A stretch of DNA of 64,000 bases from assembly GCA_000145985.1 (NCBI GenBank), contig CP002098.1, positions 1,530,501 to 1,594,500 of the forward strand, in the 5' to 3' direction. The position numbers and the translations under genes were made by a program. The notes beneath the pieces are model-generated. The model saw only the letters and a program-made list of their open reading frames with translations, was not told the DNA's origin and searched no databases. This DNA comes from Ignisphaera aggregans DSM 17230 (GTDB lineage: Archaea; Thermoproteota; Thermoprotei_A; Sulfolobales; Ignisphaeraceae). Position 1 is the stretch's first letter. Each line of letters begins with the position of its first letter. Positions 1 to 64,000 of this stretch are shown piece by piece.

Positions 1-119
1 GGTATAGGTGACATAGTTATAGATAGAATGTTGTAGGGAGATGGAGCTATGAATGCTATTACTATAAGCGATATTGATATCCAGAAAGCAGGGGTTTTAA
101 CGATACTCTTTAGATCCAT
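1..119 (-). CDS. flaJ: FlaJ/ArlJ, archaellum membrane platform protein (N-terminal fragment, cut by window edge)
   Basis: An open frame begins with ATG at 117-119, 9 bases after the flaI stop, with a GGTG ribosome site in that gap. It runs off the window start. The visible residues begin MDLKSIVKTPAFW and continue into a hydrophobic stretch that looks like a first membrane helix. In crenarchaeal fla operons the gene after flaI is flaJ, a polytopic T2SF-family protein that anchors the FlaI/FlaH motor. Identity is inferred from position plus hydrophobicity. Only about 39 residues are visible, so no family motif can be checked. Confidence 0.6.
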   Translation of the reverse strand, partial: MDLKSIVKTPAFWISISLIVIAFIAPSPYNILSITMSPI

Positions 120-128
120 GTAGACACC

Positions 129-1823
129 TTATAGGAGAGAACCTCTCTCAAGCCTTCTTAAAGCTGTTTCAATCCCAAGCTCATACGTCTTTACAATAGC
201 TTTCCACACATCGAAATAATTAAAAATCTTCTTTTCTACAAGAGTTCTAAGGAATTGTGCTCTTAGATCAAGTTCATCATATATCTTCTTCATATTAACT
301 CTAGATATACCTCTCATTACAGCTATCTTCTCCTCTAGTAGATGGCTTGCACCTCTTCCTCTAAATACAAATCTATCTCTAACAGGATCCCATACAAATA
401 CAGGTACATATATAATTGCATCTGCCTTAGGATCATATCCGATGATCTCATTTACACTTAGAACCCTTCTAACCATTACACCCTCTCTCCATACAGCACT
501 CTGAATAAGAACAAAGTTTAGATTATCCATAAACGTCTTTGGAATATTTATAGGATCTCCAGTAAGTCTCTGAACAACTCTTTCAACAGATGCTGCATGG
601 AATGTTGATAGAACTGGGTGTCCTGTCTGCATAGCTTGGAAAGCTATAGATGCTTCAACACCTCTTATCTCACCAACAATAATATAGTTTGGTCTCTGTC
701 TAAGAGCAGCTCTTAGAAGATCAAACATTGTTACAGAAGACTCCTTACTACCTGTATCCCTAGTAAGCTCTCTTACCCAATTTGGATGTGGAAACTGTAC
801 CTCTGCTGTATCCTCAATAGATACTATCTTACTTGTTGGTGGTATGAATACAGCTATAGCATTTAAAGTTGTTGTCTTTCCACTAGCAGTTTCACCACAT
901 ATAAATCCACTCATAGAATTATTGAGAAGCATCCATAGATATGCAGCTATCTTCTCATCAAATGTATTCCAAGCTATTAGCTGTGTAACACTTATGGGTA
1001 CCTTAGCAAATTTTCTTATCGTAAAGTTACTTCCATGGAGACTCACATCACTGCCATAAACAATGTTTATCCTTGATCCATCTGGAAGTGTTGCATCTAC
1101 TATAGGTCTTGCATGAGAGACAGGTTTTCCTATTCTCTCAGCAAGTTTTATGACAAATGTATCTAGTTCTTCCTCTGTCTTAAACTCTATATTTGTCTCT
1201 AGAGAACTAAATATCTTGTGTACAACATATATATATCCAGAGCCCTTACAAGTTATATCCTCTAGCCATGGATCTCTTATAAATGGCTCTAGTATCCCTA
1301 GCCCAACCTTCTCCCTCAGTATGTGGTATCTTAGATACTCAAGCTCTGGTCTATAGACAGGTATATACCTAGAGTTATTCTTTATCTTACCATAGTCTAC
1401 AGGTGTATCTACAACTCTTACAATCTTATCTAGTTTAGAGAGAATTACCTTCTTCCTCTCCTCTACATCCTCAGAAACATCCTTCTCAGTTATAAGCTCA
1501 GCAAGTCTAATCTCTAACATCTCCATAAGCCTTGGATCAGGCTTTGGAGGCTCTATAGCAACATACTTCCTATACCCACTAACAGTTCCCTGGGGAGGCA
1601 TATAGACATGGATGAATATTCCTTCTCCAAGTGGATAAACTATATTTACATTTCTAATCTTCTTAAGATCATAGCTAAGCTCATAAGTGTCATAAAATGT
1701 TGGTATTCCAACACTATTCGAAATACTCTCTATATATCTATATAGATAGGGATATATCTGCAATAATCTAGAGAATCTCTTATCAGAAACAACAATCTTC
1801 TTAACACTCTTTGTTACCGCCAT
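129..1823 (-). CDS. flaI: FlaI/ArlI, archaellum assembly and rotation ATPase
   Basis: A 564-residue type II/IV secretion ATPase (VirB11/PilT superfamily). The Walker A motif GETASGKTT is at about residues 309-317. The Walker B-like segment IIVGEIRG is near 378-386, followed by the family signature TGHPVLSTFHA. The upstream LEDITCKGSG block is typical of archaeal secretion ATPases. FlaI powers both assembly and rotation of the archaellum at the cytoplasmic face with FlaH and FlaJ. The ATG has a GGTGAG ribosome site and lies 9 bases after flaH. It differs from the two other T4P ATPases here (11773 and 29464) by its flaH/flaG/flaF neighbours, which assign it to the archaellum. It is slightly longer than usual FlaI (about 500-530 aa). 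Confidence 0.95.
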   Translation of the reverse strand: MAVTKSVKKIVVSDKRFSRLLQIYPYLYRYIESISNSVGIPTFYDTYELSYDLKKIRNVNIVYPLGEGIFIHVYMPPQGTVSGYRKYVAIEPPKPDPRLMEMLEIRLAELITEKDVSEDVEERKKVILSKLDKIVRVVDTPVDYGKIKNNSRYIPVYRPELEYLRYHILREKVGLGILEPFIRDPWLEDITCKGSGYIYVVHKIFSSLETNIEFKTEEELDTFVIKLAERIGKPVSHARPIVDATLPDGSRINIVYGSDVSLHGSNFTIRKFAKVPISVTQLIAWNTFDEKIAAYLWMLLNNSMSGFICGETASGKTTTLNAIAVFIPPTSKIVSIEDTAEVQFPHPNWVRELTRDTGSKESSVTMFDLLRAALRQRPNYIIVGEIRGVEASIAFQAMQTGHPVLSTFHAASVERVVQRLTGDPINIPKTFMDNLNFVLIQSAVWREGVMVRRVLSVNEIIGYDPKADAIIYVPVFVWDPVRDRFVFRGRGASHLLEEKIAVMRGISRVNMKKIYDELDLRAQFLRTLVEKKIFNYFDVWKAIVKTYELGIETALRRLERGSLL

Positions 1824-1832
1824 AGACTCACC

Positions 1833-2549
1833 CTAGGATCTAGCAACAGATAGTGGAAGAATCTTTATACCAAAAGCAGGATCTACATCAAATGCAATCA
1901 TATTGTCAACAGGCCCTAGAGCACCCCTAAGTTTTACTATCTCCATAGCCTTTATAATCCTTCCACCAATCTCAAAAGCCCTAAGCTTTATATATCCATC
2001 GCATATACTTCTAGCTCTAATCATTATCTCCTCTGGTAATGCTGATGGATGAATAACCAGTATTATCACCTTCCCCTGAGAAACAATATTCTTTGCTAGT
2101 GTTAGAAAGTCTAGAACAATACTCTTTGTAGCATATACAGCTAGAACACTAAAGGAATCCAATATAAATACATCCCATTGATCAACAGTTCTCTGCATAT
2201 ATCTCCCAACAATATGTAGAAGATATTTAGCTGTTGTCTTTGCCCATTTAGCACCCTCTATATGAACTGGATAAATATTTAGCAAACCCTTTAAGAAATA
2301 TCTAGAGATATCAATACTAACTCTCTTTGTCTGAAGAATAAATTCTCTAACAGTAGACTCTGTAGTTACATAGAATACCTTTAAACCCTCTTTAAGAGCT
2401 CCATAAGCAATCTGCTGAACAAAAACACTCTTCCCAGTACCATGATCACCCTCGATAAGGAGTAGAGATGGTATAGGAATACCACCGCCAAGCCTATTAT
2501 CAAGCTCCTCATTAGCAGTAGATATAACCTCAACCCTAGGTCTATCCAT
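1833..2549 (-). CDS. flaH: FlaH/ArlH, KaiC-like archaellum ATP-binding protein
   Basis: A RecA/KaiC-like protein of 238 residues from the ATG at 2547-2549. The Walker A motif GDHGTGKS lies near the N-terminus, and a Walker B-like hydrophobic strand ends in FILDSFS near the middle. FlaH binds ATP and docks on FlaI as part of the motor complex. The start is chosen because GGTGAT, embedded in the flaF stop codon region, sits just upstream of this ATG. A GTG three codons earlier (2556-2558) would overlap flaF and has no ribosome site. Tightly coupled between flaF and flaI, as in Sulfolobus. Confidence 0.93.
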   Translation of the reverse strand: MDRPRVEVISTANEELDNRLGGGIPIPSLLLIEGDHGTGKSVFVQQIAYGALKEGLKVFYVTTESTVREFILQTKRVSIDISRYFLKGLLNIYPVHIEGAKWAKTTAKYLLHIVGRYMQRTVDQWDVFILDSFSVLAVYATKSIVLDFLTLAKNIVSQGKVIILVIHPSALPEEIMIRARSICDGYIKLRAFEIGGRIIKAMEIVKLRGALGPVDNMIAFDVDPAFGIKILPLSVARS

Positions 2550-2554
2550 ATATA

Positions 2555-3085
2555 TCACCCAGCTACATAGACGTAATGTGTCTTTCCACCAGCGAGAAAA
2601 ACCACTATCTCTATATAGGAACCTGGATCTATATAGCTTGGAGCTAAAGCCTCTATAACAAGAGTCTCACCGGGTTTAAGTGAGAATCTATTGACAGGAT
2701 ATACAATATTGTTGACTAATATGTATAGAGGTGTCCATGAACCTCTTACGGGATTAGAGCTATATCTCAATAGATATGTACTCCCACTATTTATCGTCAT
2801 TGATATCTCTATCTTTGTTATATCTGTAATTGGTATAGATCCACTATTTAGGAGATAGATATATGCTGTACCATTGCTATAGATAGTAGTGTTTACAATC
2901 TTCATCTCTATCACTCTAGAGCTATCTCTTATCCCTTTAATGCTCTGCATATATATTGATGTTATTGATGAGAATACTGTGTATATACTAAATATTGCTA
3001 GTAATAGAATTGCTATAGATATTATCCCAGCTGATATAGGATCAGAGATTCCTTTCATAGATCTATCCACTATAGATATACTCAT
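2555..3085 (-). CDS. flaF: FlaF/ArlF-like archaellum stator protein
   Basis: About 176 residues with one N-terminal membrane helix (ISAGIISIAILLLAIFSIYT) followed by a beta-rich extracellular domain. This is the layout of FlaF/FlaG proteins, which form the stator that links the archaellum to the S-layer. It sits between flaG and flaH as in the crenarchaeal order B-X-G-F-H-I-J. An alternative start lies four codons upstream (3097). The gene overlaps the 3' end of flaG by about 20 bases, which implies translational coupling. Assignment as FlaF rather than FlaG rests on gene order and on the next protein matching FlaG better. Confidence 0.8.
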   Translation of the reverse strand: MSISIVDRSMKGISDPISAGIISIAILLLAIFSIYTVFSSITSIYMQSIKGIRDSSRVIEMKIVNTTIYSNGTAYIYLLNSGSIPITDITKIEISMTINSGSTYLLRYSSNPVRGSWTPLYILVNNIVYPVNRFSLKPGETLVIEALAPSYIDPGSYIEIVVFLAGGKTHYVYVAG

Positions 3086-3548
3086 TTTGAACACCATTTG
3101 GTAGAGCTATTCTTATATTGAATGGTATGGAGAAATCTGTAGCATTATATATTCTTATTATTAGTGTTTCTCCAACTCTCCACACACCATCATTCTGTAT
3201 CTCTGTAAAGTTCCAGTGGTTTGGATATGCTGTCTGGCTATATGTATATAGCTGGAGTTTGTCGGTGTCATATACATATATATCTATCTTCATAATCTCA
3301 TCTATAGATATATCCCTTGAACCAATATTCTTTACAAACATAACTATATGTCTATTGCTATTAGTTGTATTTAGAGCTACATAGACAATATCTATAGATG
3401 TTGCTATTCTATCCCTAGCCTCCCTACTACTCATCCTCACAACATTATTGATAATACCTATCTGTGATATTAGTGCTGTACTAAGCATAGAAGCCATTAT
3501 TATCCCTGCTATAACAAGTATAGCTGTATTAACACCTTCAGAAGCCAT
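3063..3548 (-). CDS. flaG: FlaG/ArlG, archaellum stator protein
   Basis: A 161-residue protein starting MASEGVNTAILVIAGII. This is the MASE-plus-helix N-terminus seen in FlaG, followed by a soluble beta-sandwich-like domain (HIVMFVKNIGSRDIS, typical of archaellin-fold stator proteins). FlaG forms a periplasmic filament capped by FlaF that supports the rotating archaellum. The ATG is preceded by GGTGAT overlapping the stop of the upstream coiled-coil gene (4-base gap). It overlaps flaF at its 3' end. Confidence 0.85.
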   Translation of the reverse strand: MASEGVNTAILVIAGIIMASMLSTALISQIGIINNVVRMSSREARDRIATSIDIVYVALNTTNSNRHIVMFVKNIGSRDISIDEIMKIDIYVYDTDKLQLYTYSQTAYPNHWNFTEIQNDGVWRVGETLIIRIYNATDFSIPFNIRIALPNGVQNEYIYSG

Positions 3549-3552
3549 AGCA

Positions 3553-4470
3553 TCACCTATTTGTAGCTATATCAACAAGCTCCTTGTCGGCATCCTTATC
3601 CTCTACACCAAATATCTTTGCAAATGTGTATAGAGATACTATCTGTTCAGTAGCCTTAACACCCATCTTCCTAGCTGTATATACAAATTCAACTATATCT
3701 AAAGCAATATTTCTCTCATCAGTAGTTATAATACCTATATCAGAGGAGAATCTTATAATACCATCGACAATCTCCTTAGGAAACTTTGTAAGCATATCAT
3801 CAACCCACTTAATAAGCTTTATAAATCCTCCAAGACCTATCCTCCTAATACTAGGGCTAACCTCAACAACATGTTTCTCAGCCTTCTCCACACCTATCTC
3901 CTTTTCCTCACCATGCTTCTCAGCTCTCTCCTCCCCAGATCTTCCACCAACCCTCTTCTCAATAGCCTCAAAAGCCTTCTCAATATCCTCTAGAGATGGA
4001 GCTCTCTCCCTAGAGATCTCAGTATAGCTTCTAAGAACATTGAATGGATTTGTGGCCTCAGATATACTTGCTCTAATATCTACAAGAGCATTCCTAATAT
4101 CCTCTAAACTCCTATTAAACTCCTCTCTAAGATTCTTAACCTCCTCCTCAACAGTATTTATCCTAGAACTAAAATCTCTAAGCTTTGTCTCTACAAGACT
4201 TGTAATAGTATTGACAAGAGACTCCTCAATCTTCTTAAAATCTAACATCTGTTGGACCGCCATCTGAGGCTGCTCCGCCACAGCTCCACTCTCTACACCT
4301 TCTACAGGTTCTTCAGCTTCCTCTACAACAACCTCTTGTTCTTCTCTATGCTGAAATCTCCTCATCAGCGGATGTACAAGTGTTCTGCATATAAAGCAGT
4401 TGCATGGCCACTCAACATCATTTCTATTCTTATCAACACCCCTTATCTCCTCAGCAACTTCAGCACCCAT
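3553..4470 (-). CDS. Archaellum accessory coiled-coil protein (ArlX / ArlCDE-like)
   Basis: A 305-residue soluble protein. The N-terminus carries a Cys-rich patch (CNCFICRT, about residues 23-30). A long acidic linker follows, then heptad-rich coiled coil between about residues 75 and 140, a second charged linker, and a compact helical C-terminal domain (about 215-300, FIKLIKWVDDMLTKFPKEIV onward). Its place between the regulator and flaG is that of flaX in Sulfolobus or flaC/D/E in euryarchaea. Unlike Sulfolobus FlaX it has no N-terminal membrane helix, so it could be closer to the cytosolic FlaCDE switch-linked ring proteins. The Cys cluster may bind a metal. The specific subfamily is uncertain. 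Confidence 0.7.
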   Translation of the reverse strand: MGAEVAEEIRGVDKNRNDVEWPCNCFICRTLVHPLMRRFQHREEQEVVVEEAEEPVEGVESGAVAEQPQMAVQQMLDFKKIEESLVNTITSLVETKLRDFSSRINTVEEEVKNLREEFNRSLEDIRNALVDIRASISEATNPFNVLRSYTEISRERAPSLEDIEKAFEAIEKRVGGRSGEERAEKHGEEKEIGVEKAEKHVVEVSPSIRRIGLGGFIKLIKWVDDMLTKFPKEIVDGIIRFSSDIGIITTDERNIALDIVEFVYTARKMGVKATEQIVSLYTFAKIFGVEDKDADKELVDIATNR

Positions 4471-4492
4471 GTTACCACCCTATCGCTATACT

Positions 4493-5404
4493 TTATACAG
4501 CATTGTGTGCTACTGCAAACATTAGCCCTATTATAGCTGTTGATAGTGCTAGGACTATTGGTGCTATATATGGATTTAGAAGAGATATATACATAGAGAT
4601 AGCAAGTATTGCTAGGGATATTCTTGTAATGAATCTTACAACTATTCTTGGATGTGCAGATCCTATTAGTTTTGAAGCTAGTGTTGCTAGTACTGATTTC
4701 TTATATTTTAGGTAGTATGGATGTCTATAGAACACAGTCATACCATCGTCTGTTAGTCTATACCAGGGCTGTGTAATGCTTATTCTCACACCTATACTAA
4801 GTTTTGTAAATATCTTTGAGAGGACTCTTCTAAGCCTCGACTCTTTCTCAAACCTCTTAAAGAGTCTTATAGGACTTGTCTTCTCAGAGAACATATCTAG
4901 ATATGACTTTGCTCTCTCAGGACTAAGCTTCATAGCCTCTGCAATTCTTGTCAAAGGAAGTTCACCTCTTCTAGAGGTTGCTATAGCTATTATTGCATCA
5001 GCTATATGGTCATACATAACCATATTGCCTATGAAATCAGGTAGAAGCATCTTTCTACTCTCTCTCCTACTCCTAAACATATCGTTGAATCCATTTATTG
5101 TTTTTATAAGCTTAGAATAGTACTCCTCACCCTCACTAGAAAGTCTATACATATCAATACTCCCGTCAGACTCCTTAACGACAAGACCCTTAGAAACAAG
5201 CTTCCTAATAGCATCCTGAACAGTTTTATACCTCAGACCAGTAGCTATAGATATATCCTTAACCGTGGAGCCATTCCTAGAATTTGCAAGAGCAATAATA
5301 ATCTTTAGCTGTACAGACCCCCTGGCAAAATCTATCATAGAATCGAGCTCTCTAAGCACATCAACCTTAGATAGATGGGCAATATACTCATTATCTATGC
5401 CCAT
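4493..5404 (-). CDS. ArnR-like membrane-bound winged-helix regulator of the archaellum
   Basis: About 303 residues. An N-terminal winged helix (about 25-90; STVKDISIATGLRYKTVQDA as recognition region, then KGLVVKES as wing) is followed by a middle domain. Two membrane helices end the chain (ISLAILAISMYISLL and IAPIVLALSTAIIGLMFAVA). This one-component layout, DNA-binding domain inside and C-terminal helix pair, is that of Sulfolobus ArnR/ArnR1, which activate flaB under starvation. Here the gene lies inside the archaellum operon. The ATG at 5402-5404 is chosen because GAGGTGAAGGTG precedes it; an upstream in-frame start would lie inside the preceding gene. It overlaps that gene by 14 bases. 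Homology is inferred from architecture and context, not from alignment. Confidence 0.75.
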   Translation of the reverse strand: MGIDNEYIAHLSKVDVLRELDSMIDFARGSVQLKIIIALANSRNGSTVKDISIATGLRYKTVQDAIRKLVSKGLVVKESDGSIDMYRLSSEGEEYYSKLIKTINGFNDMFRSRRESRKMLLPDFIGNMVMYDHIADAIIAIATSRRGELPLTRIAEAMKLSPERAKSYLDMFSEKTSPIRLFKRFEKESRLRRVLSKIFTKLSIGVRISITQPWYRLTDDGMTVFYRHPYYLKYKKSVLATLASKLIGSAHPRIVVRFITRISLAILAISMYISLLNPYIAPIVLALSTAIIGLMFAVAHNAV

Positions 5405-5672
5405 CACCTTCACCTCTATCAACACTCTCAAGACTAAAAACAAGTTCTAGAATAGATGGAGACTCTATAGATACCCTAGAAACCTTCAAGCCCCTCAGCC
5501 TAGCAAACTCATCAAGCCTCCTCAAAATCTCTCTAACATCATCAAGATCAACTCTATCAAAAACTCTAACCCTAACCTCAAAACCCTCGCCAATACATAT
5601 AGCTATAGCATCATAAAACTCATCTCCAAACCTAATATTATTGTCCTCAACATCGCTACAGATACCACTCAT
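5391..5672 (-). CDS. Small conserved-looking protein of the archaellum operon, function unknown
   Basis: 93 residues, acidic, predicted alpha/beta with a central helix (DLDDVREILRRLDEFARLRG) between beta strands. No membrane segment or known motif was recognised. Its 3' end overlaps the ArnR-like regulator by 14 bases, so translation of the two is probably coupled and a regulatory or partner role is plausible. It could be a small sensor or anti-regulator subunit, but nothing in the sequence proves this. Confidence 0.65.
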   Translation of the reverse strand: MSGICSDVEDNNIRFGDEFYDAIAICIGEGFEVRVRVFDRVDLDDVREILRRLDEFARLRGLKVSRVSIESPSILELVFSLESVDRGEGDGHR

Positions 5673-5773
5673 ATCTATCCCAATAATATATACAGCAGTA
5701 GCACAACAAAACCATTAAAATCTAGAGAGAAAAACAATAGAGACACATTCAACCCATTAAAAAGATGCACACC

Positions 5774-6043
5774 TTAAAAACCGGCAGTAATAGCAGTAGG
5801 CCTTCTAAATATGTATATAAAGAATGAGAAGAGGATGTGGAAACCAATAACAAGAAAAACAATAGCTAGTACAAGGAGAGCTATATAGAGATACAGATTA
5901 TCTATAGATCTAGAGTATAGAGAGATGTAGAGACCTAGAAAAAGAGATGTAAAACCAATCAAAATAACAACTATGTGGAAAGCCTTTGAAACATTATGTC
6001 TAGGAGAAGATTTTGATAAAAAAATAGTTTTTGATATATACAT
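5774..6043 (-). CDS. Small two-helix membrane protein downstream of flaB
   Basis: 89 residues with two membrane helices (HIVVILIGFTSLFLGLYISL and LYIALLVLAIVFLVIGFHIL) and a short polar N-terminus. It starts 25 bases after the flaB stop with a TTAGGTG ribosome site, so it is likely co-transcribed with flaB. No family was recognised. Its position between archaellin and the regulator suggests an archaellum accessory or regulatory membrane role. Confidence 0.65.
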   Translation of the reverse strand: MYISKTIFLSKSSPRHNVSKAFHIVVILIGFTSLFLGLYISLYSRSIDNLYLYIALLVLAIVFLVIGFHILFSFFIYIFRRPTAITAGF

Positions 6044-6068
6044 ATCTTTGCACCTAACAGCACAGGCC

Positions 6069-7268
6069 TTAGCCTAGGTCGACAACACCCTGGGTAAGAC
6101 TTGGAGGTACATTCCTCTCAATAGTTAGTGGAGCACCTATAGGCACTCTAACCTCAAGCTTAATAGTATCATAGCTCTGCGGCATTGCAGTATTATCATT
6201 ATAGTATGTCAGCATCAAAATCTTTTCACCAGGATCAAGCACAGTATCATCATTAACCTTGGCAACCCAGTCCATAACAGTAACAACCTTACCACCAGCA
6301 AACTTAGCAAAGAACTCCTTAAATGTTAAACCAGTGGAATCAACATCATCAGGCAAACCAATGACAAAAGCATATGGTAGTCTGCTACATGATATGCTTA
6401 CCTCAACATAATACGCATTCTGGTCAATCGTAATAGTGCTCCCAGATGTACTAGTGCCATTTACAGCTCTTATAGTGGTAACAACTTGTTGTAAAGGCTC
6501 ATTATAAATAATGTATCCTTTATAGGTCTGAGTTACTGGATTTCCATCAAACTTAACTTTAACACTGGCTGTACCACTTTTAAGCTCTAGATTATAATCC
6601 TGATCACTAGTTTCTGTGATTTTCCTATATGTTATACTTGATACACATTCATATACATAGAATTTCAGCACATCTCCTTTCTTTCCACTAATTTTTGGAG
6701 CAGCCATTGTACTTACTATTTTATATGTAGCACCACTATTAATATCGTAGGTATTAGTGCCACCTTGAGTGTTGGGGGTTAGGAGGTAGAAATTGCCATT
6801 GGGATCTTTAGTCAGGTTGTAAATCTCCTGTGTTTCTCCAAGGTTGACTACTGTTTTAGTTATATTTGCCAATGTATCTGGTGTGTCTACTGGTGTTAGT
6901 ACTGCCATTAGATAGGTGTTTGCTATTGCTATTCCTCTTTGTGGGCTCCAGTAACCTACTATTGATTTGCCTGGTGTTAGATCTACCATGTATTGTCCTG
7001 TTGATAGCTTTATAGGTACATAGATATAACTTATTCTAGAGATAGAAGTATCTACTGTTGCTACAACTGAGCCGTCTACCATTAGTGCGCTGCTAGATTC
7101 TCCCAAACCTCTCTGCATTACTTGTCTGCTTTGCTGTGTTGTGAAGAATCCCATGTTTAGTACTACGAATGCTAGTGCTGCTGCTACTATTACGAATGCT
7201 ATCATTACTATTGCTGCTTCTATACCCACTATTCCTCTTTTCAGTGTTTTCCTATTTGTTTTACCCAT
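6069..7268 (-). CDS. flaB: Archaellin FlaB/ArlB, filament subunit
   Basis: 399 residues. The N-terminus is a class III signal peptide ([12 protein letters not shown], cut before [10 protein letters not shown]) followed by the long hydrophobic helix shared by archaellins and type IV pilins. The rest is a beta-rich extracellular domain with N-x-S/T glycosylation sequons and two Cys pairs. FlaB polymerises into the archaellum after cleavage by PibD/FlaK. At 399 aa it is larger than most crenarchaeal archaellins (about 300 aa). It is the only archaellin in the window and heads the operon, being furthest upstream and separated from the rest by small genes. Confidence 0.93.
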
Positions 7269-7292
7269 TTTTCCATCCCGAGTACCTCTTTG

Positions 7293-7326
7293 GTGTTTTT
7301 GTGCTAGATACCTTGTGTTTTTGTGC
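7293..7326. repeat. 12-bp direct repeat pair in the flaB 5' region
   Basis: GTGTTTTTGTGC occurs at 7293-7304 and again at 7315-7326, perfect copies spaced 22 bp start to start (about two helical turns). They lie 25-58 bp upstream of the flaB start codon, around or just downstream of the likely transcription start. They are candidate binding sites for the ArnR-like regulator encoded downstream. Function is inferred. Confidence 0.6.
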
Positions 7327-7340
7327 CGACTGCTGGTCTA

Positions 7341-7391
7341 GATAAACCTGTTTTTCTTTGAATTGAATGTTGTAGTCATGTATATACTGAT
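7341..7391 (-). promoter_or_regulatory. flaB promoter candidates
   Basis: Two TATA-like elements, read on the minus strand: AGGTTTATC (7341-7349) and GTATATAC within 7377-7391. The first would place the transcription start near the upstream copy of the direct repeat; the second would give a leader of about 90 bases containing both repeats. Which one is used cannot be decided from sequence. Confidence 0.4.
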
Positions 7392-7544
7392 AACCATATC
7401 TCTATGGCTATGTCTATGGCTTAGCTAATTCGCTATGGCTATCCATTCCTCTGGCAATAGCTAAATATTCTTGGGTGTTCTAGACATATCTTGTTCTATA
7501 GCTCGCTTTCTATTCTTTGTTGGATAGCCATTATACGCACAAGA

Positions 7545-7553
7545 TTTATATAA
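7545..7553 (+). promoter_or_regulatory. TATA box for the small genes at 7605 and 7750
   Basis: TTTATATAA is a strong archaeal TATA element. Transcription would begin about 25-30 bases downstream, leaving a short leader before the ATG at 7605. It supports the 7605 reading frame being expressed. Confidence 0.5.
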
Positions 7554-7604
7554 TCTACTCCATATACAGTATTAGGTAGTTATAGTTGAATTGTGGTAGA
7601 GACT

Positions 7605-7727
7605 ATGGCTAGCTATAGTCCAAGGGTTGAAAAACACAGCTTACTTCTTATTGATAGAGATGTTGATGAGATGTTTATTATTGGAGAGGAGATAAATGTG
7701 TATAAAGCTTATAAGTTACAGAGCTAA
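7605..7727 (+). CDS. 40-residue small protein, unknown
   Basis: ATG at 7605, stop at 7725-7727. The frame encodes a 40-residue polar peptide beginning MASYSPRVEKHS. It has a good TATA box at the right distance and codon use like its neighbours. It ends 9 bases before the ribosome site of the next gene, so the two could form an operon. No family recognised; the short length leaves the call uncertain. Confidence 0.45.
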   Translation: MASYSPRVEKHSLLLIDRDVDEMFIIGEEINVYKAYKLQS

Positions 7728-7749
7728 ATAATATTGGGGGTGGAGCAAA

Positions 7750-8079
7750 ATAGCTAGTGGTGTAGAGTCTCTAAAGCTTCATATTAGAAGATATCTCAAT
7801 ACTGTTGTACCTGGCTATATACATATTATTGATGCATATAGTGTTAAGAAATATGGTTTACCTGCTATAGATCTATTTCTATCGGATCCAACAAAACTTT
7901 ATGAGGTTCTTATAGAGTATTATAGGGATAGTTTTACAGCTGATTTTGCGCTACAGAAATTCTTTCTAAGGCCTCTGGCTATGAAGGCTGGAGATACATT
8001 GCTTGAGGAAAGACTTCTACAGGTAATAAAGCAGAGGAGGGTTGAGGAGTTTAGGGAGCTTCTAAAAAGAATTGTATAG
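7750..8079 (+). CDS. Unknown helical protein with apparent AUA start codon (or start-codon mutation)
   Basis: The frame is open from 7732 to the TAG at 8077-8079 and has clean coding character, but contains no ATG, GTG or TTG until near its end. A strong ribosome site GGGGTGG (7737-7743) sits 6 bases before ATA at 7750-7752, exactly where a start is expected. The following codons read ASGVESLKLHIRRY. From there it would be a 110-residue, mostly helical protein (LYEVLIEYYRDSFTADF, LLQVIKQRRVEEFRELLKR). It either uses a rare AUA start or is a recent loss of ATG (one base change). The fold recalls small archaeal NitrOD5/DUF3227-type domains, but that resemblance is weak. Confidence 0.6.
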   Translation: MASGVESLKLHIRRYLNTVVPGYIHIIDAYSVKKYGLPAIDLFLSDPTKLYEVLIEYYRDSFTADFALQKFFLRPLAMKAGDTLLEERLLQVIKQRRVEEFRELLKRIV

Positions 8080-8097
8080 ATTAGACCCCTATAGACT

Positions 8098-8601
8098 CTA
8101 TCTAGATCCTATATATCTTTTAACGATGGGTATAATGATTATAGCTCCAGCCATATTAACCACAAGTTCTCCCGGTATAACAGATATAAACATTGGTAGT
8201 GGTTCTCCTATCTTTGCTATAGATGAGAATAGTATTATCCCTATAAATATCCCCACAACAACAGTATCTATAACAGCTATTAGTGGTAGTAACCATTTTC
8301 TATAGCCAAACGCTCTACCCATAGCATAGTTTATAATGCTGTATGTAAATGTGCATAGAGTTCCTATAGCCATATCCCATATACCGTAGAACGATATTAG
8401 ATTTGCTATTAGAGTTCCTATGGTTAGCCCTAGAACAGCTTCAAAACCCATTACATATGGCAGTGGGTTTAGCATATCAGCTACTCTTATCTGCCATGGA
8501 CCAAAGCTTATACCTGGCAACATCCATACAAGTGCTATATACATAGCAGCTATAGCTATCCCGTATAACACCCTTAGATTTATCTTTATAGATCTAGACA
8601 T
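8098..8601 (-). CDS. QueT-family S-component of an ECF transporter (queuosine/archaeosine precursor uptake)
   Basis: 167 residues with about five membrane helices. The N-terminal pattern ISFGPWQIRVADMLNPLPY followed by the GLTIGTLIANL block matches the QueT family, in which the substrate-binding S-subunit of an energy-coupling-factor transporter takes up a deazapurine precursor of queuosine. In an archaeon the product would more likely feed archaeosine. It is divergent from an ATPase and a T-component (8731, 9455) that would complete the transporter. Substrate is inferred from family. Confidence 0.82.
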   Translation of the reverse strand: MSRSIKINLRVLYGIAIAAMYIALVWMLPGISFGPWQIRVADMLNPLPYVMGFEAVLGLTIGTLIANLISFYGIWDMAIGTLCTFTYSIINYAMGRAFGYRKWLLPLIAVIDTVVVGIFIGIILFSSIAKIGEPLPMFISVIPGELVVNMAGAIIIIPIVKRYIGSR

Positions 8602-8730
8602 ATCTTTCGCCTAGCTAAATAGCCATGAAATATCTATACCTAGTCAATACCTCTCCACTTTATGGATAGCCTAAAAAGCTTTTGTATAACAGTATATCTA
8701 TGTCTATAAATCAATACTCTGTGATCAGTA

Positions 8731-9462
8731 TTGTCAATAGATATTAGGAATCTTAGTGTTGATATAGGTACTAAGAAGATTTTGAGCAATATATCGATAT
8801 CCTTTGGTAGTGGTCTCCACATAGTTTTTGGGAGAAATGGTGCTGGAAAAACCACTCTGTTTAGAGCTATAGCTGGTTTGATTAAGTTTTCTGGAGATAT
8901 ACTGGTTAATGGCGTTAGTATTAGGAGTCTCGGTAGAAGAGAGCTGTCGAAGGTTATTGGATATGTATGGCAGAATCCCTACTATGGATTTATAGAGACA
9001 TCTGTAAAGGCGGAGATAGAGGCTATTCTAAATATACTTGGTGTTGAGGGTGATTGGAGTATTGCTGAGATTCTAGTGCCTAGATATCTATGGGATAGAG
9101 ATCCATCTACGCTTAGCGGTGGTGAGGCTAGGAGAGTATCTATAGCATCTGTATTGATAGCAGATCAACCTATATGGCTATTAGATGAACCTTTTACTAA
9201 TCTTGATAGCGATGGTGTTGAGGCTCTGCTTAGAGTTATAGATATGGGTAGGAGGAAGGGAAAGACAATTGTTATAGCTTTGCATGAGACGTTCTATGCA
9301 TATCTATTGAAGCCAGATACAGTTACTATACTCGATGGTGGGAGGGTTGTGTATAGAGATGTGTGGAGCTCTATAGAAGACTCAATACTTAGGAGATACG
9401 GCTTAATCCCAATTGGTGATATATGTGCTGGATATAGTCATAGAAGAGATACTCATGTTTAG
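8731..9462 (+). CDS. ECF transporter ATPase (EcfA-like)
   Basis: An ABC ATPase of 243 residues. Walker A is GRNGAGKTT (about residues 34-42), the Q-loop YVWQNPYYG is near 84-92, the signature LSGGEARRV near 129-137, Walker B IWLLDEPF near 147-154, and the switch His in ALHET. ECF ATPases drive S-component transporters with EcfT. The start is TTG; TATAAA-like sequence about 25 bases upstream (8704-8709) suggests an almost leaderless message. There is only one ATPase gene, so a homodimer is expected. The 3' end overlaps the T-component start. Confidence 0.9.
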   Translation: MSIDIRNLSVDIGTKKILSNISISFGSGLHIVFGRNGAGKTTLFRAIAGLIKFSGDILVNGVSIRSLGRRELSKVIGYVWQNPYYGFIETSVKAEIEAILNILGVEGDWSIAEILVPRYLWDRDPSTLSGGEARRVSIASVLIADQPIWLLDEPFTNLDSDGVEALLRVIDMGRRKGKTIVIALHETFYAYLLKPDTVTILDGGRVVYRDVWSSIEDSILRRYGLIPIGDICAGYSHRRDTHV

Positions 9463-9991
9463 AGAGAGGTATAGACCGAGGAAAGATGTTTTCTATATAG
9501 AGCTAATAGCTATGGCAATATCAATAGCATTTCCATATATAGTCAAAGACATTATAGTTGCAACTATATACAGCTTTCTATATCCATTAACACTAGCTAT
9601 ACTAGGTCTAAGAAAATCATCTCTATATACACTAGCATCATACGCACTACTAACACTATTCCTAATACCAATGGCAGTAGTCTTCCACGGGGATATAGAA
9701 AATGTCTATAGATTCACATTGGTAGCACTATCAACACTATCCATAGGAATACTAATACTATCAACACTACACCCAACAATATTCAGAAACAACATATATC
9801 TATACCTATTAGCAATAATGCTAAACAACACATTGAAAGAGGTAAGAGATATAGCAACAGTATTCAGAGCAAAGGGAGAACAAGGACTAAAGCTATACAC
9901 AAGAATAATAATAACATCGATAATAATAACATTCACAAAAATAGAAACACTAATAGACTCACTAAAAGCTCGGGGAATAGAAATAGAATAG
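9455..9991 (+). CDS. EcfT-like membrane component of the ECF transporter
   Basis: About 178 residues with several membrane helices and a C-terminal coupling segment. The motif SLKARG near the C-terminus and the earlier VFRAKG match the paired A-R-G coupling motifs of EcfT that contact the ATPases. The ATG at 9455 overlaps the ATPase stop by 8 bases; an ATG at 9413 is possible but would overlap by 50. Together with EcfA and the QueT-like S-component it makes a complete transporter. Confidence 0.85.
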   Translation: MFRERYRPRKDVFYIELIAMAISIAFPYIVKDIIVATIYSFLYPLTLAILGLRKSSLYTLASYALLTLFLIPMAVVFHGDIENVYRFTLVALSTLSIGILILSTLHPTIFRNNIYLYLLAIMLNNTLKEVRDIATVFRAKGEQGLKLYTRIIITSIIITFTKIETLIDSLKARGIEIE

Positions 9992-10693
9992 CTAGACAGA
10001 TCTAGTAGAAACAGAAACAACACCAGAGCTAGTCACAACAGATATGAATATGGACATAGATGTAGATGCAGATACTATGTATACATCTACATAGGCATCC
10101 TGGAGATTTCCTGGCCCTGTATATCTCACGCTACCTGTTTCTTGGATTTTGAAGGGAATGATAGAGATATTTAGCTGTCCACCTGCTGGAAGAGGATATG
10201 GAAGTATTGATGTATTAGCTTTTGATAGTAACATATATCCAGCCCCATTTGCATTTTTCGGTCCTGATGAATATACCAATCTTGTTTGAGTCTGTCGACC
10301 TATTCTAACAACAGCGATAACATTGTATGTATAGGTATAGCTATAGTTGTAGACAATAACTATGCCTGTTATAAGCACAGATTCTGGACATCTATTGTAA
10401 ATGGCTAGATTTACATCTTCGTATATAGCTATGTTATATGTTATTAGATTTCCTGTAGAAATTTGTGTCGAGTTTTCATATTTGGGCATATGTGTATATA
10501 TAGCATCTATACAGGAGGTAAATCTGTATGTTTTTGTCTGTTTCTCTAGTTTGGATAATATGTTTTCTGTGTAGCTATATATTCTATCTATTGTTGTTAT
10601 TGCTAGCCACATGAATATTATCATCATTATGATTATGAATACTCCTCCAACTATGCTTCCAACAGATCTTCTATATCTTTGATGCCATTGCAT
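9992..10693 (-). CDS. Pilin-like secreted protein with N-terminal membrane helix
   Basis: 233 residues. A short basic N-terminus (RYRRSVGS) precedes a single hydrophobic helix (GGVFIIIMMIIFMWLAITTI), then a beta-rich extracellular domain with N-x-S/T sequons and two Cys. This is the shape of minor type IV pilins. It is tightly coupled to the next pilin-like gene (23-base overlap) and back to back with the T4P machinery at 11284-15099. Class III cleavage site is plausible but not canonical. Confidence 0.65.
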   Translation of the reverse strand: MQWHQRYRRSVGSIVGGVFIIIMMIIFMWLAITTIDRIYSYTENILSKLEKQTKTYRFTSCIDAIYTHMPKYENSTQISTGNLITYNIAIYEDVNLAIYNRCPESVLITGIVIVYNYSYTYTYNVIAVVRIGRQTQTRLVYSSGPKNANGAGYMLLSKANTSILPYPLPAGGQLNISIIPFKIQETGSVRYTGPGNLQDAYVDVYIVSASTSMSIFISVVTSSGVVSVSTRSV

Positions 10694-11186
10694 ATATCTC
10701 TCCCCCGCTATAAATAATCTTTATGTTGCATAGGACGCAGCTGGCTGTTGGGCATGGGCATTGTATTGATGCTATTGATAGCTGTGGGACATATACCCTG
10801 TTTACACCGTTTATAGTGTCTCTTGAGCCGTCGTCTCTATATAGTGTGCATATTGTTAGTGTTTCGTTTATGTATACAGCATATATCTGTATTGCTTGGC
10901 TTCCTGTAGCTATTATTGTCACAATATTGTTGTTTCTATCTATGTGGCTCACCATAATATCTATAGAGCCTCCCTCTACAGCTGTAAGTCTTGTTGCCAA
11001 GGCGCTGTAGTATCTATCTGCAATACTGTTTATGTATAGAACCATTGTCGCTCCTATGACAAGAGTTATTATTATCATTATAATTGTTGCTGTATATTCG
11101 CTAACAGCTCTCAAACTATCACCAGAGAAACTATCTCTTTTCCAGAGATATAAAGATATGTATATATAGTCTCTCTCCAGCTCCAT
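10671..11186 (-). CDS. Pilin-like protein with Cys-rich C-terminal region
   Basis: 171 residues. After about 25 polar residues comes the hydrophobic helix (EYTATIIMIIITLVIGATMV) typical of type IV pilins. The outer domain ends in a Cys cluster (CPCPTASCVLC). The start may be later than 11186, for example nearer the helix, but no internal ATG offers a better site. Divergent from the major-type pilin at 11284; probably a minor subunit of the same filament. Confidence 0.65.
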   Translation of the reverse strand: MELERDYIYISLYLWKRDSFSGDSLRAVSEYTATIIMIIITLVIGATMVLYINSIADRYYSALATRLTAVEGGSIDIMVSHIDRNNNIVTIIATGSQAIQIYAVYINETLTICTLYRDDGSRDTINGVNRVYVPQLSIASIQCPCPTASCVLCNIKIIYSGGEIYAMASKI

Positions 11187-11283
11187 AAAACGAAAACCCC
11201 TATTTCAAATCTATATAGCTCAGCAAACGCCAGCAAAACGCTGGATAATACATTCTGCAATAAAAGTATATCGCGGTGAAAAT

Positions 11284-11709
11284 ATGTATCTAAAGAGAGC
11301 TATATCGCCAATAGTAGCAACAATACTACTGATACTGATATCTATAGCTGCAGGAGTTATCCTATGGCTATGGATATCAGGATTCATAGCACAAACACCA
11401 ACAGCACAACCAGCACTAGCTGAGAGGATAAGGATAGAAGCTGTAAAGGTTAATACAACACATATAACCATATATGTGAGAAACCTCGGCAATTTAGATG
11501 TAACAATCTCATCTGCATATATACTCGATATAGGTGGTGTAGTTATGGACTTTCTCAATATAAGTAAGACTACAATACCTCCAGGCGAGGTTAGACCTGT
11601 TTCAGCACAAGTTGACACATCTTCACCATATAGATCTGGGTATAGCTATATGGTGAAGGTTGTTACATCAAGTGGTGTTGAGGCTCAATATGTATTTGTT
11701 TGGCCATAG
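11284..11709 (+). CDS. Type IV pilin (archaeal Pilin_N/DUF1628 type)
   Basis: 141 residues. MYLKRA is followed by ISPIVATILLILISIAAGVI, the classic archaeal pilin N-terminus (K-R-A/G cleavage, then the conserved I-x-P-I-x-A-T-I helix). A beta domain (ITIYVRNLGNLDVTISSAYI) follows. The ATG has a GGTG ribosome site 5 bases upstream. It heads the ATPase-platform operon at 11773-15099 and is likely the main subunit of that pilus. Confidence 0.88.
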   Translation: MYLKRAISPIVATILLILISIAAGVILWLWISGFIAQTPTAQPALAERIRIEAVKVNTTHITIYVRNLGNLDVTISSAYILDIGGVVMDFLNISKTTIPPGEVRPVSAQVDTSSPYRSGYSYMVKVVTSSGVEAQYVFVWP

Positions 11710-11772
11710 ATATAGCTAGACCTAAACATATATAAATCATTTTTATCTCTGTATTTCCTAGGTCTGTGTGCT

Positions 11773-13320
11773 ATGGCTGTAGAAGGTATTAGGGTTTTAG
11801 AGAGATATAGTGTTGGTTTTAATAATCTTGTTTCTGTTTCTATTTTAGAGGATTTTCATGGGAAGCATATATATGTTGTTGATGAGCCTAAGCTTGATGA
11901 GGATTCCTCTAAGTTTCTTGAATATGTATACAACTTTATTCTAGGTGATGTCAATCTTCTTAGGAGGGTAACATCTTTCTCTAGTTTTGATGAGGGTTTT
12001 GAGCCTGTTAGGAGTATTGTTGTTGATATATGTAGAAAACTTTATAGGAGGTGCAAGTTCTCTGACGATATTCTTACAGCTGTTGTATACTATATACTGA
12101 GGGATTTTGTTGGATATGGAGAGATAGATCCCTTTCTTAGGGATCCAAATATAGAGGATATTACATGTGATGGTGTTGGAATACCTATATATGTCTTCCA
12201 CTCATCCTATGAGTGGCTAGAGACAAATAAGATACTGAGTCATTTACAGCTTGAGAAGGTTGTTAGGAGGCTTGCATATAGAGCTGGTAGAGAGGTTAGT
12301 GTTGCTCAGCCTATTGTAGAGGGTATTCTTAGGCCAGAGGGCTATAGGGTTCATATAGCTCTAGATACAGTTTCTCTAAGGGGGCACAGCTTTACTATTA
12401 GAAGATTTAGAGAGTTTCCATATACAATAGTAGATCTTATTACTAGAGGTATGATTGATCCCGGTATAGCTGCTCTCCTATGGCTTGTGGCAGAGAATAG
12501 ACAGGGGATAATATTCTATGGACCTACAGGCTCTGGAAAAACAACTCTTTTAAATGCAATTGCTATGCTGATACCTCCAGAGCTAAAGATTGTAACTGTA
12601 GAGGATACTCCTGAGATAAGACTTCCACTACACGATAACTGGGTATCAACCGTGACAAGACTTAGCAACGATCCACATATACAGAGTATTACTCTTCAGA
12701 CACAGGTTGAATCTGCTATGAGACAGAGACCAGATATACTTATACTTGGTGAGATAAGATCTAGAGAGGCATACAGCTTTTTCCAAGCTGTTTCAACAGG
12801 TCATGGAGGGCTTACAACAGTTCATGCAGAAAGTGTTGAGTCTTTGATAAAAAGACTTGTTGCACCCCCTATGAGTGTCCCAAAGGCATTGGTATCAACA
12901 TCTAAGCTATTTGTACAGGTTAGAAGAATTGTTGAGCAAGGCAAGGTTATTAGAAGGGTTCCATATATACATGAGGTTGATGATTATGATCCTATATCAG
13001 ATAGGATTATAGTGAAGACATTAGCTATATTTAATGGTGAGAGAGGTAGATGGTTTATAGATTTAAAGAGTAGTAAGACTCTTAGAGATATAGCTGAAAA
13101 TATATTGGTTAGCTATAGCGATGTTATTGAGGATCTATATAGAAGAGCACAAATACTTCTCTATGCATATAAATCTAATCTCGATCTAGTCTCTCTACAC
13201 ATACTTGCAAGAAGATATAGAAGAAATCCTGAGGAGACATATAGAGAGGTGTTGAAGAGTCTTGGAGGTATGGCATATGAGTTTGAAATTCTTGAAAAAG
13301 TTGAGAGAAAAACTATCTGA
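11773..13320 (+). CDS. Type IV pilus assembly ATPase (T4P machine 2)
   Basis: A 515-residue secretion ATPase of the VirB11/TadA/FlaI superfamily. The Walker A motif GPTGSGKTT is near residues 255-263, Walker B ILILGEIRS near 322-330, and the family box STGHGGLTTVHAES near 342-355. The IEDITCDGVG block is shared with the ATPases at 129 and 29464. It drives subunit insertion from the cytoplasm with the platform proteins directly downstream. Function as assembly motor is known for the family; the filament type (adhesive or UV-inducible style) cannot be told. Confidence 0.92.
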   Translation: MAVEGIRVLERYSVGFNNLVSVSILEDFHGKHIYVVDEPKLDEDSSKFLEYVYNFILGDVNLLRRVTSFSSFDEGFEPVRSIVVDICRKLYRRCKFSDDILTAVVYYILRDFVGYGEIDPFLRDPNIEDITCDGVGIPIYVFHSSYEWLETNKILSHLQLEKVVRRLAYRAGREVSVAQPIVEGILRPEGYRVHIALDTVSLRGHSFTIRRFREFPYTIVDLITRGMIDPGIAALLWLVAENRQGIIFYGPTGSGKTTLLNAIAMLIPPELKIVTVEDTPEIRLPLHDNWVSTVTRLSNDPHIQSITLQTQVESAMRQRPDILILGEIRSREAYSFFQAVSTGHGGLTTVHAESVESLIKRLVAPPMSVPKALVSTSKLFVQVRRIVEQGKVIRRVPYIHEVDDYDPISDRIIVKTLAIFNGERGRWFIDLKSSKTLRDIAENILVSYSDVIEDLYRRAQILLYAYKSNLDLVSLHILARRYRRNPEETYREVLKSLGGMAYEFEILEKVERKTI

Positions 13321-14194
13321 TGCTCTATACATATCTCTAAAACCCTTTGAATTCCTGATATATTCTATCTATAGATATATTGATCCAAAGCTTGAGATAT
13401 ATGTTATTGGCTCAGGAATATCTCCGAGCATCAATAGATATGTATATATATCATCACTAGCAATGCTAGTATCGCTAATAGCGGTCTTCATCATATCATC
13501 TATATATACGATCTATGTATTTGGTATAGCTATACCTATAGCTATAACAGCTTCAGCTATACTCTCTATAGCAACAATATTTCTAGTATTGGCTATGGTC
13601 ATAGCTATACCCAGGATAATGTACTCTAATAGATCACGTATATTGGAGTCCAAGGCAATACTTCTTCTAATGGCTATATCTCTACTCAGTGCCTCTGGTC
13701 TAGATATATATAGTGTTTTTGAGAGAATACCAAATATTCTTGGTGAGAGCTATAAATATTTCTCTATTGAGATAGATAGAGCTAGATATATGGTTAGAGC
13801 TGGTATACCTATAGACAAGGTTTTTAGTGATATAGCTAGAATAACCCCTTCCCAAATCCTTAGAGAGCTCTTCTCAGGTCTCTCATCATTTTCTAGAGTT
13901 GGTGGTGATCTTGGAAAAGTTGTTGAAGGGGTTTTGACAAGGTATATATCTAGATATGAGTTAGAGGTTGAGAGGATAGCAAATACATTGAGTGTATATA
14001 CCGAGATATATGTAGCTATATCACTACTAATACCTGTACTAATAGGTTCTCTAGCTATGATATTCCTAATATATCCAATTGGAGGAATATCGTTTGAAGC
14101 AATAATGTTTCTCTCAACATTTATCCTCATACCAGTTTCATCTCTTGTAATAGCGGTATTAGCAGATGTAGCTGTATCGAGGTTTAGGCCATGA
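13277..14194 (+). CDS. T4P platform protein, first half (TadB-like T2SF protein)
   Basis: 305 residues from the ATG at 13277, which has GGAGGT seven bases upstream; the gene overlaps the ATPase 3' end by 44 bases. Two membrane helices lie around residues 55-115 and two at the C-terminus, with a helical cytosolic T2SF domain between (about 140-240). Archaeal platform proteins of this type are normally single chains of 500-600 residues with two T2SF domains, like the one at 31098. Here the two halves are separate genes, as in bacterial TadB/TadC. Confidence 0.85.
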   Translation: MSLKFLKKLREKLSDALYISLKPFEFLIYSIYRYIDPKLEIYVIGSGISPSINRYVYISSLAMLVSLIAVFIISSIYTIYVFGIAIPIAITASAILSIATIFLVLAMVIAIPRIMYSNRSRILESKAILLLMAISLLSASGLDIYSVFERIPNILGESYKYFSIEIDRARYMVRAGIPIDKVFSDIARITPSQILRELFSGLSSFSRVGGDLGKVVEGVLTRYISRYELEVERIANTLSVYTEIYVAISLLIPVLIGSLAMIFLIYPIGGISFEAIMFLSTFILIPVSSLVIAVLADVAVSRFRP

Positions 14195-15099
14195 GTATTA
14201 GGGGTAGAGATATTTATATGGCTATAGCTATAGCTGTTCTAATGATAGCTATCTACATTGTCATGCCATCGCTAATAGCTATATTCATAGGCTTTGATAT
14301 GTATAGAAGGTTTACCTCTATAAAGATCTATATATCTAGAGGAGCAATACCATTTCCAGTTCTTGCATCTTCAGCTACATATCTATTGATAAGCACTATA
14401 ATCTCCATAGCATCTGAATCTCTATACTTTATCTATAGAAATAGAATGGTTTTGATCAATATGCTTAGGAAGCAGGTACTGGATTTTATACCTCTTACAT
14501 CTTCATATGTTGCAACAGGTGCATCTCTACTCACATCTCTTGAGGAATCGGCAAAAATTATTGGGAGACCTCTAAGTGACTATGTATATAGATATGTTGA
14601 GTTTGTTAAGATGGGTAGAGACCCTGTGGAATCCTTTGATGAGTGTTTCAAGATTTTTCCAAGTGATTTAAGAGCTATTCTATCGTCTATAGCTATAGCT
14701 ATAACTAGTGGTGGAAGGGTATCAGAGATGCTTATGTATGCAGATAGATATAGTAGACAGATGGCAAGACTTGAGGAGCTTAGGAGGAATAGGATTGAGG
14801 GATATAAAGCAGTTATATTTTTAGCTATAGTAGCATTTATCATAAGTGCAATTGTAACCCTGGTACTGCTAAAGACAATGACTAGAATAGCTATTGGAAC
14901 ACCTCTAATAACAGGTTCTATAGATATTGCAGAAGTTGTAACACACTACTATATCTCTTCAATAGTATTAATAGTTATATCATCTATAGCTATATCGAGA
15001 ATTGTCTATGGCGATGTGGTACACGCATATAAATATATATCAATAATTTCTCTCCTATCAGGAATAGTATTCTCAATAACATTTCTATATATATTCTAA
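14191..15099 (+). CDS. T4P platform protein, second half (TadC-like T2SF protein)
   Basis: 302 residues with two N-terminal membrane helices, a cytosolic T2SF domain (about 105-200; includes EESAKIIGRPLSDYV and ITSGGRVSEML, the typical GG segment), and C-terminal helices. The ATG overlaps the stop of the first half by 4 bases (ATGA), so the two chains are made together and probably form a heteromer replacing the fused platform protein. Last gene of T4P operon 2. Confidence 0.85.
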   Translation: MSIRGRDIYMAIAIAVLMIAIYIVMPSLIAIFIGFDMYRRFTSIKIYISRGAIPFPVLASSATYLLISTIISIASESLYFIYRNRMVLINMLRKQVLDFIPLTSSYVATGASLLTSLEESAKIIGRPLSDYVYRYVEFVKMGRDPVESFDECFKIFPSDLRAILSSIAIAITSGGRVSEMLMYADRYSRQMARLEELRRNRIEGYKAVIFLAIVAFIISAIVTLVLLKTMTRIAIGTPLITGSIDIAEVVTHYYISSIVLIVISSIAISRIVYGDVVHAYKYISIISLLSGIVFSITFLYIF

Positions 15100-15147
15100 C
15101 TCTTGATAAAGCTTATTAATTAGAACATCTTCCTAGGCACTAAGGCG

Positions 15148-15873
15148 GTGCTATTGGCTATAAAAGTTGTCTCCTTTGATGTTTGGGGAACTCTACTAGA
15201 TACTGATAAGATGTTCAATGCTATTATATCTCAGCTATCAAATACCCTGGGTATTGATGTTGATAGAGTTGGAAATATTTTGCTATCTGTATATAGTGAT
15301 GTAAAGGATTTGAGGAGGTATGGTGATGTAGATGGATTTGAAATTGTTATGTTATCACAGAAAATGCTTGCTGATAGACTTGGTATTGATGTTGAGAGAA
15401 TATCTATGGCTATAGAAAATACATTTAGTTCTATAGATCCAAATAGTCTTCTATACAGCGATACTCTATCCTCTCTAGAGATTCTAAAAAGACTTGGATT
15501 TAGAATAGGGATTATTGGAAATACTGTTTTCTGGGGAAGCATATGTACCAGAAGACTGCTTAGGGAGACAGGGATATCTAGATATATAGAGATACAGGTA
15601 TTCTCAGATGAGCTTAGGATACAGAAACCAGATAGAAGGATATTTCTAGAGTTCTGTAGAAAGCTAGATGTTAAACCATATGAGGTTATACATATTGGGG
15701 ATAGCGTTATAGAGGATATAGGGGGAGCACTATCATCAGGTATGAAAGCTATATACATAGATAGAAATGGTACTACTCTAGGTGGGGCAAGGTATATAGC
15801 TATAAAGAGTCTTGGCATAGGGATAATAAGAACACTTAACGATATAGCTAATATCATTGAGGAACTAAGCTAG
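15148..15873 (+). CDS. HAD-superfamily hydrolase
   Basis: 241 residues with the haloacid-dehalogenase motifs in order: nucleophile block SFDVWGTLLD at the N-terminus, IIGNT (motif II), QKPDRRIF with the motif III lysine, and IGDSVIEDIGGA (motif IV Asp). A helical cap lies between motifs I and II. Such enzymes dephosphorylate small metabolites; the substrate cannot be told. Start is a GTG at 15148 or TTG at 15154, both behind an AAGGCGGTG stretch. Stand-alone gene. Confidence 0.85.
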   Translation: MLLAIKVVSFDVWGTLLDTDKMFNAIISQLSNTLGIDVDRVGNILLSVYSDVKDLRRYGDVDGFEIVMLSQKMLADRLGIDVERISMAIENTFSSIDPNSLLYSDTLSSLEILKRLGFRIGIIGNTVFWGSICTRRLLRETGISRYIEIQVFSDELRIQKPDRRIFLEFCRKLDVKPYEVIHIGDSVIEDIGGALSSGMKAIYIDRNGTTLGGARYIAIKSLGIGIIRTLNDIANIIEELS

Positions 15874-15922
15874 CTAAAGCTATAGTTATCACTATCAATA
15901 ATCGGGTTGCTGAGGAATTGCT

Positions 15923-16845
15923 ATGGATATAGCTATATTTGTGATATGTATAGCTATTGCCATAACAATGATATTTAGAGGCTATAATATAGCTCTATCC
16001 ATAGGTATAGCAACACTTCTCTATACATTAACTATATTTGGTTTAGATTCTATCAATGTTATTATTAGTGCTATAGATATGTCCTTAGCAAATACACTTC
16101 TAGCACTACTATCAGCAATGTTTCTCGCAGGTCTATACTCATCGACAAAAGCTTCAAAAGAACTTGTAGAGTCTATGGCATCTATAAGCCCAAGAGCTTC
16201 ATCTATAGCTATACCTATGGCAATAGGTCTTCTACCAATGCCTGCAGGTGCATATGTATCTGCTGCTCTTGTTGATGAGCTATACAATAGATTTGGTCTT
16301 AACTCTATTCAAAAGACTTTTATTAACTATTGGTATAGACATGTATGGGTATCTATATGGCCCTTGTATCAAGTTGTAATACTATCTTCAGCTATATTGA
16401 ATATTCCTATTAGGGATATTGTTCTTAATAATATTCCTATAGCTATTGCATATATCTTATCCGGTACAATAGTATTTCTCCACATATATAGAAATAGGAA
16501 TACTGTTTATGGTGGTAGAAGGGTGTTTAGGGGGCTGATACATCTATGGCCATTTATACTAATAGCATTATTCTCCATAGCTCTAGACATAAATATAGCT
16601 TTATCAATAGCAATAACATCTATACTATTCATAGCTATATACAGACCATCTAAAGAGAATATCTATAGAGCTATTAGATATATGTTTAACCCAACTATTA
16701 TAGGGCTCATAATATTTTCATTCATTTTTAGTAGAGCTATAGAGAGAAGCAATATCGCATATAGCTTCGCATCAATATTTAAGGGATATGAAGCTCTAGC
16801 ACTATTTCTAACACCATTTACAATAGTTCTTGCAACAGGCTTTGA
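15923..16845 (+). pseudogene. DUF401-type membrane transporter, 5' part, split by insertion element
   Basis: About 308 codons of a polytopic membrane protein with the DUF401 hallmark GLLPMPAGAYVSAALV (near residue 105). The frame continues 28 bases into the insertion element before a stop at 16871. The missing C-terminus is found intact on the other side of the element at 18277-18511. Joining 16845 to 18277 restores a frame of 1158 bases (385 residues, a normal length for this family) and reads TGFEFAILAFSPL across the joint. DUF401 members are putative permeases of unknown substrate. The interrupted copy probably makes no functional protein. Confidence 0.85.
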
Positions 16846-16930
16846 ATTTATAACCAAAAGCTTCACCCTCTAGGGCGAGGATGGATGCCTATAAGCTCTA
16901 GCTGTTTTAGTTAGTAGATAGTAGTTAGCT

Positions 16931-17050
16931 ATGAAGTTGAAATGCCCTAAATGTGACTATATATGGGAATATAAGGGTAGGAATCCATACTATGCTACAT
17001 GCCCTAGGTGTTTGAGGAAGGTCAGCATAGCTAGGTATAGGGTTGAATGA
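16931..17050 (+). CDS. Small zinc-ribbon protein encoded by the insertion element
   Basis: 39 residues with two CPxC knuckles (MKLKCPKCDYIW and ATCPRCLRKV), forming a minimal zinc ribbon. Its stop overlaps the tnpB start by 4 bases (ATGA), so the two are translated together. Small zinc-ribbon frames of this kind accompany some crenarchaeal tnpB elements. It may act as an accessory or regulatory DNA/RNA-binding factor, but its role is unknown. Confidence 0.75.
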   Translation: MKLKCPKCDYIWEYKGRNPYYATCPRCLRKVSIARYRVE

Positions 17051-18306
17051 CTATGCCAGGCGATGAGGGTTTCCTAACCCTCACAACTAGGATGAGGGTT
17101 AGTCCCGAGCCCGAGGTAGTCGAGCTCCTCAAGAAGTATAGAGATGCACTCAACTACGCAATCATGTGGATTATTGAGAACTCGATAAAAGTCGGGAAAA
17201 GGTATAGAACACCATCTATATCTGCTATTCACAGAACTCTTTACGAGAAGCTGAAGTCTTATGGACTTCCATCTAGAGTTGCGATTGATTGTTATCGGGA
17301 GGCTTTGGCGATTGCAAAGTCTTATCTTGGTAATGGTGCTAATGGGAGGATCCCAAGGGTTAAGTCTCTTAGGATGTGGCTAACATCCAACCAGAGTTAC
17401 AGGATTAGGGAGGGATATGTTGAGATTATTGGTGGTTATAGGCTTAGAATCATTGGCTGGGATAGAAGATATGATAATTATGAGGATAGAGAGGCAAGAC
17501 TTGTATATAAAGGCAATAAGATGTTTCTAATGATAACTAAGAGGGTGCCCAAGCCAAAGGATGTTGTTCCTAGATGGATTCTTGCTGTAGATGTTAATGA
17601 GAGGTATATCTACTATGGTAATAGATTTTTTATTGATAGAATTGGAACAGCTATTGATAGAGCTGTTCACTATAGGAAGCTTGCTGAGGATCTCCAGAGG
17701 AGATATTCATCAACAAGATATAATGCTTGGATTAGGAGGAGAGGGATACTCGATAGAATAAGATATTTCTACAGAAAGGCTAGGAATATTGTTGAGGATT
17801 GGGCTAGAAAGACAGCTCTAGAAATTGTTATGAAAGCTAAGCAGAATAGCTATGCTGTTGCTAGAGAAGATTTAAACGGATTGATAGAATCTCTAAGAAA
17901 ACTACCAAAAGATCATAGAGTCAAGATGATGATATTGTCATATAGGAAATTAGTGTATTGGATAGACTGGCAATCACAGAAACATGGAGTTAGAGTAATT
18001 ATTGTAGATCCAAAGGATACATCTTCAGAATGCCCAAAATGCAGATCAAAAATGGTTGAAAATGGATATAGAAAGATGAAATGTCCATTATGTGGATTCG
18101 AAGCTGATAGAGATATAGTGGCGATTCTAAACATTGAGAAGAAAGCACTAAAACAGATGGGGGGACTTCTGGCCGCCCTGACTGCCCCACAGATGACAGA
18201 TGTATCCCCAAATAGATGTGGGGAACCGATGAACCCTGAAGGGAATACGCACCCTTCAGAGTGGGGAGAAGGTCAGATTTGCTATACTTGCATTTTCACC
18301 ACTTAA
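17047..18306 (+). CDS. tnpB: TnpB, RNA-guided nuclease of IS605-type element
   Basis: 419 residues. An N-terminal helical region is followed by a RuvC-like nuclease split by a zinc finger. The catalytic residues appear intact: Asp in ILAVDVNER, Glu in AREDLNGL, Asp in EADRDIVAILNI. The zinc finger is CPKC...CPLC (between the last two). The C-terminus APQMTDVSPNRCGEPMNP is the conserved tail of crenarchaeal TnpB, and its DNA doubles as the right-end RNA. TnpB uses that RNA to cut the empty target site and favour element retention. The final residues are encoded by host flank, since the frame runs about 30 bases past the element end. Confidence 0.92.
   Translation: MTMPGDEGFLTLTTRMRVSPEPEVVELLKKYRDALNYAIMWIIENSIKVGKRYRTPSISAIHRTLYEKLKSYGLPSRVAIDCYREALAIAKSYLGNGANGRIPRVKSLRMWLTSNQSYRIREGYVEIIGGYRLRIIGWDRRYDNYEDREARLVYKGNKMFLMITKRVPKPKDVVPRWILAVDVNERYIYYGNRFFIDRIGTAIDRAVHYRKLAEDLQRRYSSTRYNAWIRRRGILDRIRYFYRKARNIVEDWARKTALEIVMKAKQNSYAVAREDLNGLIESLRKLPKDHRVKMMILSYRKLVYWIDWQSQKHGVRVIIVDPKDTSSECPKCRSKMVENGYRKMKCPLCGFEADRDIVAILNIEKKALKQMGGLLAALTAPQMTDVSPNRCGEPMNPEGNTHPSEWGEGQICYTCIFTT
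18185..18276 (+). ncRNA. Right-end RNA (omega-RNA scaffold) candidate overlapping tnpB 3' end
   Basis: Two perfect 7-bp hairpins lie at the end of tnpB: CCCCACA (18185-18191) with TGTGGGG (18217-18223), and TGAAGGG (18237-18243) with CCCTTCA (18252-18258). They are followed by GGTCAG at the element end. In this superfamily the tnpB 3' end yields the guide RNA, whose guide begins directly in the flank, here from 18277. Transcription itself cannot be shown from sequence. Confidence 0.65.
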
Positions 18307-18511
18307 AATACTTCTAAATAGTTATAGAAATATTCTCTTGGCTTTTACAGGAGGGTTTATAGGTGCTATGCTAAGTCCTTCGCATGCATGTTTGGCTATG
18401 TCTGCTGAATACTATGGTGCTAGGATAAAGGATGTATATAGATATCTACTTCCATCAGCTCTTATAACTACTGCAATTGTTTTTCTATACACATATCTTC
18501 TCTATCCATAG
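18277..18511 (+). pseudogene. DUF401-type membrane transporter, 3' part
   Basis: The displaced C-terminus of the gene at 15923. The phase-matched frame encodes about 77 residues containing FTGGFIGAMLSPSHACLAMS, the C-terminal signature of DUF401 proteins, and a last membrane helix. It has no start of its own. Its TAG at 18509-18511 overlaps the 3' end of the convergent CYTH gene by 44 bases. The sequence shows no further damage, so the insertion is probably recent. Confidence 0.85.
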
Positions 18512-19052
18512 ATATAGGAATACATCTACCTGTATCAATACATATCTCTAGATAGGTCTTCTCAACAATTTCACCAAGCTCTATGAATCTCTCCATCAAT
18601 TCTCTAACCCTATCCTCATCGCCTTCAATCTCCATAAATATTCCAACTCCACATAGATTATCTATAGATATCTCTACATCTCTATCCCTATATATATATC
18701 TAATCTTTGAGAAGGATAGAACTGGTTTAAAGCCAAGGCTCTTAAGTATTGCAATAGTATTATCAATATCGTTTATCTCTACCTCATACTCATCTCTATA
18801 TTTAACACCATTGATAATCTTCTTCGGACCTTTATATGTGAGTCTATATATACATCCAGCTGAGCTACTACATCTATATCTAATTCTAAGAGCCTCATCA
18901 CTCTCTCTAAAATCTCTACATGGGTGTTGGAAATAGGTATCAGTCTCAATATATCTATCTATAAATCTAAATCCATATCTATCTATAACCCTCTTAACAT
19001 CTTCTATAGATGTCCTTATCCTTAGCTTAACCTCCTTCTCAATCATCTCCAT
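18468..19052 (-). CDS. CYTH-domain protein (CyaB/ThTPase-like)
   Basis: 194 residues forming one CYTH domain. The N-terminal EMIEKEVKLRI carries the E-x-E-x-K signature. Later basic and acidic strands (ALRIRYR, YRLTYKGPK, DEYEVEI, FMEIEG) line the tunnel that binds triphosphate and metal ions. Family members include class IV adenylate cyclases, thiamine triphosphatases and inorganic triphosphatases. The activity here cannot be assigned; a role linked to thiamine is only suggested by the neighbouring thiDN gene. Confidence 0.88.
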   Translation of the reverse strand: MEMIEKEVKLRIRTSIEDVKRVIDRYGFRFIDRYIETDTYFQHPCRDFRESDEALRIRYRCSSSAGCIYRLTYKGPKKIINGVKYRDEYEVEINDIDNTIAILKSLGFKPVLSFSKIRYIYRDRDVEISIDNLCGVGIFMEIEGDEDRVRELMERFIELGEIVEKTYLEICIDTGRCIPISMDREDMCIEKQLQ

Positions 19053-19162
19053 CCCAAAACTATATGTTTCCTAAAGTTAAAAAGCTAGTTTGTTTTCTAT
19101 TGTGTTGATAAATTATATCGTTATATAATGGCTTTAATACTTTGTTATATATGTGTCTCCCT

Positions 19163-20554
19163 ATGGCTAGAGAGAGTAGAAGATCTATACCTATAGCTAT
19201 GACTATAGCTGGTAGTGATTCTGGTGGTGGAGCTGGTATTGAGGCAGATCTAAAGACTTTTGCTGCTTTGAGTGTTCATGGAACTGTTGCTATAACTAGT
19301 ATAACTGCTCAGAATACATATAGTGTTAAAGCTGTATTCGATCTTCCACCAGATATTGTCTATAAACAGATAGAGGCTGTCTATGAGGATATGGGTATAG
19401 ATGCTGCTAAAACGGGTATGCTTAGCAATAGAGAGATTATAGAGACTGTTGCAAATGCTGTTAAAAGCTTTGGTTTTCCACTTGTTGTAGACCCTGTTAT
19501 GATTGCTAAGAGTGGTGCTCCTCTGCTTAGAGAGGATGCTATAGATATACTCATAAAGAAGCTTCTACCTCTAGCAATAGTTGTTACACCTAATAGGATG
19601 GAGGCAGAGAGAATAACTGGTATAGAGATAAGGAGTATTGATGATGCTAGAAAAGCTGCTAGGATCATTGTTGAGGATATAGGTTCGAGAGCAGCTATTG
19701 TTAAGGGAGGGCATATAGAAAGTGATGAAGCTATAGATATACTCTATATAGATGGTAGATATAGAGAGTTTAGAGCTCCTAGAATATCTAATGGATGTAC
19801 ACATGGAACTGGATGCAGTTTTTCTGCAGCTATAGCTGCTGAGATAGCTAAGGGTAGAAGTATTGAGGATGCTATAGAGACTGCAAAGAGGTTTATAACA
19901 ATGGCTATTATGTATGGATTAAAGGTTGGAAGGGGTCACTGCCCAGTCAATCCTATTGCATGGCTTGAGATACCTGCTGAGAGATATAGGGTTTTAGAGG
20001 ATATGTATAGAGCTATAGATATTATAGAGAGGAATGGAGAGCTATTCTCTAGATATATACCAGAGGTTCAGATGAATATAGCTATGGCTATAGATAGTAG
20101 ATATGCTAGAGATATAAATGATGTTGCAGCTGTAAAGGGGAGAATAGTTAGATATGGAAACACTGTTAAGGCTGTGGGACCAGTAGAATTTGGTGCATCT
20201 AGACATGTTGCAAAAGCAGTACTCACAGCAATGTCTATAGACCCGAGTATTAGAGCTGCAATAGTATTGAAATACGATGAAAAGATAATAGAGGTTGCAA
20301 AAAGCCTTGGATATACAGCAGTCTTTATAGACAGAAGAGAAGAGCCACAAGAGATAAAGAGTATAGAGGGTGCATCAATACCATGGATAGTTAGAAAAGC
20401 CTATGAAGAAATAGGAAAGATACCAGATATAGTATATGACCATGGAGATATAGGGAAAGAACCTGTGATAAGAATATTTGGAAGAAGTGCAACAGATGTG
20501 GCTATAAAAACACTGAGAATATTGACACAGATACACATGCCACAAAATCTCTAA
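19163..20554 (+). CDS. thiD: ThiD-ThiN fusion: HMP(-P) kinase and thiamine-phosphate synthase
   Basis: 463 residues from the ATG of MARESRR. Residues about 10-270 are ThiD: IAGSDSGGGAGIEADLKTFA at the N-terminus, GTKMs-like AKTGMLSN, and the C-terminal GTGCSFSAAIAAEIAKG. They phosphorylate hydroxymethylpyrimidine to its diphosphate. Residues about 280-463 are ThiN (EFGASRHVAKAVLTAMSIDP, YDHGDIGKEPVIRIFG), the archaeal enzyme that joins the pyrimidine and thiazole phosphates. Together they give thiamine monophosphate. Fusion is common in archaea. An upstream in-frame ATG is less likely because a TATA box (19121-19128) is too close to it. Confidence 0.93.
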   Translation: MARESRRSIPIAMTIAGSDSGGGAGIEADLKTFAALSVHGTVAITSITAQNTYSVKAVFDLPPDIVYKQIEAVYEDMGIDAAKTGMLSNREIIETVANAVKSFGFPLVVDPVMIAKSGAPLLREDAIDILIKKLLPLAIVVTPNRMEAERITGIEIRSIDDARKAARIIVEDIGSRAAIVKGGHIESDEAIDILYIDGRYREFRAPRISNGCTHGTGCSFSAAIAAEIAKGRSIEDAIETAKRFITMAIMYGLKVGRGHCPVNPIAWLEIPAERYRVLEDMYRAIDIIERNGELFSRYIPEVQMNIAMAIDSRYARDINDVAAVKGRIVRYGNTVKAVGPVEFGASRHVAKAVLTAMSIDPSIRAAIVLKYDEKIIEVAKSLGYTAVFIDRREEPQEIKSIEGASIPWIVRKAYEEIGKIPDIVYDHGDIGKEPVIRIFGRSATDVAIKTLRILTQIHMPQNL

Positions 20555-20667
20555 AGACATAGAATCTATATCAATAACTTTTAACAAATTCCTAGATATA
20601 TCAACATGGTAGATAGCAGTTTAACTCTCCTAGATATTCTAGATATAGAGTTTGATAGGTGTTTTTA

Positions 20668-20820
20668 GTGGGTATAAGGGTTTTATCTGAGGAGGAGAAG
20701 GAAGCTATTTTAAAGGCTATTGAAAGTGATAAAAAGTTTAGATACGCCTTGATGGGTCTTCTAGGATTTTCAGAGATTTTGGATAGGATTACAAGGTTGG
20801 AGGAGGGTCGGCAGAAGTAG
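20668..20820 (+). pseudogene. Truncated DUF3782-like / coiled-coil gene N-terminus
   Basis: A 50-codon frame from GTG (20668; another GTG at 20659). It encodes VLSEEEKEAILKAIESD then FRYALMGLLGFSEIL and RITRLEEG, the N-terminal signature of a crenarchaeal family (DUF3782-like) that normally continues into long coiled coil and a nuclease-like domain. Here it stops right after the first coiled-coil residues. It is likely a remnant, although expression as a small protein cannot be excluded. An antitoxin-tail-like frame (VDIPINDIYRDLIKLEGR) follows at 20818-20874 in another phase. Confidence 0.5.
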
Positions 20821-20874
20821 ATATACCGATAAATGATATCTATAGAGATCTTATAAAGCTAGAAGGTAGATAGA

Positions 20875-21062
20875 ATGGGGTACAAATTAGAGTTTGGAAG
20901 AGGGGCTAAGAAAATACTAGAGGAACTTCCTAATGATATAGCTAAAAAGATCTATGATGAGCTACAAAAACTAGTAGAAAACCTATATGTAAATTCCTAT
21001 TAGGTCAAGACACTATAACAATTATAGCTATTATCAAAAGAGAGAAATACTATAATAAACTT
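20875..21062 (+). pseudogene. Decayed RelE/ParE-type toxin
   Basis: ATG at 20875 opens MGYKLEFGRGAKKILEELPN, a typical RelE-family N-terminus, but a stop comes at 21001-21003 after 42 residues (family length is about 85-90). Downstream in another frame, ITIIAIIKREKYYNKLL resembles the last strand of the same family. The central catalytic strands are missing, so an internal deletion plus frame loss is likely. The toxin should be inactive. Confidence 0.6.
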
Positions 21063-21168
21063 CTATTCCCTACTTACTCTAATCACTTCCTATAAATATT
21101 TAAAAATCTTTAATACTATATTAATATTAGTAGTACATTGGTTAAAGAATATAGTTGGGCATTATGCT

Positions 21169-21591
21169 ATGGCTGATCCCAGGGATATAGTTCTATATAC
21201 TATTTCTAGATATGCAGCTATAGCTGGGCGTGGTATTAGTAGGATTAGACTTATGAAGCTTCTATTTCTAGCTGATTATATATATAAGAAGCGTTTTAAT
21301 AAAAAATTAACTAATGCAAAATGGATTATGTGGCTATTTGGCCCCTTCTCTAAGGATATCCTCAACGTTTTAGATGAATTAGAAGTTAAGGGGAAGGTTA
21401 TTATAGAAGATGTTGATGGTATAGGGATTTTCTATAGCACATATGAGAGGGTTAGACTAGATGATGAAGTGAAAAATATTATTGATGAAGTTATAAGAGA
21501 ATATGGGGTTAAATCTCTTGAGCAACTTCTTCAGGATGTTTATAGCTTGAGAGAAGTGAAGGAAGCTAAAATAGGTGATTTAATATTATGA
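21169..21591 (+). CDS. Panacea (SocA/DUF4065-like) antitoxin-domain protein
   Basis: 140 residues. The core RLMKLLFLADYIYKKRF, followed by WIMWLFGPFSKDI, matches the Panacea/SocA-like domain, known as an antitoxin module that pairs with many unrelated toxins. It leads a three-gene operon: its stop overlaps the next gene by 4 bases, and the third gene follows after 16 bases. A TATA-like TTTAAAAAT lies about 65-70 bases upstream. By family analogy it would neutralise a toxin encoded by one of the two downstream genes. Confidence 0.82.
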   Translation: MADPRDIVLYTISRYAAIAGRGISRIRLMKLLFLADYIYKKRFNKKLTNAKWIMWLFGPFSKDILNVLDELEVKGKVIIEDVDGIGIFYSTYERVRLDDEVKNIIDEVIREYGVKSLEQLLQDVYSLREVKEAKIGDLIL

Positions 21592-21998
21592 CAACACATG
21601 AAATCTTAGAGAAGTATCTGTGGAAGGGTTTTAATCATAGTACCATATATAGTATATTACATCATGGTATATCTAGTTTTAGTCTATCTATAAAGGATAT
21701 TGTTGATGAATTTATATCGATACTAATAGAATTAGCTGAAAGTAGTGGAACTCTATGTAGATTTGGAAACTTTATAGCAGATATCTCATTGATACTCAAC
21801 ATGATATTGGGTATAGCTAAGGAGAATGAGAAACTGAGAAATATACTAATTGAAAAGGCTATTAAGATTATTGAGATAGGTTTTCTGGTAATTGACGAGC
21901 TTAGAAAGGATAGATTATCATGTAAAGCTATTGATGAGGGAACTAATACAATAAGTAAGATTTTAAAGGAGGTTGATGAAATACTTAAATATAGCTGA
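21588..21998 (+). CDS. Helical protein of Panacea operon, unknown
   Basis: 136 residues, almost entirely predicted helix with no membrane segment. Hydrophobic periodicity (IVDEFISILIELAESSG, IEIGFLVIDELRKDRL) suggests a helical bundle. Two Cys (in TLCRFG and RLSCKAI) are present. No family recognised. Translational overlap with the Panacea gene implies a stoichiometric partner; it could be the toxin, a co-antitoxin or an adaptor. Confidence 0.75.
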   Translation: MTTHEILEKYLWKGFNHSTIYSILHHGISSFSLSIKDIVDEFISILIELAESSGTLCRFGNFIADISLILNMILGIAKENEKLRNILIEKAIKIIEIGFLVIDELRKDRLSCKAIDEGTNTISKILKEVDEILKYS

Positions 21999-22014
21999 TT
22001 AGTGAAATGATAGA

Positions 22015-22809
22015 ATGAAGCTATTCCTAGATAGTTACTATTTCTACTCATGGGTTAGATTATTGTTGGTAGATATTAGGAAGAGGATACGGAGAAGAAC
22101 AATAAAGGTGGAAAGCATACTTTTCTTTGAAGATCTTCAGCTACGTACAATGTCTTTAGAAACCTTTAGAAATAAAATAATTCATATTCTTCAGCATAGG
22201 ATTATAAATGAGTTATATATACAAACAGTAGTTAAGAGGAGGATGAAGAGGATCGATCTTCTTGATATACTTAATAGGGGTATTAATGATGAACAGATTC
22301 CTCTTATCGAATATCTCTTAATAGCTGATGATAATGGCAAAGTTAATTATGAGGATGTTAGTGGGGATGTAATAATAACTATAGATGATAGAATCAGAAG
22401 AAGAATAGCTAACCTAGTTAAATTTCTATATCCTCAACTTAGTCCATTTAAATATCGTGAATATCTAATTACTAAAGTGGAGAAAATACTTGGCATACCT
22501 ATTGAGAGAGAACTACAGCCTACACCATTAATTAGAGATGTTAGTGAATTAATAAATGATATTGAGAAGAATCTATGTAGTTCTGCTGAAGCTAGGGAGA
22601 GGTGTAGAGTAGTTAGAGAACTAAAAACTATAAGAAATCATAGTGATGATGTGGTATTGACATTAGCTATAGCTACATATACAAAAAATAGAAATATACC
22701 AATATTAGTAATACCAAAACTCCCTATAAACTATGAATGTTTTCATCATACCATAAAGTATATTAGAGAAAAAGAGAATTTAAAGAACAATCTTATTATA
22801 GTAGAATGA
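22015..22809 (+). CDS. PIN-like putative toxin nuclease of Panacea operon
   Basis: 264 residues. The N-terminus MKLFLDSYYFYSW looks like the first strand and Asp (D6) of a PIN domain. A Glu/Asp pair occurs near 39-40. Near the C-terminus, HSDDVVLTLAIATY (D211, D212) followed by IPILVIP resembles the third acidic site and last strand of PIN nucleases. A large insertion (about residues 60-195) separates these, so it is not a standard VapC (about 130 aa). The assignment is by motif pattern and context only; a different nuclease or a non-enzymatic fold remains possible. Confidence 0.5.
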   Translation: MKLFLDSYYFYSWVRLLLVDIRKRIRRRTIKVESILFFEDLQLRTMSLETFRNKIIHILQHRIINELYIQTVVKRRMKRIDLLDILNRGINDEQIPLIEYLLIADDNGKVNYEDVSGDVIITIDDRIRRRIANLVKFLYPQLSPFKYREYLITKVEKILGIPIERELQPTPLIRDVSELINDIEKNLCSSAEARERCRVVRELKTIRNHSDDVVLTLAIATYTKNRNIPILVIPKLPINYECFHHTIKYIREKENLKNNLIIVE

Positions 22810-22914
22810 ATATATGAATTTCTATTCTATAACTATGCAAATTTTGAAATAAGGTATTGAATTGTATCCTATGTTTATTTTAATAGATTTTTATGTTGCA
22901 AATGAGTTATTAAG

Positions 22915-23898
22915 CTATTCTAATTTAGATATAGAGTAGAATATTTTATTATTACTCCTTAGTATTCTTTTCTTCTTTTTAAGTATGTAGAGAGCTATTG
23001 ATGAGACTATTATGTCTGCTGTTGACCCGGGGTTTATTCCATTTCTATGGAATTCTTCATCAATTCTATATAGTTTTTCTAGGCATTGGCTCCATCTATC
23101 TATACATATACTATATAACTCTTTTGCTATATTCATAACTTTTTCAGCTATTTCTAAACCTTTCTTTCTAATGATAAGTGTATCTAGTTCTCTAGATAGT
23201 TGGTATAGATATGTCTCTACAATAGCTCTATTCCAATCGTTATGAGTCTCAAGTCTTCTATCTATATGTTTCGATAGTTCTAGAGATCTTGGGAAACCCT
23301 CTATAATTTCTCTAGCAACTATATCGTTTCTAGAGCTATACTCTAGTATTGTCCAGGGAGCTATACTCTGTTCAATTATCTTTCTCCTATATCTATTATC
23401 CCATACATTTGGCAGTTCTCCAGTAATATCCTCAGCTCTTATATAGCTAGGCTTTGCTATTCTAATAGCTCTATAGATGTATACTGTATCTAGAGGCTTA
23501 CCAAAATCTCTAACAATATCTCTAGCTCTATAGCCAACCATATCTATATCTATAGACCCCTCTCTAGCCATAGACCCTATAGCTACTGATATAGGGGATA
23601 GCAGAAGTGATGATCCTAGACAAGTATTTCCGCCTCCAGATATATCTATAGAGTCTCTAACAATATTGAAAACAATATCTCCGAAAACCTTCTTCATCTC
23701 TCTAAGTCTATCTCTATACCCCCTAACAATACCTATATATAGATAGTGGACAGATGTAGAGGAGGCTATGAGAAAATCTTCATAGAGAGTATCAAAAAAC
23801 CATCTATATCTATGGACATTTCCTATCTTTGGATATGCAGAAACCTCTAGAGCTATACCGAGGCTTAGTAGTTCTGCATATCTATACAGCTTATCCAT
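22915..23898 (-). CDS. Triphosphoribosyl-dephospho-CoA synthase-like protein (COG1767, CitG/MdcB family)
   Basis: 327 residues. Family motifs are clear: SAYPKIGNVHRYR near the N-terminus (compare S-x-x-P-K-P-G-N-V-H-R), DISGGGNTCLGSSLLLSP in the middle, and NPGSTADIIVSSIAL near the C-terminus. The bacterial enzymes make the prosthetic-group precursor of citrate lyase and malonate decarboxylase. Neither acyl-carrier system is seen here, so the archaeal protein probably performs another (tri)phosphoribosyl or adenosyl transfer. A 33-base gap follows the 105-residue gene upstream, suggesting an operon. Confidence 0.82.
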   Translation of the reverse strand: MDKLYRYAELLSLGIALEVSAYPKIGNVHRYRWFFDTLYEDFLIASSTSVHYLYIGIVRGYRDRLREMKKVFGDIVFNIVRDSIDISGGGNTCLGSSLLLSPISVAIGSMAREGSIDIDMVGYRARDIVRDFGKPLDTVYIYRAIRIAKPSYIRAEDITGELPNVWDNRYRRKIIEQSIAPWTILEYSSRNDIVAREIIEGFPRSLELSKHIDRRLETHNDWNRAIVETYLYQLSRELDTLIIRKKGLEIAEKVMNIAKELYSICIDRWSQCLEKLYRIDEEFHRNGINPGSTADIIVSSIALYILKKKKRILRSNNKIFYSISKLE

Positions 23899-23931
23899 CT
23901 GCTATTCCTATGAATTATATGGAGGCTCTAT

Positions 23932-24249
23932 CTATATAGCTATAGCTATTTCCTCTATATTGCTCTCCCGATGCTCTATACCTATATATAGATCCTCAAT
24001 AGCCTTCTCTATATCATTGTTATCGAGTATTGATGATATGTACAGCACTATATCTGCACATTCAGCCCCGTCTATAATCTCCTCATTACAGTATATCTTG
24101 GTTAGTAAAAGCCCTGTTAATAGACCTGCTCTAAATTCGTCTACAGCCATATCTCTAAAACCTGATACTAGGAGTATATAGCTTCTCTCTACAGATGAAT
24201 AGACTATATCTAGTATCTGGTTTACAGCTGGATTTATATGATGATCCAT
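23932..24249 (-). CDS. Unknown helical protein upstream of COG1767 gene
   Basis: 105 residues, acidic and mostly helical (VDEFRAGLLTGLLLTKIY, NNDIEKAIEDLYIGIEHR). No recognised motif. It is transcribed in the same direction and 33 bases before the COG1767 gene, so the two may work together, for example as subunit or carrier. Nothing else supports a function. Confidence 0.6.
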   Translation of the reverse strand: MDHHINPAVNQILDIVYSSVERSYILLVSGFRDMAVDEFRAGLLTGLLLTKIYCNEEIIDGAECADIVLYISSILDNNDIEKAIEDLYIGIEHRESNIEEIAIAI

Positions 24250-24306
24250 ATTCCCAGCTATTCTTATGTTCCCAGAGATATTTCTATATAAGATGCGAGT
24301 GCAATT

Positions 24307-25191
24307 CTAGAGAATCCATATTCTAATAGATTTGAGCTCTACAGACTCAATACTCTTTAGAGCATTAGATCCACAAATAGTCTTACCACCCTCTTCATAC
24401 TCTATATTTATATTCATAGACTCTACATCGAGTAAAACTCTAAGAGTTCCAGACTCTGTAGATGCAGTTATATATATCTTAGACGGTTCTCTCTCTCTAG
24501 CTATACCCAGAATCTTCTCAGCTATATCCCCATATCTAGCAGAGCTTATCTGCTGTAGAAACTGTGATGATCTCATAACCTGGTAGAGCGTTATTGGATC
24601 TATACACTCCTCACTAACCACAGGCTGAACAGCCTCTGTAGGTACTGTAGTAGGTGGTGCCTGTGCAACAGCAGGTGTTTCAGGCTTTGGCGCTTCTACA
24701 GCTTTTGGTGCTTCAGCAACAGGTTTCGGTGTTTCTATAGCTATTGCCTCAAGAGTCTTTGCAACTTCTATAGCTCTACTCTCTATAGGGGGTGTAACAG
24801 CTACTGGTGCATGGGTAGGTGGGGCAGAGATTTTCTCTAGCTGCATATGTATAGCTGTTGTACCCTCAACCACGGTGTTTGGAAAGTTTATAGCGTCTAA
24901 GCCAATAATCTTTGGATCTATCTTCATAACCTCTATAACACCTTCAGCAACATATAGATATTTAGCAGCTTCATCACAACATGTATTTCCCTCAACAACA
25001 TTTCCTCTTGATATACCTCTACAGAGGGTTATAGCTCCATCGACTATCTCTAGAGATATGTATACACCCATAGCACTTTTATATGTTATTCTACCACTAA
25101 ATCGTTTAGATACATACTCAGCTAAAACCTTTCCAAAACTCTTTCTACTCGCCTCAATACTCTCAATAATATCTCCACTACTTGGGAACAT
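24307..25191 (-). CDS. Two-domain protein with Pro/Ala-rich linker, unknown
   Basis: 294 residues. An N-terminal alpha/beta domain (about 1-120, with Cys in TLCRG and NTCCDEA) is joined by a low-complexity linker rich in Pro, Ala and Glu (about 125-195, repeats of the type APKAVEAPKPE) to a second alpha/beta domain (about 196-294). No membrane segment or signal. The arrangement, two similar small domains on a flexible tether, suggests a scaffold or sensor. No family recognised. Confidence 0.7.
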   Translation of the reverse strand: MFPSSGDIIESIEASRKSFGKVLAEYVSKRFSGRITYKSAMGVYISLEIVDGAITLCRGISRGNVVEGNTCCDEAAKYLYVAEGVIEVMKIDPKIIGLDAINFPNTVVEGTTAIHMQLEKISAPPTHAPVAVTPPIESRAIEVAKTLEAIAIETPKPVAEAPKAVEAPKPETPAVAQAPPTTVPTEAVQPVVSEECIDPITLYQVMRSSQFLQQISSARYGDIAEKILGIAREREPSKIYITASTESGTLRVLLDVESMNINIEYEEGGKTICGSNALKSIESVELKSIRIWIL

Positions 25192-25288
25192 CTATATATT
25201 GCACCTAGAGCCCTTGTATCAATATATAGTAGTAACGCAAAATATATATATTTCTTTGTGTAGATAATACATATCTTGGGAGCACAAT

Positions 25289-25699
25289 ATGAGTATTGTA
25301 AGAGAATTCAATAGTGTAGCAGAGCTTATGAAGTATCTAGACGATGAAATTGCAGAGCATAGGAGAAGACTTGGAGAAATGCTAAAGAAGCTAGAGGAGC
25401 TAAGGGTAAAAGCAGAACAGGAGAAAAAACTAAAATCTCTTCTATCTAAACTTGGTCTACCAGAAAGCTCTACACAAAATGAGATTGTGTTGAGGAGTTC
25501 AAGAATAGTTGTAAATCCAACACCTGCACAAGAGCTATCAGCTCTTGAAGCATCTATAGAGTCTCTAAATAATAGAATAACACAGCTTATGGCAATTAGA
25601 AAAGAGCTTGAGATTCTTGGTAATGTAGATGTTGAGGCAAGGGTAGTTGTTGTCTATGTAGATGGTCTTCCAAGGATAGTACTGTTAAAGTTTAGCTAA
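25289..25699 (+). CDS. Coiled-coil protein, unknown
   Basis: 136 residues. Two helical hairpin segments (about 10-50 and 80-110) with heptad pattern and a C-terminal beta strand pair (ARVVVVYVDGLPRIVLLKFS). GGAG sits 7 bases before the ATG. The shape recalls prefoldin-like proteins but no diagnostic residues are seen. Divergent from the gene at 24307. Confidence 0.7.
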   Translation: MSIVREFNSVAELMKYLDDEIAEHRRRLGEMLKKLEELRVKAEQEKKLKSLLSKLGLPESSTQNEIVLRSSRIVVNPTPAQELSALEASIESLNNRITQLMAIRKELEILGNVDVEARVVVVYVDGLPRIVLLKFS

Positions 25700-25735
25700 A
25701 AATTTTTTATTTTTCATCTAATCTATAGTATAGCT

Positions 25736-28700
25736 CTAGAACACCTCTTCCTCAATAGCAATTCTCTTTGTAATCATAGCTCTTATCCTCAGTCCAATGT
25801 ATATAGCTACACCTATACCAATCAATATACCTATTATTGGTAGAAATCTCTGTATATATGTAAGTATCGTTGGTCTTAGATATACTATCTCCTGTCTATC
25901 GCTATCTATATCTAACATAACATATCTAGTCTCATAATTTGGATGAGATATTTCAATTCTATAGCTACCAAATGGTATCTTTGTCGATATAGTGCCATAT
26001 TCATCTGTAACAAGCTTTGTAAATATATTCCCAGTTTCCTCACTTATTATAGTAATCTCAGCATTTCTAATAGGTGTCTCCCCCTCTAAGACAACAAATT
26101 TAAGTGTATACATATTCCTTGGAACTGGTATCTCTATAGATGTAGAGTTGAATAGATTTATAGTTATGGGCTTAGAGACACTATAAATCTTCGAGAATGC
26201 TGGCATTGGCGATACATAGACTGTATAGATACCACATGGAAGAGTTATATTTGTAGGGCCACCGATATTATCTATAATCTTTGTCCCATTTACATATACC
26301 TCGAATCTCCCTCTTAAAATACCTATTATAGTATCTTTTAACGATATACTAAGAATATATCTAACTCTATCTACCGTTATAGCAATAGCCTTAGGCCTAT
26401 CTACAGATAGTGATGCTCTAGACTCTGTATATATATATTCATATCCTTTTGCAGGTCTTACAACACATGTATAGTTTCCATATGGTAGTGAAAGTATTGC
26501 TCTGGGGTTAGAAGGATCTATAAGTATAGAGGGGCTAACTACACCATATATAGAGAGCTCTAGAGGTGCTATAACTCTTCCAACAACATCTCTAATATCT
26601 ATAATAACATCATATATTCTTCTATTTGGCGAATACTGTTTTACAGTATTTCCTACAATATTGATGGTATCCTCTATAACGTCATAGGCATTTTCATATC
26701 CTGATACAGGAGCTATTCTCAAAGTCCATACACCATATGGAACTATAATCGTTGTATCATTCCATACATCTGAGCTTACCAGAGTTCCATTAAGATATAT
26801 ATCCATTGGTGCAACAAGGTTCTTTGTATAGGTATCTGTAAGCGATATAGATAATGTATACCTCTTTCTATCAATCAGCATAGTTATACTAGTATCTCTA
26901 GCTATAGACAACGTATATTCTTTTGATGTATAGGCATTTTCATAGCCCTTAGCAGGTGCTACTAAAACACTATAGTTTCCATACGGAAGATCTACAATCA
27001 TACTTGCATTAGAGAAAACAATAGATGGTAGATTGGTGCCAAGAGATATATTTATAGGTACTATAGGCGGGGTATTTGTTAATGAATCAAGCAGTGTTAT
27101 AGCGACTCTATAGGTCTTTCTAATAAGTTTTATATCTAGCTCCATATCCCTATCTATGAATAGTTTTGTTGTATTACCCTGATATACAGCCTCATGCCCT
27201 GGTGCAGGAATAATCTCTATGTTGTGAGAACCATAGATTAGTTTCAATACTATTTTCTGAGCTGTAGAACTCTCAACAACTGTTTTTCCATCAATAACAG
27301 CTCTATAGGGAGCTATAGGACTTCCATCAAATTGATCCTTTATATAGAGGGTTAGATTATATTCCTTGTATCTCATAGTAACTGGAATCTCTATGTCTCT
27401 ACCAAGTCTATCCGTGGATAATGTTTTTGTTTCTGGCTGTATATATGGCTCATCATACCATATATCTATGCTATAGCTTACACCGGGTATAATATTGGGT
27501 ATTTCGATAGTTCCATTTTTAGAAGGTTTGAGGAGTAGATAGCCCTGTGAATATCTATAGCTAGATATGTATCCAGCTGGATAACTAAACTTTACATTAA
27601 CCTTATCATATGTTTCATTACCGGGTAGATATATTTTTAGTCTAAGGGTTGGAGCCATAATATCGTCTAGAGTTACAGGCTTCGATGAGAGTAACGCATA
27701 GAGATTAACAATAACAACAGCTTTTGTCTGACTAACCATTATACCCATAGAGAAATCTGATAGGATATCTGCATCTATATATCCATCAATAGTTGCAACT
27801 ATAGAGAGATTATTTCTTAGGAATGGCACTAGATATGGATCTATAGAGACTATCTGAATCCCATTAGATGTTATAGCTGCATATGCATATCCCTTAGCCT
27901 CTATATATGCAGAAAGCCTTTTCACAGATTCACCTACGTTGTATATATGTATAAGTGTATATCTATCTCCAACTAGTTGATAGGTCCTTATTCTTCCATC
28001 AGATAGAGCTATATGTAGAAACTGATTGCCTTTGTATACTATAGCATCTACACTCTCAACTTCTCTACCTATATGGTCTCTATCTATATAGTCATATTGA
28101 CTAACTACTGTTCTGAGTTCTCTACCAACAACAGTTATTTGATCTATATAGAGATAGCCATTTTGTGGACATGTATATATGAGTATATATCTATTTGCAC
28201 CTTCACTAGTAATGAAATGCAGACCCCTTATATTTACATCTAAACCTCTTGGTGAAAGAGCTACAGAGGTATAGCTATATGGAGCCGTAGAAACATCTAG
28301 GAGTTCTAGTGAGAGTTTAAGGAATTGTGGTACTCCATATATATCTATAGCATTATTTGTATTGGGTTCTCCAAAAAGCTTTACACTATACACAAATACA
28401 TTCTTCTTTGGCATTATCAACTGTGTTGGTGTCACAGTATAGAAGAATAGTGTGTTTCCAAGAATATCTCTAATAGTTATATTTGCATATGTTCTATCGC
28501 CATATAGTAGTGGTATAGGTATTCTTGCTACACCATTAGAATCAGCATTTACGCCATATACAGTACGCTGTTCTCTAGGTGCTGATTTGTCATAAACCAC
28601 AACCTCTACCAATGTATTTGGTGCAGGGACATAGGTGTTATTTACATGCATAGAGATGTTTAGTACTACAGTTTTTGTTGCAAGGGTATATGCTATTAGA

Positions 28701-29371
28701 AGTCTTGAAGCATTATAGTATATCTCAGAAGAGGTGATAACCTTTAGAGGAGCCATATCATATACATCAATACCTGAATAGGTGATTGTGACATCGCCTG
28801 GATCAGAACCTATTCTTATCATTCCTTTTCCATCCTCATTAAATATATAGATGAAGCGTATTTGCTGAGAATCATGGACAAGTGCTGCTACTACGAAGCT
28901 CCCTGTAGCTGTTTTCATAATAGCTAGTTTATCTACATAGAAATCTGCTCCAAGTATTGTATATAGATATCCTACTATTCTACCGCCATCGACATTGAAT
29001 AGAAGTATCTCTCCCTTTGAGGTACCTATAGCTATCCTCTTAACAGGAAAGCCATTTGTTGCTGCAACTGTTGGCTCTCCTACCAATGGATATATCTGTC
29101 TCTCTGTAAGTCCTTTGTATGGATCTATAATCCTCATTATCACAATAGCATCTGTGCCATTCACTTTTCCAGCAAGTATAAAGCTACTGCTATTAATCAT
29201 ATATACATATTTTGGTGCTATGTCAAATCCGGCTATATCAAATGTTATTGCATATGGTGTCTCTATATCTATAGCTCTACTGCTGGGTATGAGAGACATT
29301 GTTATTGTTATCAATATAGCTAGTGTTAGTGGAGTGACAAATAGTTTGTATATAGATCTCTTGAGCTCCAT
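25736..29371 (-). CDS. Giant cell-surface stalk protein with beta-propeller-like head and six PEGA-like repeats
   Basis: 1211 residues from the ATG at 29371 (AGGAG about 10 bases upstream; the TTG at 29380 is less likely). A signal peptide (LFVTPLTLAILITITMSLIP) opens the chain. Residues about 40-640 are beta-rich and propeller-like with an inserted Ig-like segment. From about 670 to 1175 come six tandem repeats of about 83 residues, each with an x-R-x-Y-x-L start and a central PYGxYxxxVxPxxGYExxY block (PEGA-like). A single membrane helix (FLPIIGILIGIGVAIYIGLR) and short basic tail end it. It is therefore a C-anchored extracellular stalk. It is divergent from T4P machine 3 (29464), suggesting an adhesin or secretion link. 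Confidence 0.8.
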   Translation of the reverse strand: MELKRSIYKLFVTPLTLAILITITMSLIPSSRAIDIETPYAITFDIAGFDIAPKYVYMINSSSFILAGKVNGTDAIVIMRIIDPYKGLTERQIYPLVGEPTVAATNGFPVKRIAIGTSKGEILLFNVDGGRIVGYLYTILGADFYVDKLAIMKTATGSFVVAALVHDSQQIRFIYIFNEDGKGMIRIGSDPGDVTITYSGIDVYDMAPLKVITSSEIYYNASRLLIAYTLATKTVVLNISMHVNNTYVPAPNTLVEVVVYDKSAPREQRTVYGVNADSNGVARIPIPLLYGDRTYANITIRDILGNTLFFYTVTPTQLIMPKKNVFVYSVKLFGEPNTNNAIDIYGVPQFLKLSLELLDVSTAPYSYTSVALSPRGLDVNIRGLHFITSEGANRYILIYTCPQNGYLYIDQITVVGRELRTVVSQYDYIDRDHIGREVESVDAIVYKGNQFLHIALSDGRIRTYQLVGDRYTLIHIYNVGESVKRLSAYIEAKGYAYAAITSNGIQIVSIDPYLVPFLRNNLSIVATIDGYIDADILSDFSMGIMVSQTKAVVIVNLYALLSSKPVTLDDIMAPTLRLKIYLPGNETYDKVNVKFSYPAGYISSYRYSQGYLLLKPSKNGTIEIPNIIPGVSYSIDIWYDEPYIQPETKTLSTDRLGRDIEIPVTMRYKEYNLTLYIKDQFDGSPIAPYRAVIDGKTVVESSTAQKIVLKLIYGSHNIEIIPAPGHEAVYQGNTTKLFIDRDMELDIKLIRKTYRVAITLLDSLTNTPPIVPINISLGTNLPSIVFSNASMIVDLPYGNYSVLVAPAKGYENAYTSKEYTLSIARDTSITMLIDRKRYTLSISLTDTYTKNLVAPMDIYLNGTLVSSDVWNDTTIIVPYGVWTLRIAPVSGYENAYDVIEDTINIVGNTVKQYSPNRRIYDVIIDIRDVVGRVIAPLELSIYGVVSPSILIDPSNPRAILSLPYGNYTCVVRPAKGYEYIYTESRASLSVDRPKAIAITVDRVRYILSISLKDTIIGILRGRFEVYVNGTKIIDNIGGPTNITLPCGIYTVYVSPMPAFSKIYSVSKPITINLFNSTSIEIPVPRNMYTLKFVVLEGETPIRNAEITIISEETGNIFTKLVTDEYGTISTKIPFGSYRIEISHPNYETRYVMLDIDSDRQEIVYLRPTILTYIQRFLPIIGILIGIGVAIYIGLRIRAMITKRIAIEEEVF

Positions 29372-29416
29372 GAACAACACGCTCCTAACTAATAGTAGTA
29401 GGCTACCGGAAGAGTA

Positions 29417-29424
29417 TTTATATA
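29417..29424 (+). promoter_or_regulatory. TATA box of T4P operon 3
   Basis: TTTATATA lies 40 bases before GGTG (29451-29454) and the TTG start at 29464. It supports the TTG as the true start because transcription would begin just before the ribosome site. Confidence 0.55.
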
Positions 29425-29463
29425 CTGCTGAGGCTCTGGTATATAGTTTAGGTGTAGAGATGC

Positions 29464-31092
29464 TTGTCTCTATCAGCCCTTGAAAAGATTTTCAGTAGAT
29501 TTAGGAAGAAGTCTAGTGAATCTGCTAAGCCTCAGGAAACTGTTCAGGAGTCTATTTTAGAGGATATGGAGTCTATAGCTAAGACTGAGCGTGTTACCCA
29601 TAAGCTCTACAGTATTCAGAGGGGCTATAGAGTTATAGAGTCTTACCCTGTTGCAGAGCCCTTTGCACATATAAATATCGTTGAGGAGGAGTCCACGGGC
29701 AGACTTTTTTATGAGGTTTACGAGATTTCTCTAAGTGATGAGGAGAAGAAGATATATGATGAGATTAGAGACCATATCATATGGGAGATAAAACCTGTTG
29801 CCTCTCTAGATGTAGATGTTGCTAGAGAGATTATGAAGACTGCTAGAAGAGTTATGAGGGAGTTCCAGATAAGATTTACAAAAACCCCTGGCTTGTCTTG
29901 GAGTAAGATTGGTTATTATATTGAGAGAGATTTGATTGGTTTTGGTGTTCTAGAGCCTATCTTCAGGGATAGACATATAGAGGATATATCTTGTAACGGC
30001 CCTGGAAAACCTGTCTATGTATGGCATAGAAAGTATGAGTATCTACCTACAAATATTGTCTTCGTTAGTTCTGAGGAGCTTGATGAATACATCCTTAAGT
30101 TAGCTCACATGGCTGGGAAACACATATCTGTTGCATACCCAATTCTAGACGCAATTCTCCCAGGTGGCCATAGACTTGCTGCAACATTTAGGAAAGAGGT
30201 TTCTACAGCTGGCTCTACATTTACTATAAGAAAGTTTAGTGAGTCCCCTATAACTATAGCTGATATGATAAACTATGGAACAATATCTTCGAGGATAGCT
30301 GCATATTTCTGGCTTGCAATGGAGTATAAAATGACTACTCTTATCCTTGGTGTAACAGGTGCTGGAAAAACATCTACCTTGAATGCTCTAGCAACACTAC
30401 TCAAACCGACATACAAGATTGTGACTATTGAGGATACACCAGAGCTTAGGATACCGAGTGAGAACTGGGTACAGCTTGTATCTAGACCTTCATATGTTGG
30501 TAGTGGTGTTGGAGAGATATCGCTATTCCAGCTGGTGAAGCTCTCACTTAGATATAGGCCAGATGTGATTATTGTTGGAGAGGTCCGTGGTGAGGAGGCA
30601 TATGTTTTGTTCCAAGCTATAGCAACAGGACACTCAGGTATGACAACGCTACATGCAGAGAGTATTGATGCAGCTGTAAAGAGACTTACTTCACCTCCTA
30701 TGAATATCCCGTCTTCCTATATACCCCTTGTAAATATTTCCATGGTTATAAAGAGGGTTCAGATAAGAGATGAGAGAGGTAGGGTTAGGCCTGGTAGGAG
30801 GATCACGAATATATGGGAGGTTAGAGACTATGAAGACTATATAGAGATTGCTAAGTGGAATCCTGTTGAGGATAGATTTGAAATAGATTTGTCTAAGAGC
30901 ATCGTCTTGCAGAGGATATCAGAGCTAACAGGTATGCCTATGGACAGCCTTCTAGAGGAGATAGAGACAAGGGAGAAGGTGTTGCTATGGCTGGTAAAAA
31001 CAGGTAGGACAGACTATAGAGGTGTTGCAAATACTGTGTATAGATACTATATAAATAGACAGGGGCTCTTAAAAGAGATTGGGCTGAGGTAG
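29464..31092 (+). CDS. Type IV pilus assembly ATPase (T4P machine 3)
   Basis: 542 residues. A polar N-terminal extension (about 1-60) leads to the secretion ATPase core: IEDISCNGPG block, Walker A GVTGAGKTS near residues 299-307, Walker B VIIVGEVRG near 367-375, and TGHSGMTTLHAES. The TTG start follows GGTG by 9 bases. It belongs to an operon with the platform protein and two pilins (31098-33828). Its sequence differs clearly from FlaI (129) and the ATPase at 11773, so it is a third separate filament motor. Confidence 0.92.
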   Translation: MSLSALEKIFSRFRKKSSESAKPQETVQESILEDMESIAKTERVTHKLYSIQRGYRVIESYPVAEPFAHINIVEEESTGRLFYEVYEISLSDEEKKIYDEIRDHIIWEIKPVASLDVDVAREIMKTARRVMREFQIRFTKTPGLSWSKIGYYIERDLIGFGVLEPIFRDRHIEDISCNGPGKPVYVWHRKYEYLPTNIVFVSSEELDEYILKLAHMAGKHISVAYPILDAILPGGHRLAATFRKEVSTAGSTFTIRKFSESPITIADMINYGTISSRIAAYFWLAMEYKMTTLILGVTGAGKTSTLNALATLLKPTYKIVTIEDTPELRIPSENWVQLVSRPSYVGSGVGEISLFQLVKLSLRYRPDVIIVGEVRGEEAYVLFQAIATGHSGMTTLHAESIDAAVKRLTSPPMNIPSSYIPLVNISMVIKRVQIRDERGRVRPGRRITNIWEVRDYEDYIEIAKWNPVEDRFEIDLSKSIVLQRISELTGMPMDSLLEEIETREKVLLWLVKTGRTDYRGVANTVYRYYINRQGLLKEIGLR

Positions 31093-31097
31093 TAGCT

Positions 31098-32888
31098 ATG
31101 TCTCAGGAGAGGATTAGGAGAGTAGGTAGAAGGGTGAGGCCCCCGACTGTTGGAGAGATATTTACAGCTCTATCACTAACACTCTTCGAGAGATGGGGTA
31201 GATCTCTTGCGAAGAGCTTTGAGTTTGAGAAACTTTTTGAGAGAGCTGGTCTCAATGTACATCCAGTTAAATATGCCTCTGAAACAATAGCTCTAACCAT
31301 TTTCTCAGCTATTTTCTCCATCGTCGGTTTTGTCCTTGTCTTTCTCTTTATACCTCTAAACATTATCCAGCTTATCCTGGGTCTTATGATAGCTGTTATA
31401 ATCCCCATAATGGTTTTTGTCTATAGACTTACAAAGCCATATATAATGATATCAAATAGAAAGAATAGTGTTGAGAGTGAGCTTCCTTTCTTCATGGCAT
31501 ATGTATCTACTATGGCTAGAGGTGGCTATAGCCTTGAGAAGCTTATTGAGAGAGTTTCACAGCTAAAGATTTTCAGCGGTATTAGGCTTGAGGCACAGAG
31601 GATTGTTACACATATGAAGATGTTTGGAGAAGACCCTATAACAGCTCTGGACAGAGTTGCTATGAATCATCCGAGTACAAGATTTAGAGATGTTATGCTT
31701 GGATATACAACTACCCTTAGATCTGGAGGAGATGTTGTTCACTATCTAGAGACAAGGACTAGAGAGGTTTTTGAGTCTAGAATGAATGAGATTAGAGCTC
31801 TCTTTGGGAGACTTGCATCATATCTAGAGGTATACACGGTCTTCGGAGTTATTATGGCTATAGCTGTCTTTATATTCTTTGCCGTCTCTGGAGCACTAAC
31901 AGCAGCACAAGCAGCTAGAATGTCTCCAGAGGGTCTAGAGAGTATACCTATAGATATCACTATGCCAGCTCTATTCAACTTCCTAGTCCTTCCAATGATG
32001 GGTCTAGCAATACTCTTAGTAACCCATATGACACAGCCAAAAACACCCGTAAGATTTGCAAAGCCGTATACAACTCTAGTCACATATCTCCCCGTGTCTA
32101 TAGCTGTATCCATATTGATACTTATTCTTGCTGGAGGCATAGATATATTTATGGGTAGACTTGGTCTGAAACAGGTAGAGGCAGCACTGCTCGCCTTCCT
32201 AGGAGGTATTCTAACAATATCTATACCTACATGGATAGCATATAGAAAGGAGGTAAAGGGTCACAAAGGTCTTGTAAAATCAACAGCAGATTTCCTAAGG
32301 GATCTAAGCGAGATTAGGAAGACTGGTCTAAGTCCAGAGAAATGCATTATACTTCTATCAGCCAGGAACTATAAAAATCTCACACCAGTTGTATCAAGAG
32401 CAGGTGCAGCACTATCCATAGGTCTATCTCTTGAGGAGGCTCTTAGAAAAGCTTTGAGGGGTGTGAAGGAGTGGTTCACAATAGCATCATTCAGATTTCT
32501 AACAGATTCTATCCTTGTTGGTGGAGGCTCTCCAGAGGTTATAGACACACTAGCAAGATTTACAGAGACTCTTAGTGAGCTTGAGGAGGAGACTAGGAGG
32601 AGGATGAGGTCACAGGTATTCCTACCATACTTTGGATCAGCAATGCTATCGTCTATGCCTATAATAATTCTATACATGCTTCTATCCATAGCAAACATAA
32701 AGCTTACAGCAGTTGCACCACTAATACTAATACTATCCCTCGGTGCAGCAATAAACTCATTCCTAATGGGTATAATAGCTGGAAAGGTAAGTGAATCAAC
32801 AGTTGCAGCAGGATTCAAACATGCGACAATACTAACAACAGTATCAACCATGATATCCATTGCAACAATAATGGTGCTAACAAGATGA
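31098..32888 (+). CDS. T4P platform protein, fused double T2SF (TadC/FlaJ-like)
   Basis: 596 residues with two T2SF units, each a cytosolic helical domain between membrane helices. The first is about 130-230 (FFMAYVSTMARGGYSLEKLI) and the second about 390-500 (FLRDLSEIRKTGLSPEKCII, LVGGGSPEVIDTLARFTETL). It is the normal archaeal full-length form, in contrast to the split pair at 13277/14191. GAGGT precedes the ATG, which lies 5 bases after the ATPase stop. It anchors the ATPase and inserts pilins into the filament. Confidence 0.92.
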   Translation: MSQERIRRVGRRVRPPTVGEIFTALSLTLFERWGRSLAKSFEFEKLFERAGLNVHPVKYASETIALTIFSAIFSIVGFVLVFLFIPLNIIQLILGLMIAVIIPIMVFVYRLTKPYIMISNRKNSVESELPFFMAYVSTMARGGYSLEKLIERVSQLKIFSGIRLEAQRIVTHMKMFGEDPITALDRVAMNHPSTRFRDVMLGYTTTLRSGGDVVHYLETRTREVFESRMNEIRALFGRLASYLEVYTVFGVIMAIAVFIFFAVSGALTAAQAARMSPEGLESIPIDITMPALFNFLVLPMMGLAILLVTHMTQPKTPVRFAKPYTTLVTYLPVSIAVSILILILAGGIDIFMGRLGLKQVEAALLAFLGGILTISIPTWIAYRKEVKGHKGLVKSTADFLRDLSEIRKTGLSPEKCIILLSARNYKNLTPVVSRAGAALSIGLSLEEALRKALRGVKEWFTIASFRFLTDSILVGGGSPEVIDTLARFTETLSELEEETRRRMRSQVFLPYFGSAMLSSMPIIILYMLLSIANIKLTAVAPLILILSLGAAINSFLMGIIAGKVSESTVAAGFKHATILTTVSTMISIATIMVLTR

Positions 32889-33277
32889 GGGGAATAAGCA
32901 AATTCCTAGTACTCATAATGCTTATAGGCATAACAATTGTTATAGCTGTTGCTGCAATAGCTCTCATACAATCATATATACAGAGCCTTTGGAAACCAGA
33001 GATGCTTAGAATAATAGAGGCAAGAATTATATATAGAGATAATAGCTACTATCTATACCTATATATGGCAAACGATGGAGATGTAAGGGCAGAGATATAC
33101 AAGATAGAGATATACCAGATGGAGACAAGAGATGTCAACATAGCTATAGATCCCCACAAAGAAGCCTCAGCAACAATACCACTAGAAAAAGAATATACCC
33201 TTGGAACAACATATAGAGCAAGACTATATCTAAAAACAGGAACAATATACTTCAAAGACATAACAATAACATCATAA
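32885..33277 (+). CDS. Pilin-like protein of T4P operon 3
   Basis: 130 residues with an N-terminal helix (FLVLIMLIGITIVIAVAAIALI) after MRGISK and a beta-sandwich outer domain (YYLYLYMANDGDVRAEIYKI). This is a typical minor pilin. Its ATG overlaps the platform gene stop by 4 bases (ATGA), showing tight coupling. No Cys. Confidence 0.75.
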   Translation: MRGISKFLVLIMLIGITIVIAVAAIALIQSYIQSLWKPEMLRIIEARIIYRDNSYYLYLYMANDGDVRAEIYKIEIYQMETRDVNIAIDPHKEASATIPLEKEYTLGTTYRARLYLKTGTIYFKDITITS

Positions 33278-33351
33278 AGACGCCCACCAGAAGCCCACAA
33301 CCACAAAACTTTTATTCTCCACACAAATGAGTAATCTAGGGGTAGATACAT

Positions 33352-33828
33352 ATGAAGCTCTCAAGAGGTATAGAACCAATAATAGCAACAATAATAATAG
33401 TAGCAGTAACACTAGTAATAGCAATAGCAGTAATAGGATGGATAATGGGCTGGTGGGGAGCACTAACAGGAGGACAAGAAATGCTTCAGGTATTTGCTGA
33501 TAGCCGCCTACGTATTACATCACCAGATGGAAACCAGGCTGAGGCAGAGATTCATGTTGCTAACAAAGGTGGAGCAACAGCAACGATATATAAGGTAGAG
33601 ATCGCTGGAACAGACTGTAAGGCTGAGACTGGTGATTTTGATACTAAAGATCTCTCAAAAGATACTGCTGGTAATATAGTTGTTCCTCCAGGCAAAGACG
33701 GAACATTTACAGCATCAATTACCTGTAGTTCAAGTAGTCTTACTCCTGGAGCTACATACAATGTAAAGATATATACAAAAGGCGGGAGCACTCTATCCAT
33801 AAATCTTGTTGCAGAACAAGCACCATAA
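33352..33828 (+). CDS. Type IV pilin, probable major subunit of T4P machine 3
   Basis: 158 residues. MKLSRG precedes IEPIIATIIIVAVTLVIAIA, a canonical archaeal class III signal and pilin helix. The outer domain has one Cys pair (TDCKAE, SITCSSSS) and ends in LVAEQAP. The stop codon is followed in the same frame by 18 more low-complexity codons (see 33829-33885), so the ancestral protein was probably longer. It closes operon 3. Confidence 0.88.
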   Translation: MKLSRGIEPIIATIIIVAVTLVIAIAVIGWIMGWWGALTGGQEMLQVFADSRLRITSPDGNQAEAEIHVANKGGATATIYKVEIAGTDCKAETGDFDTKDLSKDTAGNIVVPPGKDGTFTASITCSSSSLTPGATYNVKIYTKGGSTLSINLVAEQAP

Positions 33829-33885
33829 CCAACAGGAGGATCATCATCACAGCAGCAACAACAACCATCATCAGGAGGAGGATAA
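33829..33885 (+). other. In-frame coding-like tail after the pilin stop codon
   Basis: Directly after the TAA at 33826-33828 the same frame reads PTGGSSSQQQQQPSSGGG and ends in double TAA. The Ser/Gln/Gly-rich tail looks like a genuine flexible pilin C-terminus. It suggests a recent nonsense change or some readthrough. Confidence 0.6.
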
Positions 33886-33946
33886 TAATCAACATCAAAA
33901 TAGCTTTAAGTACAAGAAAATATTTTTAATCCAATTATTTTTATCT

Positions 33947-34084
33947 CTATAGATGCTCCATATACTCTAACAGATTCTTTCTATATATGTGGTCTAGGGA
34001 TTCTAGCCCTTGTATCTCTCTAATCCCTTCTATATGAGTTATGGTTTTGCTAAACCCATCCTGTTTTCTTATTGAATTAATATA
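33947..34084 (-). pseudogene. Gene remnant, unknown family
   Basis: A 40-plus-codon stretch ending in TAG (33947-33949) reads like coding sequence (KTITHIEGIREIQGLESLDH and RKNLLEYMEHL), with no start and stops just upstream. It lies in a 1-kb region without intact genes. It may be the tail of a decayed gene related to the larger remnant next to it. Confidence 0.4.
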
Positions 34085-34184
34085 GTCTATTCATATGCTA
34101 TACACTGATTATCAAGGTGTTATAGACTCATCATTTACCCTTTCACACGGTGTTTTCCTTTGTGAATGGATAGACTGTGAGAAT

Positions 34185-34924
34185 TCAATATAGCTTTAGA
34201 ACTATTCTCCTCCTATCATCATCCCTACTCCCTGTAGCTCTAGCCTTAGAACCTGTATCTACAGCTCCAATCTCTTTCCCAGGCTTTGGAGAACCTATTA
34301 GAGATTCTGCAAATTCTATATAATCATTAACATCATATTCTCTTAACCCAGCAATATCCTTCTGTCCTAGTGGTTAGGAGAGCATCTCTTTAGATGGGCT
34401 AGCTACTCTACATAGAGATATCTATTCTTCCAATATACCCTTTTAGATAGTGTTTGTCCTACACTAGTCCTTCTAAGAATTGATGAGCCACCATCTCTTT
34501 CATTTAATCACTCTCAATAAGTGTAAATTTGTACTCAGGGAATATAGAGCTATAACCACTGCAGGTATTAAAAGTAATAGGATTAGAAGTGTCTATCCGC
34601 TTAAACACCTACACACCTTCTTTATAAATCTCCTAGGGTCCCAGGTATTGCAATCTTATAACCTGTAGCATGAATAGTTCTTCCCACATAGCAAAACTGC
34701 TCTATAGACAGGAAACAGCTATATTTTCTAGAGTTACTTCCTGCTAGACCCTTATGCTATATACTGTTCAGAGAATCCTTTGGAGCTACACCCTCTATAT
34801 ACTTGATGCCACAAGATATATAGATATCCTCATCTCGATAACCCCAACCAGTTTTTGTATACATAAAAGCTATGTATATAGCTATTGATATCGCTATAAC
34901 TATCAACATGTATCTGTATCTCAT
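34185..34924 (-). pseudogene. Decayed gene for a membrane-anchored secreted protein
   Basis: Reading on the minus strand, ATG at 34922-34924 opens MRYRYMLIVIAISIAIYIAF, a signal anchor, then polar sequence up to a stop at 34757 (55 residues). Coding-like segments continue in other frames: SRKYSCFLSIEQFCYVGRTI, then GGSSILRRTSVGQTLSK, and finally KDIAGLREYDVNDYIEFAES down to a TGA at 34185-34187. Several frameshifts and stops separate them. The original was probably a pilin-like or secreted protein of about 230 residues. It lies between two surface-structure loci, so it was likely part of them. Confidence 0.6.
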
Positions 34925-34955
34925 CTAGATCCCAATCCCTATATGCTTGGAAAAA

Positions 34956-34964
34956 TTTATATAA
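34956..34964 (+). promoter_or_regulatory. TATA box of the beta-propeller gene
   Basis: TTTATATAA followed 20 bases later by TTAGGTG (34985-34991) and ATG at 35000. It decides the start: an in-frame ATG at 34943 lies upstream of the promoter and cannot be used from it. Confidence 0.65.
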
Positions 34965-34999
34965 GGCTATATAGAATGTTTTTCTTAGGTGTGCTTAAT

Positions 35000-36043
35000 A
35001 TGGTTAGCATCATTTGGAGTGTCTCTAGTAATCCTAGTCGTTATAGGGATGGTGTTAGTGGTATTTGTCTTCTTGGTGATAATATATATGTTGTTGGTTT
35101 TTCTGAACCTGTATCCCTAGGTGTTCAGAGGTATAGGGTTGAATCTAGGAGAAAGTCTGATGGGTCTATCATAAATAGTTGGATTAGTGATGAGAGCTAT
35201 AGATATGGGTCTCTATATAGCTGTATAGCTATGGGTAGTAGGATATATGTAGCTGGTGCTTCTATAGGTTTCTGGGATCTCTATGAGTTTTCACCAGAGC
35301 TTGGACTTATTGATCATAGAAGGTTTGAGGAGAGTTTTATACCTTTTTCAATGGCTTCTAATGGTAGGGATATATATATTGCTGGTACATATATTGGGGA
35401 GGTTTATGAGGCTAGAGTTATAAGGATATCTACCCCTGGTCTAGAGATTAGTGCTATATATAGATCTCTTAGCAAGCCAAGCTCATTCTATGGGGTTGTA
35501 TATAGTGAGTCAAGTAAGAGAGTTGTTGTTGGAGGATATGACTCTGCTGATGGTTTTCAGAAATGGAGAATAGAGTTTCTTAGTCCAGAGCTAGAAGTTG
35601 AAAGAGTTATAAGACCTGATGTTAGGGGGTGTATAACTGGAGTGTCAGTAGGAATTGATGGAGATATATATGTAGTTGGAAGAATGGGTGTTATGAGGCT
35701 ATCGGGTGGTGGAAGAATCATTGCTGAGAATAGAAGAATCGGAGGTATAGAGATATATACACCAAAAACCCTTGGAACAAGTCTAGGTGATAATATAGCT
35801 GTTATAGATCACAACACTATACATATACTAGATAGAAATAATCTAGAGACTAGAGAGACTATAAGAATAGCTAGAGGGCTTGAAATAATAGCATTCCCCT
35901 ACAACAGCCCTGTATACGATGGAACATATCTATATGTAGCAGGAACAGAGAGTAGCTCTCCAGAGAACTGGAACTGGATAATAATGGCTATAGACCCAAG
36001 ACCGAGGAGAATCCCAATTAGAATGCCTAGAATACGTATATAG
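35000..36043 (+). CDS. Beta-propeller protein without signal peptide
   Basis: 347 residues from ATG 35000, beginning MVSIIWSVSSNPSRYRDGV. Repeated units with a G-x-x-I-Y-V-V/A-G strand (DNIYVVGFSE, SRIYVAGAS, RDIYIAGTY, GDIYVVGRMG, TYLYVAGTES) about 45-60 residues apart suggest a six- or seven-bladed propeller. There is no signal or membrane segment, so it is probably cytosolic. It is divergent-facing to the five-gene pilin-like operon (36079-42154) by convergent orientation. No enzymatic motif seen. Confidence 0.75.
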   Translation: MVSIIWSVSSNPSRYRDGVSGICLLGDNIYVVGFSEPVSLGVQRYRVESRRKSDGSIINSWISDESYRYGSLYSCIAMGSRIYVAGASIGFWDLYEFSPELGLIDHRRFEESFIPFSMASNGRDIYIAGTYIGEVYEARVIRISTPGLEISAIYRSLSKPSSFYGVVYSESSKRVVVGGYDSADGFQKWRIEFLSPELEVERVIRPDVRGCITGVSVGIDGDIYVVGRMGVMRLSGGGRIIAENRRIGGIEIYTPKTLGTSLGDNIAVIDHNTIHILDRNNLETRETIRIARGLEIIAFPYNSPVYDGTYLYVAGTESSSPENWNWIIMAIDPRPRRIPIRMPRIRI

Positions 36044-36078
36044 ATAGCAAAACACTTTATAACTCTAATGAGATAGCT

Positions 36079-36705
36079 CTAGCCAACCTTAATACTATAT
36101 GTCTTCACGATATATGGAGTATTATCGATAATGTTAATGATATGTATATTTATCTCTCTCGATATCCCTATAGATATGGATAGAATTGTTGCACTAGGTT
36201 CAAAAGAATCTATATAGCATATATAGCCATATCCAGGGGGTGTAGAGCTATATCCATATATCTTTGCATATATGTTATATGGAATAATGCCGCTTTCCCC
36301 AAGAGCATATACACCACTTGTAAATGTAGCAGGTTTAGAGGGGCTACAGTCACCATCATTTGAACACATTATACCGTCTCTATCCCTACTATAGTTATAG
36401 ACAAAAATACTGTTACACGATATATATGTAGAGCTACTACTACCAATAGCCTCTACAGCTATGAAGAAAGGTCTTCTCATATTATCTAATCTCTTTAGCA
36501 ATACCCATTCATATCCATTTACAGTATCTGTAGCTATAGGCTTTAAAACAATATTTGCAGATTCATAGACAAGAGTATCAACAATATTCACTTGTGATCT
36601 ATAGCTGTTAAGCGTAGATATAAAGTATATAGCCATAGCAGTCCCGAGAATCAAAGCAAATGCAACAAGAATCATTGTTGTTAGAAAACTTGCCTGTCCC
36701 CTCAT
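36079..36705 (-). CDS. Small pilin-like protein B of the giant-pilin operon
   Basis: 208 residues from the ATG at 36705, chosen because AGGTGAT in the stop region of the upstream gene is its ribosome site. MRG then QASFLTTMILVAFALILGTA is a class III-like signal and helix. The outer domain has conserved Cys (YISCNS, MCSNDGDC) and ends in NTPYIVKTYSIKVG. It is a paralogue of the first gene of the operon (41525), sharing the RRPFFIAVE / Cys / NxPYxI pattern. Last gene of the five-gene unit. Confidence 0.8.
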   Translation of the reverse strand: MRGQASFLTTMILVAFALILGTAMAIYFISTLNSYRSQVNIVDTLVYESANIVLKPIATDTVNGYEWVLLKRLDNMRRPFFIAVEAIGSSSSTYISCNSIFVYNYSRDRDGIMCSNDGDCSPSKPATFTSGVYALGESGIIPYNIYAKIYGYSSTPPGYGYICYIDSFEPSATILSISIGISREINIHIINIIDNTPYIVKTYSIKVG

Positions 36706-36710
36706 AACGA

Positions 36711-38369
36711 TCACCTATATAGAGCTATTGCACCTATAAACTCTACACCAACAGTAACATCAGCATCATTAGTACGTCCACTTCCATAAGGATCCTGAAA
36801 CTCTATAGCAACCCAATACCTTCCACTAGGTGGTAGAGGCACATAGATACTCTGTGATATCTTAACAAAATAGTTATCATTGACAAAATCTGTTATACGT
36901 GTCTTATGATAGTTGCATATCTCCTGATACCTATACTCCCTAACAATATATGTATTGCCACTAGAATCATATAGAATAACCCTCAAAACCCAGTCAGTTC
37001 TACCAATATCCTGAAGCTGTTGTTCATCTGGATAAGAGTTGTCATGGAAGAATATATTCATAAGCAGATACACCCCTGAATACACAGATCCATCTATAGA
37101 GCCATCACCATATCTAAGCCTCCTACCCACTTGGAACAGTGTCAATCTGAGGGGTACTGTGGACCAGTCAGAAAGATCGTCATTGCCATAGTAATCATCT
37201 ATACTGTCATATGATCCATAGTAAGCATCCTCAGTAACAAAAACTATGTCTGCCAAGCCATTCCCATCTACATCACCTATAAATAGATATGGATTATAGC
37301 TAGTTTCTCCAACACCTGCCTGACCAGATGATATTCTCTCATAATATGCAGCATATGTTGCCAAACCACTGATATATAGCCTTAGGTTAGAGTCTGTAGA
37401 TCCATAGTACCAAAAACCTGTTGCATTTCTAGCAACATTACCACATCTCCCAGGAGAACTACTGCTACAAGCAATAACATTACTATCCTTTGAACAATCA
37501 TCTCTACAAATCTTTATAACACCAGTAAAATTGTTTATAACAAGCCTAAAGCCCTGGCCCGTCAAAGGCCTCTCACGATTACCTATAGACACCTTGTCTG
37601 CTCCACCTTGAGTAAAACTCGGTCCTGCAATCATTATTCTAAACTGTGGTGATATCTTCATACCATTATCATTTTTTGCTACCCATGTAGGGTCGTAGCC
37701 AATTACAGCAACACCAAATCTAATACCCTTGTCGTCTGTAGATACAGTAAAGGGTGTAGAGCTATTCCAAATACTATTTTCTTCTTGTCCTGGTGGAAGC
37801 AGTAGAAGTCTGCTTCCAGTCATACCAGTTAGATTCCTTCTATCTCTTGTATATGCTGTTAAAACCATGTTTGGAGGAACACCAAACTCTTTTGATAGAT
37901 CATCTATGTAGACTATATTGCTAAATGTTATAGACATTATATTCATTTGCTGTAGAGGTGGTGGAGATGTAGATGAAGGTCTTATTCCGTGTCTAGGATA
38001 AACAGTTATGCCATCTGATGTAACTATGCATATCAGATTCCACTGCCCTAGATCCAGAGTTTTAAAATACCCTGGTTTTAAAGCTATATATGTTCTGTTT
38101 ATCTGTATATAGCTGTTTTTCTCAAGAACTAGATACTCGACAACTGTTTCTCTAAGTCCAATATTTGTTAAATTTGCTGTAGATCCATATACAATGACAT
38201 CTATATTTGTATCGCTATATCTATCTATATACCTAGCCATATTATTCATATAGCTAGATATATAGATAGATCTATATCTCTGGATATCAATAAACATAAA
38301 CATGAAAACTGATAGCAATACTACTGAGATTAGAAATCCTAGAAGTAGTGATGATACAGCTCTCCTCAT
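36711..38369 (-). CDS. Giant pilin-like surface protein 3 with shared C-terminal domain
   Basis: 552 residues. MRRA followed by VSSLLLGFLISVVLLSVFMF is a pilin-type N-terminus. A long extracellular region follows. Near residue 363 is GDVDGNGLADIVF, a Ca-binding D-x-D-x-N-G-x-x-D loop. The C-terminal domain (about 345-552) includes FFHDNSYPDE and ends with IEFQDPYGSGRTNDADVTVG. The same domain recurs in the two upstream genes. The start overlaps the previous gene by 4 bases. Size is two to four times that of normal pilins, so it may be a tip adhesin or a thick-filament subunit. Confidence 0.8.
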   Translation of the reverse strand: MRRAVSSLLLGFLISVVLLSVFMFMFIDIQRYRSIYISSYMNNMARYIDRYSDTNIDVIVYGSTANLTNIGLRETVVEYLVLEKNSYIQINRTYIALKPGYFKTLDLGQWNLICIVTSDGITVYPRHGIRPSSTSPPPLQQMNIMSITFSNIVYIDDLSKEFGVPPNMVLTAYTRDRRNLTGMTGSRLLLLPPGQEENSIWNSSTPFTVSTDDKGIRFGVAVIGYDPTWVAKNDNGMKISPQFRIMIAGPSFTQGGADKVSIGNRERPLTGQGFRLVINNFTGVIKICRDDCSKDSNVIACSSSSPGRCGNVARNATGFWYYGSTDSNLRLYISGLATYAAYYERISSGQAGVGETSYNPYLFIGDVDGNGLADIVFVTEDAYYGSYDSIDDYYGNDDLSDWSTVPLRLTLFQVGRRLRYGDGSIDGSVYSGVYLLMNIFFHDNSYPDEQQLQDIGRTDWVLRVILYDSSGNTYIVREYRYQEICNYHKTRITDFVNDNYFVKISQSIYVPLPPSGRYWVAIEFQDPYGSGRTNDADVTVGVEFIGAIALYR

Positions 38370-39850
38370 TGTCTACCACCTAGTACTACACCCATATACT
38401 CTATACCGAAGATTATATCTGCATCGTTTCTATTACCAGAGACACCATAGGGATCTACAATCTCTATAGCAACATAATATGTTTTGCTGCTTGGACTGGA
38501 AGGTACATAGAGTAGAAAGTCTTTGACTATATATGAAACAGAAAACGGTTTTACAGATCTATATCTACATAGCTCGTAGTAGCTGAGAGATGTTGAATAT
38601 ACAAAGCTATTGGAGCTAGGGTCATATAGCCCTACCCTAAGTATAACCCTGTTATCATTATCGCTAATATCGTTTTGTGAATTATCCCAGTAGAAAAGTC
38701 TTAGGCTAACAATAGCGTTTGCATATCTATTGCTATCTATTGGGAGATCCCTAAACACTATTCTCAGCGGTGTTATTGAGTAGTCAACAACATTGTATGA
38801 AGAGATTATGTCATTCACGGTGTTACTATTACCCACAGTGAAGTCCTGTGTAGCGAATATGTACTCTGGATACCCATTTCCATCTAGATCTCCTACAATG
38901 TAGTAGGGATCCAGACCCACGACACCCCATGTAGCTCTAGAGCTGTTTGTATATATAAGTACCCTATCTGCAGATCCACTCAATATAACTGTACATGTTT
39001 TATCTGAATTTATATAGCATGGATATATGCCTTGCCCAGCATTTGTGTTGCCCAGCTGTATGGATCCTGTAAAGTTTATGATCTTTATCCTATATCTATA
39101 GAAACCAGCTCTAGACAAATCATAGCTCTTCCCACCAATAGAGATGCTATTTGTTGTACCTCCCAAGGCTCTTGAACCAACTATCAAGATATTATATTTG
39201 TTTGTACCTACAGATGTTACTATTGCTAGAGCAACACTCTGAAGATTTGCGTTAATAGTTCCAGATGTATTTAGATTAAGCACCATGTTAATAGATGTGT
39301 TTATAGCACCTTCAGCTAGAATCCTTGGGTTCTCTAGATATCTAACTAAGCTAAAAACAATATTCCAGGTCATTAGAGGTGTTGTGGGGATATATGGTGC
39401 TGGTGGTGGGATAGGGATCTGTTGCTCAGGATATATAATCCTTACAATATTTAGTGCTGAACCTGTTCTAGCTATAAATGCCACTATATCTAGATCTGAT
39501 GAACATAGAATTCTCGTTCTATTGTTAGGCTGGATAAGAGTATTGCCACATATTTTAGCGATATTCACAAGCTTTGGAGCACCACCGATATAAGCTATAC
39601 CTAGATCTAGAGATACTGGATATGGCCCAAGATTCCTCACAATATACTCTCCATTGCCACTATATACAATCTCTATACTGCTATACATACCAACCTCTGG
39701 GATATCGAGTCTAGGTGTTTCTAGAGACTTTGGAATAGAGGATAGAACTATATAATATATACCGAGGAGAAACATTGTAACTATGGTAAAAGCTATTAGT
39801 GCTGCAATAGCTTCGCTTACAGCCCTCTGAATTTTTATCCCAATAACCAT
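38366..39850 (-). CDS. Giant pilin-like surface protein 2 with shared C-terminal domain
   Basis: 494 residues. KIQRA then VSEAIAALIAFTIVTMFLLG is a pilin-type signal. A Pro-rich hinge (IPIPPPAPYIPTTP, about 147-160) separates an N-terminal beta domain from the rest. Near residue 318 is GDLDGNGYPEYIF, a Ca-binding loop. The shared C-terminal domain contains FYWDNSQNDI, then ELCRYRS, and ends in IEIVDPYGVSGNRNDADIIF. Preceded by a GGTGATGGTGAG ribosome site that overlaps the stop of the upstream gene. Confidence 0.8.
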   Translation of the reverse strand: MVIGIKIQRAVSEAIAALIAFTIVTMFLLGIYYIVLSSIPKSLETPRLDIPEVGMYSSIEIVYSGNGEYIVRNLGPYPVSLDLGIAYIGGAPKLVNIAKICGNTLIQPNNRTRILCSSDLDIVAFIARTGSALNIVRIIYPEQQIPIPPPAPYIPTTPLMTWNIVFSLVRYLENPRILAEGAINTSINMVLNLNTSGTINANLQSVALAIVTSVGTNKYNILIVGSRALGGTTNSISIGGKSYDLSRAGFYRYRIKIINFTGSIQLGNTNAGQGIYPCYINSDKTCTVILSGSADRVLIYTNSSRATWGVVGLDPYYIVGDLDGNGYPEYIFATQDFTVGNSNTVNDIISSYNVVDYSITPLRIVFRDLPIDSNRYANAIVSLRLFYWDNSQNDISDNDNRVILRVGLYDPSSNSFVYSTSLSYYELCRYRSVKPFSVSYIVKDFLLYVPSSPSSKTYYVAIEIVDPYGVSGNRNDADIIFGIEYMGVVLGGRQ

Positions 39851-39860
39851 ATTCTCACCA

Positions 39861-41522
39861 TCACCTATAGAGTATAACTGAAAATGAATCTATGTATAGA
39901 CTTATATCTAGGTCATCCTTAGTGCCACTCCATCTATATGGATCTTGGAAAGCTATAAACGGGTAAAACCTCTTGCTAGAGCTATTCTTGGGTATGGGTA
40001 TAAATATAACAGCATTCTGTATCTGGGCAACAGGTGGATATGTATCTTCATATCTTGTAAGTTCTCTAAAGGTGAAACTTCTATATCCAATGATATTACC
40101 ATTTTCATCAGCTATACCAACAACCATAACAACACCATCATATGAAGCATCATTATAATCATCACCAGAATTATCATGAAAAGCATAGGTAATAAGTATA
40201 GATACACCAGATACAGTATTATCTATAACAAGATCGTTACCCATATAAACAAATGCTATGGGCATAGAAGAGCCATCCTGAAGCTCAGCAACACCTTCAT
40301 CAGTAGAGCTCTCATCACCCCAACGTCTATCTATAGTAGTAAATAGAATTCCAAGCATATTACCAGTAGGCTTATTGCTAAACATTGTTATATACGGATA
40401 ATAACCTGTTTCACCACTTGATGTCCTCCTTCTACAGAGTATCTCAACACGATCAGCAACTCCATTCAAAGTTCTCAAAGTCCCACTACTAGTATAGCCA
40501 AGAAATACATATCTAGCTACATTCTGATCAGGACTATTAATCCATCCACTATATGTTGTTCCACTAACCTGCATAATTCCATCTCTGGTGCTGTTTCTAA
40601 ATCCATAGATCCTAACTCTAAAACCTATGTCTTGCCAAGAACCGCAATATGTCACCCCATTTATCCTTATGCTACCATCACCTGTAAGAATAATGATATA
40701 TTTATCTGGTGTTTTGTCGTAGCCTAGATATATGTTTCTCACATATTGATTTGATATCTGTATGGTTGTCGATGTTAGGTTTCCTACCGATACCCATACA
40801 TAGCTGTTTCTTCCAACCATACCTTTTTTATATAGTATTTCATTAGGATCTGGGATAAAGATTATTTTTGTCGGCATATTCATGTTGTCTACAGTTGCAA
40901 TTCTAAAACCTTTGCCGAGTAATTGTGTGATATTCCATGTGTTTCCACTTGGGTTTATAGCTGTTGGTAGAAGTTGTGGTGCTACTACACCTGGTGAATA
41001 TTGAGGTATAGATGGTGTTTCTGAACCACTTCCTGGGCTCTGATATTCTTCCTGTGGATTATATATCTTTGCTGATACTATATAGCCATCACTTGTTACT
41101 ACATATACTCCATTCACGTTATACTGTGTACAATCAATATATTTAGTAATGTCTATGTTGCGTGATATTGTTTCTCCTGAAGCTATATAGATGTTGTTGA
41201 ACTCTCTTGGTGTAACCATATAGTATCTATCTCTACATGTTATAGCGATAAATACTCTCGATATATCTATCTGCCTACCACCAATGTTCCTAACAACTAT
41301 AGATATATCTGTACTTGTCGGTAAATATATGGCAGATACATTTAGTGTCCCCTCTGCAACAAATCTACCAAGCTCTGCAACAGACTTCCTATTCTCCTCT
41401 ACTGCGGGCTGTTGATAGCTGGTATAAATCTTTGTGTAGAGTGTGTATGCAAGTGGCAGTACCACCATGAGTATCATTGAGAATGCTATTATGGATATAA
41501 TTATGTCGCTCTGACCCCTCAT
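39861..41522 (-). CDS. Giant pilin-like surface protein 1 with shared C-terminal domain
   Basis: 553 residues. MRG then QSDIIISIIAFSMILMVVLP is a pilin-type signal. A beta domain with Cys pair (ITCRDR, DCTQYN) follows, then a Pro/Ser-rich hinge (about 160-185), a lectin-like beta region, and the shared C-terminal domain with FHDNSGDDYND, ELTRYEDT and IAFQDPYRWSGTKDDLDISL. It lacks the Ca-binding DxDGNG loop of its two paralogues; the equivalent site reads FSNKPTGNMLG. Starts 2 bases after the first gene of the operon. Confidence 0.8.
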   Translation of the reverse strand: MRGQSDIIISIIAFSMILMVVLPLAYTLYTKIYTSYQQPAVEENRKSVAELGRFVAEGTLNVSAIYLPTSTDISIVVRNIGGRQIDISRVFIAITCRDRYYMVTPREFNNIYIASGETISRNIDITKYIDCTQYNVNGVYVVTSDGYIVSAKIYNPQEEYQSPGSGSETPSIPQYSPGVVAPQLLPTAINPSGNTWNITQLLGKGFRIATVDNMNMPTKIIFIPDPNEILYKKGMVGRNSYVWVSVGNLTSTTIQISNQYVRNIYLGYDKTPDKYIIILTGDGSIRINGVTYCGSWQDIGFRVRIYGFRNSTRDGIMQVSGTTYSGWINSPDQNVARYVFLGYTSSGTLRTLNGVADRVEILCRRRTSSGETGYYPYITMFSNKPTGNMLGILFTTIDRRWGDESSTDEGVAELQDGSSMPIAFVYMGNDLVIDNTVSGVSILITYAFHDNSGDDYNDASYDGVVMVVGIADENGNIIGYRSFTFRELTRYEDTYPPVAQIQNAVIFIPIPKNSSSKRFYPFIAFQDPYRWSGTKDDLDISLYIDSFSVILYR

Positions 41523-41524
41523 AC

Positions 41525-42154
41525 TTACCCACCACCAAGACTATATTCAGATATCCTTATGGCGTAGGGAGCATTGTTCACAAATGTGAATAGATATATC
41601 CTTAGCCTACCCCCAGAATTTCCAAGGTCTATCCTAATCCATGTAACATCTGAGAAACTCGATGGCTCGACTCTACATATGTTGATAGAACCCTCGATAT
41701 CTGTTCCCTGTGATCTGAGAAAGGTTCTGAGGTCTATAACATCATTGCTATAGAGAACATTTACCCTATTCACTGGGTATATACCCATGGTGCTAGCAAC
41801 TATACACTCACCCTCTGTGCTACAAGCTGTATTATCATTGTTTATCTCATATACATAGGATGAAATAACACTACAATCGAGGAAGAATTGGCTGTTGTCT
41901 ATAGCTATATAGAATGGTTTTCTAGATCCATCAAGTCTCATAGCTATAAACCATGCATATCTATCATCACTTGCAACAAATCTTATTATCTGGCTATAAT
42001 ACTCCTGTTGTAGAACTGACATAAGATTTAGCCTATCTATATTTTGGCTAGATATAGAACTATAGTAGCTTACCAACCCAATACCTATAACTATAGCTAC
42101 ACCTGTGAGAATAATTATTGATAATATATCTGCCTGTGCCTTCTTACTATACAC
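41525..42154 (-). CDS. Small pilin-like protein A, first gene of the giant-pilin operon
   Basis: 209 residues from GTG (GGTAGAGAG upstream). KKA then QADILSIIILTGVAIVIGIG is a pilin-type signal. The outer domain has Cys in FLDCSV, TACSTEGEC and NICRVE. It is a paralogue of the last gene (36079): both share SRKPFYIAID / RRPFFIAVE, a Cys pattern ending in GEC or GDC, and a C-terminal NxPYxI. A TATA-like AATATAAAT lies about 40 bases upstream, so this is probably the operon promoter. Confidence 0.8.
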   Translation of the reverse strand: MYSKKAQADILSIIILTGVAIVIGIGLVSYYSSISSQNIDRLNLMSVLQQEYYSQIIRFVASDDRYAWFIAMRLDGSRKPFYIAIDNSQFFLDCSVISSYVYEINNDNTACSTEGECIVASTMGIYPVNRVNVLYSNDVIDLRTFLRSQGTDIEGSINICRVEPSSFSDVTWIRIDLGNSGGRLRIYLFTFVNNAPYAIRISEYSLGGG

Positions 42155-42389
42155 TATCTCTCTACCATATTACCTACTGCTACACAGAATTTATATTTCT
42201 TATAGTTTGCAGCGAGCTGTAGTAGAGAATCATTAGCAATATTTTTAAACTGGTTTCTAGAAAGCTATAAGCTAAGGATATCGTTGTCATCATTAATAAC
42301 AATATACATAGCCTATGCAAATAATCAACACATCAGATATCTAGCAATATACACTGCTTCTAGTGTGGTAAATAGCTAGGGTGGTATAT

Positions 42390-43406
42390 ATGCCTCTAAA
42401 TATTGTTGTAGGAGGTTTCTTTGGTGATGAGGGTAAGGGTAAGATAGCTTCATATCTAGCACTTGTTGATAGACCTAGTATTGCTGTTAGGACTGGGTCT
42501 GTTAATGCTGGTCATACAGTTATATATAATGGTAGAGTCTATAGGCTTAGGCTTATCCCATCGTTTTTCGTAAACCCATCTACAAAGCTTTTTATAGCTG
42601 CTGGTGCTCTTATTAGACTCGATATTCTTTTTAGGGAGGTTGAGGAGACTGGCTCTAGGGGTAGGATCTTTATAGATTTTAATGCTGGTGTTATTGAGGA
42701 TAGACATATAGAGATGGAGAGAAGCGACCCATTTCTATCGAAGGATGTTGGATCTACTCTTCAGGGTGTTGGATATGCTATGGCTGATAGAGTTCTTAGG
42801 AGACTTAGGCTTGCAAAGGATTTTGATGTTCTTAGGGATATGCTTATAGATGTTGTTGAAGAGGTTAACAAGGCTGTGGATATGGGTGAAACTGTGTATA
42901 TAGAGGGTGTTCAGGGGACATTTCTAAGTCTATACCACGGCACATATCCATATGTAACCAGTAGAGATACAACTGCATCTGCATTTCTATCAGAGGTTGG
43001 TATAGGTCCTAAGAAGGTTGACCATGTTATAGTTGTCTTCAAATCCTATGTCACTAGAGTTGGTGGTGGTCCTCTTGAGAATGAGCTTAGTTTTGAGGAG
43101 GCTGAGAAGCTTGGTCTTGTCGAGGTAGCTACTGTTACTGGTAGGAGGAGGAGGGTAGCTCAATTCAATTTCAATCTAGCTAGAAGAGCAGTCATACTAA
43201 ACTCTGCTACACAGATAGCTATAACGAGGCTAGATGCTCTATTTCCAGGAGATAGATGTGTTAGGGAGTGGGATAAGCTATCTATAGATGCTCGTAAATG
43301 GCTTCTAGATGTCGAGGATAGGCTTAGGGTTCCTATAACTATTATTAGTACTGGTGAAGATGTTATGTGTACAGTTGATAGGAGGAGGGACTACGGGGTG
43401 GTATAG
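42390..43406 (+). CDS. purA: Adenylosuccinate synthetase (short archaeal form)
   Basis: 338 residues from the ATG at 42390 (GGTGGT just upstream). GGFFGDEGKGKIASYLA is the GTP-binding signature with catalytic Asp and Lys; RTGSVNAGHTV follows with the catalytic His. VEGVQGTFLSLYHGTYPYVTS contains the IMP-binding segment. It makes adenylosuccinate from IMP, GTP and aspartate in AMP synthesis. The length is the compact archaeal type (bacterial enzymes have about 430 residues). The next gene overlaps by one base. Confidence 0.95.
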   Translation: MPLNIVVGGFFGDEGKGKIASYLALVDRPSIAVRTGSVNAGHTVIYNGRVYRLRLIPSFFVNPSTKLFIAAGALIRLDILFREVEETGSRGRIFIDFNAGVIEDRHIEMERSDPFLSKDVGSTLQGVGYAMADRVLRRLRLAKDFDVLRDMLIDVVEEVNKAVDMGETVYIEGVQGTFLSLYHGTYPYVTSRDTTASAFLSEVGIGPKKVDHVIVVFKSYVTRVGGGPLENELSFEEAEKLGLVEVATVTGRRRRVAQFNFNLARRAVILNSATQIAITRLDALFPGDRCVREWDKLSIDARKWLLDVEDRLRVPITIISTGEDVMCTVDRRRDYGVV

Positions 43407-44872
43407 TGGAGAAGAGCTATGATGTTGTCATAGTTGGTGGAGGTGTAGCAGGTCTATTTGCTGCATATGAACTAGCTCTATACTCCAATGGAAAGCTTAG
43501 AATAGCTATAGTTGAACAGGGTAGCTCTAACCCCTTCAGGACATGCCCAATGTTTAATTTGAAGAGGCTTTCTAGGGATAGGGAATGTGCTATGTGTAAA
43601 CCCTGTAGTATTCTCACAGGTATTGGAGGTGCTATAACGTTTAGCAGTGGTACTATGAATCTTAGACCCGATATCGGGGGTGATATTGATAAGCTTATCG
43701 GTAGTTGGGAGGAGGCTGAAAAGCTTATTATGTATGTAGATAGTGTATTGGTTAAATTTGGTGCACCCGAAAATATATATAGGATTGACCAAGAGCAATC
43801 AGCAGAGCTAGAGAGACTTGCTGCTAGAGCTGGTGCAAAATTTGTCCCAACGCCCCAGAGGCATATAGGTTCTGAGAATATGCCAAAGGTTATAAACTCT
43901 ATGAAGATGTTTCTAGAGGAGAGAGGTGTAGCTATATACGACTATACAACAGCTATAGATATAGAGCCTACTGGAGATAGATATATAGTTAAATGCTCTA
44001 GAAATAGCGAGAACATAGATCTTGTAGCGAGATACATAGTTATAGCTCCTGGGAGAGTAGGCGCAGAATGGTTCTCAGAACTAGCAAAGAGGAGGGGTAT
44101 AGATGTAGAGCCAGGCCCCCTAGACATAGGTGTTAGAGTAGAGGTACCAGCATATATAACAGAACCAATAACAAAGATAGTAAGAGATCCAAAGATAATA
44201 ATGTATACAAAGAGCTATGACGATAAGGTAAGAACATTTTGTACAAATCCATATGGATTTGTTGTAGAGGAGAGATATACAGACGGATCTGTTGGTGTAA
44301 ATGGTGAGAGTTTTGTTGGTATAAAGACTAAGAATACAAACTTTGCACTTCTAGTAACCCTAAGGCTTACAGATCCATTTGAGGATACTATAGCCTATGG
44401 AAAGAGTATTGCTAGACTAGCTACAAAACTTGGTGGTGGAAAACCAATTATACAGAGATTTGGTGATCTTGAAGCTGGTAGGAGGAGTACATGGGGGAGG
44501 ATAGAGAGGAGTGTTGTTGAACCAACACTAAAGAGTGTAACCCCTGGAGATATAGCTATGGCATATCCATATAGAGTCATAGTAAACATTATAGAGGCTC
44601 TAAAGAGATTGGATACACTTATGCCAGGAGTAGCATCACAACAAACACTTCTCTATGCACCAGAAATAAAATTCTATAGCCTTAGAGCAAGGGTAAACAG
44701 AGAACTTGAGACAAATCTAAAAGGAGTTTTTGTAGCTGGTGATGGCGTAGGACTTTCAAGGGGTATGAACGGAGCAGCTGCAACAGGTGTTATAGCAGCT
44801 AGAGCAATACTTAGGAGAGAGGGTATAGATATTGATAGAATCGTAGATGAAATTAGTACAAAACAGTTTTAA
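43406..44872 (+). CDS. FAD-dependent dehydrogenase (COG2509 family)
   Basis: 488 residues. VVIVGGGVAGLFAAYELA is the N-terminal dinucleotide-binding motif. A Cys cluster (FRTCPMFN, ECAMCKPCSI) near residues 46-68 and the C-terminal FAD motif LKGVFVAGDGVGLSRGMNGA identify the COG2509 group of uncharacterised FAD-dependent dehydrogenases. The Cys cluster could bind an iron-sulfur centre or metal. The GTG start overlaps the purA stop by one base, so the two are coupled, although no metabolic link is obvious. Confidence 0.88.
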   Translation: MEKSYDVVIVGGGVAGLFAAYELALYSNGKLRIAIVEQGSSNPFRTCPMFNLKRLSRDRECAMCKPCSILTGIGGAITFSSGTMNLRPDIGGDIDKLIGSWEEAEKLIMYVDSVLVKFGAPENIYRIDQEQSAELERLAARAGAKFVPTPQRHIGSENMPKVINSMKMFLEERGVAIYDYTTAIDIEPTGDRYIVKCSRNSENIDLVARYIVIAPGRVGAEWFSELAKRRGIDVEPGPLDIGVRVEVPAYITEPITKIVRDPKIIMYTKSYDDKVRTFCTNPYGFVVEERYTDGSVGVNGESFVGIKTKNTNFALLVTLRLTDPFEDTIAYGKSIARLATKLGGGKPIIQRFGDLEAGRRSTWGRIERSVVEPTLKSVTPGDIAMAYPYRVIVNIIEALKRLDTLMPGVASQQTLLYAPEIKFYSLRARVNRELETNLKGVFVAGDGVGLSRGMNGAAATGVIAARAILRREGIDIDRIVDEISTKQF

Positions 44873-44921
44873 TCTAGGACAATATATAGAAGAGTAGGGT
44901 ATGTATTACAAAGGTCATAGT

Positions 44922-45485
44922 ATGTCAAAGGTTATAAGAAGGAAGAAGTATCGTAGCTATAGACCATTCATATATATAGTAGCTATAGCTATAGTTGTAA
45001 TAGCTATAGCTATAAGCTACAACTTATACTCATCACGATACCCATCAGAAATTCTTATAGCACTAAATCAATCTATAGATGTATATAAGTATTATGTTGA
45101 TATAGTAAGACTTACAGATATAGGTTTCTATGTACCTGTGACAATAGCTATAGGAGATGATGGAAAGCCTATAGCTGTTGTACGAGGTGAAGCCCTAGAC
45201 AAAAATCTATGGAATAATCTTCTCAACTCTAAATTCAATGGATCTATAATAGTATTAACGGAACAGAGATCTATTATCACTAATAGTAGTGTTATAGATA
45301 ACATTAGTAGTACTGTGATAGAAATATGCAGATTACTAAATGTCACTAATCCAAGAGGTATAGCAATAATGTTTGGCCTATCTACATGTCCACACTGTGC
45401 AAACCAAAGAAAATTCTTCTATAATAACAACATTAGATATATATTTATAGAGCTTGATAAAAGAGATGTTATAATGAGATTATAA
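44922..45485 (+). CDS. Membrane-anchored thioredoxin-like protein, C-terminally truncated
   Basis: 187 residues from the ATG of MSKVIRRKK. One membrane helix (FIYIVAIAIVVIAIAISYNL) anchors an outside domain. Near the C-terminus, FGLSTCPHCANQRKFF is a thioredoxin/glutaredoxin CxxC site. The chain ends only about 30 residues after the CxxC, whereas the fold needs about 60-80 more including the cis-Pro strand. It is therefore probably truncated, right at the edge of the AAA/HEPN island. Disulfide exchange outside the membrane would be its ancestral role. Confidence 0.7.
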   Translation: MSKVIRRKKYRSYRPFIYIVAIAIVVIAIAISYNLYSSRYPSEILIALNQSIDVYKYYVDIVRLTDIGFYVPVTIAIGDDGKPIAVVRGEALDKNLWNNLLNSKFNGSIIVLTEQRSIITNSSVIDNISSTVIEICRLLNVTNPRGIAIMFGLSTCPHCANQRKFFYNNNIRYIFIELDKRDVIMRL

Positions 45486-45530
45486 CCATATAGATCATCT
45501 ATACATCTTGACATTTAGATGGGAAGATAC

Positions 45531-46547
45531 ATGAAAAAAGCTAAGATAAGCTTTACTGGTAAAGAAATAGAGTTTATTGATAGAGATATAGGCATTAGGC
45601 AGATAGAGGAGTTTGCTGAAAGAGGTGTTGTCTCACCAATTGTTATCTATGGCCCTGAGGGATGTGGAAAAACAGCATTGTTTAAACAGGCCAAAACTAT
45701 TCTTGAAGAATATGGTTATCACGTTATTTACGTAAGTCCTTTGGCTAGAGAGGAAAGAGAGATCTTTACATATACACCAACTATCCATGAAATTGTTGAA
45801 GAGGTTTTCAAATCTCTTCTAGATCCATATTCAAGGATTGTTGATGTTTCTATAAAGATTGCTAGTATTGTTATGAGAAAACTTAGGAAACCAAGGATAG
45901 CTATCTTAATGGACGATATCTTCCAGGTTATTGGATTGGATAAAGCAGAGATATATACAAAGATTCTTCTGAATCTAATAGAGTATCCATCTGGAGACTA
46001 TGAAAAAATTGTTATTCTTGTATCAACTAGTGAAGGTGTTACGAGATGGAGGATTGGGAGGCATAGGTGGGCAGATATCCTAATAATGTGGAATATGTCT
46101 AGAGATGGATTCAAGCAACTCTATGAGGTTCTACCAGATCCAAAACCTCGATTCGAAGATGTTTGGAGGATAGCTGGTGGAAATCCAGATATATTGGAGA
46201 GATTATATGTCAATAGGTGGAGTGTTGATGTAGTGTTGAGGAAGCTTATTGATGTTAAGAGGCTTGATCCATATTTTCTGAGGAAGTGGGGAAGGCATTT
46301 GGAGGAGGCTGTAGCTGATCCTGATTATCTGTGGAGTGGTCCTGATGAGGTTGAGTCTCTAGTTAATGAACTTATTGAGAGGAATTTGATTATATTTCAT
46401 ATACCGCCGAGAATACAGGAGCTATGGATAGATACACCGCCTCTAGAGAAGGATATTGAGATTGGTATAGGTAGACATGTTGCTTGGCAGTCACCTCTCC
46501 ATAGAGAGGCTGTTAGAAGGGCTCTTGAGGAGTATAAAACTATATAA
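45531..46547 (+). CDS. Archaeal AAA/STAND-type ATPase, paralogue 1
   Basis: 338 residues from ATG 45531, chosen because its paralogues begin with the same KxKIxFxGxEIEF segment; an ATG at 45519 is possible. Walker A is YGPEGCGKTALFKQ, Walker B IAILMDDIFQ. A winged-helix-like C-terminal part ends in WIDTPPLEKDIEIGIGRHVA then WQSPLHREAV, a motif common to this crenarchaeal ATPase group. Such ATPases are often found with toxins and mobile DNA; their function is not known. Followed 21 bases later by the HEPN-MNT gene. Confidence 0.85.
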   Translation: MKKAKISFTGKEIEFIDRDIGIRQIEEFAERGVVSPIVIYGPEGCGKTALFKQAKTILEEYGYHVIYVSPLAREEREIFTYTPTIHEIVEEVFKSLLDPYSRIVDVSIKIASIVMRKLRKPRIAILMDDIFQVIGLDKAEIYTKILLNLIEYPSGDYEKIVILVSTSEGVTRWRIGRHRWADILIMWNMSRDGFKQLYEVLPDPKPRFEDVWRIAGGNPDILERLYVNRWSVDVVLRKLIDVKRLDPYFLRKWGRHLEEAVADPDYLWSGPDEVESLVNELIERNLIIFHIPPRIQELWIDTPPLEKDIEIGIGRHVAWQSPLHREAVRRALEEYKTI

Positions 46548-46568
46548 CCATAGCTATGTATAATTGTT

Positions 46569-47354
46569 ATGAGGGTAGTGTTTGTGGAGATAGTTAAGAG
46601 GTTTGAGAAACAGTTTGAATTGATTGACAATCTTATTAGGGAGCTTGAGATAGAGAGAAGCTATAGAGGTATAGAGAGACTTGTCCAACTTGTTATCCAG
46701 GCACTACTAGACCTAGGGCTTATGGCGATATCTGTTTTGGGTGGTAGGAAACCGAGATCCTATTCTGAGATAGGTTTTATCCTTATGGAGCTTGGTATTC
46801 TAGATGAATCTGATGCAAAACTTGTGAAGTCTATGGCTGGTCTAAGAAATATTCTTGTCCATGAATATGCCACTATAGATAGGGAGAAGATATTTGAATT
46901 TGCAAAAACTTTGAAGAGTGATGCAATTAGAATAGCTATGAAGATTATGGATAGTGTTAATAGAGCTAATCTAGATCCGAACGAGGATATAGATGATATT
47001 GTTAAAAAGCTATACAAGGTTTTGAAGGGAAGAGTTAGAGTAGCATATCTCTTTGGCGGAAGATCTAAAAGATATTTGATGAAGGGTGATTACGATATAG
47101 CTATACTTATGGATAAAAACTATAGTCTTTACGAACTTGGAGAACTCCAGATACTTATTGCAGAGACTCTAGGTGTAGATGAAGATAAAATTGATTTGAT
47201 ATGTCTTAACAATGCATCACCAGATATCGTAATCGAGGCATTGAGCGGTATACCAATAATTATCGAAAATCCTGTAGAAATACTAGAGCTCAAGACAAAA
47301 GCATTAACAGAACTTCTAGATATGGAGGAGGCGATAAGGATATATGGTATCTAG
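46569..47354 (+). CDS. HEPN-MNT fusion protein (HepT-like RNase joined to nucleotidyltransferase)
   Basis: 261 residues. Residues 1-130 are a HEPN (HepT/DUF86-type) domain with the RNase motif R-x4-H-x-Y in LRNILVHEYATID (R93, H98, Y100). Residues 150-260 are a minimal nucleotidyltransferase: FGGRSKRYLMKGDYDIAIL (GG in place of the usual GS, then D174 and D176) and a third Asp in DKIDLICL (D209). Normally HepT toxin and MntA antitoxin are separate chains, and MntA AMPylates HepT near its active site. Here both are in one chain, flanked by related AAA ATPases. Confidence 0.85.
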   Translation: MRVVFVEIVKRFEKQFELIDNLIRELEIERSYRGIERLVQLVIQALLDLGLMAISVLGGRKPRSYSEIGFILMELGILDESDAKLVKSMAGLRNILVHEYATIDREKIFEFAKTLKSDAIRIAMKIMDSVNRANLDPNEDIDDIVKKLYKVLKGRVRVAYLFGGRSKRYLMKGDYDIAILMDKNYSLYELGELQILIAETLGVDEDKIDLICLNNASPDIVIEALSGIPIIIENPVEILELKTKALTELLDMEEAIRIYGI

Positions 47355-47455
47355 TTCTTCAACAAAGTATTTCATATGTCTAATAATATTAAAACAAAAG
47401 ATTTCTTAACTTCTATAGGGAAGTAGAATTAGATGGTTCACTAATAGTTATTGGG

Positions 47456-48487
47456 ATGAAAATGAAGAGAACAAAGATTGTTTTTGCTGGTAGAGAGATA
47501 GAGTTTGTTGATAGGGAGAAGGCTTTGAAACAGATAGAGGAAGTTGCAGAGAAGGGTACACATGTAGTTCATGTTATCTATGGTCCTGAGGGATGTGGTA
47601 AGACTGCTTTGTTTAAACAAGCTAAGGTTATCCTTGAGGATGAATTTGGCTACCATGTTATCTATGTTAATCCTTTAGCATATAAAGAGAAAGAGATGTT
47701 GATGTATACACCATCTATACGCGATATTGTTGATGAAGTTTTGAAGAGTTTTCCGGATCCATACTCAAGAATTGTTGATATAGCTATAAAGATTGTTAGT
47801 AGGGCTATGAATAGACTTAGAAAGCCTAGGATAGCTGTTTTAATGGATGATATCTTCCAGGCTATTGGGTTGGACAAAGCTGAGATATATACAAAGATAT
47901 TGTTGAATCTAATAGAGTATCCTCCAGGGGAGTATGAGAAAATAGTTGTCTTGGTCTCTAGTAGCGAAGGTGTTACGAGGTCAAGGATTGGGAGGCATAG
48001 GTGGGCAGATATCCTAATAATGTGGAATATATCTAGAGATGGATTTAAACAGATATACGATGTTGTTCCAGGTTCTAAACCTCCTTTTGAAGATGTTTGG
48101 AATATAACGGGGGGTAATCCGGAGATGCTTGAGAGGATTTTTGAATTTGGGTGGGATGTGGATAGACTTGTTGAGAGAATAATTGTTGCAAAAAATTTGG
48201 TTAGAACTATAGCTGGATTAGGTGTTGAAGAGCTTAGTCTTTTGAAACAGGCTTTAGATGATCCTGATATAATTTTTAGGAGCTTGAAGGATAGATTTGC
48301 ACAGAGTCTCTTAAATAGACTTATAGAGTTAAATCTTGTTATAGAGATTTATGAGAGATATGAGTGGATATGGATAGATATTCCACCACCTGAAAAGTAT
48401 TTGGAACATGGCATAGGAAAATTCATTGCATGGCAAACACCGTTGCATAGAGAAGCTGTTAAAAAGGTCTTGAAACAGTATATCTAG
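47456..48487 (+). CDS. Archaeal AAA/STAND-type ATPase, paralogue 2
   Basis: 343 residues. It is highly similar to paralogues 1 and 3 from the first residues (KIVFAGREIEFVDREKALKQ), with Walker A YGPEGCGKTALFKQ, Walker B IAVLMDDIFQAIGLDKAE, and the C-terminal IDIPPPEKYLEHGIGKFIA then WQTPLHREAV. A segment GRHRWADILIMWN is nearly identical to paralogue 1, so 1 and 2 are the closest pair. It has its own upstream spacing (100 bases) rather than being coupled to the HEPN-MNT gene. Confidence 0.85.
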   Translation: MKMKRTKIVFAGREIEFVDREKALKQIEEVAEKGTHVVHVIYGPEGCGKTALFKQAKVILEDEFGYHVIYVNPLAYKEKEMLMYTPSIRDIVDEVLKSFPDPYSRIVDIAIKIVSRAMNRLRKPRIAVLMDDIFQAIGLDKAEIYTKILLNLIEYPPGEYEKIVVLVSSSEGVTRSRIGRHRWADILIMWNISRDGFKQIYDVVPGSKPPFEDVWNITGGNPEMLERIFEFGWDVDRLVERIIVAKNLVRTIAGLGVEELSLLKQALDDPDIIFRSLKDRFAQSLLNRLIELNLVIEIYERYEWIWIDIPPPEKYLEHGIGKFIAWQTPLHREAVKKVLKQYI

Positions 48488-48547
48488 ACTTAATACATCA
48501 ATGCCATAAAATTTCATCAATAAATAAATAGCTCTATAAAAATACAC

Positions 48548-48562
48548 AGAGTTTGAAACTCT
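48548..48562. repeat. Perfect palindrome abutting the start of AAA paralogue 3
   Basis: AGAGTTTGAAACTCT, two 7-base arms around a single G, ends exactly one base before the ATG at 48563. An AT-rich TATA-like stretch lies at 48519-48532. It could be an operator or a small leader hairpin controlling translation. Confidence 0.55.
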
Positions 48563-49570
48563 ATGAGAAAAATAAAGATAGTTTTTGCTGGTAGAGAGAT
48601 AGAGTTTGTTGATAGAGATATTGCTCTAAAACAGATAGAGGAATTTGCTGAGAGAGGTACATATCCTGTATATGTTATATATGGTCCTGAGGGTTGTGGT
48701 AAAACAACATTTTTCAAACAGGCTAAAGCTATTCTTGAGGATTATGGATATAGTGTTGTTCATATAAATCCTCTGGCTGAATCTATTGGGGAGAGATTCT
48801 CTATATCTGAAGAGCTAAAGGAGTTGGCAAGAGAGTTAGGGGCATATATTTTAAAAGATGCTTCTAGTCTTATTGAAAAAGCTGTAGAACTTCTATACAC
48901 CGCTGTTAGGAGAGGTATTAGGAGGAGGATAGCTATATTAGCAGACGATGTCTTTCAGGCTATTGGATTGGATAAAGCTGAGCAAATAGTAAAATCTTTT
49001 CTAAATATGATTGAATGGCCGTCTATAAGATATGAGAAGATAGTTGTATTAGTTGCATCTAGTGAGGGTATTACAATGGAGAGAGTGGGGAGACATGATT
49101 GGTCTTTTATGTATACACTGTGGAATATGTCTAGAGATGGATTCAAGCAACTCTATGAAGTTCTACCAGATCCAAAACTTCCATTCGATGATGTTTGGAG
49201 GATAACTGGAGGTAACCCTAGGATTCTAGAGATATTGGTGAAAAATGGTTGGAATGTAGATATTGTTATAAACAATATCGTGGTTGGAAAAAGACTTGTA
49301 GATGTTATTGACAATATGAATGATTATGAAAAGGATATTCTGAGGAAAGCTATTGAGGATCCAGATGCTTTGCGTGGAAAAGAGGCTGTTTCTATTAAAA
49401 AGATTTTGATTGAGAAAAACCTTATTATCTATATACCTGTATATAGAGAGTCCTATCTATGGATAGATGTTCCACCACCTGAAAAGGATTTGGAGCTTGG
49501 TATAGGTAGACACTATGCATGGCAAACACCTCTTCATAGAGAAGCTGTTAGAAGAGCTCTTGAGAATTAG
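48563..49570 (+). CDS. Archaeal AAA/STAND-type ATPase, paralogue 3
   Basis: 335 residues. Walker A YGPEGCGKTTFFKQ, Walker B IAILADDVFQAIGLDKAE, and C-terminal IDVPPPEKDLELGIGRHYA then WQTPLHREAV. It differs from the other two in the region after Walker A (about 70-125), where the MLMYTPSIRDIVDE-type stretch is replaced by SISEELKELARELGAYIL, suggesting a different partner surface. The central WNMSRDGFKQLYEVLPDPK is almost identical to paralogue 1, a sign of recombination between copies. Confidence 0.85.
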   Translation: MRKIKIVFAGREIEFVDRDIALKQIEEFAERGTYPVYVIYGPEGCGKTTFFKQAKAILEDYGYSVVHINPLAESIGERFSISEELKELARELGAYILKDASSLIEKAVELLYTAVRRGIRRRIAILADDVFQAIGLDKAEQIVKSFLNMIEWPSIRYEKIVVLVASSEGITMERVGRHDWSFMYTLWNMSRDGFKQLYEVLPDPKLPFDDVWRITGGNPRILEILVKNGWNVDIVINNIVVGKRLVDVIDNMNDYEKDILRKAIEDPDALRGKEAVSIKKILIEKNLIIYIPVYRESYLWIDVPPPEKDLELGIGRHYAWQTPLHREAVRRALEN

Positions 49571-49664
49571 AAGCCATATCTCTACCCCCAGGTCAATAAA
49601 TTGTTTAAAGCTATAAACTATACAACGATATTAATGTATAGAGTCATTTTGGAGGTGGCTATAT

Positions 49665-50099
49665 ATGGCTCATATATATGCAGATATTGAGGTTATAGGA
49701 TCTAGGGGAAGAAAGACCTTGGAGAAGATACTTATAGATACTGGTGCTACATTTACTGTTCTTCCTAAGGAGATTATCGATGAGATAGGTGCAATAAAAA
49801 TACCTGTTGAGCCTATAGAGGTTGAACTAGGCGATGGTAGAAGGATTAAGGCTGAGCTCTATTCCATTGGCATAAAGTTTAGATCGAGAGAAGGTGGGAC
49901 TATAGCTATAAGTTTTCCTGGAGCTAAACTAGTTATCGGTATAAGAACTTTAGAGGATCTTGGTTTGAAGCCCAATCCTATTACTGGAGAGATCGAAGAG
50001 GAGAGACCTCCCGGTGTTGCATACTTCTATCACATATATAGAACCATGTCTAGAAATCTTGTTAGCAACATCTATGAGAACATCGTAGCTGATATGTAG
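49665..50099 (+). CDS. Retropepsin-like aspartyl protease domain protein
   Basis: 144 residues. The core LIDTGATFTVLPKEI is the D-T-G-A active site of clan AA aspartyl proteases, followed by VELGDGRRIKAELYSIGI and the second conserved hydrophobic-Gly block LVIGIRTLEDLGL. As a single lobe it would act as a homodimer. GGAGGTG lies 7 bases before the ATG. Family members in archaea are uncharacterised and frequent next to toxin-antitoxin genes. A C-terminal extension (about 115-144) is of unknown role. Confidence 0.8.
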   Translation: MAHIYADIEVIGSRGRKTLEKILIDTGATFTVLPKEIIDEIGAIKIPVEPIEVELGDGRRIKAELYSIGIKFRSREGGTIAISFPGAKLVIGIRTLEDLGLKPNPITGEIEEERPPGVAYFYHIYRTMSRNLVSNIYENIVADM

Positions 50100-50260
50100 T
50101 TCTCGCCCAGCCCTACAGCGATCATCTTTACATTCCCATCTAGGAAAATATCATCAATGATTCCAATGCTGAGTGCACGCAGAGAAGGTGTGTCTGTATG
50201 CAGTATATGAGCTCTATGTTTTAACATAGCTAAAGATATGCTTCTTGGACATCTCTGCAA
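50072..50260 (-). CDS. Small hypothetical protein, convergent with the protease gene
   Basis: 62 residues from TTG (50258-50260). The frame stays open upstream to 50290 without another start (reading VPRNDLQRCPRSISLAMLKH). The rest, SLRALSIGIIDDIFLDGNVK, looks like a small alpha/beta fold. Codon use is like a real gene, and it fills the gap before the antitoxin. It may be the remnant of a longer protein. It overlaps the 3' end of the protease gene by 28 bases. No family recognised. Confidence 0.4.
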   Translation of the reverse strand: MQRCPRSISLAMLKHRAHILHTDTPSLRALSIGIIDDIFLDGNVKMIAVGLGENYISATMFS

Positions 50261-50324
50261 ATCATTTCGAGGAACCGTAACATTCTTTAGCTTTTAATAT
50301 ATTATAGAGATTGTGAGTTGAGCC

Positions 50325-50522
50325 GTGGCTAGAGCTATACGTGTACGCTACGAGAAAGGTGTACTCAAACCTTTGGAACCTGTAGAGCTACACGAAGGAG
50401 AGGAGCTGGTCGTCATTATACGTAGGAGAAGAGTGAGAGAGGTTCTTGACAAATATATTGGAATGCTTGGAGAAGCTGGTTCTGAAGAGTTGAGAAAGTA
50501 TGAGGAGGAGGCCCAGATATAG
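50325..50522 (+). CDS. AF2212-type (DUF104) antitoxin, VapB-like
   Basis: 65 residues. IRVRYEKGVLKPLEPVELHE and GEELVVII are the signature of the DUF104/AF2212 antitoxin family, with a helical C-terminal tail (EELRKYEEEAQI) that would bind the toxin. The GTG start is about 20-25 bases after a TATA-like stretch, so the message may be leaderless. It overlaps the start of a broken PIN toxin gene (50500). Confidence 0.85.
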   Translation: MARAIRVRYEKGVLKPLEPVELHEGEELVVIIRRRRVREVLDKYIGMLGEAGSEELRKYEEEAQI

Positions 50523-50574
50523 TGAATGTGTTTTCATAGATACTAATATACTCTATAATATCTGGCTCTGTTAA
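50500..50574 (+). pseudogene. Truncated VapC-type PIN toxin
   Basis: ATG at 50500 overlaps the antitoxin 3' end in another frame, as in vapBC operons. It reads MRRRPRYSECVFIDTNILYN, the first strand and catalytic Asp of a PIN domain, then stops after 24 residues. No continuing PIN sequence was seen before 50700. The toxin has been lost while the antitoxin frame is intact. Confidence 0.7.
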
Positions 50575-50703
50575 AATCCTTGTTTATTAAATCCAACAAT
50601 ATTTTCCCAAGATTATCATGTCTATCGGTATATGGCTAACTAGTGATAAGGATACTTTGGGTATAGTATAGCTTTTAAATTCTGTCTAATCCTATAAGGA
50701 CTT

Positions 50704-52074
50704 GTGTCTAATATGGTCTTAGATAAAGAGTTGTTGTATAGGAGGATTGCTGAGTATGAGGAGAAGTATTTGTTGATGACTCCTATGAGTAGGGAGCTGT
50801 TTGAGAGGGCTAGGAGGGTGTTGCCGGGTGGTGTTGTCTATGCAACTAGGTTTATGGAGCCATATCCAGTCTATATATCTAGGGCGAAGGGTTCTAAGGT
50901 TGTTGATGTTGATGGTAATGGATATGATGATTATTGGATGGGTCATGGAACACATATTCTAGGTCATTCACCTAGTTTTATTGTTGAAGCTGTAAATAGA
51001 GTCTCTATGAATGGTACTCATCTAGGTTTTGAAAATCCTTATGCAGTTGAATATGCAGAGCTATTAACAAAGATAATACCTAGTGTTGAGATGGTTAGAT
51101 TCTGTAATAGTGGTACTGAAGCTAATATGTATGCAGTTAGACTTGCTAGAGCATATACGAAGAGAAGATATGTTATTAAGATTGAGGGTGGATGGCATGG
51201 AGGCTTAGACCAGCTCCACACAGCTGTAACACCACCGTTCACAGGACCCGAATCTGCTGGTCTTCCAGAGGATTTCACCAAATATACAATATCTGTACCA
51301 TTCAATGATCTAGATGCTATGGAGAGAGCATTGAAGAGCTATGATGTTGCTGCAATTATTATGGAGCCTGTTCCAGGTGCTGGTGGATGTATAGAGCCTC
51401 TAGATGGATATCTAAAGGGTGTTAGAGATCTTGCTGATAGATATGGAGCTCTACTAATATTCGATGAGGTTATAACTGGCTTTAGACTTGCTCTAGGGGG
51501 TGCCCAGGAATACTTCGGTGTTTATCCAGATATAACAGTTCTTGGTAAGATTGTTGGTGGTGGATATCCTGGTGCAGGAGCTTTTGGCGGTAGGAGGGAG
51601 TATATGGAGCTTCTAGACCATATAAAATATCCTGATCCAAGAGCTAGGAGCTTCCATGGAGGTACATTTACAGGTAATCTAATAACTATTACAGCTGGAT
51701 ATACAATGATTAGATATCTATATGAGAATAGACATCTATATGAGAGATTCAATAATATGTGGAGAGATGTTGCAAGAAGACTAGATAGAATATGTGAGGA
51801 GAATAACAGGATTTGCTGGATAACAAATGTTGGTAGTATGATAGGTATCCACTTTACATCTAGGAAGCCTAGAGATATTGGAGAAGCATATAGATTGAGA
51901 CTATGTAGCGAGATCTATAAAGCTCTACATCTATATATGAGGATAAATAGAATTCTATATCTCTCAGAAAAGATGCCACATCTAATGCCATCTATGGTAC
52001 ATACAGAGGAACAGGCGAATAGATTTGTAGATGTCTTTAGAGGTTTTGTAGAAGATATATATAGATCTAGATAG
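50704..52074 (+). CDS. PLP-dependent aminotransferase/aminomutase, GSA-aminomutase-like (class III)
   Basis: 456 residues. LPGGVVYATRFMEPYPVYIS and DVDGNGYDDYWMGHGTHILG open the fold; FCNSGTEANMYAVRLARAYT, LIFDEVITGFRLALGG and TVLGKIVGGGYPGAGAFGG give the cofactor Asp and Lys. The closest match is glutamate-1-semialdehyde aminomutase, but no other tetrapyrrole genes are near. The partner gene at 52097 resembles 2,4-diaminopentanoate dehydrogenase, so a role in amino-acid mutase or diamine metabolism is as likely. GTG start, possibly leaderless (TATA-like TTTTAAA near 50672); ATG at 50713 is the alternative. Confidence 0.85.
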   Translation: MSNMVLDKELLYRRIAEYEEKYLLMTPMSRELFERARRVLPGGVVYATRFMEPYPVYISRAKGSKVVDVDGNGYDDYWMGHGTHILGHSPSFIVEAVNRVSMNGTHLGFENPYAVEYAELLTKIIPSVEMVRFCNSGTEANMYAVRLARAYTKRRYVIKIEGGWHGGLDQLHTAVTPPFTGPESAGLPEDFTKYTISVPFNDLDAMERALKSYDVAAIIMEPVPGAGGCIEPLDGYLKGVRDLADRYGALLIFDEVITGFRLALGGAQEYFGVYPDITVLGKIVGGGYPGAGAFGGRREYMELLDHIKYPDPRARSFHGGTFTGNLITITAGYTMIRYLYENRHLYERFNNMWRDVARRLDRICEENNRICWITNVGSMIGIHFTSRKPRDIGEAYRLRLCSEIYKALHLYMRINRILYLSEKMPHLMPSMVHTEEQANRFVDVFRGFVEDIYRSR

Positions 52075-52096
52075 GGTATTGATAGAGGTGCTACAC

Positions 52097-53083
52097 ATGT
52101 TTATAGGGATATATGGTTTTGGCTCTATTGGAAGACTATTAGCTAGAGTAGCTCTAGAGAGAGGACATGAGATTATAGGTGTTGTTGATATAGATCCAAA
52201 TATTGTTGGTAGAGATGTTGGAGAGATTCTCGGGCTTGGGGAGAAGCTTGGTATAGAGGTTTCAACAGATCCATATACATTGACTGGGAGTGAGGTTATA
52301 CTACATGCAACAGGTTCGTATCTAGACAAGGTCTATGACCAGATAATAGCATCTATAGATAGTGGAGCTGATGTTGTATCTACATGTGAAACACTTGCAT
52401 ATCCATACTATAGATATCCGATACTAGCTAGAAAGATAAATGAGAGGGCTATAGATAGAAATGTTAGTGTTATTGGAACAGGTATAAACCCTGGGTTTCT
52501 CCTCGATACACTTGCAATAGTCTTAGCAGCACCATTCAATATTGTGAATAGTATAAGGGCTATAAGATCTATAGATGCTGCAAAGAGGAGAGAATCGTTT
52601 AGGAAGAAGATAGGTATTGGTGAAGATATTGAGAGAGTTAGAGAAATGCTTAGAAGAGGTGAGATTACGGGTCATGTTGGCTATGCAGAATCTGTTATGC
52701 TTATAGCTGATAAAGCTGGAATAAATCTCACTAAGGTTATAGAGGGTCAAGAGCCTATAAAGGCTGAAGCTGATGTTGAGTCTAGTGGGATTAGGGTTGG
52801 AAGAGGCTTGTGTAAGGGTATTAAGGGCTTTGGAGCTGGATATATAGGTGATAGAGAGATTATAAGGGTTGAGTTTTATGCATATGTAGGTGCTGAGGAA
52901 TTTGAGGAGATATCTATTAGTGGTAGAGACTATAGCATTAGGTGGAGGAGCAGTGGAACACCTGGGGATATGGGTACAGCAGCAATAGTTCTAAGTATAG
53001 CTGAAAACATTGTTAACTATGGCCCAGGGCTTCTAACAATGGCAGATATAATACCGTTTAGACCCTATATAAAGGTTAGCTGA
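52097..53083 (+). CDS. NAD(P)-dependent dehydrogenase resembling 2,4-diaminopentanoate dehydrogenase
   Basis: 328 residues from the ATG of MFIGIYGFGSIGRLLARVAL, which has GAGGTG 7 bases upstream. An N-terminal Rossmann fold (GFGSIGR, then VVDIDPNIVG) leads into VIGTGINPGFLLDTLAIVLA, the signature of the DapB-like branch that includes 2,4-diaminopentanoate dehydrogenase of ornithine fermentation. It follows the aminomutase-like gene closely, so the pair may convert a diamino acid. The exact substrate is inferred from family only. Confidence 0.75.
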   Translation: MFIGIYGFGSIGRLLARVALERGHEIIGVVDIDPNIVGRDVGEILGLGEKLGIEVSTDPYTLTGSEVILHATGSYLDKVYDQIIASIDSGADVVSTCETLAYPYYRYPILARKINERAIDRNVSVIGTGINPGFLLDTLAIVLAAPFNIVNSIRAIRSIDAAKRRESFRKKIGIGEDIERVREMLRRGEITGHVGYAESVMLIADKAGINLTKVIEGQEPIKAEADVESSGIRVGRGLCKGIKGFGAGYIGDREIIRVEFYAYVGAEEFEEISISGRDYSIRWRSSGTPGDMGTAAIVLSIAENIVNYGPGLLTMADIIPFRPYIKVS

Positions 53084-53084
53084 A

Positions 53085-53975
53085 GTGGATATACATAGAG
53101 ATGCGGATTACTACATATATATAGCTACAGCAATACTATTCATAGCATTGATAATAGCATCTATAACCAATGATGTAATTCTATGGAGAATATTTTCAGC
53201 ATTTGGAGAAGAGCTAGCATATATAGCTCTATCAATACTCATCTACATATTTATAGATCCATATACAGGCTTAACACTAATCTCTCTAACCATTCTCTCA
53301 GGCTCCATAAACATATTACTGAAATACACATTGAATCTTCCAAGACCTCCTAGAGAGCTTTGGAAGATTAGTGAAAGTGGCCCCGGTTTTCCAAGTGGTC
53401 ATAGCCAAATATCATCTACATTCTGGACATTTATATGCATAGAAATGAAGAGTCTGTCCATGGTCGTACTATCCATATCTATTCTAATATCCATAGCCCT
53501 TTCAAGAATTTTCCTAGGGGTGCACTACTGGTATGATGTTGTTGGTGGATTAGCTATAGGTATAGCAATAACTTCAACATCTATACTCATACTAAGAAGA
53601 TTTGATGAGAGGAAAACTCTAGCTATACTAAATATATCGACATTCATAGTATCGCTATACAATGTATATATGGGTCATGAGATACATCTATCACTAGCAT
53701 TAGTAGGACTATCAATAGGTTTTACACTAGGCTATAAATGGATAACCAAATCTGTTAGCATTATCAGAAATACTAATATCTATGGAAAGATTATTATGTT
53801 TATAGCTATTGTAGCTATAGCTATTATACTAAGAGAGATCTCCAGCATCTCACCAGCTATTACACCTATATCATATATATTGATAGCATTGTCAATCCTA
53901 TCGATACCTATACTATATGAGAAGTTCGCTTCTAGGGAAAAAGGTTTTGGTTCTGTGGAAGCGGAAGATTTATAA
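53085..53975 (+). CDS. PAP2-family membrane phosphatase
   Basis: 296 residues with about eight membrane helices. The three PAP2 motifs are present: KYTLNLPRPPRE (K-x6-R-P), PSGHSQ, and SRIFLGVHYWYDVVGG (S-R-x5-H-x3-D). Enzymes of this family dephosphorylate lipid or prenyl phosphates at the membrane. The GTG start is 1 base after the stop of the preceding gene, so it is co-transcribed. Helices after residue 170 form an extra C-terminal membrane part. Confidence 0.9.
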   Translation: MDIHRDADYYIYIATAILFIALIIASITNDVILWRIFSAFGEELAYIALSILIYIFIDPYTGLTLISLTILSGSINILLKYTLNLPRPPRELWKISESGPGFPSGHSQISSTFWTFICIEMKSLSMVVLSISILISIALSRIFLGVHYWYDVVGGLAIGIAITSTSILILRRFDERKTLAILNISTFIVSLYNVYMGHEIHLSLALVGLSIGFTLGYKWITKSVSIIRNTNIYGKIIMFIAIVAIAIILREISSISPAITPISYILIALSILSIPILYEKFASREKGFGSVEAEDL

Positions 53976-54016
53976 ACCTCTGTAGAGTTTAGGATATCTC
54001 TAGGAGGTGTAGATAT

Positions 54017-54301
54017 ATGGTGAAGGTAAGCAGATCTCTAGCTGTAAAGGATGAAACTGTATTTCTAAGCAAAGGACTTAAAGCACTTAGATATTCATCG
54101 GCTGCAAAACTACTAAGAGTGTTTAAGAGCCCAACACTAGGAACAGAGCTCTCGGACTGCATGGACAAAGGACCTGTATATATAGTTAAATTCAAGAACT
54201 ATACAGTTATTGTCCAGCCTGACCATGTACATGTTGTAGAAGCTAAAAGTGAACAGGAAGCTACTTCAGTTGTAGAAGAACTTGCAAAGGCAATTAGCTA
54301 A
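54017..54301 (+). CDS. Small hypothetical protein
   Basis: 94 residues with a perfect AGGAGGTG ribosome site 7 bases before the ATG, a strong sign of expression. Predicted fold is alpha/beta: a helical stretch (LKALRYSSAAKLLRVF) and then strands and a last helix (YTVIVQPDHVHVVEAKSEQE). No motif recognised; size and balance of charges suggest a soluble single-domain protein. It stands alone between the PAP2 and MFS genes. Confidence 0.75.
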   Translation: MVKVSRSLAVKDETVFLSKGLKALRYSSAAKLLRVFKSPTLGTELSDCMDKGPVYIVKFKNYTVIVQPDHVHVVEAKSEQEATSVVEELAKAIS

Positions 54302-54350
54302 ATTTATAACTTATAACCATAGCTCTACCAGATAAATATATTTTTTATCC

Positions 54351-55535
54351 TCATCTTCTCACCTTATCGATAAGAACTATAGATAGTACTCCTATTGCCG
54401 ATAGATAGAATGCTAGCTCTGGCCAAAGCGTAGAAGCTATATAGCTACCTATAGTCATAGATATAGCTGGAACAATATTCTGTATAAGGAAGAGTAGAGA
54501 GGTTTGTTGAATCCTTACACCTCTATCAACATCTTTTACAAGATAGCTAAAGAGTGTTAGCCATAGACCTATACCCCCTGCTCCAGCTATAAAAGATCTT
54601 ACTATCTGTAGATCTAGTCTAGACATAAATGGAAAGACAATGTTTGCCGCTATAGATATCAATATAGCTATTTTTGCTGTATTTATAGATCCAATTCTAT
54701 ATATAGCAATAGTCCATGTCCAAGGCGTTAGAAAACTAGCAATAGTTGATGCAGTATTCATTAAAGCTAGCCAAAGCTCATCTGCACCCCATCTCTCTAG
54801 CATATAGGGGACATATATAGAGGATGCAAAGTTTATAGATAGATATATTATCGTTACCACAACACAGAATGTTGCTAAATCTCTAGCAAGTTCTATAGCA
54901 GATCTCCTATCTATATCATCATTATACCTATTGATTATCTCTCCTAATCTAAACATTAATGGTAAATCAGATAGAAATAACAGTGAAGCTAATGTGAATA
55001 GAAGTCCGTATTGCCTTACACTATTAGATGTATATAGAAGTATACCTGCAATACTATTGCCTATAAACATTCCTATAGTTCCCATAATAGAGTCTAGAGC
55101 AATATACCTTGATCTAAGGTTCAATGGAATATTATCAGCTATATAATCAGCCCACGATAAGCCAGCTATAGATGAAATAAGATTTGCTGTGGAAAACCCT
55201 ATGGATACTACATAAACTAAAATTTTACCGCTGAAGACCTCAAAAAATATTATCAACGAGGTTAAGAGGAATATAATTCTAGAGATGGATATAGATATCT
55301 TAAAGAGATACAGCCTCTTACACCTAATGGATCTGGGGATAAATAGAGCTACTAGATATGTTAGAGATGCCGAATACATAGGTAAACTAGCAACAATATT
55401 AACATCAAAATAATCTGGAGATACCCTTGAGGCAAGAGCAGTTCTATAAAGCCATATAGAACCGAACCATATACCCCATAGAATAGCATCTATAAGTAAA
55501 ATTATGATTATCTTTCTAGGGCTATCAATAGCCAT
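54351..55535 (-). CDS. MFS-type transporter
   Basis: 394 residues with about eleven to twelve membrane helices. The first half has a loop with ADYIADNIPLNLRSRYIALD between helices, a position where major facilitator proteins carry a charged signature; the second half repeats the layout after a cytosolic loop (EIINRYNDDIDRRSAIELAR). The substrate cannot be told. Stand-alone, on the opposite strand to its neighbours. Confidence 0.8.
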   Translation of the reverse strand: MAIDSPRKIIIILLIDAILWGIWFGSIWLYRTALASRVSPDYFDVNIVASLPMYSASLTYLVALFIPRSIRCKRLYLFKISISISRIIFLLTSLIIFFEVFSGKILVYVVSIGFSTANLISSIAGLSWADYIADNIPLNLRSRYIALDSIMGTIGMFIGNSIAGILLYTSNSVRQYGLLFTLASLLFLSDLPLMFRLGEIINRYNDDIDRRSAIELARDLATFCVVVTIIYLSINFASSIYVPYMLERWGADELWLALMNTASTIASFLTPWTWTIAIYRIGSINTAKIAILISIAANIVFPFMSRLDLQIVRSFIAGAGGIGLWLTLFSYLVKDVDRGVRIQQTSLLFLIQNIVPAISMTIGSYIASTLWPELAFYLSAIGVLSIVLIDKVRR

Positions 55536-55634
55536 AGCCTCGATACACCTTGGTAAAGCTTTTTATCTAGATTAACACGATATAAATCGTATTGTATCGA
55601 TTTTCCCTATACCTAGGTATTGGTGGTATTAGAT

Positions 55635-56090
55635 ATGTGTGAAAATGATCTTAAAAACGTTGTTCAGATAGGTATAGTTGTAGACAATATTGAGAAAGCT
55701 GTTGAGTCTTGGTCAAAACTTCTTGGTGTAGAGCCTCCAGAGATTATCGAGACTGGTCCTTTGGAAGAGACGAAGATGGAGTTTAGAGGAAGGCAATCTA
55801 GTGGTAGAGCCAAGCTAGCCTTTATAAAACTTGAGAATATTGTTATAGAGCTTATAGAGCCTATAGATGGGCCTAGTACATGGAGAGAATTTCTAGAGAA
55901 TCGCGGTCCTGGTATACATCATATAGCGTTTGATGTAGGTAAACCTGAGGAATGTCTAGAGAAGTTAGAGGGTCTTGGTGCTAGAGTTGAGCAGAGGGGT
56001 ATGTTTAGAGGAGGATACTATGTATATGTCGATGCTAGAAAAAGTCTTGGGGCTATTATAGAGATACTTCATCACTATAGAGATAGATGA
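55635..56090 (+). CDS. VOC-family protein resembling methylmalonyl-CoA epimerase
   Basis: 151 residues from the ATG of MCENDLK (GGTGGT upstream; a TTG at 55620 is less likely). Two beta-alpha-beta-beta-beta units form the vicinal-oxygen-chelate fold: VQIGIVVDNIEKAVESWSKL and GIHHIAFDVGKPEECLEKLE. Metal ligands expected are His/Gln at VQIG, His in IHHIAF and Glu in AIIEIL; the first is Gln rather than His. It lies 10 bases before larB. Epimerase is the best guess but glyoxalase-type enzymes share the fold. Confidence 0.75.
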   Translation: MCENDLKNVVQIGIVVDNIEKAVESWSKLLGVEPPEIIETGPLEETKMEFRGRQSSGRAKLAFIKLENIVIELIEPIDGPSTWREFLENRGPGIHHIAFDVGKPEECLEKLEGLGARVEQRGMFRGGYYVYVDARKSLGAIIEILHHYRDR

Positions 56091-56100
56091 GGAGATATAT

Positions 56101-56889
56101 ATGTATGATCTGAGGAAGATTCTTGAGGATCTCGTCAATGAGAGGATAGATATAGATGAAGCTGTAAAGAGGATTAGGCTATTTGGTATTGAAAATATTG
56201 AGAATATGATTAGATTTGATATTAGTAGACATCTTAGGAGGGATGTACCGGAGATAGTATTTGGGGAGGGAAAGGATGTAGAGAGTCTAGCTAGAATTAT
56301 AAAGGAGGTTACACAGCAGATAGGTAGAGTCATAGTATCTAGACTTAGCCCTAGACAGATAGAGTTTCTGAGAAGGTTAGAGCTAGACAATATCTCTATA
56401 GAAATCAATGATAGGGGGAGGATAGCTGTTGCTAGATTAAAGAACTATACAAAACCCTTCTACAACTGTAGGATAGGGATTGTAGCTGCTGGAACAGCTG
56501 ATATTGGTGTAGCTGAGGAGGCTAGAGTAGTTGTTGAGGAGATGGGGTGTAGAGCCATAGCTATATATGATGTTGGTATAGCTGGTCTACATAGGGTTAT
56601 AGAGGCTGTAAAGAGGGTTAAGGAGGAGGATGTAGATGTTGTTATAGCTATTGCTGGTATGGAGGGTGCACTACCATCGGTTCTCGCATCACTTCTAGAT
56701 ATACCGGTGATAGGAGTTCCAACATCTATTGGATATGGTGTTGGTGGTAAGGGAAAGTCTGCTTTATACTCAATGCTACAAGCATGCCCCTTAGGATTAG
56801 CAGTAGTTAATATTGATAATGGTGTTAATGCAGCTATTATTGCAAGTCTTATTGGTAGGAGAATCGCTTTGTATAGATCTAAATGCTAA
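56101..56889 (+). CDS. larB: LarB, nicotinate adenine dinucleotide carboxylase/hydrolase for Ni-pincer cofactor
   Basis: 262 residues. The C-terminal PurE-like domain is clear: GIVAAGTADIGVAEEARVVV, AIAGMEGALPSVLASLLD, and VIGVPTSIGYGVGGKGKSAL. LarB carboxylates and hydrolyses NaAD to start the (SCS)Ni pincer cofactor of lactate racemase and related LarA enzymes. LarC follows at 57033. LarE and a LarA-type enzyme are not in the window. GGAG upstream of ATG. Confidence 0.92.
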   Translation: MYDLRKILEDLVNERIDIDEAVKRIRLFGIENIENMIRFDISRHLRRDVPEIVFGEGKDVESLARIIKEVTQQIGRVIVSRLSPRQIEFLRRLELDNISIEINDRGRIAVARLKNYTKPFYNCRIGIVAAGTADIGVAEEARVVVEEMGCRAIAIYDVGIAGLHRVIEAVKRVKEEDVDVVIAIAGMEGALPSVLASLLDIPVIGVPTSIGYGVGGKGKSALYSMLQACPLGLAVVNIDNGVNAAIIASLIGRRIALYRSKC

Positions 56890-57032
56890 TCATATATAGA
56901 CAATATTTAGATGTACTAGGAATAGCCTTGGTAAAGATGTCAAACTAGATATATTTATTATAGCTATACAAACATTTTTCTATAGCTTAAATAATGACGA
57001 TAGATAGCTATATCCTAGGCGGTGTATAGCCA

Positions 57033-58286
57033 TTGACTATACTAGTATTTGATCCATCTATAGCTGGAGTCTCAGGAGATATGATACTAGGATCTCTAGT
57101 TGATTTAGGAGCAAACCAAAGAGAGATAGAGTTGCTGAGAGAGTTCATACCGAGATATGTAGATGGTGTTAGTGATATAGATATATCATTTATTGATGTT
57201 CATAGAGGTGGGTTTAGAGCTAAGAAACTTGTGGCAAAGTTTATAGATAGAGCTTCTCATAGACATGGGATAGAGATGATAAGAGCAGTAGAGAGAATTG
57301 TTATGGATCTAGAGCTTAGTGATAAGATGAAGAGCTTTGCTATAAATGCTATAAAATCTCTTGTAGAAGTTGAGGCATATGTACATGGTGTATCCATAGA
57401 TAGTGTTGAGCTAGATGAATCTGGATCTATAGATACTATAATAGATATTGTTGGAACAGCTATAGCTCTTCAAAGCCTTGGGATAGCAGATTCAACAGTA
57501 TTGTCACTACCTATAGCTTTGGGTGGAGGAAAAATAAGTTTTTCCCACGGGATATTCTCAGTACCCACACCTGCAACTCTAGAGCTTGCTAAAAGGGGTA
57601 GAGCTCTAGTCTTTGGAGGACCTATAGATGAAGAGCTTGCAACACCTACTGGTGTAGCTATACTCATAAATCTTGTAGATAGATTTGAGGCTAGACTTCC
57701 ACCAGTAAAACCTATTAGAATTGGATATGGTGCTGGAGATAAGGAGTTTAAATCTATTCCAAACATATTGAGGGCTATACTATGTGAGAATACCAATGAA
57801 GTAGATGGCTATAGTCTGGAGGAGATAGGGGTTATAGAGACAGATATAGATGATGCTACAGGTGAGATGGCTGGCTATATAGTTGAGAGATTACTCAATA
57901 GTGGTGCAAGAGATGTATCTATAATCCCCCTATATATGAAGAAGAATAGACCTGGCTTCATGATTAGAGCAATAACAGATATTGACAATATGACTAAACT
58001 AGCTGATATCCTCATCAGGGAGATTGGGACTCTTGGAGTAAGATATAACATATATAAAAGAGTTGTTGTTCCAATAAGAGAGTTAAGACCTATAGAGATA
58101 GAGATAAACGGGAGAAAGGCTACCATAACACTAAAAATTGGTAGAAATCTTAGGGGAGAAATAATATCGGTAAAACCTGAATACGAAGATTTAAAGACTA
58201 TATCTAAAGAGTTTGGAATTCCAATAAAAGATGTATTGAGAATCATATATGAAAATATAGGTAGATATATCAACTATAGACACTAA
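57033..58286 (+). CDS. larC: LarC, nickel-inserting enzyme for Ni-pincer cofactor
   Basis: 417 residues. N-terminal FDPSIAGVSGDMILGSLVDL, then LDESGSIDTIIDIVGTAIAL and FSHGIFSVPTPATLELAKRG are LarC signatures. The C-terminal half has VIETDIDDATGEMAGYIVER. LarC inserts nickel into the sulfur-bearing pyridinium product of LarE. It is a single uninterrupted chain, while some bacterial genes need a ribosomal frameshift. The TTG start has GGCGGTG eight bases upstream. Confidence 0.93.
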   Translation: MTILVFDPSIAGVSGDMILGSLVDLGANQREIELLREFIPRYVDGVSDIDISFIDVHRGGFRAKKLVAKFIDRASHRHGIEMIRAVERIVMDLELSDKMKSFAINAIKSLVEVEAYVHGVSIDSVELDESGSIDTIIDIVGTAIALQSLGIADSTVLSLPIALGGGKISFSHGIFSVPTPATLELAKRGRALVFGGPIDEELATPTGVAILINLVDRFEARLPPVKPIRIGYGAGDKEFKSIPNILRAILCENTNEVDGYSLEEIGVIETDIDDATGEMAGYIVERLLNSGARDVSIIPLYMKKNRPGFMIRAITDIDNMTKLADILIREIGTLGVRYNIYKRVVVPIRELRPIEIEINGRKATITLKIGRNLRGEIISVKPEYEDLKTISKEFGIPIKDVLRIIYENIGRYINYRH

Positions 58287-58316
58287 ATACAACATAACTA
58301 TATGATTATCTTGGAA

Positions 58317-58409
58317 TCCCGAGATCCATAGTGTTTTAAAGTCTTAGGCAAACTCGATAAGAGCTGCCGTGGTTAGACTTAGAAGAAATACAGTGGATCA
58401 AACCTGGGA
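58317..58409 (+). ncRNA. Long imperfect hairpin, candidate structured RNA
   Basis: In the 215-base gap between larC and the next gene, nested complementary arms fold into one hairpin: TCCC 58317-58320 with GGGA 58406-58409; GATCCA 58323-58328 with TGGATC 58394-58399; TGTTTT 58332-58337 with AAA(T)ACA 58386-58392; AAGTCT 58339-58344 with AGACTT 58375-58380; GGCA 58347-58350 with TGCC 58365-58368; CTC 58353-58355 with GAG 58361-58363. ACA follows the stem, and a T-rich stretch (58430-58438) may end transcription. An H/ACA-type guide RNA is one possibility; the strand is uncertain. Confidence 0.4.
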
Positions 58410-58501
58410 AACACTATTATATTAACGATGTTATTTTTCATAACCAGTAGAAATATTATTTATTCAACCAAATACTCAAAATAGTTTAAGAGGTAGGGAG
58501 C

Positions 58502-59398
58502 ATGTCTATAGCTATTGTAAGAGCTGAAGATAGTTATAATGGTACAAAAAGGGTATTAGAGCTTATCAAGAATGAGATCTATGAGAAGGTTGGTGGTAGA
58601 GAGAGGTTCTTGATAAAACCTAACTTTGTATCTACATATACATATCTAAGTGCAACACCTAGAGAAACTGTTGAAGCTCTCCTAGAATTCATACATAGCA
58701 CTTTTAATGTTTCTGAGATTATAATAGCAGAGTCTCCAGCTATGGGAAGTGCTTGGGAGGGCTTTAAGAATTATGGCTATTATGAGCTGAAGAAGAGGTT
58801 TGGAGATATAGAGTTTGCTGATCTAGATGACTATGACTATAAAGAGATTGAGCTTGTCGATGAATATGGAAAGACCTTTAGAGTACCTATATCAAGTATA
58901 ATTCTTGATAATAGATATGTAAGGATATCTCCCTGTAGAGCTAAAACACATGATACTGTTATTGTAACTCTAAGTATTAAGAATATAGTTGTTGGATCTA
59001 TAAGAAGAGGATACAAGTCTAGGATACATAGAGGCTATTATACAATCAACTATGCAATAGCAAAAATAGCTACATACATAATGCCAGATTTAGGTATTGT
59101 TGATGGTGTAGAGGCTATGGAGGGTAATGGACCTGTAGCTGGTGATCCAAAGAGATGGGGAGTTGTTTTTGCATCTATAAATCCTGTTAATCTCGATATA
59201 GCTGTATCCTATGGAATGGGTTTTGACCCCCATGATATAGGGTATCTATATCTACTTGCTAACTGGGGATATGGAGAACTAGATTTATCTAAGATGAGAA
59301 TTGTTGGTGAATCTCTAGAGTCTATTAGGACAAAGTTTAAGCCTCATTCAACATATAGAGATCAGCTCTCTTGGAAGAGATTTCTAGCCATGAGATAG
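58502..59398 (+). CDS. DUF362-domain protein
   Basis: 298 residues. RFLIKPNFVSTYTYLSATPR near the N-terminus and SPCRAKTHDTVIVTLSIKNI in the middle are the core of the DUF362 family (K-P-N and K-T-H motifs), followed by IVDGVEAMEGNGPVAGDPKR. Unlike many members it lacks a ferredoxin-type Cys cluster. The function of the family is not established; a redox or ligase-like role has been suggested. Starts with ATG after a GGTAGGGAG ribosome site. Confidence 0.88.
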   Translation: MSIAIVRAEDSYNGTKRVLELIKNEIYEKVGGRERFLIKPNFVSTYTYLSATPRETVEALLEFIHSTFNVSEIIIAESPAMGSAWEGFKNYGYYELKKRFGDIEFADLDDYDYKEIELVDEYGKTFRVPISSIILDNRYVRISPCRAKTHDTVIVTLSIKNIVVGSIRRGYKSRIHRGYYTINYAIAKIATYIMPDLGIVDGVEAMEGNGPVAGDPKRWGVVFASINPVNLDIAVSYGMGFDPHDIGYLYLLANWGYGELDLSKMRIVGESLESIRTKFKPHSTYRDQLSWKRFLAMR

Positions 59399-59444
59399 AT
59401 CTATATTCATAAATATTTTTAGGTCTCAAGAACATAGATATTAA

Positions 59445-59921
59445 ATGGTATTGAATATGACCTTCCCAGGAAAGAGAGTTGCTGTAGGATCAGATGATCT
59501 ATATCCAGTTGTAAATGCAGTGGTTAGATATCTTAAGGAGAAAGGCTTTGAGATAATACCTGTAGGAGCTATAAAGACTGGAAAGCCAGAGCCCTGGCCC
59601 ATTGTGGGTTATGAGGTTGGAGAACTTGTTGCTAGTGGTAAGGCTGATTGGGGTATAGTAATCTGCTATACAGGTACAGGAGTTTCTATAGCTGCAAATA
59701 AGGTTAGGGGTGTGAGAGCTGCTCTATGTAATGATGCTGAGACAGCTCGTGGTGCAAGGCTATGGAATAATGCAAATGTATTAGCATTGAGTGGAAGACT
59801 TGTAACAGAGTATGTAGCAAAGGAGATTTTAGAGGCGTGGATCTCAACAACAAAGATAGATGAGTCTGAGGCTAGGAATATAGAGATGCTTGAGAAGCTT
59901 GATAGAGAGGGTAAGATATAG
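59445..59921 (+). CDS. RpiB/LacAB-family sugar-phosphate isomerase-like protein
   Basis: 158 residues. VAVGSDDLYPVVNAVVRYLK opens the Rossmann-like fold, WGIVICYTGTGVSIAANKVRG carries the active-site Cys and GTG loop, and ARLWNNANVLALSGRLVTEY is the C-terminal signature of RpiB/LacA/LacB. Family members interconvert ribose-5-P and ribulose-5-P or related sugars. The usual D-H-A start is replaced by S-D-D-L, so the substrate may differ. A TATA-like AAATATTTTTA about 30 bases upstream suggests a leaderless ATG at 59445; ATG 59457 is the alternative. Confidence 0.85.
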   Translation: MVLNMTFPGKRVAVGSDDLYPVVNAVVRYLKEKGFEIIPVGAIKTGKPEPWPIVGYEVGELVASGKADWGIVICYTGTGVSIAANKVRGVRAALCNDAETARGARLWNNANVLALSGRLVTEYVAKEILEAWISTTKIDESEARNIEMLEKLDREGKI

Positions 59922-59976
59922 AGTAATGATAAAAATATATACTTAGCAATACACAGATATTTCCTAAGGTGTTAAA

Positions 59977-60642
59977 ATGTATAAGTATCTCTATGTAGAA
60001 CCCACAGTACTTAAGAAGCTCAGCAGTAATGTAACAAAGATGTGGCTACCATTTCTACTCCTAAGATTTAGTGAATATAAACCAAATAAACAATACATTG
60101 CTGATTGTCTATTGAGAGGAGCTATAGATAATAGATATATATCGATATTCACACTAAGAGAACTTCCAAAGAATACAAAGATAGTTGATACACCATCTAT
60201 AGAAGCTGACATACCTGTAAAGACATGTATGAATACCGATATAGCAACAGATCTTATGCAGATAGGTATTGATTATATCAATAACAATTTTGATAAACTC
60301 GATGAATTTATTACAATGGTTGAAGAGTATAGAGATGTTGAGATATCGACAAGAGTATTCCTAAGAACTAGAAGATACGTTATACCAGCAGAGAGGATTA
60401 AGGCGATAGATAGAAAAATAGCTATAGAGGTAGTGGGTGGATTAATAAAAAAGTTCCGTATGTATAGACAAGGTGAAAAAACTGTTCTACCACCGGTAAT
60501 AGATATACAACCTATCTATGCATTTATTTATATAAGTGGTATGAATGCAGGGCTAGTCATAGGAAAGAAGATTATACCTATAAATATATATGCAAAACTA
60601 TTATCAAAACAAAAAGTTAGAGAATCTATACTTGGATCCTGA
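59977..60642 (+). CDS. Hypothetical protein
   Basis: 221 residues with AAGGTG five bases before the ATG. Mixed alpha/beta with a Cys in DCLLRGA and another in PVKTCMNTD. A hydrophobic C-terminal part (IYAFIYISGMNAGLVIGKKI) is probably a buried strand pair rather than a membrane helix. No motif recognised. It stands alone after the RpiB-like gene. Confidence 0.7.
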   Translation: MYKYLYVEPTVLKKLSSNVTKMWLPFLLLRFSEYKPNKQYIADCLLRGAIDNRYISIFTLRELPKNTKIVDTPSIEADIPVKTCMNTDIATDLMQIGIDYINNNFDKLDEFITMVEEYRDVEISTRVFLRTRRYVIPAERIKAIDRKIAIEVVGGLIKKFRMYRQGEKTVLPPVIDIQPIYAFIYISGMNAGLVIGKKIIPINIYAKLLSKQKVRESILGS

Positions 60643-60654
60643 CAATATCTATAT

Positions 60655-60885
60655 CTACAATATCTTTATTCCATTAGATCCTCTCTCGTAGCATACCATT
60701 CCATTTATATATACTGCACAGTATACATATCTCCTAGATTCAGATCCTATACCATCTACAACCTCGGCATCTCTCTGAGCTACCTCACCATCATCTCTTG
60801 CCTTCATTCCGTCTACCACATTGGTAAATATTTTCGCTATTCTAGTTATACTTCCAAATATATGAGTTATATTGAGTCTACTCAA
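60655..60885 (-). CDS. Small hypothetical protein
   Basis: 76 residues from TTG (60883-60885), which has GAGGTGA five bases upstream. A TATA box (TATATATAAG on this strand, 60923-60932) lies at the right distance, so the upstream GTG at 60921 is unlikely. The chain has a helical N-terminal part (HIFGSITRIAKIFTNVVDGM) and two Cys in YVYCAVYINGMVCYERGS. Promoter, ribosome site and sequence together favour a real gene. No family recognised. Confidence 0.6.
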   Translation of the reverse strand: MSRLNITHIFGSITRIAKIFTNVVDGMKARDDGEVAQRDAEVVDGIGSESRRYVYCAVYINGMVCYERGSNGIKIL

Positions 60886-61027
60886 ATTTCTCACCTCTAC
60901 TCTGCGTATATATGTTAGCACTCTTATATATAGTGCGGTGTATCCATATATAACAGATTATACTGGGTAGAACAATTACACCTGTTTGAAAACATATAAA
61001 AATATTTGGGTTATTAGGAGATGTAGT

Positions 61028-62386
61028 TCAATATGTATTAAGATATGATAAATCTATTTTCTCTGGTTCGTAGTCCCTAAGTCTATTCTCAAGATACTCC
61101 TGATATCCTGCTAAATCAAGTAGTCCATGTCCACTTAGATTGAATATTATTACCTTCTTCTCCCTCTCTTCTCTAGCTCTTATAGCTTCATCAATAACAG
61201 CTTTAACTGCATGTGCAGACTCAGGAGCAGGAACAATACCCTCCATCTGTGCAAATAGTTGTGCAGCTCTAAATACCTCTGTCTGATGATATGCTACAGG
61301 TTTAACGATATTGTTTTTCACTAGAAGTGCAAGTGTTGGTGCAACACCGTGGTATCTAAGTCCTCCTGCATGTATTGGTGGAGGGGTGTATCTATGTCCA
61401 ACTGTATACATCTTTAGCATTGGTGTTAATCTTGCTGTATCTCCATAGTCATATGTATATATACCCCTGGTCATTGATGGAACTGCCTTTGGCTCTACAG
61501 CTATGATTTTAACAGATTTCTTCTTCCCCCTAACAATCTCCTCATAGTAGAATGGATATGCTAGTCCTGCAAAATTACTTCCACCACCAACACATCCTAT
61601 AACTATATCTGGTAGCTCTTCACCAATAAGCTCAAATTGCTTAATAGCCTCTAGACCTATTATCGTTTGGTGTAAAAGTACATGGTTTAATACCGACCCA
61701 AGACTATACTTTGTACCAGGATTTGTAACTGCATCCTCTATAGCTTCACTAATAGCTATACCAAGAGAACCAGGGTGATTAGGATCTCTCTCAAGAATCT
61801 CTCTACCGCTCTTGGTATATGGACTTGGGCTGGGTATAACCTCTGCACCATATATCTGCATAAGTATTCTCCTATATGGCTTCTGATCATAGCTAGCTCT
61901 AACCATATAAACCCTAACCTTTAGACCAAAGAGAGCTCCCGCCAAGGCTAGCGCAGATCCCCATTGCCCAGCTCCAGTCTCTGTAGTAAGCCTTTTAGTA
62001 CCTTCAAGCATATTGAAATATGCTTGTGCTATAGCTGTATTTATCTTGTGTGAACCTGTTGGCAATACACCCTCATACTTATAATATATCCTTGCAGGAG
62101 TATCCAAAAACTCCTCAAGCCTCCTAGCCCTAAACAAAGGAGTAGGTCTACCAAGTTCTAGGTATAGGGATAGCAATTCATCTGGAATCTTAATGAATCT
62201 CTCAGTACTAAACTCCTGCTCAATAAGTTTCTTAGGGAATATAGCTATGAGTTCCTCGGGCTTTACATCCTCCCCATTTGGTTTTTTCATTGGTGGTAAT
62301 GGTTCTGGTAGATCAGGAACTATGTTATACCAGTGATCAGGTAGTATATCTTCTGTTTGTGGAGATCTAAGATGCTTTATCTCCAT
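61028..62386 (-). CDS. trpB2: Tryptophan synthase beta-like, TrpB2 family
   Basis: About 452 residues from the ATG of [23 protein letters not shown] is the typical TrpB2 N-terminus. [20 protein letters not shown] holds the PLP lysine, [20 protein letters not shown] follows, and [15 protein letters not shown] is the phosphate-binding loop. TrpB2 joins indole and serine to make tryptophan, often as a stand-alone salvage enzyme; no trpA is near. A start 24 codons earlier would overlap the upstream aldo/keto reductase gene by 8 bases and is less likely. Confidence 0.93.
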
Positions 62387-62450
62387 TGGCGCAAGGATTT
62401 CACCAAGAAAAAGTTGTTGGGAGGGGTTAAAAAGATTTGTGTAGATTAAT

Positions 62451-63422
62451 CTATGCAAACTCTCTATCTAGATATCTAATAGAGTAGACTATCCTTATAT
62501 CTCTACTCAATCTATCAAGTAATAACCAATCCTCTTGTGATAATCTCCACCCAACAGCACCAACATTATCCACAACTTGCTCAGGGTTCTTAGCACCTGG
62601 AATTGGCACAACAACTGGGCTTGCCATAATAAGCCAGTTGAGAGCTATTTGTGTAGGAGTCTTTCCATACTTCTTTGAAAGTTCATTTAAAACTTCAACA
62701 ACTTTATAAACTTTCTCAAAATTCTTTGGATGAAACACTGGCTCTCCTGATCTTACATCTTGAAACTGTGGAAGATTTTGAGGAGTATACTTTCCTGTTA
62801 CAGCACCTTTTGCTATTGGACTCCACGCCATTACAGTTATTCTATTTTTCTCTGCATATGGTATAAGCTCCTTCTCAGCATATCTCTCAACAATATTATA
62901 TCTAATCTGAAATACCTCTACATCCACAGTTGACAAGCACTTTCTAAATGATTCAACAAGTTCTACTGGAAAATTACTCAGACCAATATATCTTACCAAA
63001 CCAATTCTAACCATCTTCTCCATAGCTCTAGCATATTCACATGTAGGATAGTTATGCCATACAGGTGGCCAGTGAGCTAATAACACATCTATATATCCTA
63101 GCCCAAGAATCCTTACCGATTTTTCAACAGCTAGGGGAATATCGTATTCATTTAAAAAGTCTCCAGGTATTTTTGTTACAACAACCACATCATCTCTCTT
63201 AACATTAGCTTCCCTGAGAGCTCTCCCAAGATAATTCTCGCTTACCCCAAGTCCATATACCATAGCTGTATCAAAGAAATTTACATTGAGCTCAATAGCC
63301 TTTTTAACAACTTCTTTAGCAATACTATAATCTGGTTTTGTCCAAGCTTCACTAAACTGCCAAGCTCCAAGCCCTATTCTTGAAATCTTTATATCTGTTT
63401 TCCCAAGTGTTACATATTCCAT
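62451..63422 (-). CDS. Aldo/keto reductase
   Basis: 323 residues. [20 protein letters not shown] has the catalytic Asp and Tyr; VVVTKIPGD the Lys; [11 protein letters not shown] the His. [14 protein letters not shown] and [17 protein letters not shown] give the NADP-binding C-terminal part of the family. It reduces aldehydes or sugars with NADPH; the substrate is unknown. It is just upstream of trpB2 (64 bases). Confidence 0.93.
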
Positions 63423-63492
63423 ATCTATCTACCAAATACTCTAGGTGCAACTCATTACAAAAATGTTTTCTATATGACAGCTACAATATATA

Positions 63493-64000
63493 CTAGTGTA
63501 TATTCATAGAGCTTAGAGCTATATCTAGATACCTATCATTGAATCCTACTAGAATAAATTTTATTCTCTCAATCCTATCTATTGGAATATCAAGAGGATC
63601 TCTATAATCACATACATATGCCTTTGCCCCTAACGCCATAGCTATTCTTAGTGCTGCTGAAATATCAACATTCCTCAACTTAGCTCTAGCATCTATAAAT
63701 ACCTCAGCATTCCCCATACCAACATATACTATATCTAGTGCTGCACTTCCAAGAGATCTAATAGTAAGTTTCTCATTTCTATTCCTAATATAGTTCTCAA
63801 GAGGTTTATATGTAGAGTAGGACTCAAAGTATCCTAATACTATTGGCTTAGGAATAACACCTCTATATATCTTCCTCTCACCAATTCTTACATCTCCATA
63901 GTCATATACATACATTCTATCTCTAAAAATCTCTGAAACAATAGCGAATTCTATATCCTTTAAAGTATTGCTTCTCCCTCCCCTAGCTATAGCTATAGAT
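63493..64000 (-). CDS. Inositol monophosphatase / fructose-1,6-bisphosphatase family (3' part; start beyond window)
   Basis: The frame is open to the window edge (reading SIAIARGGRSNTLKDIEF before the first internal ATG at 63915), so this is the C-terminal part of a longer gene. LGSAALDIVYVGMGNAEVFI followed by RNVDISAALRIAMALGAK is the C-terminal signature of IMPase/archaeal FBPase (G-S-A-A-L-D-x-x-Y-V, then W/V-D-I-x-A). The last third (DYRDPLDIPIDRIER onward) is typical. Archaeal members hydrolyse inositol-1-P and/or fructose-1,6-bisphosphate with Mg. Confidence 0.85.
   Translation of the reverse strand, partial: SIAIARGGRSNTLKDIEFAIVSEIFRDRMYVYDYGDVRIGERKIYRGVIPKPIVLGYFESYSTYKPLENYIRNRNEKLTIRSLGSAALDIVYVGMGNAEVFIDARAKLRNVDISAALRIAMALGAKAYVCDYRDPLDIPIDRIERIKFILVGFNDRYLDIALSSMNIH

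Follow-up and report, generated by a model that had tools for sequence, protein, structure and literature searches.

The five-gene operon at positions 36079–42154 of the window (the whole 64-kb stretch of Ignisphaera aggregans AQ1.S1T DNA analysed here) is best explained as the genes for minor type IV pilus subunits with an adhesive role, among them modular pilins that would most likely be displayed at the tip, a reading to which we give a probability of roughly 0.6. Computation revealed a pilin unit, a homologous module grafted onto it, a conserved gene set and an association with the genes of a pilus machine; the pili probably owe a sticky tip or coating to the large proteins of the operon.

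Operon structure and pilin units

Open reading frames (ORFs) A–E all read from the minus strand, and the spacing between successive genes is 2, 10, −4 and −4 bases:

41525–42154, minus strand: A, small pilin-like protein, 209 aa; signal KKA/QADILS
39861–41522, minus strand: B, modular pilin, 553 aa; signal MRG/QSDIIIS
38366–39850, minus strand: C, modular pilin, 494 aa; signal QRA/VSEAIAA
36711–38369, minus strand: D, modular pilin, 552 aa; signal RRA/VSSLLL
36079–36714, minus strand: E, small pilin-like protein, 211 aa; signal MRG/QASFLTT

A sequence-only reading of the same DNA had described five minus-strand genes with small gaps or overlaps, and each of these ORFs was found in its place; it had also taken the two small end genes for paralogues, in agreement with the phmmer match between A and E (E = 1.6e-20). 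The three central proteins, hereafter called giants, have their C-terminal part in common (pairwise E = 2.6e-30 for C–D, 1.1e-15 for B–C and 1.2e-15 for B–D), D being the best conserved among them, and a search of the whole genome with C returned C itself, B and D only. The shared module had been put at about 200 residues; the sharing stands but the length does not, as the conserved sequence extends over ~270 residues and the folded module over ~410.

Class III signals, which had been ascribed to all five proteins, were evaluated by a rule modelled on the FlaFind pattern (a charged residue, G/A at −1, allowed residues at +1/+2 and a hydrophobic run). A–E conformed to it without exception (5/5), as against 22 of the 529 remaining ORFs of the loci analysed. 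By the same rule signals were found in 49/73 giants and 27/40 small partners, many of the misses being truncated or one-position variants. The genome contains one prepilin peptidase candidate. A profile built from 71 giants matched, over its positions 9–136, the complete archaellin chain 8fk7 (E = 1.8e-7), covering the helix and the 'N-x-G' sandwich or head, and it also matched the neighbouring PilA-like pilin 2 (33352–33828, E = 1e-6).

Structure prediction, suggested as a check in the sequence-only reading, resolved D (AlphaFold, mean pLDDT 91.4, pTM 0.77) into a helix, a beta-sandwich, a linker and an all-beta module, the linker (residues ~121–143) being of low confidence and flexible, with the lowest stretch noted at 130–138:

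38010–38369, minus strand: pilin module of D, residues 1–120; helix 2–53, beta-sandwich 56–117 (AlphaFold)
36714–37940, minus strand: grafted all-beta module of D, residues 144–552; jelly-roll-like by fold (AlphaFold, Foldseek)

The predicted structure of A (pLDDT 94.4) is compact, with a 52-residue helix (3–54) followed by a beta-sandwich head; no structural relative specific to A was found, the only matches being generic sandwiches, none of them at E ≤ 0.001. Both predictions have the long N-terminal helix and succeeding beta-sandwich head of the archaeal type IV pilin superfamily, and D has the architecture of a modular pilin, its pilin unit (1–120) being joined to a separate globular module (144–552). 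The signals, the archaellin match and the two models thus bear out the pilin-like character assigned to the operon. On the strength of the archaellin and pilin profile matches and the predicted architecture of D, B, C and D are taken to be ordinary pilin units (~120–135 residues) with a large attached module rather than enlarged pilins.

The C-terminal module and its loop motif

The module of the giants had no match in Pfam, NCBIfam, PHROGs or the PDB sequences, so that it represents, at sequence level and relative to these libraries, a new family; its candidacy as a known lectin, adhesin or enzyme family was dropped on the same searches. The sequence-only reading had not recognised the domain and had named its placement in a well-described family as one outcome that would count against its proposal, and the family and profile searches placed it in none; as to the second such outcome, a lack of signal-peptide processing, the signals of all five proteins are plausible. 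By structure, Foldseek matched the module to jelly-roll domains, namely Eph receptor ligand-binding domains, CBM4-2, FBG3 and the gingipain K2 adhesin domain, over ~185–205 alignment columns (residue ranges being absent from the output) and with probabilities up to 1.0. Since E-values were weak (mostly 1e-3 to 1e-2, one ≤ 0.001) and TM-scores by target were mostly 0.3–0.5, the similarity is one of fold only: the module is alike to galactose-binding-like jelly-roll domains (Eph ligand-binding, CBM4-2, gingipain K2) with no sequence relationship to them. With respect to domains from outside pilus biology, the module may correspond to a jelly-roll by fold, and no sequence family was found for it. 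The galactose-binding-like jelly-roll is very common, and its presence therefore does not allow the function of the module to be deduced.

Alignment of the giants exposed the module's most striking motif, PY-x(3-4)-(G/A)D-x-DGNG-xx-(E/D)-xxF-x-TED, which the sequence-only reading had not listed. Its GDxDGNGxxE/D core resembles the FG-GAP-type or dockerin-type Ca2+ loop:

38864–38890, minus strand: Ca-loop-like motif of C, DLDGNGYPE, residues 321–329 (alignment)
37248–37274, minus strand: Ca-loop-like motif of D, DVDGNGLAD, residues 366–374 (alignment, AlphaFold)

In the AlphaFold model the motif of D is the turn linking predicted strands 362–366 and 374–378. The GDxDGNGxxE/D pattern is kept in 44/55 of C, D and their single-copy relatives (single-copy giants 20/23, D 13/16, C 11/16) and in none of the 16 B orthologues, showing that it was lost in the B line only. 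Later Asp residues (D336, D356, D389, D466 and D476 in C numbering) are highly conserved in all groups of giants. In C and D the module probably depends on a bound metal, perhaps calcium, for its stability, and the presence of the loop in C, D and single-copy giants together with its absence from B suggests that the three copies have divided their tasks.

Distribution and evolution of the cassette

Of the 229 class genomes searched, 43 contain giants; 398 genomes sampled across the phylum added two giant-bearing genomes from outside the class (G513 and G424). In the tree of giants, D, B and C form orthologous clades of 16 rows each (support 100/100, 100/97 and 99/92, respectively) that span four families, with single-copy lineages standing beside them. 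The triads seen all have the gene order B–C–D, and B, C and D are three orthologous lines of old standing whose order has stayed fixed. In 33 of 41 loci the giant has a small pilin-like gene within 250 bp, encoded on its own strand in 28 of them; several of the remaining 8 loci have an unclustered ~200-aa neighbour, a small pilin recognised by direct comparison, or a contig edge. The small-pilin tree gave family groupings much like those of the giants' tree, although some parts of it are weakly resolved.

Four Ignisphaera genomes are without a giant; three of them are 98–99% complete (G124, G125 and G129) and two of these (G125 and G129) have the platform protein, from which the cassette is judged to be an accessory of the pilus. 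The genomes sampled from family f9, which are large (2–3 Mb), yielded no giants. Family f8 has a single giant that is still larger (761–878 aa; loci L042, L044, L046, L050, L051 and L052). In other Ignisphaera the cassette includes an additional small-pilin form of ~400 aa, into which a domain of ~190 residues is inserted (L034 379–1587, L058 12729–13913, L060 5222–6460 and L063 255–1439); homology of this domain to the giants' module was rejected, as profile comparison aligned the N-terminal helix only. Two further candidates were discarded: recurrent neighbours c7–c11 in family f3 look like housekeeping rather than pilus genes, and a viral origin of the giants found no relative among viral contigs and phage records, the viral Foldseek matches being generic tail-fibre-like beta-domains.

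Association with a pilus assembly machine

Of the five secretion ATPases above the Pfam cut-off in the genome, three lie in the window (561–1307, 12349–12936 and 29968–30693). The last belongs to a small type IV pilus unit beside the operon, listed here with a divergent neighbour:

29464–31092, plus strand: secretion ATPase (T2SSE) of the likely assembly machine (Pfam/NCBIfam models)
31098–32888, plus strand: platform protein (T2SSF, UpsF/FlaJ-like; family models)
32885–33277, plus strand: pilin 1, UpsA-like, below the NCBIfam cut-off
33352–33828, plus strand: pilin 2, PilA/UpsA-like, probable major pilin
25736–29380, minus strand: beta-rich protein of 1214 aa, with a membrane helix predicted from sequence at its C-terminus; divergent from the adjoining ATPase gene

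The sequence-only reading had proposed that the operon borrows this ATPase and platform. Giants adjoin homologues of the machine (29464–33828) in G132, G102 and G117. In G112 and G113 a small pilin, the giant, a pilin, the platform and the ATPase form a single same-strand run, while G066, which G067 resembles, has a same-strand run in which a more distant platform gene precedes the giant. The two genomes outside the class have a same-strand run of pilin, platform, small coiled-coil-like protein, ATPase, ~195-aa small protein and giant, the ~195-aa protein of G513 matching the Pfam class III signal. Co-occurrence, which had been proposed as a further check, was computed with the platform: a close homologue is present in 34/43 giant-bearing and 54/186 giant-less genomes (odds ratio 9.2, Fisher p = 2e-9, a value that ignores relatedness, for a set including a few fragmentary matches). 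For these two reasons adjacency is the stronger argument. In most genomes the giant cassette lies away from the machine, and a close platform homologue was not found in 9/43 giant-bearing genomes, some of which are incomplete assemblies. Taken together, neighbourhood or same-strand runs in several lineages and the co-occurrence make the ATPase and platform at 29464–32888 the likely assembly machine of the operon's proteins.

The Ups, Aap and bindosome type IV pili of Sulfolobales have a homologous ATPase, platform and small pilins. Scores against the NCBIfam cut-offs place the present machine as a related non-member of Ups (UpsF 112.6/400 bits, UpsA 52.8/130 bits), and those for the bindosome (BasE, BasF, BasB, BasC) were likewise below cut-off (BasE 284/1000, BasF 71.9/1300, BasB 16.1/230 bits).

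Several other genes of the window were recorded. The 1214-aa protein has a weak carboxypeptidase-regulatory-like repeat and homologues in 78/229 genomes, often adjoining the machine, and a 136-aa coiled-coil-like protein (25289–25699, plus strand) has relatives encoded in the pilus operons of further lineages, one of them outside the class. Between the pilins and the giants, region 33829–34942 has no long ORF and holds at 34766–34912 (minus strand) an apparent remnant of the gene for a ~400-aa multi-membrane-span protein (profile E = 1.6e-6 over 49 residues), whose intact form stands beside homologous pilus loci elsewhere (L058 4743–5957, L068, L069); it is followed by a 366-aa secreted-looking Kelch-like repeat protein (34943–36043, plus strand) that is also found beside the machine in L058 and L090. 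An archaellum-like cluster at 129–7268 (minus strand) has a T2SSE ATPase, a KaiC-like ATPase, a weak ArlX match and a 399-aa archaellin in which Arch_flagellin matches residues 12–149 only, so that a long C-terminal extension occurs here too; I. aggregans is recorded as non-motile (PMC3035270). A TnpB-like gene with a Cas12f1-like TNB domain (17047–18306, plus strand), probably of an insertion sequence, lies between pilus clusters.

Discussion

The closest known parallel is found in S. sanguinis, in which small PilA and the modular PilB and PilC have been modelled as a tip complex, both modules binding ligands (PMC8179133, PMC9934059), and the bulk of PilB has been modelled to fit at the tip only (PMC8179133). 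Like PilB and PilC, the giants combine a class III signal, a pilin unit, a short linker and a large C-terminal module, here of putative binding function, and they too come as several modular pilins with a small pilin partner. Unlike the vWA and ConA-like lectin modules of S. sanguinis, the module here belongs to another family and another domain of life, and it is common to three paralogous giants; binding and tip position are suggested by the analogy. CofB and GspK of bacterial T4bP and T2SS, large minor (pseudo)pilins proposed to lie at the tip (PMC8179133), resemble the giants in being oversized with extra structural domains, but these domains differ and no sequence relation was detected.

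Following this analogy, a single prepilin peptidase would cut the leaders of A–E, and the ATPase and platform at 29464–32888 would insert the proteins into a filament of which the pilins at 32885–33828 would form the greater part. A and E would be the small pilins that partner B, C and D in a hetero-complex, whose bulky modules would be exposed, with the tip as the likeliest site, and may bind a surface, a polysaccharide or a neighbouring cell. The Foldseek matches of the module include carbohydrate-binding and adhesin domains (CBM4-2, gingipain K2). I. aggregans aggregates on mono-, di- or polysaccharides (PMC3035270), which is consistent with an adhesin role as a correlate and is not evidence for it. 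Of the three roles put forward in the sequence-only reading, a thick filament, a tip complex or a surface appendage, the tip complex or adhesive display is by this analogy the best fit.

Other arrangements of the same parts were weighed. We consider it unlikely that the pilin-type proteins remain at the surface as a short bindosome-like platform, serving the uptake of captured saccharides or oligomers, with no long adhesive fibre: the ATPase does match the BasE model (below cut-off), the modules resemble carbohydrate-binding folds and the species ferments polysaccharides (PMC3035270), but no transporter or solute-binding domain was found in the proteins, and the adjoining UpsA-like pilins suggest a real filament. 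Somewhat less probable again is a thick pilus in which B, C and D alternate as bulk subunits along the whole fibre. Three co-maintained paralogues in fixed order would suit it, alternating-subunit archaeal filaments have been reported (PMC8821640), and the predicted flexible linker could permit lateral display; however, the machine has its own small pilins and is present in many giant-less genomes, a single giant is all that many lineages have, and the comparable bulk of S. sanguinis PilB was modelled as fitting at the tip alone (PMC8179133), so that the dedicated thick filament of the sequence-only reading found no support. It is highly improbable that the giants are membrane-anchored surface adhesins or S-layer-associated proteins that keep the N-terminal helix and never enter a filament, for although the cassette is mostly remote from the machine and nine giant-bearing genomes are without a close platform homologue, the archaellin and pilin matches of the N-terminal part extend across the head domain, the signals are widely conserved and same-strand runs with machine genes recur in distant lineages.

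Returning to adhesive minor pilins, an uncharacterised 'minor pilin set' of 3–4 extra components of untraced origin has been noted in Desulfurococcales ATPase subclade 4A, such components in pilus loci being proposed as minor pilins (Makarova, Koonin and Albers 2016, PMC4858521). This set comes from the same archaeal group and may be the Ignisphaera cassette, although that paper's main text names neither Ignisphaera nor these components and describes no module, architecture or orthology; the pilus itself can therefore not count as new. What appears to be new is the archaeal modular-pilin architecture, the module family, the old triplication with loop loss in B and the constant small partner; the literature searched, mostly outside subscription journals, gave no earlier description of an archaeal modular-pilin cassette.

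To our knowledge, the tip part of archaeal pili has not yet been seen. Cryo-EM of a Sulfolobus adhesion pilus led to the suggestion of a minor pilin at the tip, the tip itself not being reconstructed (PMC11178785). More tentatively than the adhesive role as such, and as less likely than not, we suggest a dedicated hetero-oligomeric tip complex of one or two small pilins and three paralogous modular pilins with fixed, divided roles and a new metal-dependent binding domain, which, if true, would be the first archaeal tip adhesin complex described. For the question of the archaeal pilus tip and adhesion the cassette provides named candidates, a gene set that is conserved and a module that is soluble and can fold. 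It suggests that archaea, like bacteria, make use of pilins to which a binding module has been grafted, here with an old triplication and the loss of the metal loop in one copy.
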